64,000 nucleotides of DNA from NCBI GenBank assembly GCA_947184155.2, contig CAMXCT020001481.1, positions 86,254 through 150,253 of the forward strand. Reading direction: 5' to 3'. This stretch comes from Cladocopium goreaui. Taxonomy: Eukaryota; Sar; Dinophyceae; Suessiales; Symbiodiniaceae. How positions within the stretch are numbered: position 1 is the first letter of the stretch; the number at the start of each line of letters is the position of its first letter. Below, one piece after another: positions 1 to 64,000 of the stretch. The notes under the pieces were generated by a model. That model saw nothing but the letters and a program-made list of their open reading frames with translations. It did not search any database and was not told where the DNA came from. Made by a program: the position numbers and the translations under genes.

Positions 1-1606
1 GGATCTCAAAGCGATCGTTAGGGCAGCTGAAATGGAAAACACTGAGCCAAAGTTGTCTTATAGTAAAACAGCAACGGTGGAATGAAACCTATACAAACAT
101 GAGAAGTCCAGACAAAATGTCAAGTCAAGTCCAACAGAATGTACAGCTCCATACTTCGTCTCTCACTTAGACAGTATGTCGAGCCACGAACTGACATCAC
201 ATTTACATTCATTTCAGTCAGTTTCACGTTTTGGAACCTATGCAAGTCGTCTAGTCGCCCCTGCCGTCCAGTTCCCTGTTTCTTTCTTTCTAACTTAATC
301 TGTTCTCTGAGCCTATGCACGTCTGCACTCCAGCTCATATGTGAACCTTGCAACGTCTTGCAATCTGGTCCACGTTTTGACTTTCTACAATTTTTCTTTT
401 CTTTTCGGAACCTATGCAAGTCGTAATCGCCCCTGCCATCCAGTTCCCTATGGACCTATGCAGCGCCTCTGCCATCCAGCCCATTTCTTTCCTTTTTGTT
501 GTAAGTCAAAACTCTCCAATTCAAAAGAAAATTGCAAATCTCAAATCCCAGATTCCCTCTCTTGCTTTTCACTCTGAGCAACACGCAAACGCACAAACTA
601 CACTACCGCTCTACTTCCCTCTCAGGATCCTCTGCCAAGTTCCAATGCTGTAAATCTCGTGAAACTCCATGCCAGCCTTCTGGTAGTACAAGATGTCCAC
701 TCAACATGGCCCAAGGTTCGCAAAGGAAACCCTCCAGGGTCGACCAACATCATAAGCATCTTGTTCTCAAACTACATGTCTACCAAAGGAAGTGCCATAA
801 CCAAAGTAGGCAAATCACACTGGCAATCATCGCTATAAAGACCATAGAGCTCGTCTCACAGTCAAAATTGGCTTGCAGACATCTCCGTGCTCATCCATCC
901 ATCTAGAGAGGTACGGTACGATTGGTCTAAGCCAAAAGGGAATACTTGCATTCAAGTTGTCTTCACACAAAGTCCAGTCAGTCTGACAACAACTCCAGAG
1001 TACCTACCTGTCTCAGGGTTCAATGTACCGTCTCTGCATCTGCCCCAGGTTTCACAAACAACTACAACAATCCAAGCAACGTAAGTCATACCTGACCTGC
1101 CTGCAACGCCGCACAACTGTTCAGATTCCAGTCAAAGAAAAACATGAAAGCAAACTCACAACAAAGTTTCCTGTTTCGTTTCAAAATACAGTTCAAAACA
1201 GTTTCCACTACCTACATAGTTCAGGTCGTTTCCAATGACTTACAGCAATACATGCTCAACTCAAACACTTCCACAACTGCAGTCCAAACCAAGGATGCTA
1301 CCTGATGCATCTGAGAAATCCAGATCAACTTTCCCAAACAGGTGGTGTCCATATGTCACCTTACTCTCGCTCCGTTGTCAACCAACAATCTCAACACCAA
1401 GTTCCACTGTGCCTTCAGTGCCATGACGGTTCCTATCTCTCTTTCTCTCAGCACTCCAGTACCTATACTGCCAGGCAAACAACAATGCTTCAGGCTTCAA
1501 TCTCAAGGTTACCAGTCAGTGCAAACATCCGTCAAGCTCCACTGCTCCTGCACACTACTGAACCTCAGGTGTCCAACTATTCACGCATTACATTACAAAT
1601 GTGGCA

Positions 1607-1860
1607 ACTAAACCAAGGTCACTGACAAAGCAAACTCGACCCTCCAGGCTCTCATGCCAACGTTTCTCAATGTGTGGCAACTAAACCAAGGTCACCGACC
1701 CTCCAGGCTCTCATGCCAACGTTTCTCAATGTGTGGCAACTAAACCAAGGTCACCGACCCTTCAGGTTCTCATGTCAATGTTTCTCAAATATGTGTGGCA
1801 ACTAAACCAAGGTCACCGACCCTCCAGGTTCTCATGCCAATGTTTCTCTCTCCAACTGCC
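1607..1860. repeat. Four-unit tandem repeat of about 60 bp in R1
   Basis: Four consecutive units share the core tggcaactaaaccaaggtca and a ccctccaggctctcatgcca-like segment. The second R copy has a single unit (about 30480-30560), so the array expanded after the copies separated. Confidence 0.85.
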
Positions 1861-2301
1861 ATCTCCAGGCATGACGCCAGGCTCAGTAGCACCACGCACT
1901 GTGCACTCCGTGCGTCCAGGATCAGCTACAACCTTACCAACCTGTCGAGATGTTACTCTTTCTTATTTTTCTAATATGGACCTATGCAGCACCCTGCCAT
2001 CCAGCCCATTCCTTGTCCAGTTCTTTCAAATGCTTTCTAGTGATTCTCCAGGCACTCTCTCTCTCTCTGCCAAAATCACCAAGCTTCCTAGTGACTCTCC
2101 AGGCTCTCTCTCTCTCTTTCTTGCCAAAGTCACTAAACCTCTTACACAACAAAGCCACAAATCACACATGTAACGCAACTGCAACCTACTCTCACATGCA
2201 GCTCGGTCGTTGTCACCTATTTTCCACGCTTACCACTACTACCAGGAACCCTATCGCCTATATCTACCAAATCTATCATACATCAATGGGTCACAGGTAT
2301 T

Positions 2302-2595
2302 TCAACCTTGCAATGACCTGTGATATCTGCCTAAGATATGCTCACGCATCTCACAAATCTGCCTCTGCATTTCGGTTTCCAACTCTCTGAGATGATCACG
2401 GAACATTGCCATGATGTCTCGTTGGTTCGCATTCAGACGAACATCTTCAAGCAACGGCAAAAGCCATTCCATGAGAACAAGCACAGTCTGTATCAGCCGA
2501 AATACACTCGTCACTTTCTCCAAGCCGATAATCCAACCAATGTACTGCTCCTCCATTGCTTCACGTAATGGCCGGTTCTCACGACGGTTGTCCAT
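2302..2595 (-). CDS. Small conserved helical ORF of R-type LTR elements (97 aa)
   Basis: A 97-codon frame starts MDNRRENRPLREAMEEQYIG and ends in LQG before the stop. I do not recognise a family. The middle is hydrophobic and helix-compatible (FRLIQTVLVLMEWLLPLLED). The C-terminal third is charged with heptad-like spacing (LRELETEMQRQICEMREHIL), suggesting a short coiled coil. The frame is open upstream to 2673, but I start it at the methionine shared with the second copy at 29678. The two copies differ at five residues, all conservative or semi-conservative, while the surrounding leader has diverged more and carries indels. That suggests coding constraint. It lies about 600 bases downstream of the primer-binding site, where gag would normally start. 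A structural or RNA-binding accessory role is possible but unproven. Confidence 0.5.
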   Translation of the reverse strand: MDNRRENRPLREAMEEQYIGWIIGLEKVTSVFRLIQTVLVLMEWLLPLLEDVRLNANQRDIMAMFRDHLRELETEMQRQICEMREHILGRYHRSLQG

Positions 2596-2689
2596 TCTTA
2601 GTACAGATGGTATGGCGATACTTTTCTTGAGCTTAAACGCCTCGGTTCCACTCACAATCCAGTGGTTTCTCAACTTTTACTTTCAAAAA

Positions 2690-2900
2690 CTTCTAGGCCA
2701 GTTGTCGGAGTCTCTATTGTCCAAACACTCCACTTGTGTCTCCAGGACCTACTCCCAACTTCAACCTGTCGAGATACTCTCAATGCTCATCTCCAGGCAG
2801 GTTGTCGGAGTCTTCACTGTCCAAACACCTCACTTGTGTCTCCAGGACTTACTCCCAACCTCAGCCTGTCGAGATACTCTAAGCATTCCAAAACATGTCA
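2690..2900. repeat. Tandem repeat near the R1 leader
   Basis: Imperfect units contain ccaaacacctcacttgtgtc followed by tccaggacctactcccaac. The equivalent region of the other copy (29345-29600) has the same motif in a different copy number. Confidence 0.75.
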
Positions 2901-3192
2901 TCTCCGGCAATCAATTGACAAGTCAGTCAAATGACCTTACAGCCAACATGCCACAAAAATGAAGTGAGACAAAAACACGTCACCTAAATCGAGAATACTC
3001 AAGCTCTTCGATGCCCTTGACTTTACAACAACAATGTACCAACCTAGTGATCACTTCAGAACCTTAGTACAAGCTCAACACAAATCCCTGCAGAAGATTC
3101 AGGAGCTCAATACAAACGATCTCAGCTTCACCTTAGATGGTGTCCTTAGCACACTGCAACAAGGGTCAGCGGAGGATGGTGTGGGTAGCTCC

Positions 3193-3209
3193 GTAGAGCT
3201 CCGCTACCA
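3193..3209 (-). promoter_or_regulatory. Primer-binding site of R1
   Basis: On the minus strand the base after the LTR terminus (TACA) begins TGGTAGCGGAGCTCTAC. It starts with TGG, as expected for a site complementary to a tRNA CCA end, and resembles initiator-Met-type sites (TGGTAGCAGAG...). The same 17 bases follow the R2 LTR at 16613-16629. A related TGGTAGCGGAGG follows the T-element LTR. Confidence 0.65.
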
Positions 3210-5436
3210 TGTAGAAAAAGCGCCGTGCACAGATCTGCGGTCAGATCAAACGCTTCTTCGAAATTCCTACAGAACTACGCAGCCGGACGCGTACGTCAAC
3301 CACGCACACCAAACACAAGCGCAGAGCGTAAATTCACAAACCTAATTAAACTAAAGCAATACCGTGTCAAAAGGATTGTTTCACCCTCGACTCCCACATG
3401 CTGACGTCAAGCTCCTTCTTTTCGCTCCAGACGCAACACGATCAGTCACGGGGAAACACAAACACAACAAACAAACAAAACCAACAAAAGGAGAAGAGAA
3501 AGCAGATGTGTTCCCTGTGTCGGTCTGTCTTATGTCAAGTTATGTGACACAGCAGCTCTTGTTCATTAAATGAACTTCTGACACCAGTCCTTCGAGCCGA
3601 TGTCTCAACTGGTAAACTCGATTGCAGGTTTCCAGTTAACAAACCTCAAGTTCTTCAAATAAAGGTTTGTTGAAACAATTCCAGCTGCTAGAAGTCTACA
3701 AAACTTAATTTTCACTAGATGAATTCAAAATCATCGAAACACTTCCAAAAGTTCTCACAGCAAACTGGTTCTCATCCAAACGTGAATAACCAGCTCATTA
3801 GTCACAAGCTGACTAATTTCTCAAGAACGAAGTGATTCACACAAGGTGTCTGTACAACCTTCTTCTGGATACAAAACATAGTCAGAACACAACGTTCCTT
3901 CTCCAAATCAGCTTTCCACATAGAGATAGCATCTCACAGCTTCAAATCTCAATGGAGAATAGAATGTTCTATTCGACATTGTCAATGTAGGTCAGCCAAA
4001 TACAGTTGTATCGCTGAAGTCTTTCGACCACTGTAATAGCCAATCCACAATGTAGACACGACTTTGGTCTCAAAGCAATGTCGTCCTCATAGAACGATAA
4101 AAATGCACACCATAAGATCAAGTGTACGATCCATAGGTCAAGATGACGATGATGTAGGTATTGTCCTCACAATACCGAAACATCTCATCACAAAACTCTC
4201 AGACAAATAAGATGCCCAAATATGGCCATTGTCTTCACAATACCAATGCATCTCATAGTCCAAACTCAAAGCATAGTAGGTTCTCTCCATCAGATATTTC
4301 CAGCTAGCTTAAACTCTTCTCCAAGAGTTTCTAGCTGTGTTCTCATTTTTTTTCCTCGAGTGTGGCCGATGTCGCGCTAAAGGCTCGGTCCTTACATGAG
4401 CATAAGCAGGAAAGACATTTGTACAAGGACATATAAAGTCCATTGAGGCGGCAAATCGATTAAAACAACACACAAAAAAAACAGCAGCCAACCAAACACG
4501 ACGACCCGCAAATCCCCCAGTCAGACTTGCGTTTCGCCAGCGGAAACAGCGAAGCAAACGGCAAAACACAAAAACAACACACAAAACGGGGCCAGAGCCC
4601 AAACAAAACACCCACAAAATCGATTTGCCATGGGACGCAGTGGCTTGTCCACTGCATCACTATCAAAAACGTGCCAATGAATTAGGGATCACGGCTTTCA
4701 GGCAGACATGAAGGCCTTAGCTTGTAAGTTTACTCTAGCATGAGCCAAGCTGTACAAGAAAGCAGGGCTACAAATTAAGCCTCTCTCAGTTTCTAGCTGT
4801 GTTCTCATCACTTGGAGAGAATAAACTTCACAGTGTTCACGACACAAGAAGTAATCTCAATGTCAAACCAATGTAGGTATCTTCAGTTCAAGCAATAAGC
4901 TGTACCAGACTCAAGTCGAATCCAGAATAAGATGTAGAACTGATCAATATACCACAATCAGTATTGACCTGATCAATGACATCATCCTGAGATGTCAGAA
5001 ACTGATAAGTCCAAAGACGAATAGAATATTGTGACAATGCCAATGCATCTCATAGTCCAAACTCAAAGCGTAGTAGCTCTCTCCATCAGGTACTTTCAGC
5101 TAGCTTAAACTCTTCTCCAAGAGTTTCTAGCCGTGTTCTCATCACTTGGAGAGAATAAACTTCACAGTGTCCACGACACAAGAAGTAATCTCAATGTCAA
5201 ACCAATGTAGGTATCTTCAGTTCAAGCAATAAGCTGTACCAGACTCAAGTCGAATCCAGAAAAAGATGTAGAACTGATCAATATACCTAATCAATGACAT
5301 CTCGGGATGTCAAAAACGATAAGTCCAAAGACCAATAGAATATGGTCACAATGCACAGGTTTCTTCCACAACAAATAGAATGTTCTCTACCAATCTTCCG
5401 CGCACAGAACTGTACCACTATGATCAAATTTCCATA
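3210..5436 (-). repeat. 5' LTR of R1 (minus strand)
   Basis: It matches, in inverted orientation, the LTRs at 15805-16612 and 35729-37219. On the minus strand it begins TATGGAAATTTG (5436) and ends TACA (3210), giving noncanonical TA...CA ends. It is longer than the 1491-bp copy because it contains a 441-bp retroposed fragment (4347-4787) plus its target duplication, and an internal tandem duplication of about 330 bp (4244 onward repeated from 5040). Its 5' outer flank on the minus strand is CTCTC. Confidence 0.75.
4347..4787 (-). mobile_element. Poly(A) retroposed fragment L1 (3' end shared with giant element G)
   Basis: This insertion reads on the minus strand and ends in an A run at 4347. 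It is flanked by a perfect 21-bp duplication (4326-4346 and 4788-4808, agtttctagctgtgttctcat). The uninterrupted target is present in the tandem duplicate of the same LTR at 5125-5145. About 330 bases at its 3' end align with the last bases of G (28965-29289); conserved blocks include gggggatttgcgggtcgt and gtaaggaccg. The long duplication plus A-tail points to target-primed reverse transcription. There is no ORF. It may be a SINE or a 5'-truncated fragment of a G-like element. Confidence 0.85.
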
Positions 5437-5523
5437 GAGAGAGCAGCCAGCTCCTCCGGAGGCCACAGCCGCCGAGGCGCCGTAGCACGCCCCTCTGCAC
5501 AGCCAAATACACAATTTCAATGA
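5437..5523 (+). pseudogene. 3' fragment of a gene interrupted by an R element
   Basis: This GC-rich stretch directly abuts the R1 LTR end and starts with GAGAG. The bases after the R2 3' LTR (37220-37224) are CTCTC, the same five bases on the other strand. Placing the minus-strand frame from 37480-37220 before this stretch, with one GAGAG copy, keeps an open frame rich in Ser, Pro, Arg and Ala up to TGA at 5521-5523. I infer one ancestral gene split by an R insertion, its halves now 32 kb apart. The protein is unrecognised. Confidence 0.4.
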
Positions 5524-5674
5524 CTGCCAGCGGACAACGCGAGGTCCTCACGGTTGTCACTCACCAAACACCGGCAACAGAGATAGAATGCCCCCGCCGT
5601 AGGTGTTACTGGTCAACATGAGGTACTCATGTTTGGTCAGTGCACCCTTGGCCCAGTGAAGGTGGTGAGTAATT
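5524..5674. other. Unassigned spacer
   Basis: This lies between the gene fragment and V1. I see no conserved ORF or repeat in it. Confidence 0.4.
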
Positions 5675-6658
5675 CTACTATCGGGTGACACGTTTTCATT
5701 GGTAAGAATCCGGGTGAAATTTGAAGCCGTTACCAGCTTCACGATATGTCCATGCAATGTAAATAAAAAAAACATGGGCTACGGACTTCTTTGCAACACG
5801 AAGCAGACGAACAGTAAGTAATTAAGTGACACCGCCGCCTTCAATGATGGCTAACAACCAAAGAAGCAACAAGTGAACGAACGAAAATGCTGCTCTCAAT
5901 GATGGCAAGTAAGTAATGTATATGTTTCAAAGCTTCTCTCCAATTTACATATCCAACAAACGCATTTTGTCATCATTGAGGGCGGCGCTTCAACTTAACT
6001 ACTTGATGTGTCTTTGCTAGGGAAGAAAATACAAGGGGCTCAGACTCAGAGAAACAAATCAAAATTCACAGAAACAAACAAATAAAAACGAACCTATCGA
6101 AATAAACAAGGAAATAAAGGAGCCGACGAAATTCAGGGAAATATGCAGAGAAATTCAGAACCTTGAAAGAAGCCCGGGGATATGGGAAAGAAAAGAATTC
6201 GGGAAAATCAATATGGAAAACACTGACAATAAAGTAGCGGTTCGGGGAAATAAATCATGAATTTCCGGATATAAATGAACGATGCAAGAAACAAATAAGG
6301 AGCACAGGAAACAACAAGAACGCAAGGAAATAAACAGCGAAATGAGCGCAATAGTCCAAATAGAGCATGCATGGAAATACATCATGAATTCAGGGCAGCG
6401 AGCAAGGAACTCGAAGCGCTCCAGCAGCTCAATAAGGAGCTCTGGGAAATGAATATGGGACTCAAGGAAATAAACAAGGCACCTGGGGACATAAATACGC
6501 GATTGAGGGACATAAATCAGAAACCCCGGAAACAAAAAGACGTTCAGGGTCAAGAACTCTGGGAAACAAAAAGAGGTTCAGGGAAATAACAAAGCGATGA
6601 AAATAGCTTCAAATTTCACCCGGATTCTTACCAATGAAAACGTGTCACCCGATAGTAG
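5675..6658. mobile_element. V1: TIR element with 53-bp perfect inverted termini
   Basis: The ends at 5675-5727 and 6606-6658 are perfect 53-bp inverted repeats (outer bases CTACTATCGGGTGACACG). The 984-bp element has no convincing ORF. Its second half (about 6060-6595) is purine-rich and made of degenerate units resembling gggaaataaac. A second copy (V2) begins at 13405. No clear target duplication is visible. It is best described as a nonautonomous MITE-like or foldback element of unknown superfamily. Confidence 0.65.
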
Positions 6659-6979
6659 TTGCAGTTGCCGTACGCTGGTGCTGTGCACCACAATGCTAAA
6701 AAGCTTTCCCAGACCTAGTTTTTTAGATTGCACCAGGGGCAGCGTAAAGCCGTTAAATCGTAAAGTTCAATTTTCTTCAAAAAAGCTCTTTGATGTTTTA
6801 AAAAAATCCCAACTTTACCACTTTATGATTTTATGATTTAATGATGCGATTTTCAATCTAAAATGTAAAACCAAAGGTAATTGAGAGAGGGCGGAATTTA
6901 AAAATAGCCACGAACTTTTTCGCAAGACTAGGAAGGGTGTTTTGGGCTTGTTCCCATTTCATCCTTTTCCAATGGATGC
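6606..6979. repeat. Left arm of 374-bp inverted repeat W
   Basis: These 374 bases are repeated inverted at 7725-7959 continued at 13317-13454; the right arm is split by the T element. The arm includes the V1 right terminus at its outer end and an AT-rich segment around 6780-6860. The arms enclose 745 bp. This may be a foldback element or an inverted segmental duplication. Confidence 0.8.
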
Positions 6980-7724
6980 ATATTTCAATCAGCAACATGA
7001 CAAGAAGAATGTCAAGACTGTCTATATCCGTGTCAGGTCTAAAAAGCATGAAATCAAGCCCCCTCTTTAAAATCATTTTCACCTTGGTTCGCGGCAATGC
7101 TTGGAAAGCAGGCACGTATGGAAACATGGATGTTGATAAACAGGACAAGATGGACGACAGGCAGCATCCATCAATCGATTTGCATGTGCTATCACCTTGG
7201 GACATGTCAAGAACCACCACTGGTTGCTTCTTGCGCTGGAAACCTTCATGACAGACATGCTCCCAAACTGCGGAATTTTGTTCATAGTCAATGACATGTT
7301 TGAAGCCAAGCGGTAGTGTTGAAAATGAAGCAAAATGTGGCTTCATCTATTGAAAATTCGACAGAAGCGCAACCAAAAATGGAAGCAGAAAATGGCATCA
7401 GGCATTCACCGGCAAGCAGCGCAAAGTCTACTCAATAGCCTTTGTTTTCTCATTGCTACGCTGCAGTCGCATACGCGCGGAGTTTAAGAAAACGTTGTCG
7501 TCGTCACTGCTGGCAGGCAATCGTGCCTTCAGATAAAGCAGCTTCCCTGAAATACTTTGAACAGAAAAACCGTAACCAGGAAAAACCTTGAAAGCACACT
7601 TCAACAAATGTTCTTTTTGATGGTGGGCGCCGTCACTTTTGTTCTTCAGCACTGATGAACCAGTTCAAATCGGCGTTCCTCAAGACCCCAAGATCAAAAC
7701 CAGCGAAATACTTAGATAAAATTT
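6980..7724. other. Interior of inverted repeat W
   Basis: This segment sits between the W arms. A minus-strand frame runs from 7346 into the left arm (162 aa, no recognised domain), and another lies at 7652-7428. Neither shows a motif I can assign. The interior could be captured host sequence, as in transposon-borne gene fragments, but that is inference. Confidence 0.35.
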
Positions 7725-7959
7725 TCATCCATTGGAAAAGGATGAAATGGGAACAAGCCCAAAACACCCTTCCTAGTCTTGCGAAAAAGTTCGTGGCTAT
7801 TTTTAAACTCCGCCCTCTCTCAATTACCTTTGGTTTTACATTTTAGATTGAAAATCGCATCATTAAATCATAAAATCATAAAGTGGTAAAGTTGGGATTT
7901 TTTTGAAACATCAAAGAGCTTTTTTGAAGAAAATTGAACTTTACGATTTAACGGCTTTA
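7725..7959. repeat. Right arm of inverted repeat W, inner part
   Basis: This is the reverse complement of 6747-6979. It stops at CTTTA (7955-7959), the target duplication of the T element, and resumes at 13317 after the second CTTTA. The uninterrupted target is on the left arm around 6740-6750. Confidence 0.85.
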
Positions 7960-9605
7960 TGTGAAAAACGTCACATGCAAGTACACCGCATGTGTACTCT
8001 AATCAACGCTTTCGTTATCTTACTACGCCAGACCCAAACACCTACTGTGTTTGCAGCTCCGCAGTTACTTACTTCCCCACAAAGTCAAATAAAGGAACTT
8101 GTTCCACCCCGACTCCTAAGTGCACGTCAGACTCCTTCTTTTCTCTCCAGACGCCACACACAACGGAACAGATCAACAAGATCCAAGGCAGGCACACGGC
8201 CACAAACCACAAGGGAAGCAACACAACAAGTTCCAAGTGTGGCTACTGTTTCCAATGCCCTAGGTGACACTGCAGTTCAGTTCGCTTCGGAACAATTGAC
8301 ACCACTCCCTTGAGCCGATGTCTCAACTGGAAAACTCGATTCCAGGTTTCCAATACACAACCTTCCCTCAAAGGTTGTTGAAACAATTCCGAACTGCTAT
8401 GATATACAAATTACCTAGTCACAAAACGTCAGAAACATTTCCAAAAGTTCTCAAGTCAAACTGGTTCTCGTCCAAACGCAAGTAACCAGCTAGCCGGTGT
8501 TACTAGTCTCTACCAAACGTCTAGACTAGTCACACGGCTAGTCAAGAACGAAATGATTCACTCAAATTCCTTTACAAAATCCTCTTGCAATACAGAATAA
8601 CATGGGAACCTCATGTTCCATCTCCAAAACAGTTCTTCACTTAGAGATGTCTTCTCCTAGCTTCAAACTACAGAGGAGAGTAGAATGTTCTGCTCGACTT
8701 CTCCAAAACAGCTCTTCACACAGAGATGTCTTCTCATAGTTCCAAACTACAGAGGAGAGTAGAATACTCTGCTCGACTTCTCAGCTAATATCCAATCCAG
8801 TCATAAGCAGTCATAGCGCTAAAGTAGTTCGCTTACTGCTATAACCAAATGTCAGCAACAAGTCACAGACACAAAGATCATAACGTAGCTCTCCAGATCA
8901 AGTACCCGGAGGTTGACTACTATACGTAGGCATTGTCCTCACAATGCCGAAGTATCTCACATACTCAAATGCTCTGCTCGACTTCTCAGCTAATATCCAG
9001 TCATCAGCAGTCATAGCGCTAAAGTAGCTCGCTTACTGCAATAACCAAACGTCAGCCAAAAGTCACAGCTACAAAGGTCACAAAATAGACTTCCAGATCA
9101 AATACCCAGAGGTCGAATAAGATACGTAGGCATTGTCCTCACAATGCCGGAGTATCTCGCATACTCGCAAGAGGTAATCAATAGGCTTCACAAACATCTC
9201 AGATGTACGAAGCAATGACAAGAATCGAAACGGATGATCCAAAACCATCTCAGTTAGATTCATACTCCTCCAAGAGGTCAAAGAACTACCGAGATCGATG
9301 GAATCATAACATCCCGACTCAACTGCATAGCGAATGCTTCTGGAAGCATTCGCTCAGTATCATAAAGCTAAATAAAGCTCCAAACTGTACTTAAAGTGTC
9401 TTGAACTCCGTGTAGATTCACTCAGACCCACAGGTCGATACCTCAGAGCAACTCCGGCAGCTTCAAATACTACAAAGCAATATCGAAACTGCTCAAGTCT
9501 GTTGCAGACATCTTCCCATAGTCCAGTTCCACTACCAAATACTCAATGAATGGCAGGTCGCACCAAAGCCAAGTTGTAACCCTGTAAGGGACACAAACTT
9601 TCACA
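7960..9605 (-). repeat. 3' LTR of T
   Basis: This is a direct repeat of 11646-13311. On the minus strand it starts TGTGAAAGTTTGTGTCCC at 9605 and ends CACA at 7960. It shares blocks with the R LTRs, for example gagccgatgtctcaactgg. Confidence 0.85.
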
Positions 9606-9615
9606 CCCCCTTTCG
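9606..9615 (-). promoter_or_regulatory. Polypurine tract of T
   Basis: On the minus strand cgaaaggggg directly precedes the 3' LTR start. R2 has the same ten bases before its 3' LTR (35719-35728). Confidence 0.7.
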
Positions 9616-11630
9616 ACATGGCATTTCATTCTTCTCTTTACACACATACCAAAATTCACATCCAGCATGAGCTTCGCCATACCTTCAATGTCAAAAATGT
9701 GTAGAAGACATTGTATTCACCAATAGACTTTGATATTCCATCAGTGCAGTACATCTTCAAGATAATGTTGAAGACTTTGTTGAAGTGCTCGTAGATGTTC
9801 TTCATCCACCAGCAAAATGAAGTCCAAATTCTTCTGAAACACATAAAGTTTCCAAAAATGATTGTCTGTGAGAATTCAACTGATTCCAGTCTATCTTCAG
9901 CATGAAAGCCAGATTGAAAGTATAATAGAATCGATCCATCTCTGGATGATTCTCAAATCTCGGCAAATAGACACGGTTGTTTCTTCAAGGCTTCGCTCTT
10001 CACAATAAAATAATTGCTTCATATCCACAACCATCGCCATCGCTGATTTCCGCAATACTCCAGGGATATCTCCAGAAGCAAAACTTCCACCAATCTTCAG
10101 CCAGTCGAAAATCATCAATTCAGAATCCATCAATCGTACCAGGTATCTCTTCAGAACGATATCTATCTTCCAATACCAGATCATCAACTGATCGAAGGAA
10201 CCATGGCGTCAATTCGCGACCAACTACGGTGCTGTTTGTGGTTCCCTAGAACAAACGAAAACACCAACAACACACACACACGAGATCCAAGACGAAGACA
10301 GACGAAGCACTGTCGGAGTCAACACAAAAAAACAAGGCCGACTGTTTCAGCTAATCCGCATCCTCCAATGGAAGATAAACGTGTCAGGCAAGCGAAACTG
10401 TCATCAGCCTCAAATACTCACAGTCCAAAATCCACATTCGTGGTGTCACTAGTCTTGAACGTGAATACATTGATGCACCAGGCAAACTCAGCTTCAAACA
10501 AGCTATATACTAGATGTGCTGAGCTTCGGACACGCTAGATACCAAGCGCTTTAAGTTTCGGGCACGCAGGGTACTAGATGCACTAAGCTCAGGGCAAGTC
10601 TCCAAGGCTGGACCTTGTCCCCCTTTTGAGATAAAGTCCATCAACCTTCAAAAATGAATTCTGGCCATCATAAAAGCTAATCTATTACATAGTCAAACAA
10701 AGAAAACAAATACCAAAACACTCTACAAGCATACTACTTACAAACACATGAACCGCGTCAGGGAAATCCATTCCACTGACATCAACGGACAAGATAGCGA
10801 CTAAACGTTCAGATCAAACACAAGCTCTTACAGGTGTTTCCATCAGACATTTAGCCTGGATCCTTACTGATTCTTCTTTCATTCAAGAATCGGATCTGGC
10901 CATGTCATCATCTGGGAAAAAAATGGCGGCAGACAAAAAACACAGAATTAAAGACAAGCCACCATCGACATCGAAACAACCACGATGCACAAGCTCACAA
11001 CAAGTTCACACACATGTCCATGGACAGCACAGACATGAAACCTTTCTTACCAAGAGCTGATCCTTCCAGGATACAACTCACATACATGTTCATGTGCAAT
11101 ACATGCATGAGACCTTTCCTACCAAGAGCTGATCCTTCCAGGATACAACTCAACTCCACAATGCAAGCTTCTCGCCCCCTTTCAAGATCTGCTTCCCTTC
11201 TCTCCCTTTTGCAGCGCAAAAGGATCCAGAGTGATCATAGCGAACACGTGCAAACTAGAGTGAACCTCGAGCTGGCCAGCGGTTGACAAACCAATTACCA
11301 ACTATTCTCTCTATTGCACAAACTGCCAGGAATTGACAAGATATACAGACCCTGGACTCCATCCAAAGGACAGGAAACGGATCCCTTTCACAGCACTCAA
11401 TAGAGGACCTCTGAGAATGCTCCAGCCATTCTTGTCCTTCTAATAGATACGGCGGTACTTCTGCTTGCCGTCTCTCAGCATGCCGAGTCCATTCGGGGCC
11501 CCCAGGGCCGTAATGGCTGAAACCTGGTCGCCACGATAAGGCATAAGGAGTGGGTTGAAAGCGGTGGCGTAAAAAGCCACTGCCCCGATTGGTATTCAAC
11601 TCCAGTCAGAGAAACTGGGATAGATGTTGG
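9616..11630 (-). mobile_element. Internal region of T
   Basis: This internal region has no intact gene. The part near 10220-10380 is an inverted match to about 35220-35360 of R2, sharing a CA/GT-rich tract and a cggattagctgaaacag block. A 66-70-bp direct repeat lies at about 11035-11160, with the core accaagagctgatccttcca. The rest shows nothing I can assign. Confidence 0.65.
11450..11590 (-). pseudogene. Remnant of Gag-like C-terminus in T
   Basis: A minus-strand frame ends GKQKYRRIY before a stop, with ALGAPNGLGML upstream. It resembles the C-terminus of the R2 Gag-like ORF (PLGYVQIKG...EYRRVYYP, ending at 34339). No start or longer frame is present. The match is short, so this rests on motif order and position. 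Confidence 0.4.
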
Positions 11631-11645
11631 TAGCCTCCGCTACCA
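11631..11645 (-). promoter_or_regulatory. Primer-binding site of T
   Basis: On the minus strand TGGTAGCGGAGGCTA follows the LTR terminus CACA. It matches the first eleven bases of the R1/R2 site. Confidence 0.65.
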
Positions 11646-13311
11646 TGTGAAAAAACGTCATATCTAGGTACACCTCGTGTGTACCGCAATCAACGCTTTC
11701 GTTACTTCACTACGCCAGATGCGAACACCTATTGTGTTTGCAGCTCCGCAGTTACTTACTTCCCTACAAAGTCAAGTAAAGGAACTTGTTCCACCCCGAC
11801 TCCTAAGTGCACGTCAGACTCCGTCTTTTCTCTCCAGACGCCACGCACAACGGAACAGGTCAACAAGATCCAAGGCAGGCACACGGCCACAAACCACAAG
11901 GGAAGCAACACAACAAGTTCCAAGTGTGGCTACTGTTTCCAATGCCCTAGGTGACACTGCAGTTCAGTTCGCTTCGGAACAATTGACACCACTCCCTTGA
12001 GCCGATGTCTCAACTGGAAAACTCGATTCCAGGCTTCCAATACACAACCTTCCCTCAAAGGTTGTTGAAACAATTCCGAACTGCTATGATATACAAATCA
12101 CCTAGTCACAAAACGTCAGAAACATCTCCAAAAGTTCTCAAATCAAGCTGGTCCTCGTCCAAACGCAAGTAACCAGCTAGCCGGTGTTACTAGTCTCTAC
12201 CAAACGTCTAGACTAGTCACACGGCTAGTTAAGAACGAAATGTTCCACTCAAATTCCTATACAAAATCCTCTTGCAATACAGAACAACATGGGAACCTCA
12301 TGTTCCATCTCCAAAACAGTTCTTCACATAGACATGTGCTCCCATAGTGCCAAACTACCAAGGAGAGTAAAAATGTTCTGCTCGACTTCTCCACAACAGT
12401 TCTTCACACAGAGATATCTTCTCATAGTTCCAAACCGTCGAGGAGAGTAGAATACTCTGCTCGACTTCTCAGCTAATATCCAGTCATAAACAGTCATAGC
12501 GCTAAAGTAGTTCGCTTACTGTCATAACCAAAAGTCAGCAACAAGTCACAGGCACAAAGATCATAATGCAGCTCTCCAGATCAAGTATCCGGAGGTTGAA
12601 TAAGATACGTAGGCATTGTCCTCACAATGCCGAAGTATCTCACATACTCAAAAGATCTGCTTGACTTCTCAGCTAATGTCCAGTCATAAACAGTCATAGC
12701 GCTAAGGTAGTTCGCTCACCACAATAACCAAACGTCAGCAATAAGTCACAAAGATAAAGATCATAATGCAGCTCTCCAGATCAGGTATCCGGAGGTTGAA
12801 TAAGATACGTAGGCATTGTCCTCACAATGCCGAAGTATCTCACATACTCAAAAGATGGTAATCAAATAGGCTTCCACAAACATCTCAGAGGTACGAAAGG
12901 CAATGACAAGAATCGAAACGGATGACCAAAACCATTTTCTCAGTTCGATTCATACTTCCTCAAGAGGCAAAGATTTTACGTCGAGAGCGATGGAATCATA
13001 AACATCCCTGATCTCAACGGCATAGCGAATGCTCTGGAAGCAATTCGCTCAGTATCATAAAATAAATAAAGCTCCAAAGTGCTACTTACAAGGTCTGGAA
13101 CTCCGTGTCAGATTTACTCAGACCCACAGGTCGATCCCAATATCTGCAGGCAACTCCGGCATGGCTTAAAATTACTTACAAAGCAATATCGAAACTGCTA
13201 TAGTCTGTTGCAGACATCTTCCCATAGTCCAGTTCCACTACCAAATACTCAATGAATGGCAGGTCGCACCAAAGCCAAGTTGTAACCCTGTAAGGGACAC
13301 AAACTTTCACA
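11646..13311 (-). repeat. 5' LTR of T
   Basis: This is a direct repeat of 7960-9605, TG...CA on the minus strand. Its outer edge abuts target duplication CTTTA at 13312-13316. Confidence 0.85.
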
Positions 13312-13316
13312 CTTTA

Positions 13317-13454
13317 CGCTGCCCTGGTGCAATCTGAAAAACTAGGTCTGGGAAAGCTTTTTAGCATTGTGGTGCACAGCACCAGCGTACGGCAACTGCA
13401 ACTTCTATCGGGTGACACGTTTTCATTGGTAAGAATCCGGGTGAAATTTGAAGC
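13317..13454. repeat. Right arm of inverted repeat W, outer part
   Basis: This is the reverse complement of 6606-6743 and completes the arm interrupted by T. Its last ~50 bases are also the left terminus of V2. Confidence 0.8.
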
Positions 13455-13751
13455 CGTTACCAGCTTCACGATATGTCCATGCAATGTAAATAAAAAACAT
13501 GGGCTACGGACTTCTTTGCAACACGAAACAAACGAACAGTAAGTAATTAAATGACACCGCCGCCTTCAATGATGGCTAACAACCAAAGAAGCAACAAGTG
13601 AACGAACGAAAATGCTGCTCTCAATGATGGCAAGTAAGTAATGTGTATGTTTCAAAGCTTCTTTCCAATTTACATATCCAACAAACGCATTTTGTCATCA
13701 TTGAGGGCGGCACTTCAACTTAACTACTTGATGTGTCTTTGCTAGGGAAGA

Positions 13752-13913
13752 AAAAAAAGGAAGAAAATAGGCGACCCGATGGCTCAGTTGGTATGGCGTT
13801 GGTCTTGCCAGCGCTGACAGACTGCCGGTGGTGGTTCGAATCCCTGCTGGTCCACTCGGGAGTCTCAAGGGCGACCCGCCGAAAGGCAACGGGCGCCGAC
13901 CACAAAAAAAAAG
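13752..13913 (+). mobile_element. tRNA-derived SINE with A-tail
   Basis: A tRNA-like head carries a pol III A box (TGGCTCAGTTGG, 13780-13791) and a B box (GGTTCGAATCC, 13833-13843). Between them is an anticodon-arm-like stem (CGTTG/CAGCG) whose loop would present CTT. It ends in gccgaccac and nine A residues. Flanks ttgctagggaaga (13739-13751) and ttgccagggaaga (13914-13926) form a 13-bp duplication with one difference. V1 has the empty site at about 6016-6030. The T stem is poorly paired, so this is a SINE and not a working tRNA gene. Confidence 0.85.
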
Positions 13914-14137
13914 TTGCCAGGGAAGACACAACCTACAAGGGGCTCAGGACTCAGAGAAACAAATCAAAATTCACAGAAACAAACAAATAAAAACAAACCT
14001 ATCGAAATAAACAAGGAAATAAAGGAGCCGACGAAATTCAGGGAAATACGCAGAGAAATTCAGAACCTTGAAAGAAGCCCGGGGATATGGGAAAGAAAAG
14101 AATTCGGGAAAATCAATATGGAAAACACTGACAATAA

Positions 14138-14401
14138 AGTCGCTTTTTTTGTGGACGGCGCCAATGGCTTGCGCCTGGCTCACCACACTTAGGCGATTAC
14201 CCTGCGGACCAGCGGGCCGAGGGGATCGAACCAGAAACCACGGGTTCCCCCACCCCCGCCCCCCCCCCCCTATCGTCTCCCCCCACACCCCCTTCCCGAA
14301 GGTATAGTCCCCCCCCCAGTTCCCCCACCCCCCCCCCCAAGTCTGTCCGCGACGTCAAGACGTCGCCCTACAAACTACTCACCCTCCCCCCCAGGGAGCC
14401 G
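14138..14401 (-). mobile_element. SINE-like insertion, minus strand
   Basis: A perfect 13-bp duplication acactgacaataa (14125-14137, 14402-14414) bounds it. On the minus strand it ends ggcgccgtccac plus an A run, the same tail as the SINE at 13752. It has a B-box-like GGTTCGATCCC (complement of 14222-14232). The expected A-box region is replaced by poly-C/G-rich sequence, so the 5' part is degraded or different. V1 lacks this insert (6225-6245). Confidence 0.7.
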
Positions 14402-14500
14402 ACACTGACAATAACCCCGTCCAAAGCGGTTCGGGGAGAGAAAAGCGGAAATGAGTCATGACATCACCCCTCCCCCCCCCCGCCCCCCCTCTCCATGACC
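14251..14500. repeat. Poly-C tracts
   Basis: Several C runs of 8-12 bases occur within and beside the minus-strand SINE. Such tracts are prone to sequencing error, and the G-rich strand could form quadruplexes. Confidence 0.8.
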
Positions 14501-14666
14501 TGGACGATGAGTCATGAATTTCCGGATATAAATGAACGATGCAAGAAACAAATAAGGAGCACAGGAAACAACAAGAACGCAAGGAAATAAACAGCGAAAT
14601 GAGCGCAATAGTCCAAATAGAGCATGCATGGAAATACATCATGAATTCAGGGCAGCGAGCAAGGAA

Positions 14667-15462
14667 TTTTTTTTTCCTCGAGTGTGGCCGATGTCGCGCT
14701 AAAGGATCGGTCCTTACATGAGAGTAAGCAGCTAAAACTCTGTACAAGGACACAAAGTCCTTGAAATCAGCAGATCGATTGAACCAAAACAACGAAAACC
14801 ACAACCACACAAAAAGCGACGACCCGCAAATCCCCCAGCCAGACTTGTGTTTCGCCAGCGGAAACAAGGCAAACAGCAAAACAACACCAAAACCAAACCA
14901 AAAACCAGAGCCCAAACAAAAACAACCACAATCGATCAGCTGTTGGACGCAGTGGCATATCCACTGCTTCACCATCAAAAACTTGCAAATAAAACGAATT
15001 AAGTATCACAGCTGTTCAGGCAGACATGAAGACTCTAGCTAGAAGGCTACCCTAGCACAAGACAAGCTGTACATGGACGCAGATCCACAACAAAATCTCT
15101 CCAGAGTCCTCTCAGGTCAGCTCGTCATAGGCCTTCATGGACGTAATAGCCATCCTCTTGAGTGTTAGCTGCGATCACAAATCCAATTGTCAAATAAGGT
15201 CAGAATCTCCCTTAAAGGGGGGACAGTGATGACAATGAGGAAGCAAAGAAGGCCAGGGAGCGGTTTCCAAGCATACCATCACTAAAAACAAATGAAGCGG
15301 GGGAGCACGCCCCTAGTTTCATAGGGGAGATGCATCCATCCGTTGTATGGTCTCAGTCAGCGACGTACTTGGTAGTATCCGCGAAGCTGAGCAACATGCA
15401 AAAAAAACTTGCGTCCAAAAACTGTCATTGCATTTGCCATAGTACCCGTGCTGTCGTAGTGT
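14667..15462 (-). mobile_element. Poly(A) retroposed fragment L2 (3' end shared with G)
   Basis: A perfect 18-bp duplication agggcagcgagcaaggaa (14649-14666, 15463-15480) bounds it, and V1 has the single-copy site at about 6395. On the minus strand it ends in an A run. The 3' part aligns with L1 and with the end of G. It extends about 350 bases further 5' than L1, so the two differ in 5' endpoint, as 5'-truncated copies would. There is no ORF. Confidence 0.8.
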
Positions 15463-15545
15463 AGGGCAGCGAGCAAGGAACTCGAAGCGCTCCAGCAGCT
15501 CAATAAGGAGCTCTGGGAAATGAATATGGTACTCAAGGAAATAAA

Positions 15546-15804
15546 CAGGACTCCTCCAAACAATGATTGAGAAAATAAGACAGTGATTCTGCAGCATCTG
15601 CACTTTGATCTTTGCTTCGGGGGAAGGGGGGATGTCGGGCCTGTCACATGCACTTGTGCCAGCTCAGGAGTCCGAGAGGTGGTCGTTTCGACGGCCTTTA
15701 TTCCTGCCTGTCATGGACCCGAAAAAGTCAAGAAAAATTAGACACGCAAATACGGACCTCCCCAGTTCAAGATTCCTGCCACAGATGCTGTTTGTGTTGA
15801 AGTG
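15546..15804. other. Unassigned spacer before R2
   Basis: I see no repeat match or convincing gene here. It is the 5' flank of the R2 LTR. Confidence 0.4.
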
Positions 15805-16612
15805 TATAGAAATTTGACTCCCTATGGGAGCATCCTTTGGATAAGGATGAAGCGACATGTCATTCATCATTGGTTGTGTAGTTTGTGCACAGAAGATACG
15901 TGGAAGGCTCTGCAAGAGTTCATCGCCATGGAAGACTGGTAGAGAACACTCTACTTATTGCGGAAGGAATCTTGTATGTGACCAACCTGTACGAGGACAA
16001 TGCCCATATTTTGAATCTTATTTGTCTGAGAGTTTTGTGATGAGATGTTTCGGTATTCATCATCGTCATCGTGACCTATGGATCATACACTTGATCTTAT
16101 GGTGTGCATTTTATCGTTCCTAAGACGACTTTGGTCTGCATTGTGGATTGGCTATTACAGTGGTCGAAAGACTTCAGCGATACAACTGTATTTGGCTGAC
16201 CCACATTGACAATGTTGAGAACATTCTATTCTACATGAGATTTGAAGCTGTGAGATGCTATCTCTGTGTGGAAAGCTGATTTGGAGAAGGAACGTTGTGT
16301 TCTGACTACAGTCGAGTATGTTTTGTATTCAGAAGAAGATTGTACAGATACCTTATGTGAATCACTTCGTTCTTGAGGAGGTAGTCAGGATCGTGTTGCG
16401 TCTGGAGCAAAAAGAAGAGACTTGACGTCAGCATGTGGGAGTCAAGGGTGAAACAATCCTTTTGATACGGTATTGCTTTAGTTTAATTAGATTTGTGAAT
16501 TTACGCTCTGCGCTTGTGTTTGGTGTGCGTGGTTGACGTATGCGTTTGCCTGTAGGAATTTTGAGGAAGCGTTAGATCTGATCGCAGATCTGTGCACGGC
16601 GCTTTTTTTACA
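15805..16612 (+). repeat. 5' LTR of R2 (internally deleted)
   Basis: It matches 35729-37219, starting TATAGAAATTTGAC and ending TACA, but is only 808 bp because of internal deletions, for example around 16050 and 16380. It is followed directly by the primer-binding site. Confidence 0.75.
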
Positions 16613-16629
16613 TGGTAGCGGAGCTCTAC
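16613..16629 (+). promoter_or_regulatory. Primer-binding site of R2, duplicated by the G insertion
   Basis: TGGTAGCGGAGCTCTAC follows the LTR. The same bases recur at 29291-29307 after the A-tail of G, so this site is also the target duplication of that insertion. Confidence 0.7.
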
Positions 16630-16636
16630 TTTGCTT

Positions 16637-16650
16637 GAGGCTGGTGCCTC
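16637..16650 (+). other. Hairpin at the 5' end of G
   Basis: GAGGC-TGGT-GCCTC is a perfect 5-bp stem with a four-base loop, seven bases inside the element. Confidence 0.45.
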
Positions 16651-17978
16651 GATGACACCCGTACAAGGAGCGCTACCACCCCTCTTCCTTGCTGTCCTTC
16701 ATCGGCACAGGACGTACAGCTGCTCCTAGACGCACAAGCGGACCCATGGCAGGAGATTCCAATTGCTTCCGTGCTTTGCCATTCATTGCAATGGCATGGT
16801 CACCAGAACGATTGCGAAATGAGCTGCAATCACCCCCAGAGCTCGACCGGGAAGCAACACTCCTGCACCAAATTGACTAGTTGTGTGCTCTAAGATGAAC
16901 CTTTTCCCAGTGAGAGGCTGGCACCAGGTCAAGGCTGTATTCCGGCCTATTTGAGATCCGAGAGAAAAATGAACGGGCAGCGCACACACAGTCGCATCTC
17001 TCAGTTGAACCATGATGTCCTTAAATATGCAAGCTTTGTGTGCTCAGCTACATTGCTACCGCTTCCGGCGTCTCATTGGCTCAGATGCAAAGCAGCAGAC
17101 AGACCAGCTGCCTCAGCATAGTTCCAGAAAAGGGAAATATAGAGCACCTCCTAACCTCGGGGAGGGATTCATATCACTAACCTTTCCGATTATCAGACAA
17201 GGGTTTTGCTACAGACTTGTTTTTTCACACCACAGTTTATTTCCTGATTTTTCGTGCATTAGGATCTTATTTCGCGATAGTGCCCCTTCTTGCGTTACAT
17301 CCCTTTACCTGACTCATCGTTCTCCGTCCCATTTGGCATCTGGTTTCTCTGGCCAAAGACGTGCCAGGGCTACCAGTGCCTCTTCCACCACCCTTCTCCC
17401 CCCCTCTGATTGGTTTGTGTGTGGTCTCTTCCTCTTTTGCTCTTTGGCTCGGTGTGCCTTGCTCCCTCCCTTTCTCTCTCTCCTTTTTTCTTGTTCACTC
17501 TTGTGCCTGGATTTTCTGACTAAAGACTGTCAGGGCTTCCAGCTTTTTTGTCCCTTTCCTTCCCCCCTGATTGCACCTTTCTCCCTCACTGCTACGTGCG
17601 CCGCCTGATTCGACTGCCGTGTATCAATTTGTGGGTTCGGGCGTTCTTGGTTTATCCTGTTTCGTGTCAAGGTGCTTAAACTGCCTGGCCAAAGACGTGC
17701 CAGGTTTTTCAACACTCGCCCCTTCCCCCCTTCTCTGTTGGTTTGTGTTGGTTGGGTCGGTGTCCGTTGTCTTTTTCTGTGTGTTGGTCTCTTTTTGTTT
17801 GCTTTTCTGTGTTGGTGGTCTTGCTGTGGGTCCTCCTTCTCTTCTTTGATTTTGCCATTCAATACTGACTGAAGTGCTTGAGTCTTCTGGCCAAAGACGT
17901 GTCAGGATTCTCAACACCTCCCCCCCACCCCACATTACCTTTACACCCTGAACAGCTACGTAGGAACTGCACAGTGCG
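16651..17978 (+). other. 5' untranslated region of G
   Basis: About 1.3 kb, pyrimidine-rich in its second half (C and T runs near 17380-17590), without a convincing gene. It contains the four stem-loops listed separately. Confidence 0.55.
17349..17905 (+). repeat. Four copies of a covarying stem-loop in the G 5' region
   Basis: Copies are at 17349-17367, 17516-17533, 17685-17703 and 17887-17905, spaced 167-202 bases. Each is CTGNC, a loop CAAAGACGT (TAAAGACT in the second), then GNCAG. The variable stem position pairs as G-C, A-T, G-C and G-T, so pairing is kept while bases change. Two further copies lie after the helicase ORF with a T-A pair. The loop is nearly invariant. Confidence 0.8.
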
Positions 17979-19538
17979 ATGTCTCTGCTTTCCAGAGAAC
18001 AAGTTGTGAAATCCTGGTATGCAAAGAACCCTAACGTCAGCTTCTTTGATTTGCTCTTTGCACTTGAACAGCATAAGAGCATTTCGACTGAGTATGGGCT
18101 GAATGTATCCATTGAGCAGCACTGGAGGCTTGGAGACCCCCATAAGAAGACCGCTGCACCAGATCGACATGACTATGAAATTGCAATGGTAGGTGGGAGA
18201 GAAACCTTACCTGGGCCTGACTGGCATAAGTTGTGCCGATGGTTGGTTAGTCAAAGCCCTGCTTTCTTGCCTTACCACACGGTATATTTGGTGACGGACA
18301 ATCGGGATTTGCAATCGGATAAGGTCAAGTCTGAGCCTGGACTCAGTCATTGGCCAATGGTCGCTGCTTGGTGGAAAGAACGGTTACGCTATGTCGGCCC
18401 ATATGGAGAACTCACCACAGTTGTCTTTGTCCACATTTCAGCTGACACTGGTCTCCATAAGGTACACCCGACATGGGCAGGGACGTACATCCTTGATGCG
18501 TGTGTGTTCCTCTTCCCGGCCATCAACTTTGCACTGATTGACAGCGATTGTGTGCCAGTGACTCTCTTTGAGATACGGGAACTTTGGCTGGCGAGCACTG
18601 ACCCAACCCATTCAGCTGCATCAAGCACAGTTGCAAAGAGCAAACTGTCAAGCCCCATTGCGTCATCGCACAAACGTGCGCGATCTGTGGACACGGGAAG
18701 GGACATGCAGCAGCCTGGTCCACCTTCGAAGCTGTCTAGATCGCATAGTGCGGACCATCTTGCTGTCCGAAAAGCAGATCCACTGCGAGCCCCTCCGTTC
18801 ACCTACGGTGCCAATTTGGCAGACGAAGTTGACTATGGTGATTCGCCAGACCCGAGTCCCCGAATGTCTCGTCGAGTGACGTCCAGCAGCGATGACTCTT
18901 CCCCGGCTGGGTCAGCTAAACCCACTCGGAAGGACAAAGTAGCCGTGGATGAAACTGCCACTGCGCCTAGGCCCAAAGGAGCCATCCTTGTGAGTGAGGC
19001 TTTCACTGAAATCAATGCTGGTCTGGTCATTGTATTAGCTTCGGGTCATGAGAGTCCTGTACCTGTTACTGTCTTGGAGGACCCAGACACAGATCCTGAC
19101 GAAATTGCCCGCGTTATTACCATTGCTTACCACAGACATGTCGAAGCCTACCTAGCTACTACATATCCACCTGCAGACGTCGAGCAAGCAGTCGCTAGTG
19201 GATTACTTGGCTCTCCTCTGCTTGGCACGTCCACACGTGTTACTGCAGATTGGTGCCATGCGTGGAGCTTGATAGGCCAGTGGTCTGGACTAGTTACTTT
19301 TCCTGTCCCAGCCTCTGGAGTCTGGCCGCGCCATGGTCATTTACGGAAGATCCTTGATGGCTACCAAGGCAGGCAACCAAACTTCCATAAATGGGCTAGG
19401 CCCGCCTACGAGCAAGGGGCCCTTCCGACCCTTAGCCTGCTGCCCGGTGAGGTCAGTGTACGAGTGCTACCAGGAGACAAGATGTACCAAGCCATAGCCC
19501 GGGCGGAGGTTGCGGCCCGCCAAGAGGCATGTGGGTAA
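17979..19538 (+). CDS. Glycosyltransferase-like protein (519 aa), ORF1 of G
   Basis: Residues 60-210 resemble the nucleotide-sugar-binding half of a glycosyltransferase. There is an acidic DxD-type motif in FALIDSDCVPVTLFE, preceded by a hydrophobic strand and a PTWAGTYILDA segment. Residues 210-340 are a low-complexity linker rich in Ser, Pro, Asp and basic residues (SSHKRARS). Residues 345-519 form a second ordered part with WARPAYEQGALPTL and VRVLPGDKMYQA, which looks like the acceptor side of a transferase. I see no signal peptide or membrane segment at the N terminus. It is the first of two ORFs in G and is intact. DxD motifs coordinate metal and sugar nucleotide in GT-A enzymes; the assignment rests on motif pattern only, and substrate is unknown. 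Confidence 0.6.
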   Translation: MSLLSREQVVKSWYAKNPNVSFFDLLFALEQHKSISTEYGLNVSIEQHWRLGDPHKKTAAPDRHDYEIAMVGGRETLPGPDWHKLCRWLVSQSPAFLPYHTVYLVTDNRDLQSDKVKSEPGLSHWPMVAAWWKERLRYVGPYGELTTVVFVHISADTGLHKVHPTWAGTYILDACVFLFPAINFALIDSDCVPVTLFEIRELWLASTDPTHSAASSTVAKSKLSSPIASSHKRARSVDTGRDMQQPGPPSKLSRSHSADHLAVRKADPLRAPPFTYGANLADEVDYGDSPDPSPRMSRRVTSSSDDSSPAGSAKPTRKDKVAVDETATAPRPKGAILVSEAFTEINAGLVIVLASGHESPVPVTVLEDPDTDPDEIARVITIAYHRHVEAYLATTYPPADVEQAVASGLLGSPLLGTSTRVTADWCHAWSLIGQWSGLVTFPVPASGVWPRHGHLRKILDGYQGRQPNFHKWARPAYEQGALPTLSLLPGEVSVRVLPGDKMYQAIARAEVAARQEACG

Positions 19539-20405
19539 GAGGGGGAGGTGGACCCGAGAGGGTCCGGGGGGACGTTAAACTGGTATATAGCGCAGGGGAG
19601 TTGCTGAAGGCCCCCGTCCCTAACGAACCGTGAACGGACACGGTACCTTCGTACCCCCTAGTCGGCGTGTGTTGACATGTTGGGTTGCTCCTCATGTCTC
19701 ACCCTCGTTTGTGTTTGCGCACATCCTTGGGTGATCGTGCGGTATCTCGGGGTTCTCCCGGACCGATCGGTACACACGTGGTACGGGACCGACGGGTCTC
19801 ACCTTACCTTGTGTCTAGGGTAGCAACACCCTATGATGACACGGGGGAACAGGCAAGGTCGGTGAACCTCTTAGAGACTTGGGGACTCGTCTCGAGGAGG
19901 GGTCAACGGGGCAACCCGTTGGCTAACGGTCAAAATTCATCGTGGGTAGCCAAGCTCACGGTGGACAAGACCGTCGGTTCCTCCCTAACAGTGTTAGGGT
20001 CCTGTTGTGAGACAGGTGTATCCCTCCGGGGATGCATGGGATCGCTAACGACTGGGTCACCGATCGGTCCATTCTCCTTTTGGAGGGTGGGCTCAATGTA
20101 CAGTCTGGCCACAGTAAGGACCTAATCCAAGGTTCGAGCTGTGCTCCATTGGGACTGGGGTCACTGAAAAGGTGACTTAGTTCGACCACTCCATTTTTGG
20201 TCGTTCTTCTCCTGTACGAGCAGGAGTCCGGGAACCAATGGGGGCATCGTGTGATGGCTTTACCTTCGGTGATTGTGGTGAACACCTTGTGTGGTGGTGG
20301 GTGTCCGTGTTCCACGTCCCTTGAGTGGTGATCATCTTGGGTGAAATGAATGGGTTCCTTTTTGGTTCCCACGTCACTCGGTGAGTGGATCCACTTGGGA
20401 AATGA
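19539..20405 (+). ncRNA. Hairpin-dense spacer between the two G ORFs (possible structured RNA)
   Basis: At least nine perfect local hairpins occur in about 680 bases. Examples are GGACCC-GAGA-GGGTCC (19550-19565), CCGTG/CACGG (19628-19643), TAGGGT/ACCCTA (19816-19833), CAACGGG-GCAA-CCCGTTG (19904-19921), CCCTAAC/GTTAGGG (19983-19999), GTCAC/GTGAC (20160-20176) and CTCCTG/CAGGAG (20209-20226). Two have GNRA tetraloops, typical of folded RNAs. No group I or group II intron core was recognised. An internal ribosome entry or processing element for the second ORF is conceivable. The region may extend to about 20600, because the first ~66 codons of the downstream frame look noncoding. Confidence 0.45.
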
Positions 20406-23400
20406 ATGGTCACGGTCACTTACCACCCGGTGTGTGGATCCACTTACCTTAGGTTGGCCTGGGTCACACGGTGTGGAAAGGTGTGCGCCGCCGGCTGCGC
20501 CTGGTGCTTGCGGAGGGCCGTGCTTCTGCGTGGTTTTCGCCTTTTTGGCGTGGCCCTGCACCGGGAGGCCAAAGCACACAAGCGGGCAATCGAGCCACAT
20601 TACATGCGGCCTGTTATCCTGCATGGATTTGGCACCAGTGCCAAGAAAAGAATGCCGAACAGTCTCGCTGACCTAGCCCAATTTGGCTGGTTGCCGCTGG
20701 CTGCTGCTTTATTTGGCACGCATGAATGGAAGCCCCAATGGCTACATCACAATTTCCTTCCAGTGGTTGGACCGCGGCTGCATGCCAAAGTGCCACCTCC
20801 TCCTCTCTCCCAAGCCCAACTCTCATGTACATCGCTGCAGCAAGCAGCTCTCCTGAAGTTTGGTCTTCCGTTACCTTTCCGAGAAATGGCTAAATGGGAA
20901 ATCACTGTCAATAAGCAGACTATAGATGTTGGAGAATTGTCCAAACAAAACTACATAGGAAGACAACCTGAAGCTGCGATGCCTGCTGCACTCAAGGACT
21001 CGGTTGACTGGGCATCCTGGGTCTTTTCCCTTGTAGAAGTCTGGCAAGATGACGCCCCAATGCAAGACCGACCCCTTGAAGTGCATTGCAGTGGATTAGG
21101 GGGTGGCCTGCTTAGTAGCGAACACGAATATGATATTTTCCTGCAAAATCTTGCGCAAACAAAGGTGTATGGCCCATCGCTTGCGATGACAGATAATTGG
21201 GAAGAACATATCACCCAATTGGGCCTTACCAAAACAGTGCACGAATATGCGGTATACCAGCTCCTTTCCACTGCTGATGGATGGACAGCTTGGCGTGATT
21301 TCCTCCCTGAACAGTTTTCTGATCCACAGCTGCTGCTCACGAGAGCGATCCGCCTCATTGAGGCCGCGACCATCCGGCCAGCCCACTCCAGGCCACCACA
21401 TCCGACCTGGTCAACAGCAATTATGCAGATCTTCCGTTGTTACCATCCACAAGGGAAACAGCTTTTTCTGAAGTCATGTTTTCCACACTTGGTCACTACA
21501 GCGGACAACAGAGGGAGCAGGGACATTAACGTGTATGGTTTCTCGGCAGGGTCCTATACGGGCTTAGCAGTCCACGAGATCCTGAGTGAATTTGCTGCGT
21601 TCCCTGGCCTCACTAAAGTTGCTGCGATTGCGACGCCGCCAGAGATGCTGCGACTTGCCACAGGCGAACGCAGAGTCACACTGGTGCACTGCCTGGAGGA
21701 CCGGCTATGTGTGTGGAGACCTGCTTCTCTGACAGAATTTAACTATCAGGTTGTTCTTATAGAGGGGCACCCCACCTGGAGTGGGCGTGCCAAACATTCC
21801 TATGGCCACTTGCTCTTCATTGACCTTGACGAAGGAGTCCACGAAATCCAGAGGCTACAAATCACCACCCCGCAAGTTATTCCACATGGGGTACGGTGCG
21901 AGGGATTGCTGCGTGTACTCTCATGGGTTAGCTTTGACCTTCCTGAGCACCTTAAGACGACTCTAAGTGATTTGTTAGTAGCAGCTGGAGAAGGGAACAC
22001 GGAGCTACAGAATATACCCATCGGTGGACGGGACATTCGGGATGGTCAGCCTGAAACGGAAGCTGACCTACAAGCAGTTCTGATTGCGATGATCCCCACA
22101 CCGGGAGGATCCCACGATGAGGGTGGGTTGCTGGTTCGCAACCTACTGGCGGAATTCCTGCGTGGGTTCTCATTACGAACCCTCATCTTCCTACTGGACA
22201 TGGTTCTTCCGCAACTAGACGCTTACCATGTGGGACGGCAGCTCCAGCATCTCCAGCCCTGGGTCAGTGTGGAACTTGCTCAGCAGAAGAAGCGAGGACA
22301 AACAGGAACACGTTTGCAGCTCACCTACCAATACGAGGCTTATGCTGGGTTTCATGTCGTTCACCTACATACTGATGGTGCCCCGCTCCTGCTCTTCAGT
22401 GCACCGTCGGATGTTCCAATGACCTCGCCGCGAGAACTTTGCGAGGCTGGGAATCTAGGCAACTTAGAAGCCAATGTGATGGCGGGCAGAGCATTACTGG
22501 GTGTCCTCCAGTTGCCAGACACTCAGCATCGGTGTGTCATATTACTTGTACATGAAAAGGTGATGTCTAGCGGAACCAGTAAGAACCCTGCTCAGCGAGC
22601 GATCAAGCGCATTGCCCCGAAGTTGCTGGAGGTCGTTATCGTCTCGCTACCCATTGCTCGGACCTTTTGTGGGCGGCTTTTGGACCAATATCTCAAAACA
22701 ATGAGTTACTTTGATCCTGCAAAGGACTGGCCGAAACCCATCGAAGACTACGTGTCCATGACCGTTGTATGGGAGGAGCTAGCTTTTCTGGGAGACACAC
22801 GCAGCCGCCATGAACTCTTAGTGTTTGCGCAGGCTAACCAGTCGCGCTTACCATTGGCAATGGGCATCGTGCAGCCGCATATACCTGTTCGCCGCATGGC
22901 CAGCGAGCGCAAAACGCAGCTGACGGATGCATTAGTCAGAATTTTGACACGGTTTTTGACACCAGCCACAATATCAATGGATGGGGCCCATGACAGTTAC
23001 TACTGTGAGTATCTCCTTCCTTTAGCAGCCCACGGTGATGGACATGTCTTGACAGTTTCCATTGCATTGTTACTGGCCATTCTGACAGGAAGATCTGACT
23101 TATGTATTGCCGGGGTTTTTGGTGCTGGCAAAACGCGGTCCCTTGCGGTCTTGCTCATTGCCCTGAGCTGCGAACTCAAGGAATTTGTTGCCATCATCTA
23201 TACGAAAGAAAATGTAGCTGCCAAAGCACTTGCGGATCAATTGAGTGATCTCGCGCCCCCCACAATCAAGAGCTTTGGTAGGCTAATTGGACGCATGGAG
23301 GAAGGCAAAGGTGAAGCATATGCCTCCAAGATTGACGTCCGATGCAGTGATCGCAATAGAATCATCGCTCACAAGAATGTCCTCATTGCAACAGGTGGCT

Positions 23401-26400
23401 CGGCCACGGCGGAAATGGCGATGCGCTACTCCAGCTTTGGTCATTGGATCTCTCGCACCTGGCTTGCCTTCATGGATGAAAGTCAACAGTATGGCAACTA
23501 CCATGAAATTGCAGCTCTCGCTGCTATTCAACAACCAACCCTTACTGTTTTCATTGGTGATCATAGGCAAACTCCAGGCGGATTGTCAAAAGGCCGAGCA
23601 GCGGCTGTCAATCGTCGCAAACTGTTGCAACGGCCGTTAGGGCTCCGAGCACTTGATAAGTCAGGAGACTATCTTCCGCCGGCACGAATGACAGCACTTA
23701 TAGCGCAGCTTTGGCCTGATGCGAGCCAAGATCCGGAGTCTGATCTCTTCAGTTTGCTGCGACTTGCAAATAAGTCGCATAGTGGCCCATGGACATCCAC
23801 TCCGCAAGACTACGAGCTGCCTGCTGCCCTGGGGCGTGTGTTTCACTGCCGAATCTCGTGCCAGCTGGACGCACACAGCAGCCTGGTTGCGGCAGCTCTA
23901 GCAGTCCTGCTAATTGCCACAGCACCAGAGGAATTGGGAGTACCTGAGTGCACCACAACCCTTGAGGCTGCAGGGTTATGTGGTCCTCACCGGTGGGGTA
24001 TCATTCTCCCTAACAGCTCACGGGTCTCAATGCTGACTTACCAAGCTATTGTTGCAGTTCGATATCCTGAGTTAGTCCTCCACGAGCCCAATCACATCTA
24101 CATTGGACACTTCGTGCCACATGAGTCCACTGTGGCACAAGGAGGCTTCCGGACAGTACTGTGGAAGGCACCTAAAGATCTAAGAGCTGCAGTCGAGGAC
24201 GTCGTTGCTTTCTGCACTTATCTGAAGAATTATTATCGCAACTTGCAACAGGGAGCGACCTCGCAGCTGCTTGTCCTATGCAATCGTACGGCGGTGCACA
24301 ACTTGCTGCTCCAACATGGCTTCCAGTCCGCGTGGTATGGTGGGCTGAGAGTCTCCACCACTTCCTCTGCCGCGGGGGCAACAGCACGCATTGCGGTCAT
24401 TGTTCAAACAGGCGTTGGGTTTCTAAGTGGAGGACGTCGGGATGCAACAGCAGATGAGCGCGAAGACTGCTATGGGAGAGCAACTGTAGCGCTCACAAGA
24501 GCCATTGAACATACCTATATTGTTTCGCCTCTTGATATGGCAGGCATGATTGGCATGGCTCAGACACTAGGAGTGTACCATTATGGCTACTTCACTCTGA
24601 AAGGCCGAGACATTCAGTACCATGGCCCTTCAAAATACCCCAGTGACAAAAGTGCCATACTGGACTGGGGATTAGTGGACCCATTTATTTCCCAAGATAA
24701 ACCTCCCCTTGCTATTGCCATGATAGTGACCACCAATGGCACGCGAGTGTGGCGACGATATCGGTTGGTTGTGGCATGCAGAGACAAGCTACGGCTACCC
24801 CCTGATGTCCTTGCAGCGTTAGAGTCCCGCACGCGTGATCATGTGCTGACGACCAGCGGGTTTTTCCCCTGCTCGATTGATCGGGAATACTTGTATGGTT
24901 ATGCTGCTGATGGGTACAGATCTCCTCTCTGGATCTGTGCAGCCTATAATGGGTCCCCAGCACTTGTTCATCGACATCGAGGCCACAAGGTCTTTTTTCA
25001 CGTGGGTATACAGGATCGGCAACTTGTCGTAATACCGGGTATCCACTACTTCGATGCCCATCGGTTGCAACCGGACCTCTTGGACACATTGGATCGCCGG
25101 ATTGATCCTGGGTCCATGAATTTTGCAAGCCCCGAGGGTGCAGGAGACACAGTGAATGACCCCTCCTCGGATGAGGAAGCGGCCTCTACCGATGACGAGA
25201 GTGACCCAGAGGACCCTACAGTTGCGTGGTGCCCACCTATACCTGATGCAGCTGAAGATCCTTCTGAAGATGAGATCGCGAGTGCAGCTGACAAGCTAGC
25301 AATCCTGATTACTAATGTCCAACCTAACGGAAACCCGTTTTGCATGCCTGAAAACCTTGGAGTTCTCCCACAGTTATGGCTACAGGCGAGATTGACGTTG
25401 TCATTGACTGCCATCCAAGAGAAGTTTTCGCGCATCTTGCTGAGTGTGGCCTGTGAACTGTGGTTGCGTGGACAAAGCGCCACAATGATAGAGGATGTCC
25501 TCCTGCAGACGGCAAGGGCTCTCACAATTCGTTTGGCAGAAAAGCTCGCCCAAGCGATGAGCTCGTTGATGAGATTGGCTGAATGCATGGTGACTCCAGA
25601 AACTGAATGCTTGCTGTATGCCACGTACTGGTTTCGGCCCATCCTGTCTGAGCTCATCGGCTCGGCCCTTGAGAGCTCTGAGGTGAACCGGAGTCGAGCG
25701 CCGAGTGGCCCAGTAAAAGTCCTGGTCACTGATCGGCCGCATCGACGAACTACTGGGCTAGTGGACCTTACGAGTGGTGCCTCTGCCCTATTGGCATGGT
25801 TCCCGGCTAGCTGGGCTAGCAAAATTGCTCCCAAACTTCTTGAGAATGCCCCTGAGAATGCGCAGAAACCACAAGAAATCAACATCGCATGCCCGAAACG
25901 TTCCTGTGACGAGACTCCAGTGGAAGGAGCAAAACAGCTGCTCCAAGCAGTAAAATTTGCTGCCAAAACCATGCCTGGTTTTCGTCTTGGACTGGATGAA
26001 GACTTTCAAATGGCTGGATGCTTCCAGGAGCTCATCCATGGATACACATCAGGGCTCGTTGAACCATCCATGATGCGAGGTCTCCAACCACTGGGACCGA
26101 CTCGCACTACTCTGGAAGTGATCATACCTTCTCAAGAAGGGCTTACACCTGAAAAATGGAAAGAAACAGCCACACTGTGCCCACTTGATTGGCCTTCCAA
26201 CTTCAGTCTGTTGCTATTGTGGCATACCAATGGGAGCCTGCATCAAACGGTAGCGCGACTCAGGAATCAACTGTCGCACAGCCATATGTTTGCTGAATGG
26301 ACAGTGCATATCAACAGATTTGCAGAGCGTGTTTTATTCCAGCAACCTGCAGTTTATGTAGCGGGACATGCCTTGCAAGCCAACTTGCGGGAACGAACCT

Positions 26401-26600
26401 TCCCAGACAGGAGAGTCCGCAAGAGGGTTCCTCCGGAAGATCTGGATGAACATCAACGGGCGATTCGAGCGCTACATCAGCGAGCTATTGCTCAGCAAGC
26501 AGCTAACCCAGTTTCGTTTGCACTCACCAATGAATGGAACGACACTATCACATCGGACAAGAAGCATCATTTGGAACATTTCATGAGAGGTACGACATGA
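20406..26600 (+). CDS. Alpha/beta-hydrolase-like and SF1 helicase fusion protein (2064 aa), ORF2 of G
   Basis: The frame is uninterrupted. I favour translation from the ATG at 20604 (residue 67, MRPVILHGFG) because the upstream codons overlap the hairpin-rich spacer and look noncoding. Near residues 375-390, VYGFSAGSYTGLAVHEIL is a GxSxG nucleophile elbow of alpha/beta hydrolases; an acid (LEDRL) and histidines (HSYGH) follow at plausible spacing. The helicase core begins near residue 898 with Walker A GVFGAGKT. Motif II follows at about 1020 (FMDESQQ), motif III at about 1050 (FIGDHRQTP) and motif VI at about 1360 (VALTRAIEHTYIV). The order and GDHRQ/ALTRA signatures are those of UPF1-like superfamily 1 helicases. 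An acidic stretch lies near 1580-1630, and the last 430 residues are unrecognised. A diverged copy is on the minus strand at 62612-52518, interrupted by D2. The protein may act on nucleic acid during the element's life cycle, but that is inference. Confidence 0.75.
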   Translation: MVTVTYHPVCGSTYLRLAWVTRCGKVCAAGCAWCLRRAVLLRGFRLFGVALHREAKAHKRAIEPHYMRPVILHGFGTSAKKRMPNSLADLAQFGWLPLAAALFGTHEWKPQWLHHNFLPVVGPRLHAKVPPPPLSQAQLSCTSLQQAALLKFGLPLPFREMAKWEITVNKQTIDVGELSKQNYIGRQPEAAMPAALKDSVDWASWVFSLVEVWQDDAPMQDRPLEVHCSGLGGGLLSSEHEYDIFLQNLAQTKVYGPSLAMTDNWEEHITQLGLTKTVHEYAVYQLLSTADGWTAWRDFLPEQFSDPQLLLTRAIRLIEAATIRPAHSRPPHPTWSTAIMQIFRCYHPQGKQLFLKSCFPHLVTTADNRGSRDINVYGFSAGSYTGLAVHEILSEFAAFPGLTKVAAIATPPEMLRLATGERRVTLVHCLEDRLCVWRPASLTEFNYQVVLIEGHPTWSGRAKHSYGHLLFIDLDEGVHEIQRLQITTPQVIPHGVRCEGLLRVLSWVSFDLPEHLKTTLSDLLVAAGEGNTELQNIPIGGRDIRDGQPETEADLQAVLIAMIPTPGGSHDEGGLLVRNLLAEFLRGFSLRTLIFLLDMVLPQLDAYHVGRQLQHLQPWVSVELAQQKKRGQTGTRLQLTYQYEAYAGFHVVHLHTDGAPLLLFSAPSDVPMTSPRELCEAGNLGNLEANVMAGRALLGVLQLPDTQHRCVILLVHEKVMSSGTSKNPAQRAIKRIAPKLLEVVIVSLPIARTFCGRLLDQYLKTMSYFDPAKDWPKPIEDYVSMTVVWEELAFLGDTRSRHELLVFAQANQSRLPLAMGIVQPHIPVRRMASERKTQLTDALVRILTRFLTPATISMDGAHDSYYCEYLLPLAAHGDGHVLTVSIALLLAILTGRSDLCIAGVFGAGKTRSLAVLLIALSCELKEFVAIIYTKENVAAKALADQLSDLAPPTIKSFGRLIGRMEEGKGEAYASKIDVRCSDRNRIIAHKNVLIATGGSATAEMAMRYSSFGHWISRTWLAFMDESQQYGNYHEIAALAAIQQPTLTVFIGDHRQTPGGLSKGRAAAVNRRKLLQRPLGLRALDKSGDYLPPARMTALIAQLWPDASQDPESDLFSLLRLANKSHSGPWTSTPQDYELPAALGRVFHCRISCQLDAHSSLVAAALAVLLIATAPEELGVPECTTTLEAAGLCGPHRWGIILPNSSRVSMLTYQAIVAVRYPELVLHEPNHIYIGHFVPHESTVAQGGFRTVLWKAPKDLRAAVEDVVAFCTYLKNYYRNLQQGATSQLLVLCNRTAVHNLLLQHGFQSAWYGGLRVSTTSSAAGATARIAVIVQTGVGFLSGGRRDATADEREDCYGRATVALTRAIEHTYIVSPLDMAGMIGMAQTLGVYHYGYFTLKGRDIQYHGPSKYPSDKSAILDWGLVDPFISQDKPPLAIAMIVTTNGTRVWRRYRLVVACRDKLRLPPDVLAALESRTRDHVLTTSGFFPCSIDREYLYGYAADGYRSPLWICAAYNGSPALVHRHRGHKVFFHVGIQDRQLVVIPGIHYFDAHRLQPDLLDTLDRRIDPGSMNFASPEGAGDTVNDPSSDEEAASTDDESDPEDPTVAWCPPIPDAAEDPSEDEIASAADKLAILITNVQPNGNPFCMPENLGVLPQLWLQARLTLSLTAIQEKFSRILLSVACELWLRGQSATMIEDVLLQTARALTIRLAEKLAQAMSSLMRLAECMVTPETECLLYATYWFRPILSELIGSALESSEVNRSRAPSGPVKVLVTDRPHRRTTGLVDLTSGASALLAWFPASWASKIAPKLLENAPENAQKPQEINIACPKRSCDETPVEGAKQLLQAVKFAAKTMPGFRLGLDEDFQMAGCFQELIHGYTSGLVEPSMMRGLQPLGPTRTTLEVIIPSQEGLTPEKWKETATLCPLDWPSNFSLLLLWHTNGSLHQTVARLRNQLSHSHMFAEWTVHINRFAERVLFQQPAVYVAGHALQANLRERTFPDRRVRKRVPPEDLDEHQRAIRALHQRAIAQQAANPVSFALTNEWNDTITSDKKHHLEHFMRGTT

Positions 26601-28964
26601 TCCCTCCAACACCTTCTCCCATCTTTTCCCTATTTGTGTCCACCTTGTCTCTTCTTTCCCCCGTGTCTCATTTCTGTTTCACTCCGCTTTGTCCTTCATA
26701 CAACATTGGCTTTTGTTTCATCAGCAACGGAAGTGGGAGTTTACTTCAATCACTATTGGGTCTTTCGTCATTTCTACTTCAGGTTACTGTCCATACTGGT
26801 GTGTCTGTCCAAAGACGTGACAGGTGCATTGGTATGCAGTCGGGGACACAGCTCTTCCTCATTTATAATTGTCAGGTTCCTCATGACCCATGCCTGGGAG
26901 GCTACTTCCACACTGGTGTGTCTGTCCAAAGACGTGACAGGTGCACTGGTATGCAGTAGGTGACACAGCTTTTCCTCATTCATACTTATCAAAAATGTTC
27001 TATCACATGCCTGGCCCCTACTGATTCAGACCTCCAACAGCCAGTATCCACACTCATGTGTTTTCATGTGGGAGTGATAGCCTAGGCATAACAAGCCGAG
27101 CAGCATGCTTTCCCCTTGCACTAGTGCTTAGAATGAGTTGTCCAGCCGAGAGCTTAGATTATACTAAGGCCTCCTCACACCATGAAGCCCACTGCATTAG
27201 TGCATGCTCTCGTACCCGGTGCCTGACAATCATAGGTGATGATGTAACTGGTTTCGCTTTCCCCTGACATAATACTGACGAGACTACCCCTCTCTTACCC
27301 TTCCCACTAGCTAAGGTACGTGAATTCATCGTTTTACCCATAGTTGATGCAATGTGCAGAGCTACAGTAGGCGTAGTGCCTCGGTTGGTGATTCTTTTCT
27401 GGTTGTTTGTTTGGTCCCTGCCTGCCGTAGCCCTCCCTCCCCCTCGGATGGTCCTCGTTGGCGCCTTGGTCCAGGTTTTACTGGTCCCTCCCTCTGGGTA
27501 TCGTTGCTTCCGGCGACGGCCTGGTTGCCGTGCCTCTGCGCGTGGAGTGTTTGTTGCATGGCAACAAAGGCCTTGGCCCTGTGTGGGGATCTTTCCCTCT
27601 ACACCATGCTTCATGTGTTGTTGGGGTGCTGTGTGCTCCCTCACTGAGGTATTCATCACTGTATGATCCTTGTCCCCTTCCTGGACTCCGCTAAGACACG
27701 TTCGTACCCCTTCTAGTGCGTGTGTGTCCTTTCTCTCTCTGTCCTCTGCTGCCTCCTGGCTCCTCTCCTCTTTTCCTCTGGTGGCTTGTTGTCTTGCATG
27801 GGTTGTACTTTGGCCGCTCCCCCCTCTTTGCTTCCCCCTTGATGGCAGGCTTCATTTCGGTTTGGCGTGTATTGTATTTGCTTCCTCTGTTGCCTGGATA
27901 CCGAGGCTCCAGCTCTGCACAGTCACCCATTGTTTCACCATGGTTACATTGATCTTATCCGGTAGTGACTAAGGATTTATCCGAGGTGGGACAGCTTTTG
28001 CTCACCGTCCCCCCCCCTTTTTTTTGGTTGAGTTGATCCCCTGTTGAATTCGTTTGCTTGTTCTTTTGTTTGTGTTGAATTTGTCTGGTGGCTTCCTCTT
28101 TGGCTGTATTGGGATGGGCCCTTCTCTCTCTGTGTTTTGTTTCCTGGGTGTTACCTTGAGGGGCGGTAGATTCCCGGTAGAGCCATGGACTAGGCTGCAC
28201 TGCAGTGAGCTCTACTGGCGCTGTCCAGTTGTGCTTCCTGCAGTTCAGTCTGGAGCGCCCGAGTGCAGCAAAGCCTGCCCACATGGTTCGTTGTGCGGAT
28301 TTTCTGTATTGCTATGACCTATGGCCCACTCGATGGGAGAGTGGCTTTGTCTGGAATATACAGATGCCTTCCTGTGCATCCGGTCCTCTCCGCAGAACTT
28401 GCTGGGACGATGACGCCTAGTGACTCCTGTCTGAGTATCTGGTGCTGGCGCACCGAACCACCTTTTCTTTGATTGTTTTAGTGCACAAGACTTACAGCAA
28501 TGCGAATGCAACTTTGTCGATCTACCTGCAGTATCATACTGGAAGTGCTCACGAGCCCATGTTATAGTCGAAACATCATTTGTCTGTCATGGCCGTACTG
28601 AGCCGGTCAGGCCTTTAGCCACTTTTTCACCCACGGCCTTAGGGTCTTGGGCACAATCACGTGACGGTTTCTGCAAGTGCTTACCATGTTGCAGGCTGTC
28701 TGTGCTCTCCTCCCCGTTTTGGGGGGGAAATAGATTACAGTCCCTTGCGGTGGTGTATACTGACAGGAACAGACTGCCTGGCATACGCTGGACAATACAG
28801 GGTGAACAGCAGAGATGCGGAAGTTTACTTATTGACAAATCGTCCATACAGGCGGCCTTTGTCGACCCACACATCAGTCTGCCTACAATGATGGACTCCC
28901 TTTGCTGTTCTCAGGTAAGACGGTCTGGGCAATCAGGTACAACACTTCGTGCACCGCCGCAATT
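26601..28964 (+). other. 3' untranslated region of G
   Basis: About 2.4 kb without a recognisable gene. Several open frames of 60-110 codons overlap one another on both strands and show no domain. It is T-rich near 27700-28060 and contains the stem-loop repeat described next. Confidence 0.5.
26793..26985 (+). repeat. Two tandem units with the G stem-loop
   Basis: A 117-bp-period duplication contains CTGTC-CAAAGACGT-GACAG at 26805-26823 and 26922-26940. The stem differs from the 5' copies by a paired change (G-C to T-A) and the loop is identical. Confidence 0.85.
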
Positions 28965-29289
28965 AATTAGTTTGCATGTTTTTGATGATGATACAGTGGC
29001 TAAGGTCGCTGTATCCAAGGCAAATCTGAGAATTTTTTGTGTTGGTTCTTGTTGGGCCCTGCCCCTTTCTTTGTTGCTTCGCTGTCTTGCTTTGTGGCGA
29101 AACGCAAATCTGGCTGGGGGATTTGCGGGTCGTTTTTTGGTTGTGGTTCTTGTTGTTTGGTTGGTTTCTCATGATGATTTGCCTGAGATTTTTGGACCAC
29201 ACGAGTCCTGTACACTACTGCTTTTCACTGCTTACGCAATTGTAAGGACCGTGCCTAGTGCGAATCGGCCAAACCGGAAGGAAAAAAAA
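28965..29289 (+). repeat. 3' tail of G shared with fragments L1 and L2
   Basis: About 320 bases align with the minus-strand copies at 4347-4690 and 14667-15010. Shared blocks include tttttgatgatgatacagtgg, ctgggggatttgcgggtcgt and gtaaggaccg. It ends in A9. A shared 3' end among copies of different length is what reverse transcription starting at the RNA 3' end gives. Confidence 0.8.
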
Positions 29290-29344
29290 ATGGTAGCGGA
29301 GCTCTACGGAGCTACCAACACCATTCTTCGCTGACCCTTGTTGG

Positions 29345-29600
29345 GGAGCGAGTCCTGGAGACACAAGTGAGGTGTTTGGACAGTGAAGACTCCGACAACT
29401 TGCCTGGAGATAAGCAAAGAGAAATAGGTACGATTGGTAGGTTGAAGTTGGGAGTAGGTCCTGGAGACACAAGTGAGGTGTTTGGACAGTGAGAACTCCG
29501 ACAACTTGCCTGGAGATAAGCAAAGAGGAGTATGCAAGTTGATTTTGAGAGACAGAATGAGGTTGAAGTAAGTCCTGGAGACACAAGTGATGTGTTTGGA
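29345..29600. repeat. Tandem repeat in the R2 leader
   Basis: Imperfect units share gtcctggagacacaagtgag, gtgtttggacagtga and gacaacttgcctggagataa. The corresponding R1 array is 2690-2900. Confidence 0.8.
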
Positions 29601-29677
29601 CAAGTTTGTTGTTAATCCTTGTCTGGCTCAAGTATCTGTGAACAAAGAAAAATATCGCCATCCGATCTGTACTAAGA

Positions 29678-29971
29678 ATGGACAAGCGCCGCGACAACCG
29701 GCCATTACGTGAAGCAATGGAGGAACAGTACATTGGTTGGATTATTGGCTTGGAGAAGGTGACGAGTGTATTTCGGCTGATACAGACTTTGCTTGTTCTA
29801 TTGGAATGGCTTTTGCCGTTGCTTGAAGATGTTCGTCTGAATGCGAACCAACGAGACATCATGGCAATGTTCCGTGACCATCTCAGAGAATTGGAAACCG
29901 AAATGCAGAGGCAGATTTGTGAGATGCGTGAGCATATCTTAGGCAGATACCACAGGACACTGCAAGGTTGA
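29678..29971 (+). CDS. Small conserved helical ORF of R-type elements (97 aa), R2 copy
   Basis: It starts MDKRRDNRPLREAMEEQYIG and ends LQG at the same codon as the R1 copy (2595-2302). The five differences are N/K, E/D, V/L, M/L and S/T. A hydrophobic helix near residues 30-50 is followed by a heptad-like charged helix. No family is recognised. It lies downstream of the primer-binding site and a tandem repeat, upstream of the Gag-like gene. Conservation of length and sequence in both copies is the main support that it is translated. Confidence 0.5.
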   Translation: MDKRRDNRPLREAMEEQYIGWIIGLEKVTSVFRLIQTLLVLLEWLLPLLEDVRLNANQRDIMAMFRDHLRELETEMQRQICEMREHILGRYHRTLQG

Positions 29972-30129
29972 AATACCTGTGACCCATTGCTGTATGATAG
30001 ATTTGGTAGATATAGGCGATAGGGTTCCTGGCAGTAGTGGTAAGCGTGAGAAAAATAGGTGACAACGACTGAGCTGCAACATACTGAGTTGCGGTGCATG
30101 TGAGATTTGCAGTTTTGTTGTGTAAGAGG

Positions 30130-30300
30130 TTTAGTGACTTTGGCAAGAGAGAGAGAGAGCCTGAAGAGTCGCTAGAGAGAGAGAGAGAGATTGTTGTGGT
30201 GACTTTGGCAACGAGAGCCTGGAGAGTCACTAGGAAGCTTGGTGATTTTGGCAGAGAGAGAGAGAGAGAGAGTGCCTGGAGAATCACTAGGAAGCATTGG
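30130..30300. repeat. GA-rich microsatellite with duplicated flanks
   Basis: Three GA runs are separated by units of the type tgactttggca...gcctgragagtc...ctag. The R1 counterpart at about 2040-2130 has shorter runs. Confidence 0.75.
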
Positions 30301-32168
30301 AAAGAGTTAGAAAAGAAATGGGCTGGATGGCAGGGAGCTGCATAGGTCCATACTAGAAAAGTACTGTAAGAAAGAGTTACATCTCGACAGGTTGGTCAGG
30401 TTGTAGTTGATCCTGGACGCACGGAGCGCACAGTGCGTGGTGCTACTGAGCCTGGCGTCATGCCTGGAGGTGGTAGTTGGAAAGAGAAATTTTGGCATGA
30501 GAACCTGGAGGGTCGAGTTTGCTTTGTCAGTGACCTTGGTTTAGTTGCCACATTTGTGATATAATGCGTGAGTAGTTGAACACTTGAGGTTCGGTAGTGT
30601 GCAAGAACAGTGGAGCTTGACGGATGTTTGCACTGACTGGTAACCTGGAGATTGAAGCCTGAAGCATTGTTGTTTGCCTGGCAGTATAGGTACTGGAGTG
30701 CTGAGAGAGAGAAATAGGAACCGTCATGGCACTGAAGGCACAGTGGAACTTGGTGTTGAGATTGTTGGTTGACAACGGAGTGAGAGTAAGGTGACATGTG
30801 GACACCGCCTGTTTGGGAACGTTGATCTTGATTTCTCAGATGCATCAGGTAGCATCCGTGGTTTGAACTGCAGTTGTGGAAGTGTTTGAGTTGAGCATGT
30901 ATTGCTGTAAGTCAATGGAAACGGCCTGAACTGTGTAGGAAGTGGAAACTGTTTTGAACTGTATTTTGAAACGAAACAGGAAACTTTGTTGTGAGTTTGC
31001 TTTCATGTTTTTCTTTGACCGGAATTTGAACAGTTTTGCAGTGTCGCAGGCAGGTCAGGTATGACTTACGTTGTTTGGATTGTTGCAGTTGTTTGTGAAA
31101 CCTGGACGGATGTAGTCGTGAGGACTGTGACAGATGCAGAGAAGGTACATTGAACCCTGAGACAGGTAGGTACTCTGGAGTTGTTGTCAGACTGACTGAA
31201 CTTTGTGTGAAGATAACTTGAATGCAAGCATTCCCCTTTTGGCTTAGAGCAATCGTACCGTACCTCTCTAGATGGATGGATGAGCACGGAGATATCTGCA
31301 AGCCAATTTTGACTGTGAGACGAGCTCTATGGTCTTTATAGTGATGATTGCCAGTGTGATTTGCCTACGTTGGTTATGGCACTTCCTTTGGTAGAAACGT
31401 AGTTTGAGAACAAGATGCTTGTAGTCGACCCTGGAGGGTTTCCTTTGCGAACCTTGGGCCATGTTGATTGGACATCTTGTACTACCAGAAGGCTGGCATG
31501 GAGTTTCACGAGATTTACAGCATTGGAGCTTTGCAGAGGATCCTGAGAGGGAAGTAGAGCGGTAGTGTAGTTTGTGCGTTTGCGTGTTGCTCAGAGTGAA
31601 AAGCAAAAGAGGGAATCTGGGATTTGAGATTTGCAATTTTAATTGAATTGAAGGAGTTTTGACTTACAACAAAAGAAGGAAATGGGCTGGATGGCAGAGG
31701 CGCTGCATAGGTCCATAGGGAACTGGAAAGCAGGGGCGACTAGACGACTTTCATAGGTTCCAAAAGGAAAAGAAAGGTTGTAGAAAGTCAAAACGTGGAC
31801 CAGATTGCAAGACGTTGCAAGGTTCACACATGAGCTGGATTGCAGACGTGCATAGGCTCAGATAACAGATTAAGTCAGAAAGAAAGAAATAGGGAACTGG
31901 ACGGCAGAGGCGACTAGACGATCTGCATAGGTTCCAAAACGTGAAACTGACTGAAATGAATGTAAATGTGATGTCAGTTCGTGGCTCGACATACTGTCTA
32001 AGTGAGAGACGAAGTATGGAGCTGTGTATTCTGTTGGACTTGACTTGACCTCTTGTTTAGACTTCTCATGTTTGTATAGGTTCCATTCTATCTTTGCTGT
32101 TTTACTATAAGACAACTTTGGCTCAGTGTCTTGCATTTCAGCTGCCCTAACGATCGCTTCGAGATCCT

Positions 32169-32558
32169 TTGGCATCAACGGCAATGGAATCCATTCGTCT
32201 TTGGTTGGCTCTGACTCCTAAGCAGTTTGAGGACTTGAACAATGGCAAGGAGATCCAGCCTGACGAATATTCCAAAAGGTTTGGACTTCGAAAAGACCCG
32301 ATTGCTGCCGTTGAGCGTGCGCAGTACTTCAATGATTGGACGCCAGAAGGTCCCAAGGGTGAGTTCTGTGCCAAGGATTATGTCCTGGTTGAAGTCGAAT
32401 TGACCGCCATTGGCTATCTCCAGAAGGCCGAGACGGGGATCCTTCTGAAGTACAAACCCAACGAATATCGTTGGCAAGGCACTATGAAGGCTTTGGAATT
32501 CGACGAGAATGGCAACTTGTTGTACAAGTTTGCCGCGGACGCTCATAAGATCGTCTGA
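32169..32558 (+). CDS. Hypothetical protein (129 aa) in R2
   Basis: The frame starts MASTAMESIRLWLALTPKQF and has a balanced, globular composition (aromatic residues, FNDWTPEGPKG, VEVELTAIGY, NEYRWQGTMKA). A later ATG at 32181 (MESIRL) is an equally good start. I recognise no family. It begins exactly where the R1/R2 leader similarity leaves the window in R1, so a second copy probably exists outside. It precedes the Gag-like gene by 560 bases and may be a capsid-related or captured domain. The amino-acid makeup argues that it is real. Confidence 0.5.
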   Translation: MASTAMESIRLWLALTPKQFEDLNNGKEIQPDEYSKRFGLRKDPIAAVERAQYFNDWTPEGPKGEFCAKDYVLVEVELTAIGYLQKAETGILLKYKPNEYRWQGTMKALEFDENGNLLYKFAADAHKIV

Positions 32559-33118
32559 GTGGGCAGGTTTCCTCCCAATGTATAGGTTTTTGTAGTGGTT
32601 CCAGGCCGGGTGGTAATGCTAGGCTTGGAAGCCGCCGACAGCTGTGAGGAGAAGTGCAAAAGCTGTGATGAAAGAGCTGTCAAGCTGAGATTGGAGTGGA
32701 GTAACAATTTTGAGATGTCTTGGAATTTCAGAGTTTTGGACGATTTCGGACTGGACAGAACTTGGACTTGTGGAACTCAGCGTGAGTAGTTTTCTGTTAG
32801 CTGTCATGACGTGGAAACCACTGTGATCTGTTTTGCAGTTTTGTGAAGGGTTGTGCATGCATTGGCAGTTGGATGTGGATTAAGTTTGCAGTTTGCCACA
32901 AGTTTGCATTATCTTTTGTTTTGTCTGAGACATTGAAGTTTGGTCGATCACATATTACCTGTCAAGATGTGCGGCACGCATCTTGGGGTAGTAGTGAGTG
33001 TGATCTTTGTCGGAAGTGTGAATCATCTGTTAAGGTGTGCGTCACGCACCTTAGGATGAACAAAAGGGAGTTTGTGCTTGGCATGAAACGGTTGAGTTGT
33101 AACCTGCATGGTCAGTAA
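32559..33118. other. Spacer between the two R2 ORFs
   Basis: 560 bases, G/T-rich. An inverted pair of the type gtgcgycacgca appears at about 32967-32978 and 33038-33049 in near-duplicated context. No gene is seen; an intron is possible. Confidence 0.35.
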
Positions 33119-34339
33119 ATGGATCGTCAAGTTGAATTGCAGATTATGCCCAAGTTGTACTTGGGTCCCGGCTTATCTCGCCGAGTGCATCAGGCCTTGA
33201 CTAGGAGACTCGAACAATTCATGGCAGCGAACGTGGCAGCTCCAGCAGTCCCAGCAGCTCCAGCGGCAGAGGGAGAATTCCCCGTGTCTGAGAATCCAGC
33301 GCTGACGGCACAGGCAGGAACTGCTGAGACGGAATCAGAGAAAGAGGGAGAGCAGGACACCGCTCATATGCATGGAGAAGACAAGGAAGACAAGGAGGAA
33401 AGAGATGCTGGAAGAGATGATGACAGGTCGAGATCTCCAAGATTGAGAATGCAGGAACCATTTGACCCCAATGAGGCAACAGACCTACTGGCCTCTACCA
33501 CAGGCTTGGCTGTGGGAATCACGTCAATGGTCGCTGCGCTGAAGGGTTCGACGGACAAGCTTGAAACCCTTATCAAGAGTACGCATACTCTTCAGCAAGA
33601 CCTCTGCCGTAGCCTAGATGCCGTAGGTGCGGCAGTGAACAACATGGCAAGGGCATCAGAATCATTGGCCGCTGGTGTTAACCACAACACCAGCCGCGTG
33701 GGTGCGGTCGTTGGGGAATACAACAAGTTAAAGAAGCACCTGGAGTGGGCAATGGATGTGTCCATGGGAGACGTGCTCAAGAAAAACGCCAAGAGCCGCA
33801 CGGAGCGCGACCAAGCTCTGCAGGACCTGATGACCCAGCTTTTCGAATCGATGGACAAACTACAAGAAAATATGCAGAAGATTGCTGCGAGGATCGAAAA
33901 GGCACCGGTAAGTCAAGAAGGAACCATGGATTATGATCCACCTCAACCTCCAATGGGACACTTGGGCGTTCCATCAGGGACACCATTGACACCGGCACCT
34001 GGCTTGGCTGTTAGCCCTGGGCTCCCGCCTCCACCGGCGGTACCACCCATGGTGCCACCAAAGCCTATGTTACCACCGCAGCCACCTCTTCCTGTGGTGA
34101 AGTTTGCGGGCTACAGTCCGGCTAAAATGGGGGAGTTACCGATGAGCTACCCTTTGCAAAGAGAAGTGACAGACCTCAAGACTCCACCTTGTCAAGTACT
34201 TGAGGAGTCTACGGGCCGCATTCGGTGTGTATCACCCACTGGTCGCCATGACCCGGCGACGGGTACGGCGGCATTTGCCCCGCTAGGGTATGTCCAGATA
34301 AAGGGGACGAGCGAATACCGGCGGGTATATTACCCCTGA
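33119..34339 (+). CDS. Gag-like structural protein of R2 (406 aa)
   Basis: The N-terminal ~110 residues are rich in Ala, Glu and Asp and include an acidic/RS segment (EERDAGRDDDRSRSPRLRM). Residues 120-265 are helical with heptad spacing and suit an oligomerising coiled coil (LETLIKSTHTLQQDLCRSLD, MDKLQENMQKIAARIEKA). Residues 270-330 are Pro-rich (PGLPPPPAVPPMVPPKPMLP). The C-terminus is compact and ends EYRRVYYP. There is no zinc knuckle. This layout fits a Gag-type or accessory structural protein. A remnant of the C-terminus occurs at the matching place in T (11450-11590), so the gene belongs to the LTR family and is not captured host sequence. No pol follows. The Gag assignment is by architecture and position only. 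Confidence 0.5.
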   Translation: MDRQVELQIMPKLYLGPGLSRRVHQALTRRLEQFMAANVAAPAVPAAPAAEGEFPVSENPALTAQAGTAETESEKEGEQDTAHMHGEDKEDKEERDAGRDDDRSRSPRLRMQEPFDPNEATDLLASTTGLAVGITSMVAALKGSTDKLETLIKSTHTLQQDLCRSLDAVGAAVNNMARASESLAAGVNHNTSRVGAVVGEYNKLKKHLEWAMDVSMGDVLKKNAKSRTERDQALQDLMTQLFESMDKLQENMQKIAARIEKAPVSQEGTMDYDPPQPPMGHLGVPSGTPLTPAPGLAVSPGLPPPPAVPPMVPPKPMLPPQPPLPVVKFAGYSPAKMGELPMSYPLQREVTDLKTPPCQVLEESTGRIRCVSPTGRHDPATGTAAFAPLGYVQIKGTSEYRRVYYP

Positions 34340-35718
34340 GAAGGTTGCCAAAGGCACCTGACTTCGTCTATTGTGACGACGAGAGAATAGCTGACTATTT
34401 TTGTCAACTCAAGGTTCACTCGTTGTTTTCCAGTAAGACGATATGGCTGAGCACAGAGATCAGGCGTGAGTTTAAAAGGGGGGGGAATACACCGAATGAC
34501 ATGTCTTGGGCCTGCATGTTATTTTGTTAGCTGTTTGAGGTTCGTTTTGTTGTCATATGTCTCTCAATGACGATGGCGAGAGCAACGTTCTTGAAGGCAT
34601 TCAGAACTTGGAGTTGCTGACAGATCTGAGGGAGACATCATGAAGAAAGGTTGAAGTTGTTCTTGATTGGCTTGATTGCGATATTTCTTATGTTTGAGTT
34701 GTTGCGTGCATGTCTTGAGTTTTGTTGCTTGAAACATGGAACTTGATGTTGTGAGTGTTTTCATAAACATTTGGTATAATTGAGTTGTCATGGCACATGA
34801 TGAGAACCTGGGAAGAAACTCAGACGGAATCTGAGTCTAACTAATCGGAAAATCTTCCGGGGAATCTGATGCCATGATTGCAGACACAATACACTTTCAT
34901 GTCATGATATGGACTTAGACAAGACATATCACACCTTCGAGATCGTTAGGATGGATCAGACGTTGAAAGGGGGACGGCGATCTATGCGATGATGAAACTG
35001 TGAGAGCTGTTCTGTCTTAGAACGTCTCTCACCGCTTCCTCATTCTGTGCCGATCTTAGCTAGTCCTGACCCTGACTGTGAGAGATTTTCATTCAGAACA
35101 TTTTGAATTTGTTGTGCAGTGACTGTGAACTGTACTTCACTTGCTTTGAATTTGAGATGAGTTGCATGAGTGATATTATTTCACTTGCGTTTTCTTTTCA
35201 TACGCCTACCTTCTACACGAAGGTGCGGATTAGCTGAAACAGTTGGCCTTTGTTTTCGTGTTGACTCCGATCGTGTGACGTTAGGTTTCGTCTTGGGTCT
35301 CGTGTGTGTGTGTGTGTTTGTTTTGTTCTGTTGTTGCTTTGTTTGTTGTAGGAAGACAACAGCACTGTAGATACATCGTTATTGACGCCATGGTTTATCC
35401 GAAGAACTGGATTTTTTTTAGAAGACAAGTTTAGTACTGGAAAGACCTCAGGAGTCTTTGGACTGAATCTGGTATTCCTACATCTGGTTTTCGCGATAGA
35501 GAAGATTTTGAATTTGGAAGTTACGACACTATGCATGAATCGAACGAGATGAGTTTTGGATGATGCTTTATCATCTACTTTGTGTTTTGGAAGACGTGTT
35601 CTTCTTTGGCTATCTTTTGATCATGAGTGTGATCTGGAACATGAACATTTTTCTGCGGATCATCGAATACTATTGGTATCCGTACATGGCAGTGATGTGA
35701 GTGGATGAGATGTCATGT
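34340..35718. other. 3' noncoding part of R2
   Basis: About 1.4 kb with no ORF of note. A short GT microsatellite lies near 35301-35322. The segment around 35220-35360 matches T (10220-10380) inverted. Confidence 0.5.
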
Positions 35719-35728
35719 CGAAAGGGGG
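35719..35728 (+). promoter_or_regulatory. Polypurine tract of R2
   Basis: cgaaaggggg directly precedes the 3' LTR, identical to the tract of T. Confidence 0.7.
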
Positions 35729-37219
35729 TATGGAAATTTGACGCCCTACGGGAGCACCCTTTGGGTAAGGGTGAAGCGACATGCCACTCATCATAGTGGT
35801 ACAGTTCTATGCGCGGAAGATTGGTAGAGAACATTCTATTTGTTGTGGAAGAAACCTGTGCATTGTGACCAACCTGTATCACAATATTCTATTGGTCTTT
35901 GGACTTATCGTTTTTGACATCCCGAGATGTCATTGATCAGTGTTGACCTGATTGTGGTATATTGATCTTTCTACATCTTATTCTGGATTCGACTTGGATC
36001 TGGTACAGCTTATTGCTTGAGCTGAAGATACCTACATTGGTTTGACATTGAGATTACTTCTTGTGTCGTGGACACTGAACACTGAGAAGTTTATTCTCTC
36101 CAAGTGATGAGAACACAGCTAGAAACTCTTGGAGAAGAGTTTAAGCTAGCTGAAAGTACCTGATGGAGAGAAGCTACTACGCTTTGAGTTTGGACTATGA
36201 GATGCATTGGCATTGTGAGGGCAATGTCAATATTTGGTCATCTTATTTGTCTGAGAGTTTTGTGATGAGATGTTTCGGTATTGTGAGGACAATACCTACA
36301 TCATCGTCATCGTGACCTATGGATCATACGCTTGATCTTATGGTGTGCATTTTATCGTTCCTGAGACGACTTTGGTCTACATTGTGGATTGGCTATTACA
36401 GTGGTCGAAAGACTTCAGCGATACAACTGTATTTGGCTGACCTACATTGACAATGTTGAACAGAACATTCTATTCTACATTGAGATTTGAAGCTGTGAGA
36501 TGCTATCTCTATGTGGAAAGCTGATTTGGAGAAGGAACGTTGTGTTCTGACTATGTTTTGTATCCAGAAGAAGGTTGTACAGATACCTTATGTAAATCAC
36601 TTCGTTCTTGAGGAGTTAGTCAGCTTGTGACTAATGAGCTGGTTATTCACGTTTGGATGAGAACCAGTTTGATTTGAGAACTTTTGGAAGTGTTTCGATG
36701 TTTTTGTATTCATCTAGTGAAATTGAGTTTTGTAGACTTGTAGCAGCTGGAATTGTTTCAACAAACCTTTATTTGAAGAACTTGAGGTTTGTTAACTGGA
36801 AACCTGGAATCGAGTTTACCAGTTGAGACATCGGCTCGAAGGACTGGTGTCGGAAGTTCATTTAATGAACAAGAGCTGCTGTGTCACATGACTTGACATA
36901 AGACAGACCAACAGAGGGAACATTGTATCTCGTTGTGTCTTTCTTCGTTCTTTTGTTTGTTTGTTGTGTTTGTGTTTCCCCGTGACTGATCGTGTTGCGT
37001 CTGGAGCGAAAAGAAGAGGCTTGACGTCAGCATGTGGGAGTCGAGGGTGAAACAATCCTTTTGATACGGTATTGCTTTAGTTTAATTAGGTTTGTGAATT
37101 TACGCTCTGCGCTTGTGCTTGGTGTGCGTGGTTGACGTACGTTTGCTTGCGTAGTTCTGTAGGAATTTTGAGGAAGCGTTAGATGTGATCGCAGATCTGT
37201 GCACGGCGCTTTTTCTACA
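35729..37219 (+). repeat. 3' LTR of R2
   Basis: 1491 bp, starting TATGGAAATTTGACGCCC and ending TACA. It matches 15805-16612 directly and 3210-5436 inverted. TA...CA is a noncanonical but known LTR end pair. It is followed by CTCTC. Confidence 0.75.
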
Positions 37220-37480
37220 CTCTCCGAGGGTGGTGGGTCATCGTTTACCTCTGGGCTGATCATTTGTGCAATAACTGGGTCGTTCTGTTTGTCTTGCATG
37301 ATCCTAGTGATGGCTTGGATGAAGGCATTGGGAGCTTCCACCAAAGCTTTTGCCTCCACTAGTGGCCGATCGAGCACGATGGCAATGAGCATTTCTCCTC
37401 CATCTTTTTTGATCAGGGCTGGTTTTCCAGCCTGCATTCGTTCTAGGATTGCGACTGCTTTGTTTTCACACAGGTTTCGT
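37220..37480 (-). pseudogene. 5' fragment of the gene split by an R insertion
   Basis: A minus-strand frame reads AILERMQAGKPALIKKDGG, then VLDRPLVEAKALVEAPNAF, then ITRIMQDKQNDPVIAQMI, and a PPPSE stretch before entering the LTR. Composition and lack of repeats point to genuine coding sequence, family unknown. Upstream it is bounded by a T/G-rich (A/C-rich on the sense strand) segment that may be an intron or leader. Its continuation is proposed at 5437-5523. Confidence 0.45.
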
Positions 37481-38319
37481 CTCGTCGCCGCTTGGTTTGT
37501 TTGCTGTGTTTTTTTTGTTTGTTTTTTGGTGTGCTTTTTGTGTTTCGTTTGCTTGCTTTTTGTTCGGCCTTTGGTTTTTGTGTTGGTTTTTGTTTTTTGC
37601 GGTGACTTCGTGACGACCCACTGGACTGTGTACAGGTCCTCACCAGTTCACTCTTGAGGCCCCTCAATCCGCCGACGGCCATGTGTATGCTTTAATTCAT
37701 TATACTAGGTACGGATGAGATAGGAGTTGTCGGAGGGTCCAGTTTTTTTGATTTCCCATCTCATGAGTAAAGTATTGTTTTTGCCCTTTGAAGGTGCCAA
37801 ACTCCTATCTCATGTGGTTCTAGTAGTCATTTGAAGGATACCTGCATCAAGTTTTTACATTCCCACGGTTTATGGTTTTTAATGCTACAGGCTACAGTTT
37901 GGACACATGAGATAGGACTTAGGGCTGATTTGGGGTATGTTCACATAACCCATGTGTTGGGACTGTAGCATCTATATCCCATGAAGAATTCCCATCTCAT
38001 GGGTTTCATCCTGAGCCATTTGGCAATATGGTATAAATTGCTACTGAACGTAACTTTTTTCATTTTCTCGTTGTTTCTCTACTGTTGTTAGCTTTAATAA
38101 CGGGCAGCGGCACGGCTCGCGGAGAACGGACGGCCACGTGTCTCCCTGTTTTTATCTCTAACGGGAAGCGACCGGCTCGCGGAGAACGGACGGCCGCGTG
38201 TCTCCCTGTTGTTGCCTGTAACCGGTCTCGCTGTGCACCTCCGGATTTTCCCACATGGCCTCCGGTAGCTTCCCGTTAAAAATAAGAATGGGGAGTGGGA
38301 GCCAGGATGCCCTTCCCCG
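37481..38319. other. Spacer with duplicated GC-rich block
   Basis: It contains a T/G-rich tract (37500-37600), scattered early forms of the gatgagatagga satellite motif, and a direct duplication of about 65 bp with core ggctcgcggagaacggacgg (38115 and 38174). No gene is seen. Confidence 0.5.
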
Positions 38320-41300
38320 TGTAAAAGCAGATGAGATAGGACTTGTGGGGATTTGACGGTTTGACCAGAGAAATCTAATGGCACATGGGTGCGGCAAAGG
38401 AAAAATAGCGACCTCCAAAAGCAGATGAGATAGGACTTAAGGAGATTTGACGATTTGACCTGGGAAATCTAATGGCACATGGGCGCGGCAAGGGAAAAAT
38501 AGCGACCACAAAAAGCAGATGAGATAGGACTTGTGGAGATTTGACGATTTGACCTGTGAAATCTAATGGCACATGGGCGCGGCAAGGGAAAAATAGCGAC
38601 CGCAAAAAGCAGATGAGATAGGACTTGTGGGGATTTGACGTTTCGACCTTGGAAATCTAATGCCACATGGGTGCGGCAAGGGAAAAATAGCGACCACTAA
38701 AAGCAGATGAGATAGGACTTGTGGGGATTTGGCCTGGGAAATCTAATGGCACGTGGGTGCGGCAAGGGAAAAATAGCGACCACTAAATTTTAAAAGAAAA
38801 TGAAAAAGGACTTGTGGGGATTAGATCTCTAAAGTAGTCAGGCAATGTAACCGGTCTCGCCGTGCACCTCCGGAGAAACAGAGGGAGCGGGCGGCAAGGC
38901 ACCAAGACCATCTGTCAAGGATGCCCCGCGTTTCGCTGGAAGATCTCCCCAAATCCTGGCAGTCAGAGCAGGGGCCAGACTCTGAAGCCTGGGTTCTTGA
39001 AAGAGAGAGATGAGAAGAAGTCTCGCCGTAGACGGGAGAAGTGGCTGGCAAGAAAAAATAGAGTGGCGATCCGCCGGAAGTCGGAACTTCCCTTTCCCAC
39101 AAGCCTCCGGGAGCTCTCGTCTCAGATAATAAAGGCGCGCCAAATACCCTTCCCCGTGTAAAAGCAAATGAGATAGGACTTGTGGGGATTTGGCCTGGGA
39201 AATCTAATGGCACATGGGTGCGGCCACGGAAAAAAAATAGCGACCACTAAAAGTAGATGAAATAGGGCTTGTGGAGATTTGACGATTTGACTTGGGAAAT
39301 CTAATGGCTCATGGGTGCGGCAAGGGAAAAATAGCGACCACTAAAAGCGGATGAGATGGGATTTGTGGAGATTGGACGATTTGACTTGGGAAATCTGATG
39401 GCACATGGGAAGGGAAAAATAGCGACCACTAAAAGCAGATGAGATAGGACTTGTGGAGATTTGACGATTTGACTTGGGAAATCTAATGGCTCATGGGTGC
39501 GGGAAGGGAAAAAATGGTGACCACTAAAAGCGGATGAGATAGGATTTCTGGAGATTTGACGATTTGAGCTGGGAAATCTATGGCGCCCGTTGTGTCTCAC
39601 CGGGGAGGCGCTTGGAACTGCTCGCCCCCACAGCTTCACTGCTCAGCACGGTCTGGACAATCAGCAGTTGCAAACGCTTCCCCGGGGAGACACAACGGAG
39701 AGACACAACGGGAGACACAGCAGGAAAATGATGTAAAATCAGAAAACGGTGAATGAATAGCGACCACTAAAATCAGATGAGATAGGACTTGTGACTTGTG
39801 GGGCTTTTGACGATTTAAAGATCTGGGAAATCTAATGGCACATGGGTGCGGCAAGGGAAAAATAGCGACCACTGAAAGCAGATGAGAAAGGACTTGTGGA
39901 GATTTGACGATTTGACTTGGGAAATCCAATGGCACATGGGAAGGGAAAAATAGCGACCACTAAAACCAGATGAGATAGGATTTCTAGAGATTTGACGATT
40001 TGAGCTGGGAAATGCAATGGCACCCGTTGTGTCTCACCGGGGAGGCGCTTGGAACTGCTCGCCCCCACAGCTTCACTGCTCAGAACGGTCTGGACGGTGA
40101 GCAGTTGCAATTGCCGCCCCGGGGAGACACAACGGAGAGACACAACGGGAAGACACAACAGGAAAATGATGCAAAATGAGAAAAAGCTGAATAGCGACCA
40201 CAGCAAAGCAGATGAGATAGGACTTGTGGGGGTTTGACGATTTGACTTGGGAAATCTAATGGCACACGGGTGCGGCAAGGGACAAATAACGACGACTAAA
40301 AGCAGATGAGATAGGATTTCCTGGGGATTTGACGCTTTGATCTGGGAAATGCAATGGCACCCGTTGTGTCTCTTCGTTGTGTCTCTCCGGGGAGGCGCTT
40401 GGAACTGCCCGCCACCACAGCTTCACTGCTCAGAACGGTGTGGACGGTGAGCAGTTGCAATTGCCGCCCCGGGGAGACACAACGGAGAGACACAACGGGA
40501 AGACACAACGGGAAGACACAACAGGAAAATGATGCAAAATGAGAAAAAGCTGAATAGCGACCACTAAAAGCAGATGAGATAGGACTTGTGGGGGTTTGAC
40601 GATTTGACTTGGGAAATCTAATGGCACATGGGAAGGGAAAAATAGCGACCATTAAAAGCAGATGAGATAGGATTTCTGGAGATTTGACGATTTGAGCTGA
40701 GAAATCTATCCGTGTGAATCAAATGCTGGGTCTATTTGCTGACATTTGCGGTAAACCTTTTTTTTTTGACGTCCGTATGCATTATTTGACGTCCGTAGTC
40801 AAAATTTGGCAACATTTGCGGGAACCATAATTTTACCGTAAAATGTGGTGAGCATGAGCGAAAAGTAACAGGGGCTGATATAAGATGAGGGGTCAACCCT
40901 GAAGACATCACGGTTCATCACGTTTTGTCACGGTATTTTCGACAAATGTCATAATTTTAAGTGGCAAAAAGATGATTCGTCACGATTTGTCACGATTTTG
41001 AACTACATATGGCCATGATCAACTCGCATGCACATCTTCGAAACAAAGGATGTCTGCGTTTTTTCATCAATTTCCGACAAAATCCGGTGGATTTCCGACA
41101 GATTCCGACAAATGTCACCAAAATCAAGCGTTAACGTAGATGTAGCCGTATTTTGACTACATTGCTACTTTTGATCTATATGCCGACATCGATTCTCAGG
41201 GTATGGCACCCGTTGTGTCTCACCAGGGAGGCGCTTGGAACTGCTCGCCCCCACAGCTTCACTGCTCAGAACGGTCTGGACGGTGAGCAGTTGCAAACGC

Positions 41301-43330
41301 GTCCCCGGGGAGACACAACGGACAGACGCAACGGGAAGACACAACAGGAAAATGATGTAAAATGAGAAAAGCTGAGTAGCGACCACTACAAAGCAGATGA
41401 GATAGGACTTGTGGGGGTTTGACGATTTGGCTTGGGAAATCTAATGGCACATGGGTGCGGCAAGGGAAAAATAGCGACCAGCAAAAGCAGATGAGATAGG
41501 ATTTCTGGAGATTTGACGATTTGACCTGGGAAATGCAATGGCACCCATTGTGTCTCTCCATTGTGCCTCTCCGGGGAGGCGCCTGGAACCGCTCGCCCCC
41601 ACAGCTTCACTGCTCAGAACGGTGTGGACGGTGAGCAGTTGCAATTGCCGCCCCGGGGAGACACAACGGACAGACACAACGGGAGACACAACAGGAAAAT
41701 GATGTAAAATGAGAAAAAGCTGAATAGCGACCACTAAAAGCAGATGAGATAGGACTTGTGGAGATTTGACGATTTGACTTGGGAAATCCAATGGCACATG
41801 GGAAGGGAAAAATAGCGACCATTAAAAGCAGATGAGATAGGTGTGGAGATTTGACGATTTGAGCTGGGAAATCAATGGCGCCCGTTATGTCTCACCGGGG
41901 AGGTGCTTGGAACTGCTCGCCTCCACAGCTTCACTGCTCAGAACGGTCTGGACGGTGAGCAGTTGCAATTGCCGCCCCGGGGAGACACAACGGAGAGACA
42001 CAACGGGAGACACAACAGGAAAATGATGCAAAATGAGAAAAAGCTGAATAGCGACCACTACAAAGCAGATGAGATAGGACTTGTGGGGGTTTGACGATTT
42101 GACTTGGGAAATCTAATGGCACATGGGTGCGGCAAGGGAAAAATAGCGACCACTAAAAGCAGATGAGATAGGATTTGCGGAGATTTGACGATTTGACCTG
42201 GGAAATCTAATGGCACACGGGTGCGGCAAGGGAAAAATAGCGACCACTAAAAGCAGATGAGATAGGACTTGTGGGGATTTGAGCTGGGAAATCGAGCGGC
42301 GCATGGGTGCGGCAAGGGAAAAATAGCGACCAATAAAAGCAGATGAGATAGGATTTGTGGAGATTTGACGATTTGAGGTGGGAAATCTATTGCACCCGTT
42401 GTGTCTCACCGGGGAGGCGCTTGGAACTGCTCGCCCCCACAGCTTCACTGCTCAGAACGGTCTGGACGGTGAGCAGTTGCAATTGCCGCCCCGGGGAGAC
42501 ACAACGGGAAGACACAACGGGAAGACACAACAGGAAAATGATGCAAAATGAGAAAAAGCTGAATAGCGACCACTAAAAGAAGATGAGATAGAACTTGTGG
42601 GGATTTGACGATTTGACTTGAGAAATCCAATGGCACATGGGTGCGGCAAGGGAAAAATAGCGACCACTAAAAGCAGATGAGATAGGACTTGTGGGGATTT
42701 GGCCTGGGAAATCGAGCGGCGCATGTTGCGGAGGGAAAAATAACGACGACTAAAAGCAGATGAGATAGGACTTGTGAAGATTTGACCTCGAAAGTCTAGC
42801 TGGCACATGGGCGCAGCAAGGGAAAACTATTGATCACTAAAAGCAAGTGAGGTAGGACTTGTGGGGATTTGACGATTTGACCTCGGAAATCTAATGGCAC
42901 ATCGGTGCAGCAAGGGAAAAATAGTGACCACTAAAAGCAGGTGAGGTAGGACTTGTGGAGATTTGACCTGGGAAATCTAGTGGTGCATGGGTGCGGCAAG
43001 GGAAAAATAACGACAAGCAGATGAGATATCAGATAGGACTTCTGGGGATTTGACCTCGAAAGTCTAACTGGCACAGGGGTGCAGCAAGGGAAAGCTATTG
43101 ACCACTAAAAGCAGATGAGATAGGACTTGTGGGGGTTTTGACGATTTGACCTGACGATTTGACCTGGGAAATCTAATGGCACATGGGTGCGGCAAGGGAA
43201 AAACCTTGACCACTAAAAGCAGGTGAGATAGGACTTGTGGGGGTTGACCCGGAAATCTAATGGCACATGGGTGTAACTAGGCAAAAAGATGGGCCACTGA
43301 ACGCATGTGAGATAGGACTTGTTTTTTCTA
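38320..43330. repeat. Satellite-like array, ~95-100-bp units with a higher-order insert
   Basis: The basic unit contains gcagatgagataggacttgt, ggatttgacgatttgac, gggaaatctaatggcacatg and ggtgcggcaagggaaaaata. A second block of about 175 bp, with core gttgtgtctcaccggggagg and cttcactgctcagaacggtc, recurs at about 39590, 40024, 40362, 41209, 41540, 41879 and 42393, giving a higher-order pattern. A non-repetitive island lies at 40700-41200. Open frames across the array follow from the repeat period and are not genes. Confidence 0.85.
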
Positions 43331-43395
43331 GAACCATTGTAATTTCCTATCTCATCAGCCTTTGCTGCTGCCACAAAACATGAAGTCCCGATCAT

Positions 43396-43842
43396 GTTGC
43401 GAGTCAGCGTGCTGATGAAACTTTATTTTCCCTCTCCCTAAAAAGAAGCTGAGAGCAGCTTCTAGTAGGACTCCCTCTAGCGTCTGCGTGCGTTCTCCGC
43501 GTTTTCCTGCGCTGTGCATTTGGGTAGTGGTGATCTTGTGGTAGCTGCGGGTTCAACCATAAGTGGTTCCTTATTTTGGGTGTTTCTGTTTCAAAGGTGA
43601 AACTCACAATCTGCAGCTACAACATGTCACCGTGAAGTTTTCTTTTTACAAGTGAACAGAGGTTCGGTTTTTTGTGCACAGTGCGCAAGGATGACACACA
43701 CAAACTGTAATCTGAAATGTAATATGTTCTGTCAACCATTCACTGAATTTTATATTCGTGTGACCTTTTCATTTCAAGTAAGCGCCTCCAAAGGGAGGGA
43801 GGGTGGGTCCACTTATTTAGTGGCGTGTTTTCTCTTTTTGTG
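43396..43842 (+). repeat. D1 repeat A1
   Basis: 447 bp, near-identical to 51124-51571. It marks the left end of D1. Confidence 0.9.
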
Positions 43843-44043
43843 GCCATGGGGGTGACATGTTGAGATTGCAGTGGGACCCTGAGAGATACGACTACGTTAG
43901 TGAGCATCAACTGTGGTGTACTACGTGGTCAATTTGGGACCTTACTGAAAGAGGTGCATACGTTGAAGTGAGGTGTTTTGCATTTTTGGACCTTGGCTCA
44001 TTGCAATTTTTGAGCTGGACCTGCTACGGTATTTATTTGGACA

Positions 44044-46326
44044 GTGGTGACATTTTGGAAAGATTGGATGAATACCGACAGTCAGAGGGAGCAGTTTGAT
44101 GACGACAGCTTCCTGTCAATGGTCTCAGACCCTGTTGCAAGAGCCTCGGATGAAACTGCTGAAGACGTTTTGCAAAACTCAGATTACAATGAACCTGTTT
44201 TTGCACCTTTAATGTCGGAACAAAGTTGTCCAGATGTTTCTCAACATGAACCTGGTTTGCATGGCTTGGAGGGTTCTCAGCATGACCTTGGTTTTCAACA
44301 CCTGGATGGTTGCAGCCTTCCACAACCATTTCAGGGTGAATTTGCGGCTGAGACCTCAGATGCACCAGTTTCAAGAGCAGATTACAACAGAGCGTTGTTT
44401 GAAGCCCGCATGTCATCAATGAGTGATGTAGAGTTAAAAATGCCTTGGGAAACGGGAATCATGAAACAACTTTTTGACAGTGATGATGATTCTATTTTTC
44501 CGAAAGTTGTACCTGCAGTGCCACCAGACTACTTGATGCCTGTTGCAACAAGCGGTGCAGAGCCTTCAGAACCCCTGGGTATGTCAGGAAGGCCTACGGC
44601 TGAGAGCTTGGTACATGCAGACGTCTCTATGCCGTTGTATTCATTTGCAATCAAAGTTGTGCCTGACAGGGATATGTTTTTGGAAGAAGCTGCATTATGG
44701 GAAAAGGCGATTCACAAGTGGTTGCAGGTTTTTGACATTCTTGGATTCCCTGGCATGTTGGGTCATGCGTTGCTTTCTGAACAGGTAGATGCGGCTAGGG
44801 GATTGCAGAGCGTGGTCCTACGTGATGCACTTGGCGTCAAGTCCCCAAGGACTGCTCTTAAAAGAGCTCAGACATTGCTGCGTTATTTTTCATGGTCGCA
44901 ATCAAACGGTCAAGACTGGGATCCATGGAACAGATTGATGTGCCTACAGTACATGGGACAGACTGGAACTCAAGTGCAAGCTGCATCAAAAGGCATCACT
45001 TTGTTGGAGGCGCTCAGATTCAGTAAATATGTGATGGATTTACCAATTCCAGAGGCGCTGTTGTCGGATCCCCAATTGAGAGGCAGAGCACAGAGGCTGA
45101 TGATTGCAAAGGACTCTTATCACCCTGCTAGGCCTCTCAAGGCATCGGAATTGGCATTACTTGAAAAGGCCATGGACTCTGGAATGGACACGAGGGATGT
45201 CTACCTCTTGGGTGCGGTGATTTTTGCAGTATTGTCCAGATCAAGATGGTCGGACCTCAGGTACGTGGATCAGTTTTGGGTTGAACGTGCAGAGTTCAAT
45301 GGTGAGCCTTTTGGTTTTGTGGAGGCCAGGACAAAGTTTCACAAGACGGCCACGAGTCTTGCCAAGAAGCTGAGGTACATGCCCCTTGTGGCGCCGTTGC
45401 AAGGGGTTACAGAAGTTGACTGGTCAAAGATTTGGCTTGAATCTATGCTGGAGCTGAATGTGGATATCAACTATGAACCCTTTGGGGCGATTTGCAGGGC
45501 CCCGTCACAGGGTGGTGGGCTGTGCGCCCGCTCATGCACTTCGGAGGAGATCGGCGCTTTCGTCAACAAGCTCCTCAAAACGGGCTCGGACAATTCAATC
45601 TCATCACACAGCTTCAAGCATACCACTCTGGTTTGGTGCAGTGCTTATGGCTTGGATGAGCCATCCCGCACGCTGCTGGGGCATCACGAGCTCCAAGGCT
45701 CGAAGTCGATGGCAGTATACTCACGGGATATGCTGACGCGGCCGTTGCAGCTTTACTGCAACATGTTGTCAAACATCAGGAAGGACCACTTTCGTCCTGA
45801 TGAATCTCGCACAAGCCGAATGCTGGATTTGATGAAGATTTCTGAGAATGTTGTTGGAGCAGGTGACAAAGGCCCAGCGGCGGCTGCCCAAGTTGCTTTC
45901 GACCCTGGTCATGTGGCAGATGATGATGGTGGATATGAGCTTCCTACGCCGGTGGAAACGGAATGCAAGTCGGCAGTTGACGACGAGCAGGTGGAGGAAG
46001 AGTCTAGTGAGATCCCTTCGTCAGACTCCAGTTCGGATGAGTCAGACAGCGATAGCGATGGAGCTGGGCCACCCGCCAAGGTCGATATCCCTGGCCCGGT
46101 TTGGAGAAACAGGAGAAGTCACGTGGTGCACAAGTGCTCGGAGATCGAGCAGCAGACTGCATGTGGCAGGCTCATTGTTCAAGCGAACTTTGAATTGTTG
46201 GAACAGGGCTGCTCCTCCTTGAATGCAAGGTGTAGCCGGTGCTTCAAAGGTGAGGTGATCACCAATGTGGGGGGGCTTATAGAAGCCTTTGACCGGCAGA
46301 GGGCTAAGCGCCCCAGAGCTAAGTGA
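44044..46326 (+). CDS. D1 tyrosine recombinase (760 aa)
   Basis: Tyrosine recombinases cut and rejoin DNA through a tyrosine-phosphate link; in DIRS-type elements they insert the circular DNA copy. The catalytic pattern is visible. A first arginine lies near residue 400 in VLSRSRWSDLRYV. Near residue 522 is SSHSFKHT, with HxxK in place of the usual HxxR. LLGHHE follows near 545, then AVYSRDML with the tyrosine near 558. The N-terminal ~200 residues are acidic and low-complexity. Residues 660-690 form an acidic Ser-rich stretch, and the C-terminus carries CGR...CSRCF, a possible zinc site also present in D2. The frame is intact; the nearest in-frame ATG after 44044 (44068, MNTDSQ) is another possible start. 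It is the first gene of D1. Confidence 0.85.
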   Translation: MVTFWKDWMNTDSQREQFDDDSFLSMVSDPVARASDETAEDVLQNSDYNEPVFAPLMSEQSCPDVSQHEPGLHGLEGSQHDLGFQHLDGCSLPQPFQGEFAAETSDAPVSRADYNRALFEARMSSMSDVELKMPWETGIMKQLFDSDDDSIFPKVVPAVPPDYLMPVATSGAEPSEPLGMSGRPTAESLVHADVSMPLYSFAIKVVPDRDMFLEEAALWEKAIHKWLQVFDILGFPGMLGHALLSEQVDAARGLQSVVLRDALGVKSPRTALKRAQTLLRYFSWSQSNGQDWDPWNRLMCLQYMGQTGTQVQAASKGITLLEALRFSKYVMDLPIPEALLSDPQLRGRAQRLMIAKDSYHPARPLKASELALLEKAMDSGMDTRDVYLLGAVIFAVLSRSRWSDLRYVDQFWVERAEFNGEPFGFVEARTKFHKTATSLAKKLRYMPLVAPLQGVTEVDWSKIWLESMLELNVDINYEPFGAICRAPSQGGGLCARSCTSEEIGAFVNKLLKTGSDNSISSHSFKHTTLVWCSAYGLDEPSRTLLGHHELQGSKSMAVYSRDMLTRPLQLYCNMLSNIRKDHFRPDESRTSRMLDLMKISENVVGAGDKGPAAAAQVAFDPGHVADDDGGYELPTPVETECKSAVDDEQVEEESSEIPSSDSSSDESDSDSDGAGPPAKVDIPGPVWRNRRSHVVHKCSEIEQQTACGRLIVQANFELLEQGCSSLNARCSRCFKGEVITNVGGLIEAFDRQRAKRPRAK

Positions 46327-46820
46327 GTGAGCTGACCTGGACAAAAAGTGTGCCCGAGTGTCTTCTCCTTGTTTTTCTTTCAACCTGCATGTTATACTTG
46401 CAATACATTTCTTTTCACTGCACATCCTGATTTGAGTCTTCATGCATGAGAGTTTCCAACCGTGACATTAATCTTTAATAAAATTGTCGTGGCTAAAGTG
46501 CCATCGTCGCAATAGATGTGAGCATCTTGAGGCAAAGGCCACCTGATTGAATGCAATCAGCTTTTCATTTTGTTTTAGAGCCGAAAGCGGTATGGGAACC
46601 ATGACATGAGTTGAGAGCGACTGCATGTTTTTGGTTTCAGGTCGTGCCCAGCGTTTGAGCTGGCAAATGTTTTATGCAAAGGCAGTCTACACGACATGAG
46701 CATTTCAGAGGGTTGCGATTCTTATTTTTTGGAAATTTCCATTGCAATGTCATGGCGGTCAGCTGTATTTTATAAAACAAAAACTCTTGGAGAGCGGCGG
46801 GGTAACCCCAAACTTGCGCT
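46327..46820. other. D1 spacer between recombinase and Gag genes
   Basis: About 490 bases without a gene. It contains ttaataaaattgtcgtgg, a possible 3'-end signal, near 46470. Confidence 0.4.
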
Positions 46821-47789
46821 ATGGCAACGTCGTCGATACTGGACTCTGAAGCAACTTTTGTTCAGCAGGCGGAGGATGCAGGGCTGACTCAAATATGGGT
46901 GGACGCCCTAAAGACAAGTTCGTTAGCTACATTTGCAAAGCTGGCTTTCGCAGTGACTAGTCCTGGGACAGTGGCGACGGATGAGCAGGTGAATAGATTC
47001 CTGAACACCTTGCGTCCAGGAGCTCCAGCCACCATAGCTGAACTTGCAGCATTCAAAAGGATTTTATTCGAGAGTCAGACTTTGATGATGCATAGCTTTA
47101 AAGCGGAAGCAAAGGGCGAAGATTCAGCGCCAAAGCGCATGGCACAGCCCGAAAGGGATGCGCGGCTGGAAAGGCAGAGGGAACAATTGAGGGGGCTTGA
47201 AATCAAGGGCCCCTTGGAACCGGCCCATGGGCTTTATGATCTTTGTGCTGCAATGATCGAGCGCAACGAAGTCTCCTACATCAACCCCAACAGATGCCTA
47301 TCTAGGCAGCAAGAGCTCATGGGGTCGAAGCCAGAAAAAGAAATTCAACTTGATGCTACAAAAACATCGCTCAATGTGAAGGAGCAGCAGAGCCATTCAG
47401 AGATTAGCATCAGCTCAGATTTGGCGTTGTATCAGGCGCTACAGAGGCGCACTTTAGCAATGGATTTGACGGGCTTGGCTTCCTATGAAGTTATGAGAAA
47501 GTGGATTGATCGTCTTTTTTCACTCTATGCCCAGGCCCCAGCACCTGGATTCCAGAAAGTGACACAGGCTCAGTTGCTACGTGCAGATCGGCAGGCATTT
47601 GTGCGCATCAGTGAACAGTTTACAGGGTCATTGAAGACCTTTGCGGGGGCTGGCAAGCCGTTGGACCCGCTCATTGAGCGTTTGGAGGCGGACATGACGG
47701 TTACATATTTCATGTTGCCGATACCAGCAGGCCAAGGGCAAGGTGGTAGCAGCACAGACAAGGTTGACAGAGACAAAAAAACGTCCTGA
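46821..47789 (+). CDS. D1 Gag-like protein, main part (322 aa)
   Basis: It starts MATSSILDSEATFVQQAEDA and aligns over its length with the D2 protein at 56452. Shared points are an ATDE...F motif near residue 55, a GLEIKGPLEP/GINIKGELQP motif near 135, ALQRRTLAMD near 210 and QLLRADRQAF near 255. No enzyme motif is present. The frame ends at 47789, but the zinc-finger tail continues in the +1 frame from 47743, so the full protein needs a frameshift near 47750-47789 or has been broken by an indel. I call it Gag-like because of position, size and the downstream CCCH finger. Confidence 0.65.
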   Translation: MATSSILDSEATFVQQAEDAGLTQIWVDALKTSSLATFAKLAFAVTSPGTVATDEQVNRFLNTLRPGAPATIAELAAFKRILFESQTLMMHSFKAEAKGEDSAPKRMAQPERDARLERQREQLRGLEIKGPLEPAHGLYDLCAAMIERNEVSYINPNRCLSRQQELMGSKPEKEIQLDATKTSLNVKEQQSHSEISISSDLALYQALQRRTLAMDLTGLASYEVMRKWIDRLFSLYAQAPAPGFQKVTQAQLLRADRQAFVRISEQFTGSLKTFAGAGKPLDPLIERLEADMTVTYFMLPIPAGQGQGGSSTDKVDRDKKTS

Positions 47790-48054
47790 AGCTCCAAGCA
47801 ACACAAAAGGTCCCACAAACCAGAACAAGCATCAAAAAGGTGCATCAAAGGGTTCAAACAAAGGACCAAAGGGCAAAAAGAGAGATCCAGTGCCGCAGTC
47901 TCTTAAAGGGATGCACTCAAGGACGCCGCAGGGCGACCCTATTTGCATTGCCTTCAACTTGGGCTCATGCAAGCAAGGAGCAACATGCCCTCGCAAACAC
48001 GTTTGTGCGGTGCCGGGCTGTTACAAGGCTCACCCTCAGACAGAGCATCAATGA
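47743..48054 (+). CDS. D1 Gag-like protein, CCCH zinc-finger tail
   Basis: A Lys/Gly-rich basic region (KGASKGSNKGPKGKKRDP) is followed by a finger ICIAFNLGSCKQGATCPRKH with C-x7-C-x5-C-x3-H spacing, then VCAVPGCYKAHPQTEH. CCCH fingers bind RNA, which fits a nucleocapsid role. It overlaps the end of the preceding frame by 47 bases in the +1 frame. D2 has the equivalent tail in line with its Gag-like frame. Confidence 0.65.
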   Translation: MVAAQTRLTETKKRPEAPSNTKGPTNQNKHQKGASKGSNKGPKGKKRDPVPQSLKGMHSRTPQGDPICIAFNLGSCKQGATCPRKHVCAVPGCYKAHPQTEHQ

Positions 48055-48056
48055 CA

Positions 48057-48665
48057 GGTTGATCATGCTGTTGGAGATAACTTGACCTACGCAATGAAAC
48101 GCTTCTTTCCTGACAGCTTTGGAGTTGCTCACAAAGTGAACAAACAAAAAGTCAAAGTTGTTTGCCTAGATTTGACGAAAGAGGACCACCTAGACCTGGT
48201 GGAGCAGTGGGCTTTGTCTGGAAAGTGCCTCTCAATTCCCGGATGGGAAACCCGGCCTCAAAGGGCTGCATGCGGTGAAACTGAGGGCGGCTAACTGCCT
48301 TTACAGCTACATGCGCAGGCTTATAAAACAGCTACATGCAATGGACATTATTTGGACGGTCGAGAACCCTTTGACAAGTTTGGAAGGACATTGAGAAATA
48401 CACAGAGCCGTTTTAATGTGAGCTGCATAATTGCATGTTTTGGTGGAAAACATTTGAAGCGCACATGTTTGGCTTCTAATAGCAGTGCTGTGATGTCATT
48501 GCATATTGTACGTGATGGACAACATGAACATGCACCGTGGTCCATCAATAATGGTGTTTTCGTTACCTCACTGGAGGCCGAATACACACCATGCCTAGCC
48601 AAAGTTCTGGCTACAGCTATTTTGAAGGGTATTTCAGATCAATACAAGCTCCCTCATGTGGCACA
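48057..48665 (+). pseudogene. D1 methyltransferase-like remnant
   Basis: Broken frames retain MRRLIKQLHAMDIIWTVENP and, further on, HAPWSINNGVFVTSLEAEYT with AKVLATAILKGISD. These align with the ENP-containing part and downstream linker of the D2 protein (58300-58670). The part that should hold the PxC motif is missing or scrambled, so the domain is dead in D1. Confidence 0.55.
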
Positions 48666-49314
48666 ACATACAAAGAAACTCAAACTCTCACTTTTTCATG
48701 CCATTGCAGCTGCAAAACAACCCACCAGAGCGCTTCAGCTTTCCCTGAGTTTTCGCATATTGTTGTGCTTTCCAATTTACCATGTCATGTTACCTTCAAA
48801 ATTTCCAATCCAGTTTTACAGCAGTGTTTCAGCGTTACATGGCTCCAGCAAGCCCGCACCATTCCCTGTCAGAGTAGGTTGTTGAGAGCGACCAACAACA
48901 AGGGGGGTGAAATCCGTCGCTTCAAGCCTTCAGTGGAACATACGCAGACACTGAGATCATTGTCAGACACTGGTCAGAATGGTTCAAGTGAGGCGGAGCT
49001 GCAGGTGAGCAAGTGCGCAAAGTGTAGAGATAAGTGTACCCTCTTTTTCATTTGTCTTGGACGCTGATAGCACAACCGAAGATTGCTGTGACTGGGTTCT
49101 GTTTTGGTATTAGATGGACGCCAGAGGAATTTATATCTCAGGCGGTGTAGTGGGACATCAATTTATGGTTTTTTCCTGGGCTGCCGACGGAAGTCAAAGA
49201 TACTTGCGTGCATGTTGCGGAAAGTGAGGAATTTGTGGTGATAGACAATAGATGCAGCGAGTTGGGTGAGTGGCTGAGAATATCCAAAAGTTCTTCAAAA
49301 GGAGGAGCAGGTAT
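48666..49314. other. D1 degraded linker before RT
   Basis: No continuous coding frame is visible. Frames shift several times, and the matching D2 region is a poorly conserved linker. Confidence 0.35.
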
Positions 49315-50650
49315 TGAAATCGGGAATGCCAGTTGACCGCAGAAAATTTTGGGAGAGCAAGCGTTTGTGTTTGATGAAGCATATCATCCAGGAAAAGCAG
49401 TATGAAGACAGAGATCTGGCGTTGGGCTTGGAAAAAGGGTTTTTCACTCGTGGGAGAAGTCCCGCGTTCAAATGTTTTGCCTGAGAAGTTATTACCCGCT
49501 GCAATGACCACAACGGACCTGATTCAGAATGCAAAGAAGGCAAACCTGGCTTTGAGATACATGACGAGGAGCAGCGGGTCGGAGGACCTGGATTAGAAAC
49601 TTTGGGAGAAGGCACGGCTGGAAGTTAGCATAGGATGGCTGGCTGGCCCGATTGACTGGGATAGATTGCCTGAGGATGCCACCGTATCCCGACGTTTTCC
49701 CCTAGGCCGATCTGGAAAAGTACGTCCGATTGACGACCTGAAACAAGATCAGGTGAATGCCACTGTCACCTCCTTTGAACAAGCCACTGTGGATAGTCCA
49801 GATGTTATTGGTGCATTTGCCATATTCCTCATGCGTTGTTTAAAAGCGGCTGGAAAGAGCACCGACCTCCTGGGAAGGTCGCTGGACCTGGCTTCAGTTT
49901 ACAGACAATTGGCTATAGCAGAAGATTCCCTGAAACATTCTTTCTTATCGGTTTGTTCACTGCAAAGCAAAAAGGCCGAACTGTTCAGCCAAATTGCATT
50001 GCCCTCTGGATTGAGAACAACGGTGAACGTTTTCATCAGATGCGCAAGATTTTCTTCAATGGGTGTCAGCACGATGCCTAAAATTGCCGGTGTCATGTTA
50101 CTTAGATGACTTTGTAGCCTTTTCCACACCGGCTTTGGCCAACCATACTCGAGCTGCTCTGTATCTCATGTTGGACATACTTGGCTGGAACTTTGATAGG
50201 GAAGGGCCTAAGAGCGATGAATTTTCACGACTGGTATGGCCCTAGGTGTTCAATTTGTTCTTTCTGGATGTGCGGATAGTTTACTCAAGGTATCCAACAC
50301 TGTAAAGTGTGTCAAGGAAACCACTGAGTTGCTTGATCAAGTTCTTGCTGCTTGTGTTTTGGATAAGAAGAGCGCACTGACTCTGAGGGGTCGCTTGGCC
50401 TTCTGCAATTCATTCATCTTTGGAAAAATGGAAAAATTACACTACAAAATATGACAAAGCATGCGTACAACACGCCCTTTAGGGCTGAGCTGTCAGATAC
50501 GTTGGTGGATTCACTTGGGTTGCTGAAGGAAAGGGTACTCCTGGGAAAACCCGGGCAAATGCAATGCGAACTCTTGCAGCCCATGTTCCTATTCACGGAT
50601 GCCAGTTTTGATCCGGTCAAAGGTATCAGACTTGGCCGCCTTTTTTGACA
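49315..50650 (+). pseudogene. D1 reverse transcriptase and RNase H remnant
   Basis: In changing frames one can read KRLCLMKHIIQE and LEKGFSLVGEVPRSNVLP upstream. GKVRPIDDLKQDQVNATV (RT motif 1 type) lies near 49715, LDLASVYRQLAIAEDS near 49880 and ALPSGLR near 50005. CYLDDFVAF carries the RT active site (YLDD) near 50090, and FLFTDASFD is the start of RNase H near 50590. The RNase H domain is cut short before repeat B1. Several frameshifts and stops mean no full polymerase is encoded. Confidence 0.7.
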
Positions 50651-50789
50651 GATGGAAGGTTGATGGATCATCCTCTTTTAAGAAGAGACTCGAGAATCCC
50701 TGAGAGGGATGCCAGAGATGCCTTCAAAGGAAGCATGAGTTTCATTGAGATGGCAAAGACGCCACAATCAACATGGGTGGGGGCCGTGG

Positions 50790-51123
50790 CGAAAGCGGGC
50801 GGCGTGAATTCCCCATCGTCTAAGAAGTAAAAAGAGTGCGCTGAACTTCTTTGACTGGAACCGTGTGACCTGCATGTTCGATCCATCTTTTTCATCAACT
50901 GAGATCATTTTGGCGACGGAACGGTTGTTTGCGGAATTTTGGCGAGAGCGTTGTTTATATATATATATATACTGAGATGTATATATATATATATCTTTTC
51001 TGGGTAAGTTTTCTTGAACGGTGATGTGCGCAACAGAGTTGATGTTTCGTTTGTGTGTCTCGTTTTGTTTTGTTTTTGCACGCTTGTGATGGATGTCCGC
51101 GGTTTTTGGGTTTGGGAAAATAA
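50790..51123 (+). repeat. D1 repeat B1
   Basis: 334 bp, repeated at 51704-52037, directly followed by A2. It contains two alternating TA runs around actgagatg, which could form a hairpin (50957-50994). Confidence 0.88.
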
Positions 51124-51571
51124 GTTGCGACTCAGCGTGCTGATGAAACTTTATTTTCCCTCTCCCTAAAAAGAAGCTGAGAGCAGCTTCTAGTAGGACT
51201 CCCTCTAGCGTCTGCGTGCGTTCTCCGCGTTTTCCTGCGCTGTGCATTTGGGTAGTGGTGATCTTGTGGTAGCTGCGGGTTCAACCATAAGTGGTTCCTT
51301 ATTTTGGGTGTTTCTGTTTCAAAGGTGAAACTCACAATCTGCAGCTACAACATGTCACCGTGAAGTTTTTCTTTTTACAAGTGAACAGAGGTTCGGTTTT
51401 TTGTGCACAGTGCGCAAGGATGACACACACAAACTGTAATCTGAAATGTAATATGTTCTGTCAACCATTCACTGAATTTTATATTCGTGTGACCTTTTCA
51501 TTTCAAGTAAGCGCCTCCAAAGGGAGGGAGGGTGGGTCCACTTATTTAGTGGCGTGTTTTCTCTTTTTGTG
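51124..51571 (+). repeat. D1 repeat A2
   Basis: 448 bp, a copy of A1 with one extra T near 51369. Confidence 0.9.
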
Positions 51572-51703
51572 CCCCCCCCCACCCTGCATATTAGTGGTGA
51601 AAGCACCACTTCTTTGGTTGACATGAACAATTACACACTTTCTTTCACAGAATACGTGTGGAAGGCCACTTCAATACCGTATTCTTTCCTTTTTACTTAA
51701 CCC

Positions 51704-52037
51704 CGAAAGCGGGCGGCGTGAATTCCCCATCGTCTAAGAAGTAAAAAGAGTGCGCTGAACTTCTTTGACTGGAACCGTGTGACCTGCATGTTCGATCCAT
51801 CTTTTTCATCAACTGAGATCATTTTGGCGACGGAACGGTTGTTTGCGGAATTTTGGCGAGAGCGTTGTTTATATATATATATATACTGAGATGTATATAT
51901 ATATATATCTTTTCTGGGTAAGTTTTCTTGAACGGTGATGTGCGCAACAGAGTTGATGTTTCGTTTGTGTGTCTCGTTTTGTTTTGTTTTTGCACGCTTG
52001 TGATGGATGTCCGCGGTTTTTGGGTTTGGGAAAATAA
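51704..52037 (+). repeat. D1 repeat B2 (right end)
   Basis: A copy of B1. A 132-bp unique stretch separates it from A2. D1 ends here and satellite-related flank begins. Confidence 0.88.
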
Positions 52038-52517
52038 TTATCAAGGTGTTTTTTCAGACTTGCATTCAGGTCTCAGAGCGGGTTCAGTGCACATGAGTTG
52101 GGAGTTTTGGGAAATCCCAGGTACCAAAACTCCTAACTCATGTGGCTATTCTAGCCAATTCCCCATAAGCGCTTCAAACAGTAGACACAAGAGATAGGAC
52201 TAGACCCCAGCAAGTCCTAACCCATCCGGGGCCACAAGTCCTAACTCATCAGTACCCAGTATAATTCACCCTATTTTTGCAACATGCAATTGAACGTGTT
52301 GAACGACCTGGCGGAAGCCATGAAGGCGTTGGACGGAAAAAAAAATCACACAGGTTTCGTTCCCACTCTTCTATAGCTCGTTGTGCTAGTGATCCAGTTT
52401 GTGGTGGGACCAGTCGGGCCGCTGGGGTTCCTAGTGCCGAGAGGAATGCACTGTCGGGCAATGTAGCAGCGGGCACTGCTGCAATGGCCGTGACGGCCAG
52501 GCGGATGTCACTGTCCT
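52038..52517. other. Satellite-related flank and possible 3' extension of the helicase copy
   Basis: 52100-52260 contains degenerate gagataggact / cctaactcat motifs related to the array at 38320-43330. A minus-strand frame at 52521-52249 follows the helicase copy stop in another frame and ends beside an A9 run at 52338-52346. It may be coding sequence lost by a frameshift. Confidence 0.4.
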
Positions 52518-53549
52518 TCACCTCATAGGAGGGGGATGTTTTCTGTGCGGTTCCATATATTTCTTATTCCACACTGCATTATGAGACCATTGGGGTGCCT
52601 TGCGATTGATCTCGACCAGGTCTCTCTTCAGGTCGTATTCCCCAAGCAAATTGTCAAGCTCCTGTAAGGTGGTGCCTCGATGGGCGCAGTTCTGTCGGAC
52701 AGCTCCATCAATATGCAGTGGCCAGCCGACTGGCATGTGTGATTGTTCGAGAAGTCCATCGCCATTTTGTTCAATGATTGTGCCTAGCATTGGTACATCA
52801 ATTGTTACTTTCAAGCTGATTTGCGTTCGTTTGCAGCTCCATGTATCTGGAGCGAGCAAACCCCGTTTGGCCAGTTCTGCTAGCGCTGGGAACTCGGGCT
52901 GCTCTTTAAGGGGCAATGCTTCCTCTTTGATGACCAGCTTCAGGCCATGCATCGGTTCAGGCTGTTCTTGTCCGGCTTGAGATGTAGGCTCCCTGGAGGT
53001 TACTATATCCTCAAACCAGGTGGGGCGAACCGATTTGACCCCTATCGCGTTGTCGGAGTTAGTATTTTTAATACTTTCCCTGCGCAGGCTGTGATACATG
53101 GGAGGAATCATCCATGCTGGGACAAAAACGGTGATGAACTGGACGTTCCATGCTACCTGCAAATCCTTGGGCTTGAAATCAGGTGTGATGCATCTGACCT
53201 GGCCATCTATAATTCTGGTGTATGACTCGGATTGGTCAAAAGATGCCGTAACTTTAAGGCCCAGATATAATTCTTTAAACCAGTACTCTTTTAGGAACAT
53301 GAAGTAGAGGTGGGGTGCTCTGGTGTCCAACAAATGCTTCGCTGGCATTAGAAAGGTGACTAGCCACTCGGAAAGGAATTCAATAATTCTTGCCTCCAGC
53401 TTGGGGAGAATGTTCTGGGTAGCCTTGAATGCTGGCTCAAGGTCTGGCACCTGCGCTGTTGTGGGCACTCCAACCGTACCTCTGGCGTATTCGTCTGCAA
53501 AAAAAAGCCGGCACATTTTGGAGACCCACTGGCTAGGCTTTTCCATATC
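52518..53549 (-). pseudogene. C-terminal part of second G-type helicase gene (downstream of D2)
   Basis: A 343-codon frame directly follows the D2 left end on the minus strand, beginning DMEKPSQWVSKM. It aligns weakly but in order with the end of the 2064-aa G protein: YWFKELYLGL against YWFRPILSELIGSAL, then KRGLLAPDTW...ISLKVTIDVP against MRGLQPLGPTRTTLEVIIP, then TTLQELDNLL against TVARLRNQL. Its 5' continuation is at 62612-61467. If both terminal G bases belong to D2, the reading frame across the two parts is restored exactly (…ATA TAT then GAT ATG…). The gene as a whole is broken, because its N-terminal two thirds are missing. Confidence 0.65.
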
Positions 53550-53827
53550 GTGTGGACTCCTCCCAAAGGGAGGATACAAACCTTATTCCTTAAAACAAAA
53601 ATTTTGGTGCAACCAAAATTAGCTACGTGCGTTTCCTACAAACTCAGTCGTTTAGACAACGTGAGCTTGTAATTTATTTTAATGTTTTGAGTTTTTCAGA
53701 AACAAACAGTCAAAACAAATCTGAATCAAATTTGTCACTGGGCACATGTTGATTCTATGTTCCCCGATATATCTTGGTTTAAGGGAGGGAGTGGTGGGAG
53801 ATGCTTTGTTCATCTGACTTAGCAAGA
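53550..53827 (+). repeat. D2 repeat A1 (left end)
   Basis: 278 bp, identical to 61132-61409 except near 53653 (tttaga against ttttga). It includes the inverted block ctcctcccaaagggaggata. Confidence 0.92.
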
Positions 53828-53849
53828 GCAATGGGGGCTATTATTTGAA

Positions 53850-54749
53850 ATGGCCTACGACTTGCCTGAAGAGCTTCGAGATGAAGGTTCTCGGGCGCTG
53901 GAAGCGCAAGCTGCAGTTTTGGCAGCCCAAGCTGCAGCTGAAAACTTGGCTCTTGAGATGGAACATTCAGAAAGCATGCAACGTGAAACAGAAATTGCAA
54001 ACGGCATGAATGAGTCGTCAGCTGTGCAGTTTACTACAGTACCTGGTTCTCAGTACGATGTCCCTGATTTTATCGGCATGTCGTTTGATGATGTTGAACC
54101 TCGACCGAGCAGTGTTCAGGGTTCGGATAGTGCTGCAGCAGTTATTCCAGGTTATTCAGCTGAAAACACTTTTGGTTTTGCGCGTGTTGCACTTCAACCC
54201 GAAGGTATCAAACATTTCTGGGAGACAGGTTTTTGGAATGACTTCATGAACCCGGACAAGAGTTTCCTCAGTTCTTTTGACAGTAACTTCAAGCGACCTT
54301 TTGACAACACCTTTGAGGCACCAGAAGGAGAGACTGTCGAAGTTGTGGAACGGAAACCAAAAGCCTTGAAACAAGTTACAACCTTCATGGATCATGTGCG
54401 TGATGTTCCTGTCATGAGTTGGAAAGATCAACGTGATGCAGAATGGCAAGTAGCAGTGTTCAGGTGGCATGCAATGTTATCTGTTTGGGACCCCAAAGTT
54501 ATGGTGGTTGGACAGATGATGGCGCTCGATGGTTTTGGCGCTCAAGCCCAGCTGCTGGTTGACATTTTCTGCAACAGAGCACCTGCGACGATCATGAAAC
54601 GTTGTCGCAGCATGTCTCGCATAACAAACTACTTTGTTGCACGTGGACGCAGTTTTCCTTGTGATGAATCTCAGGTTTATGAGTTCGTGTGTGTCGAACG
54701 CAGCATGGGTGCACCATGTAGCAGACTAAAGGATACATTGAAGCATTGA
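53850..54749 (+). CDS. D2 tyrosine recombinase, N-terminal part (299 aa)
   Basis: It starts MAYDLPEELRDEGSRALEAQ. The first ~180 residues are acidic and low-complexity. From residue 190 it aligns with the D1 recombinase core (WHAMLSVWDPKVMVVGQMMA against KWLQVFDILGFPGMLGHALL; TIMKRCRSMSRITNYF against TALKRAQTLLRYFSW). The frame stops at 54747-54749. The D1 alignment continues in the -1 frame (TKGYIEALTFCRHVLG against SKGITLLEALRFSKYVM). The gene therefore has a frameshift around 54720-54745, by mutation or recoding. Confidence 0.75.
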   Translation: MAYDLPEELRDEGSRALEAQAAVLAAQAAAENLALEMEHSESMQRETEIANGMNESSAVQFTTVPGSQYDVPDFIGMSFDDVEPRPSSVQGSDSAAAVIPGYSAENTFGFARVALQPEGIKHFWETGFWNDFMNPDKSFLSSFDSNFKRPFDNTFEAPEGETVEVVERKPKALKQVTTFMDHVRDVPVMSWKDQRDAEWQVAVFRWHAMLSVWDPKVMVVGQMMALDGFGAQAQLLVDIFCNRAPATIMKRCRSMSRITNYFVARGRSFPCDESQVYEFVCVERSMGAPCSRLKDTLKH

Positions 54750-55954
54750 CGTTTTGCAGACATGTGCTTGGAGTTACAGAGTTTGACAGTGTTACTGTGA
54801 GTAGACGCTGTCAAGGTGTCGCTGCCTTAGATGTGCACCACAAGATCAAACAATCTGAGCCTCTAACTGTGAAACAATTAACAATGCTTCACCGTGTTCT
54901 TTTTGATGATGGCGAGATTTGGAACAGAGTTTTTGCTGGCATGTTGCTCTTCTGCGTTTATGCACGTTCCAGATGGTCGGACGCTCAGCATGGTGAAAAG
55001 CTTCTTGAAGATGTTGGCAGTAATGGTGAATGTGCATACATAGAGGTGTCCACCGGAGTTCACAAAACAGCAAAAGCTTTGCAGTTACGTCACATGTACT
55101 TGCCGCTGGTAGCTCCTTGTGAAGGGGTCACAGAAGGTAACTGGGGCGCCGAGTGGTGCCGAGTCCGTAGAGAGCTTGGCATACATGATATCTCAGAGTT
55201 CCCTTTGATGCCATCGCCCAATGCTCAGAGAGAAGCTACGGTGCGGCCCTTGTCAACATCAGAAGCTGGTAGCTGGATGCGTGATTTGTTGCAAGTGGAC
55301 AATGCAGACAAAAGTCAGAGATTTTCTTCTCATTCTTTGAAAGCAACATGCCTGAGCTTTGCAACTAAGAGAGGTTGCTCTTTTGAGGATCGTTTGAGCC
55401 TGGGATACCACACCCATAGTTTGAAGATGGCCTTGGTGTATTCAAGAGACGGTGCTTCGAGACCTTTAAGAGTTCTTGAAACGCTTTTGAGGGAGATTCG
55501 TTTAAAACGTTTTGACCCGAACGACACCCGCAGTGGCCGGCTCAGTCAACTTCAGAAACTTGAAGCAGATGCCAAGTCAGAAATCGTTGAAGATGTTGGC
55601 AACAGTTTCGAAGTCGTTTCACAAGCGAATTCAGAGAGTTTTCTTCCAGTTTCAGAGGCAGGTGATTCAGGTGAAAACCTTGATGTCAGTGATCACGCCA
55701 CCACAGGATCTGAGACCGAGTCTGACGTGGAAACTACAGTAATGCCTCGAGTGTCGTACAAGGACATCAAGGCGCCTGAGGGCACAGTGTTGCACCAGCA
55801 TGTCAAGTGGAAAACTCTGCATTTGATGAAAAGCGAAAACCGTGTAGTTTTTCTTTGTGGCAGAAAGACTGGCCACATGTATGGAGTCACAGAGGGACGC
55901 CATCCGTTTGACACTCCGAAGTGTCGACAGTGCTTTCGTGCGAAGCTCGATTGA
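54746..55954 (+). CDS. D2 tyrosine recombinase, catalytic part (402 aa)
   Basis: It continues the previous frame after a -1 shift. The catalytic arginine lies in FCVYARSRWSDAQHG. HxxK is in FSSHSLKATCL, the third motif is in LSLGYHTHS, and the tyrosine is in LVYSRDGASRPL. Arrangement and spacing match D1. The tail is acidic (residues 285-330) and ends with FLCGRKTGHMY...KCRQCFRAK, a possible zinc-binding module also present in D1. There is no ATG at the 5' end, so expression on its own is unlikely without the upstream part. Confidence 0.8.
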   Translation: MTFCRHVLGVTEFDSVTVSRRCQGVAALDVHHKIKQSEPLTVKQLTMLHRVLFDDGEIWNRVFAGMLLFCVYARSRWSDAQHGEKLLEDVGSNGECAYIEVSTGVHKTAKALQLRHMYLPLVAPCEGVTEGNWGAEWCRVRRELGIHDISEFPLMPSPNAQREATVRPLSTSEAGSWMRDLLQVDNADKSQRFSSHSLKATCLSFATKRGCSFEDRLSLGYHTHSLKMALVYSRDGASRPLRVLETLLREIRLKRFDPNDTRSGRLSQLQKLEADAKSEIVEDVGNSFEVVSQANSESFLPVSEAGDSGENLDVSDHATTGSETESDVETTVMPRVSYKDIKAPEGTVLHQHVKWKTLHLMKSENRVVFLCGRKTGHMYGVTEGRHPFDTPKCRQCFRAKLD

Positions 55955-56451
55955 CGAGGCTGAGAGTTGAAAAATCTGTCAGCTTACAGTCGTCAAAGCC
56001 CCACATGTCAAGACAATTTCAATTGATGTATTTAACACTGAAACTGATTTTTGCAGCGTGTGTGAAACAGACTTGCACATCCAAGAGAGTTTCATGTTGC
56101 ACATGTTTTCATTGAGATTCATGTTTGCGAAAAGATCGTTTGACCGAGTTTTGCAATGAAATTTCTGAGGGACTCAGGCTGTCAGGATCACTCATTTGTG
56201 ATAGACGGTGAGAGGCTCACGAGGAGTATTGCTAACAATGCGCAGTGATGCTTTTCAGAAATTTCCATGTGCACTTTTCAGAATCAGATTGTCTGTGAGA
56301 TTTCACGTGCATTCTTTTCAGCATGTAAACATACACATGTTAAGATTTTTAATAGACTTCACATGACAATGCAAAGTTGCTTTGGAGAACTGTTGCATTG
56401 CATGTTTGAAGTTAGAAACCAATAGAGGGCAGTTCGGTCAGAACCGGCGCA
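55955..56451. other. D2 spacer between recombinase and Gag genes
   Basis: About 500 bases, no gene seen. It matches the position and size of the D1 spacer at 46327-46820. Confidence 0.45.
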
Positions 56452-57663
56452 ATGGCACTGGTAGATTCCGAAGCTGCGTTCGCAAGTCATTGCGATTCAG
56501 TTGACAGGAGTCATGAGTTACGCAACCTGTGCATTGCAGCAGAACTCACGACTTTCATGAGGATGGCTTTTGCTATTGGCACACCACAGGTGCCAGCAAC
56601 AGACGAAGCTTTTAGGGCTTTTGCCACAGAGCTCAATGGAGGTGTCGAACCATCATTGACGTTGATGTCACTGCTCAGACGGCTGCATTTTGAGGCTGTC
56701 ACCATGGTTGTTGCACATTTGAAAACAAACGTTTCAGTTGATGCAAGCACGGAAGGAGGTAGAAAACTTCCGCCAGTTGAGAAGGTAGCCAGGTTGAACG
56801 ACCAACAGGCACGTTTGCGTGGCATCAACATCAAGGGCGAACTACAGCCATCATATGCACTGGTGGACATTATAGCTGGCATTTACGATAGTGGTTCAAT
56901 CATATGGGTGCCGCCTAGCAAGTGCACTAAGAGAGATGCCGAGGTACAACAGACCTTGAAAGAGAAGCCAACGACGTTGACGTTGGAACAACAGACTTTG
57001 AAGCTGAGCACCGCCGACCCCAAGTTGAAGGCGGACACATCAAATGAACTTTTGATGCAATGGGCTTTACAGAGAAGAGGTTTGGCCTTTGATCAATGCA
57101 AACTGATTTAGAATGATGTCCATGAACGCTGGGCGAATATGCTCCTAATGCAACTCACCAGAGAGGCCCCAAGTGGGTACGCAAAGGTTAATATGGAGCA
57201 GCTCTTGCGTGCAGACAGAGAGATGTTCACGCTGATGGCACAGGAACATTGCGGCCCTTTTCTGAACGGCCCAAAGGGTGAGCTCCCACTGGACTTGTTG
57301 ATGACAAGGCTCACGACAGACCCAAGAGTCAGCATGCACCTTCTACCTCTGCCCCATGCAGCCTCACGTACCACAGCGAGCTCTTCAGTCGACGAGGGTG
57401 GAAACAAGGTTGCCCCTACAAGGACACTGCAGCCAAAGAAGAAAGCCAAAGCATCTTCCAAGGCTAAGGCAAACTGTCCTGATGAACTCAAGGGCTACAA
57501 GCAGTTTGATGATAGTGGAAATCCTATTTGCTGGGCTTTCAACATGAGCAAAGGCTGCCAGGAGGAGACCAAAAACGGTCGGTGCAAAAAGGGCAGCCAC
57601 GTTTGTATCAAGTGCAAACGCAGCAATCATAGCCTGGTGACATGCCGCGTCAAGAACGCCTGA
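56452..57663 (+). CDS. D2 Gag-like protein with CCCH zinc finger, one in-frame stop
   Basis: It starts MALVDSEAAFASHCDSVDRS. A single frame runs to 57663 except for TAG at 57109-57111. The sequence on both sides aligns with the D1 protein (ALQRRGLAFD...DVHERWANML against ALQRRTLAMD...EVMRKWIDRL), so the stop is a point change or is read through. The C-terminal part is Lys-rich. Its finger reads CWAFNMSKGCQEETKNGRC then KKGSHVCIKCKRSNH, a CCCH-type pattern with a longer second loop than D1. A nucleocapsid-type RNA-binding role is likely by position and finger. Confidence 0.7.
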
Positions 57664-57687
57664 CTAAAGGGTTACAAAAAGGTTTCA

Positions 57688-58512
57688 ATGCAGTTTTCAC
57701 GCCGTGCACACAAGGGTGGATGCAAACAACTCTCCATGGGTGCAGGGTTACAAAACTTTTCTCATAGCTCGCAGTCAGGTGATGAAGTCACTGACAATGG
57801 GAGCACAGCTCAAGAGGAGCTTCATGAGGCCGAACCGAACGGTCCCAAGGTTTCATCCGTCAAAGACGATATTTCAAAGGATTGTGACAAACCCTCTAGG
57901 GGTAAAGATTTTTCTGGGATGTGTTTGGACAGCGTGATGGTCATTGAAATTTTTGCTGGAACAGCACGTCTTACTCGTGCCGTACGTGATATAGGTTTGA
58001 GCGGTTTGGCAGTTGACAAAGACAGCAACCGTACACAAAATGTGCACATTGCCAACTATGACTTGAACGACCCAGCGCAGTTCAGTGCGTTATGTGAGCT
58101 GGTCCAGAAACAACATGCGCAGATCCTATGGGTGCATTTTGCACCCGCTTGTGGAACAGCGTCCCGAGCACGAGGACGACCTTTGCCACGATTACAGAAG
58201 CTTGGAATCAAGGTGCCACAACCACTCAGGAGTGACACACAGCCTATGGGAATGGATGGACTTGGAGGGCTTGACAAAGTCAAAACTGAAACTGCAAACA
58301 TCACATACGAGAACATGTGTTTGCTGGCTCGCATGTGCCACGCTTTGGGCATTGCGATATCAATTGAAAACCCTGAAAATTCAATTTTTTGGAAGGTCCC
58401 GGCAGTACAAGAACTGCTTTCTGATATTGGTGGCTTCATGACATACTTTGACAACTGTTGCCATGGCGGGTCACGCCGGAAAGGTACAGGTTGGTGGGCT
58501 AACGTTGATTGA
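57688..58512 (+). CDS. D2 C5-methyltransferase-like domain (274 aa), N-terminal to RT
   Basis: The core reads VIEIFAGTARLTRAVRDIGL (like motif I, the cofactor loop), then VDKD about 15 residues on (motif II). HFAPACGTASRARGRPL corresponds to motif IV with the cysteine of a PxC. Further on is ISIENPENSIFW, like motif VI ENV. This order fits cytosine-C5 methyltransferases more than the adenine methyltransferase of DIRS1/PAT elements. The second proline of PPC is replaced by Ala and no target-recognition region is obvious, so activity is doubtful. The frame stops at TGA 58510-58512 but stays open beyond it (58513-59100), so it was probably the N-terminus of one polyprotein with RT and RNase H. 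Confidence 0.65.
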   Translation: MQFSRRAHKGGCKQLSMGAGLQNFSHSSQSGDEVTDNGSTAQEELHEAEPNGPKVSSVKDDISKDCDKPSRGKDFSGMCLDSVMVIEIFAGTARLTRAVRDIGLSGLAVDKDSNRTQNVHIANYDLNDPAQFSALCELVQKQHAQILWVHFAPACGTASRARGRPLPRLQKLGIKVPQPLRSDTQPMGMDGLGGLDKVKTETANITYENMCLLARMCHALGIAISIENPENSIFWKVPAVQELLSDIGGFMTYFDNCCHGGSRRKGTGWWANVD

Positions 58513-59100
58513 TTTCAACAGCTGGCAATACGGTGCGACAATTCTCATTTTCATGAAAAATGGAATGCTGATGTAGTGGATGGAAAAGTATGCTTCCCCA
58601 CTCACCTGGAAGCAGCTTACCCAGTACTTTTGTGCAGACGCCTGGCATCGATTGCACGAGACAAAGCGCTTGCGTTTGGTGCTACAGAAACCTCAACCCT
58701 GGAAGAACAAACAGAGCAAGCACCATCAACTCAACACCGTATCCTGCTTGATATGCTACCCCGAGGTCGAAAGTTTCGACCACTGGTGTCGGAATTTGGC
58801 CACTACGAAAAATGGGCAATCTCAGGGACACATGGACCTCCTGATGCCACATTTTTACAACCTTTTCCAAAGGGTGCCAAGATTGTACATCGACAGTTTC
58901 ATGTGGGGGTTTTTCGAGTCGATGAGAATAATGAAGTTAAAGTGCATGAGTCATGCACTCCTGAGACTGACTCATATGAAGTAGTTACAGTGGGTATACC
59001 AAGAGAAGCCATGGACTTTCTTGCCAGAGCAGTAAAAGCTGGACACCCAAGGCTGTTGCAGTACACCTTTCTGATATGGTCAAACATGTTCTGCGTATGA
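58513..59100 (+). CDS. D2 linker region between methyltransferase-like domain and RT
   Basis: This is the same frame as the methyltransferase-like part after its TGA. HFHEKWNADVVDGKVCFPTH and YPVLLCRRLASIARDKAL align with D1 (HAPWSINNGVFVTSLEAEYT, CLAKVLATAILKG). It then runs through LPRGRKFRPLVSEFGHYEKW to a TGA at 59098. Similarity then continues in other frames (LAKERAAFLWKWSNRAKEL near 59120-59180; GKRLLLLKEVLTSLNYPD near 59245), showing at least two frameshifts before RT. Confidence 0.55.
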   Translation, partial: FQQLAIRCDNSHFHEKWNADVVDGKVCFPTHLEAAYPVLLCRRLASIARDKALAFGATETSTLEEQTEQAPSTQHRILLDMLPRGRKFRPLVSEFGHYEKWAISGTHGPPDATFLQPFPKGAKIVHRQFHVGVFRVDENNEVKVHESCTPETDSYEVVTVGIPREAMDFLARAVKAGHPRLLQYTFLIWSNMFCV

Positions 59101-60942
59101 ACTTTGGAAAAGACGACTACACTACACCTTAGCAAAGGAACGTGCAGCTTTTCTATGGAAGTGGAGCAACAGAGCAAAAGAACTAGCAGAGGACGAAAAG
59201 CGCTTTCATGCTTCTCTACAACCCCACTTGCAACACCTTCTGAGAGGCAAACGTTTACTCTTACTGAAAGAGGTCTTGACCTCCCTGAACTACCCTGACA
59301 GTACACCGGTCGATGAAATCTCGTCAGGTTTTACCCTGCATGGGTGGATGCAGGAATCAATGTTTTTCCAAAAGATCTAAAGCGTCCTGAGTACTCGTTG
59401 GACATGGTGAAGAACATGGCGAAGGGATTGAACCCAATGATATTTGCACAGGTCAATTCGACCACTGACGATGAGCTGGCAAGAGTGACTTGGGAAAACA
59501 CGCTTGAAGAGCTTGAGAAGCAATGGGTCTGGAGAGATGTTACAAGCGATGTCTCTGATGTAATACTTGCCAAGAGGTTTGGATTACAACAAAAGAGCAA
59601 GGTCAGAGTCATAGACGATTGCTCGCTTGGAGGCTACAACAAAACATATGGTACAAAAGAGAAACTCCGAGTTCATGCAGTTGACCAGATTGCAGCATAC
59701 CTTTCTTGGATATGCACTGAGCTCGGCGAGCAGTTGGATGATGAGCTGGTGGGGCGCACGTATGACTTGCGTAGCGCTTACAAACAATTTGGTGTCAGCG
59801 CTGAGACAAGGAACGAACTTCGTTTGTTGGTTTGGGATGCAGACCAACGCAGACCTAGCTTGTTGGGTGTAAATGCCCTACCGTTTGGAGCAGCAGGATC
59901 AGTCAGTGCTTTCTTGCGTATAAGCATGGCATTGTGGTTCGTTGGAACTGTAGGCCTCAAACTTTGCTGGACAGTTTTCTACGACGATTATACTGTCATT
60001 TGCAAAAAGCGGATGAGTCATGGTACAGGCATAGCTGAAGCTTTGTTCAATCTTTTTGGCATGTGGTTTGCAAAGGAAGGTACTAAAGCCGTTGAGTTCG
60101 GCGACCAGGTCAAGACTTTAGGGTTGGTGATTCGACTGGGGAGCGCAGCCGGTCCTTTTACTATTGGTCATACAGCAGAGCGCCGAGAAGAACTTTGCGA
60201 AGCCTTGAAAGCCATTATAAAAGATAAATGTGTCGAACCGAAACAAGCTGAAAGATTACGTGGCAGGATGCAGTGGTTTGAGGGATATGCTTTTGGTCGC
60301 ATTGCACAGCACAGCTTAAAGGTCCTTGGTGAGCTTTCCTTGCGGCAACAGAGAGTTGTCAACTTGAATGAAAACGAAATGGTAGCGATCAATTTCCTGC
60401 TATCTCGAGTACAGAGTGCGGAGGCCATTCGCATCACAACAACTCTGCTTGATAATTTTCTGGTTTTCACAGACGGAGCTTGCGAGGGCGACATTCAGAA
60501 GTCGGGCTCTGTGGGAGGAGTACTTGTGGGGCCTAACGGCCAAGTCTTGGAACATTTTTCAGCTGAGGTGCCGACAAGCTACATGAACTTGCTTTTGAAA
60601 AACTCCGAGAACCCAATTTACGAACTTGAGCTCCTGCCAACATACATTGCTTTGCTTCTTTGGAGTCACCATCTCCAATCTTCGCATGTTGTGATGTACT
60701 TGGATAATGATGCTGCAAGAGCAGCACTGTGCAAAGGGTACGGTGCAACTAGTGCAGCACAATGCATTGTCCAAAAGGTCATGGAACGGGAATGCCGATG
60801 TGAACTGAAAACATGGTTTGCTAGAGTTCCCACACACTCGAACATAGCAGACGGACCCAGCCGTTTGCAGTGCCGTGAGGTCGAGCTTTTGGGATCAAAG
60901 AAAATTGAAGTGGACTGGAACGTTGTTCTAGAGGACTTCTAG
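59101..60942 (+). CDS. D2 reverse transcriptase and RNase H (main frame from 59344)
   Basis: From 59344 a 532-codon frame runs unbroken. RT motifs are SKVRVIDDCSLGGYNKTY, then RTYDLRSAYKQFGV (first catalytic Asp), NALPFGAAGSVSAFLR and VFYDDYTVICK (YDD active site). A connection segment and RNase H follow: FLVFTDGACEGD (Asp), YELELLPTYIALLLW (Glu), YLDNDAARAAL (Asp) and HSNIADGPSRL. The layout fits DIRS-type RT-RH. The start at 59344 is only the first in-frame codon; the N-terminal thumb-side sequence (HASLQPHLQHLLRGKRLLLL, SGFTLHGWMQES) is in another frame at 59104-59343. D1 has the same gene in ruins. Confidence 0.85.
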
Positions 60943-61105
60943 CTTGGTGTGCGTCTTCTAATGGGGAGAGCTCGGGCACACTTTGGATTGATCCCCACTT
61001 GCTTGACAAAAAGGCGTGTCCGAGTGTTTTGCATTCCGTTGTTTTCGTGATGCATTATTTTAAGTTTACTTTTTCGCGCGAGAAGCGTAGCGCAAAATTA
61101 GGCGA
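60943..61105. other. D2 3' noncoding stretch
   Basis: Short spacer before B1. The segment gctcgggcacactttggatt...aaaaaggcgtgtccgagtgt resembles the bases after the D1 recombinase stop (gacaaaaagtgtgcccgagtgt, 46337), a possible shared terminal signal. Confidence 0.4.
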
Positions 61106-61131
61106 CACGTGGCGGTTTGAAAAAGGAATAA
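61106..61131 (+). repeat. D2 repeat B1
   Basis: cacgtggcggtttgaaaaag plus gaataa, repeated at 61440-61465 (both copies are followed by G). It abuts A2 directly. Confidence 0.85.
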
Positions 61132-61409
61132 GTGTGGACTCCTCCCAAAGGGAGGATACAAACCTTATTCCTTAAAACAAAAATTTTGGTGCAACCAAAA
61201 TTAGCTACGTGCGTTTCCTACAAACTCAGTCGTTTTGACAACGTGAGCTTGTAATTTATTTTAATGTTTTGAGTTTTTCAGAAACAAACAGTCAAAACAA
61301 ATCTGAATCAAATTTGTCACTGGGCACATGTTGATTCTATGTTCCCCGATATATCTTGGTTTAAGGGAGGGAGTGGTGGGAGATGCTTTGTTCATCTGAC
61401 TTAGCAAGA
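61132..61409 (+). repeat. D2 repeat A2
   Basis: Copy of A1, 278 bp. It follows B1 without a gap. Confidence 0.92.
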
Positions 61410-61439
61410 CCCACCCAAAAACATGCGTTTTTCCCCCCC

Positions 61440-61466
61440 CACGTGGCGGTTTGAAAAAGGAATAAG
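61440..61466 (+). repeat. D2 repeat B2 (right end)
   Basis: Copy of B1 separated from A2 by 30 bases. The next base, 61467, belongs to the interrupted helicase gene. Confidence 0.85.
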
Positions 61467-62612
61467 ATATATAGTTATCTTGGCCAGGGGCCATGGATCA
61501 GGCAACGTGGATAGGCAATGCAATAGCTCGGATGTCAGCTCTGGTGCAATTACTGGGAGCTCTCCTTCCTTTGGGCGATATTGCATGGTTGCTGTTGCGC
61601 TGCTTTTGCTGCGTTGCGTGTGGGTCTTGGCGGCTTGATGTGCTGACTGGATGAGGGGGCCATGTTGGTTGACCATGGCTCTCAAATACTTACATGCACG
61701 GATGGCTGCTCTACGAGTGCTGGGCCCGTCTTCAGTTTGGTTCTTGGCAGCGGTAGCGAGGATGTCGCGCGCCTCTTCCTCCGGTGAGCGGGGTGGTTCT
61801 GCGCTGGTAGGGCTGTGTGCGGGGGCTGCAACTCCACATATTGGTGCCTCTTTTGTGCTTGGTAGGTCGGCGGGGATAACCAATGTTGGATGTATTCGCC
61901 ACCCATCAAAGAAGTAAATGCCCGGTAGCGGTGTGATTTCTTGGTCAGGGCCGGATTGTGCTAGTACCCGCCCGGCACGTGCGTTGTACAATCCAGAAGG
62001 TAGGCACACGTATGTAGGGCGATTCGTGCGGTCGGCGGCGTATGCATACAAAATGGTTTCATTGTAATGAAGTTGCTGTGCCGGGATCCACTTATGGCCG
62101 GCTCTTGCGTGTGCTTGAATGTCCTTGAGTCGGTCTCCTTTCAGCCAGTCGAGGTCAGACGCTCGTACTAAAATGAGTCTGTATCGTACGCTTTTTGGCT
62201 GGTTGGTTTGGTGGTCGTGATATTTGTTGGCGATTGCCAGGGGGGGATACGACCATGAAGGCACTGTGTTCAAAGACCATCTTCTTATTTGTTCAAGGTT
62301 TTCTTGTTCCGGATTGGCATTGAACTTTGGCCAGTCCCAGGTGGTTTCTCCTCTTCTAAGGCCTTGGATGCCATAGGCGATCGTTGCAACCACCTGAGCC
62401 ATTCCGATGAGTCCCATCATGTCAAGCGGGGAAACCAACAGAGTCAAGGATTTCGATCGTGTGAGTCCAACCGTGATGCGGCCTAAGCAGTCTTCGGTGT
62501 CTTCCGTTGGTGATCCATCTGGGTAGAACCTTGTGTTGAGGAATCCTGTACTTGGCTGGGCCACTATTGCAACTTCTGCCGTGCCTCCTGCTGAGTTAGC
62601 AATGGTTTCTAC
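61467..62612 (-). pseudogene. Middle part of second G-type helicase gene (upstream of D2)
   Basis: The minus-strand frame reads GGTAEVAIVAQPSTGFLNTR, then LGRITVGLTRSKSLTLLVSP (helicase motif VI), LDMMGLIGMAQVV, PPLAIANKYHDH, and ILYAYAADRTNRPTYVCLPSGLY with LPGIYFFDGWRIHP. These align in order with residues ~1320-1570 of the G protein (VALTRAIEHTYIVSPLDMAG; LYGYAADGYRSPLWICAAYN; IPGIHYFDAHRLQP). Walker A and B are absent, because the gene is cut at 62612 by the minisatellite. The frame is open up to D2, so the D2 insertion is not an ancient event. Confidence 0.8.
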
Positions 62613-63786
62613 ATGGCATGGTGGAAGGCAAGGGGGAAATTTAAATAAAGAGTTGGAATTTAGATCAGGCATTGTGGAAGGCAAGGGGGGAATTGAAGAG
62701 TTCGATTTTAGATCATGCCATTGTGGAAGGCAAGAGTGGAACTATAAATAAAGAGTTAGATTTTAGATCATGGCATTGTGGAAGGCAAGGGAGGGGAAAG
62801 TTCATAAAAAGTCAGATTTTGATCATAAGACCATGGCATTGTGGAAGGCAAGGGGGGGAAGTGTAAATAAAGAGCTGGAATTTAGATCATGGCATTGTGG
62901 AAGGCAAGCGGGAGGAAGTTCAAATAAAGAGTTAGATTTTGCATCATGGCATTGTGGAAGGCAGGGGGGGAAGTTCAAATAAAGAGTTGGAATTTAGATC
63001 ATGGCATTGTGGAAGGCAAGGGGGGAAACCGATGCTGGGGGCAGTGTTGTGGAGGCAAAGGAGAACTAAATTCAGATCATGGCATTGTGGAAGGCAGGGG
63101 GATGAAATTTAAACAAAGAGTTGGAATTTAGATCATGGCATTGTGGAAGGCAAGGAGGGAAGTTTAAATAAAGAGTTAGATTTTAGATCATGGCATTGTG
63201 GAAGGCAGGGGGATGAAATTGAAACAAAGAGTTGGAATTTAGATCATGGCATTGTGGAAGGCAAGCGGGGGGAAGTTTTACGTTAGATTTTAGACCATGG
63301 CATGGTGGAAGGCAAGGGGGAAATTTAAATAAAGAGTTGGAATTTAGATCAGGCATTGTGGAAGGCAAGGGGGGAACTGAAGAGTTCGATTTTAGATCAT
63401 GCCATTGTGGAAGGCAAGAGTGGAACTATAAATAGAGAGTTAGATTTTAGATCATGGCATTGTGGAAGGCAAGGGAGGGGAAAGTTCATAATAAGTCAGA
63501 TTTTGATCAAAGTTTTAAAATAAAGAGTTTGATTTAAGACCATGGCATTGTGGAAGGCAAGGGGGGGAAGTGTAAATAAAGAGTTGGAATTTAGATCATG
63601 GCATTGTGGAAGGCAAGCGGGAGGAAGTTTAAATAAAGAGTTAGATTTTGCATCATGGCATTGTGGAAGGCAGGGGGGAAGTTCAAATAAAGAGTTGGAA
63701 TTTAGATCATGGCATTGTGGAAGGCAAGGGGGGGAAGTTGAAATAAAGAGTTAGAATTTAGATCATGGCATTGTGGAAGGCAGGAG
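62612..63786. repeat. Minisatellite of about 20 units of ~55 bp
   Basis: The unit contains catggcattgtggaaggcaa, a G run, and taaataaagagttggaattt. Units 62612-62905 recur at 63297-63600, giving a higher-order period of 685 bp. Frames of 60-70 codons here follow from the repeat and are not genes. Confidence 0.9.
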
Positions 63787-63806
63787 GGGGGGAGGGGAGG
63801 GGGGGT
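63784..63806 (+). other. G-run cluster with quadruplex potential
   Basis: Three closely spaced G runs of 4-7 bases, plus shorter ones, link the minisatellite to the palindromic block. Confidence 0.6.
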
Positions 63807-63817
63807 GAACGAGGAAC

Positions 63818-64000
63818 CGAAGCCCCCTTAAGGTACCTTAAGGGGGCTTCGAAGGCTTCGAAGGTATCTTAAGGGGGCTTCGAAGCCTTCGAAGGTACCT
63901 TAAGGGGGCTTCGACGAAGGTACCTTAAGGGGTCTTCGCCGAAGGCTTCGAAGGTATCTTAAGCGGGCTTGGACGAATTCTTCGAAGCTCCCTTAAGGAA
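63818..64000. repeat. Palindromic repeat block
   Basis: 63818-63851 is a perfect 34-bp palindrome centred on GGTACC, with arms CCTTAAGGGGGCTTCG. Variants with GGTACC or GGTATC, CTTAAG and TTCGAA follow to the window edge, about 40 bp per unit. Each unit is itself self-complementary. Confidence 0.85.

Follow-up and report, generated by a model that had tools for sequence, protein, structure and literature searches.

Non-LTR retrotransposons (LINEs) are usually 4–10 kb long. The closest element described to date is SymbioLINE-Dnmt, which, in the portion of the published account used here, has a DNMT ORF and an endonuclease-RT-RNase H ORF, is associated with duplications and lacks poly-A tails (PMC5890265). 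Much larger retroelements are known as Terminons, giant Penelope-like elements of rotifers that reach up to 40 kb; the relevant part of the transposon review in which they are treated lists LTR elements, Terminons, Helitrons and Polintons as giants, and non-LTR elements appear in that part only for the transduction of up to 3 kb (PMC6431247). Additionally, dinoflagellate retrogenes carry DinoSL relicts at their 5′ end, sometimes several in tandem, and the DinoSL itself is given in the sections consulted as DCCGUAGCCAUUUUGGCUCAAG (PMC6050394).

Here, we describe a segment of 12,660 bp within the window (the whole stretch of 64,000 nucleotides that was analysed), which is very probably a 5′-truncated and since-damaged copy of a dinoflagellate non-LTR (LINE) retrotransposon of about 34 kb. 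We judge this giant, polycistronic, spliced-leader-tagged LINE to be a new form within a known kind of element, its polyprotein being without a match in the literature searched. The features of the window copy and the main ORFs of the reference copy, C3290, are collected in Table 1.

Table 1. Features of the window copy and of the reference copy C3290 (the reference coordinate x is obtained by subtracting the contig position from 513509; the element starts at x = 914).
Feature	Sequence	Position	Strand	Remarks
Empty site, related repeat	Window	3157..3443	-	91% identical to joined flanks
Left 18-bp target-site duplication	Window	16612..16629	+	Identical to 29290-29307
Giant LINE copy, very probably 5′-truncated, 12,660 bp	Window	16630..29289	+	Start = ~23040 of reference C3290
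Remnant of the 437-codon ORF (372 from first Met) cut by the truncation	Window	16630..16880	+	
Polyprotein, N-terminal part	Window	17979..19498	+	GT-like motif (DSDCVP) at about 18525-18548
Secondary insertion, 1,086 bp, splitting the polyprotein	Window	19499..20584		
Polyprotein, remainder and stop	Window	20585..26600	+	Hydrolase-like fold ~21051-21860, helicase ~22995-24623
3′ untranslated region	Window	26601..29281	+	117-bp tandem repeat at 26781-27014
A-tail, A8 (A9 with first duplication base)	Window	29282..29289	+	
Right 18-bp target-site duplication	Window	29290..29307	+	Identical to 16612-16629
First of two uncharacterised ORFs	C3290	2165-3286		374 codons stop to stop, 369 from first Met
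Second of two uncharacterised ORFs	C3290	3262-5001		580 codons stop to stop, 537 from first Met
Methyltransferase-like ORF (cytosine type)	C3290	5005-8979		1,325 codons
Endonuclease-like + RT + RNase H-like ORF	C3290	8983-15063		2,027 codons

The marks of insertion that had been predicted for this segment were recovered. Comparison within the window places the same 18-mer, ATGGTAGCGGAGCTCTAC, at both edges, exactly as proposed, and the chance of an identical 18-mer in one fixed register is about 1.5e-11. The A9 tail expected at the right edge consists of eight A and the first base of the duplication. When the two flanks are joined, they align without a break to positions 3443-3157 of the minus strand (91% over 287 columns), where a related repeat holds a single copy of the target, as an empty site should. 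Target-primed reverse transcription, the insertion process put forward in the original prediction, is supported by these results.

The copy had also been regarded as full-length and, for want of an RT, as belonging to no known class, and neither statement was borne out. The genome (1.166 Gb in 6,202 contigs, the window being on contig C1481) was searched for other copies, and 19 regions were fetched around their expected 5′ edge. Nine of them span window position 16628, and in eight of these nine the same sequence runs on upstream of the window copy's 5′ edge. The ninth (C5965, L029) breaks off at the very base at which the window copy does and has a different flank, and by eye no duplication was seen at its break; of the other ten regions, some begin at different points of the element and the rest lack any match within 2 kb of where the edge was expected. 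The edge itself falls inside the 437-codon ORF of C3290, and four copies (C3290, C3591, C2984 and C1842) agree at 98.7-99.9% over 9.7-10 kb further upstream. The longer copies begin about 22 kb upstream of the point at which the window copy starts. An RT ORF in longer relatives, the search for which had been suggested in the original prediction, was found in the same genome upstream of the truncation point, and this decided the question: truncation accounts for the lack of both the RT and the DinoSL relict in the window copy. A retroposon truly devoid of an RT, mobilised in trans and with a fixed 5′ end at 16628-16630, would agree with the clean duplication and A-tail of the window copy and with the recurrence of its break base between other flanks in C5965, but we consider it very unlikely, as nearly all spanning copies continue past that point, which lies within an ORF of the longer copies, and as C5965 lacks a visible duplication there.

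Three copies of the complete element were measured, at 33,748 bp (C3290), 34,283 bp (C2984) and 33,991 bp (C1979), the last two being read without their polyprotein part. For a further long copy, C3591, both tips were read, as was the stretch that starts at reference position 8426 and stops no more than 560 bp short of the end; its 5′ half contains foreign inserts. The RT ORF of C3290 matches Pfam RVT_1 (8.1e-10, 39.2 bits, cut-off 29.6). Exo_endo_phos is found at the right position in this ORF at 0.0042 and 17.3 bits, under the curated 24.5, RVT_3 reaches 0.02, which is below the cut-off, and group II intron RTs are weakly matched in NCBIfam (1.6e-6). HMM support for the methyltransferase-like ORF of C3290 is weak, at 0.21 with Pfam DNA_methylase, below the cut-off, and at 0.0021 with NCBIfam dcm, far below the cut-off of that model. 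Relatives of this part number 79 at E <= 0.001, and in the query and the 17 of them that were aligned the motifs SPC(QDL), ENAG and (CGN)SF(HP), which we take to be the methyltransferase catalytic motifs, are invariant or nearly so; DNA_methylase is matched at 0.01 or better by 3 of these 18 sequences (best 7.4e-4), C3290 itself not being among them. Behind the RT ORF, the smaller ORFs of C3290 include those of 284, 258, 429 and 437 codons, the 429-codon ORF being broken in C3591.

The long copies have both ends in common, the 5′ end being formed by spliced-leader relics and the 3′ end by an A-run. With a 3-kb probe from the far 5′ side of C3290, at least 29 other loci start in one piece at probe positions 905-924, which marks a shared 5′ end; the best 40 of 2,304 candidates were scored. 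All 17 of the 5′ ends that were read (C3290, C2984 and 15 others) begin with a DinoSL relic, which in eight cases is exactly TCCGTAGCCTTTGGCTCAAG, two bases short of the published DinoSL. Behind this first relic there is a more decayed one, TTTTCGGTTCAAG, in 16 of the 17, and C583 and C1316 carry additional tandem relics. Such relics at the element's ends point to a dinoflagellate as host. As the same two-base deficit recurs, the relic was, to judge from these sequences, probably inherited within the element or derived from a variant of the host leader. C3290 (L060) has two occurrences of the string CTGTCCAAAGACGTGACAG, which could form a hairpin, in its 5′ part ahead of the ORFs, at about 1240-1400 of the reference; the string is also part of the consensus of the 117-bp tandem repeat in the 3′ untranslated region, and a variant lies near window 17345. 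Its presence in the 5′ and 3′ parts makes a shared RNA signal possible. No Rfam match was obtained within the window.

At the other end, a search with the 3′ end of the segment gave at least 42 matches, and 40 of the 42 listed (the best 40 of 1,429 having been considered) reach query position 1290, equivalent to window 29289, or beyond. The 3′ end is followed by A6-A12 in 25 loci, corresponding to 24 distinct copies, with a pattern that demanded at least four A, and one internal 3′ end, in C2438, is without an A-run. In C2438 (L033, L056), polyprotein and 3′-end pieces stand in the same orientation directly before another copy, and the earlier 3′ end passes straight into sequence that is found upstream of the window copy's 5′ edge in long copies. 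Twenty 3′ flanks were fetched, of which 17 are distinct; C4699, C1458 and C725 have one flank in common, as do C383 and C2984, and such contigs are presumably duplicated or allelic. It had been anticipated that each copy would have its own target duplication, and this held in three of the 11 copies tested, namely the window copy and the full-length C2984 and C1979, in which GATAGGGGGGCCCGGTTG and GTATGCAATTGTGGCAAT, respectively, stand on both sides, both of the same 18-bp length as in the window copy. In the other eight it was not found, namely in C3290, C3591, C3335, C6015, C1946, C748, C3323 and, by eye, C5965. For C4922 and C2004, no 3′ end was found at the expected positions. Nested insertions (e.g., in C1946 and C3591) may explain part of the missing duplications. 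The apparent break of C1946 is such an insertion and not an end of the element: from about 356.8 kb to 391.3 kb, some 34 kb of other sequence interrupts the copy, with a 10-base overlap at the break, and this insert is possibly another giant element.

The large ORFs of the window copy are best understood by comparison with C3591, in which they correspond to one intact ORF of 2,533 codons (2,524 from the first Met). The two large ORFs that had been predicted, at 17979-19538 and 20406-26600, do exist, but they are not separate genes, being one ORF split by the secondary insertion, a part of which (20335-20574) resembles sequence beside copy C3323. Additionally, about 280 bp of other copies are missing from the window copy at ~16803; in the parts compared with C3591 no further stop has been gained. 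Another copy, C748, has two stops in its polyprotein. Elsewhere in the window, ten further ORFs of 219-760 codons lie at 33119-62684, none with a Pfam match at 0.01, and tandem arrays of 55-59-bp and 31-34-bp repeats occupy its right end (62612-63998).

The polyprotein comprises a GT-like motif, an alpha/beta-hydrolase-like fold and a UPF1/Dna2-like helicase. For the helicase half, Foldseek ranks Dna2 (E 9.5e-8) and Upf1 (3.3e-6) among its best matches, and the sequence has a Walker A motif, DESQQ, GDHRQTPGG and VALTRA, presumably the set of an SF1 helicase. The helicase and hydrolase readings of the original prediction are supported, and the GT-like reading stands on sequence motifs. No Pfam family exceeded its cut-off in the members scanned. 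Viral_helicase1 was matched weakly (0.018), which, together with the large ORF and the A-tail, would also fit a viral origin of the segment, either from an RNA virus of the plus-strand type that became endogenised or from part of a large DNA virus. Such an origin is extremely improbable, as the long copies combine an RVT_1 reverse transcriptase with a spliced-leader start, the ORFs scanned with Pfam yielded no viral polymerase or capsid match, and the best Foldseek ranks of the helicase half include cellular proteins. The polyprotein of the giant LINE has 48 relatives (P0003-P0050), with identity down to 27% and clusters of up to 2,345 members, and their number, divergence and cluster size make it an old, highly repeated family. 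Three copies, on C3156, C1582 and C2984 (L023, L026, L028), have other polyprotein-like sequence at their flanks (94%, 90% and 78% identical, respectively); therefore, these elements insert into one another.

Differences among copies are concentrated on third codon positions, both in the polyprotein (91 of 132, five copies against C3591) and in the RT ORF (41 of 63, four copies against C3290). At the level of sequence comparison, this bias indicates selection within the family.

The linkage of the RT half with the polyprotein half was followed with a 3.1-kb probe covering the end of the RT ORF and the sequence that follows, the best 40 of 369 candidates being considered. In 33 of these 40 matches the whole probe is covered; of the seven partial ones, two (C5672, C2721) run to the end of a contig and one (C1946) meets the nested insert. 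Of the 30 5′-end loci listed, 17 sit upstream of an RT match on the same strand, and 13 of these 17 do so at 12.90-12.97 kb, against an expected 12.965 kb (C3290, the source of the probe, included). Seven of the 40 listed RT matches are upstream of one of the 38 listed 3′ ends. For five of these the distance is 20.8-22.9 kb, where 20.8 kb was expected, and for the remaining two it is 29.0 kb (C1635) and 55.6 kb (C1946). As each list comprised at most 40 entries, a locus missing from one carries no information. Outside this genome, P0008, which is related to the polyprotein, and P0054, which is related to the methyltransferase-like ORF, each lie on a contig of 167,993 bases in another assembly. 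The linked copies belong to one family, with 92-100% identity over the RT-end probe, which would also be expected if a shorter LINE of the SymbioLINE-Dnmt type had captured the polyprotein by read-through (3′ transduction), the 34-kb unit being then a single recent subfamily. The published SymbioLINE-Dnmt, with only DNMT and RT ORFs in the available part of its description, points in the same direction (PMC5890265). Against this explanation, which we regard as unlikely, are the 48 relatives, which speak for the age of the polyprotein alone, their adjacency to an RT not being implied, and the third-position bias, which speaks for selection within the family and likewise implies no adjacency to an RT in divergent relatives. 

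With the giant LINE as the preferred reading, its mobilisation can be envisaged as follows. One very long RNA would be transcribed, bearing a spliced leader as well as a poly(A) tail. Once the endonuclease had nicked the target, the RT would prime there on the A-tail; the duplication would come from a further nick at a distance of 18 bp, and an early stop of synthesis would produce truncated copies such as that of the window. The helicase of the polyprotein probably aids the RT through the 34-kb template or, otherwise, remodels the RNA-protein particle. Copying of an RNA of 34 kb by a LINE would represent a new size for target-primed reverse transcription, with a processivity that needs explaining and that the helicase may supply. 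Additionally, tandem spliced-leader relics can serve to count rounds of retroposition, and the 18-bp duplication with an A-tail is a signature by which to ask whether retrogenes of dinoflagellates stem from the same machine. Many unnamed genes may also be parts of such elements, given the 48 relatives of the polyprotein, whose clusters reach 2,345 members, and given that none of the members scanned scored above the cut-off of any Pfam family. It is tempting to go further and propose a lineage of giant, polycistronic, spliced-leader-tagged LINEs of about 34 kb in which the GT-hydrolase-helicase polyprotein, of some 2.5 kilo-residues, functions within the transposition particle and in which the endonuclease-RT, acting on A-tailed, spliced-leader-capped RNA and leaving 18-bp duplications, is the candidate machine behind the massive retroposition of dinoflagellate mRNAs; we offer this tentatively, as a proposal that is more likely to fail than to hold.

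Among known systems, SymbioLINE-Dnmt is the closest to the giant LINE when the two are compared by description. Both are dinoflagellate LINEs with target-site duplications, and in both a DNMT-like ORF is directly upstream of the RT ORF, which in SymbioLINE-Dnmt also has endonuclease and RNase H and in the giant LINE has stretches resembling these. By contrast, the 3′ end of the giant LINE has A-runs, and, relative to SymbioLINE-Dnmt as described in the part of the source used, it also has spliced-leader relics at its start, two ORFs ahead of the DNMT-like ORF and, following the RT ORF, several smaller ORFs together with the polyprotein of 2,524 codons; its length is 34 kb. We do not claim membership of SymbioLINE-Dnmt, because its lack of poly-A tails is not shared. 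As for Terminons, likewise compared by description, the parallel would be one of style: these too, in the portion of the review available, are giant retroelements with accessory enzymes (including esterases/lipases) and truncated copies. The giant LINE differs from them in the endonuclease-like stretch of its RT ORF, in its A-run 3′ end and in its possible 18-bp duplications; instead of a Terminon-type telomeric 3′ end with a hammerhead motif, an A-run was found at sites inside contigs, and no Rfam match in the window. The 5′ spliced-leader relicts are shared with DinoSL-tagged retrogenes, from which the giant LINE is distinguished by encoding its own RT and by its length of ~34 kb, and the helicase of the polyprotein resembles, by Foldseek and motifs, those of the UPF1/Dna2/Sen1 type. 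Finally, of the properties expected of a LINE, an RVT_1 RT (C3290), 18-bp duplications (3 of 11), a common A-tailed 3′ end and 5′ truncation were found, the endonuclease-like stretch of the RT ORF scored below its curated cut-off, and within this kind the element is unusually large.
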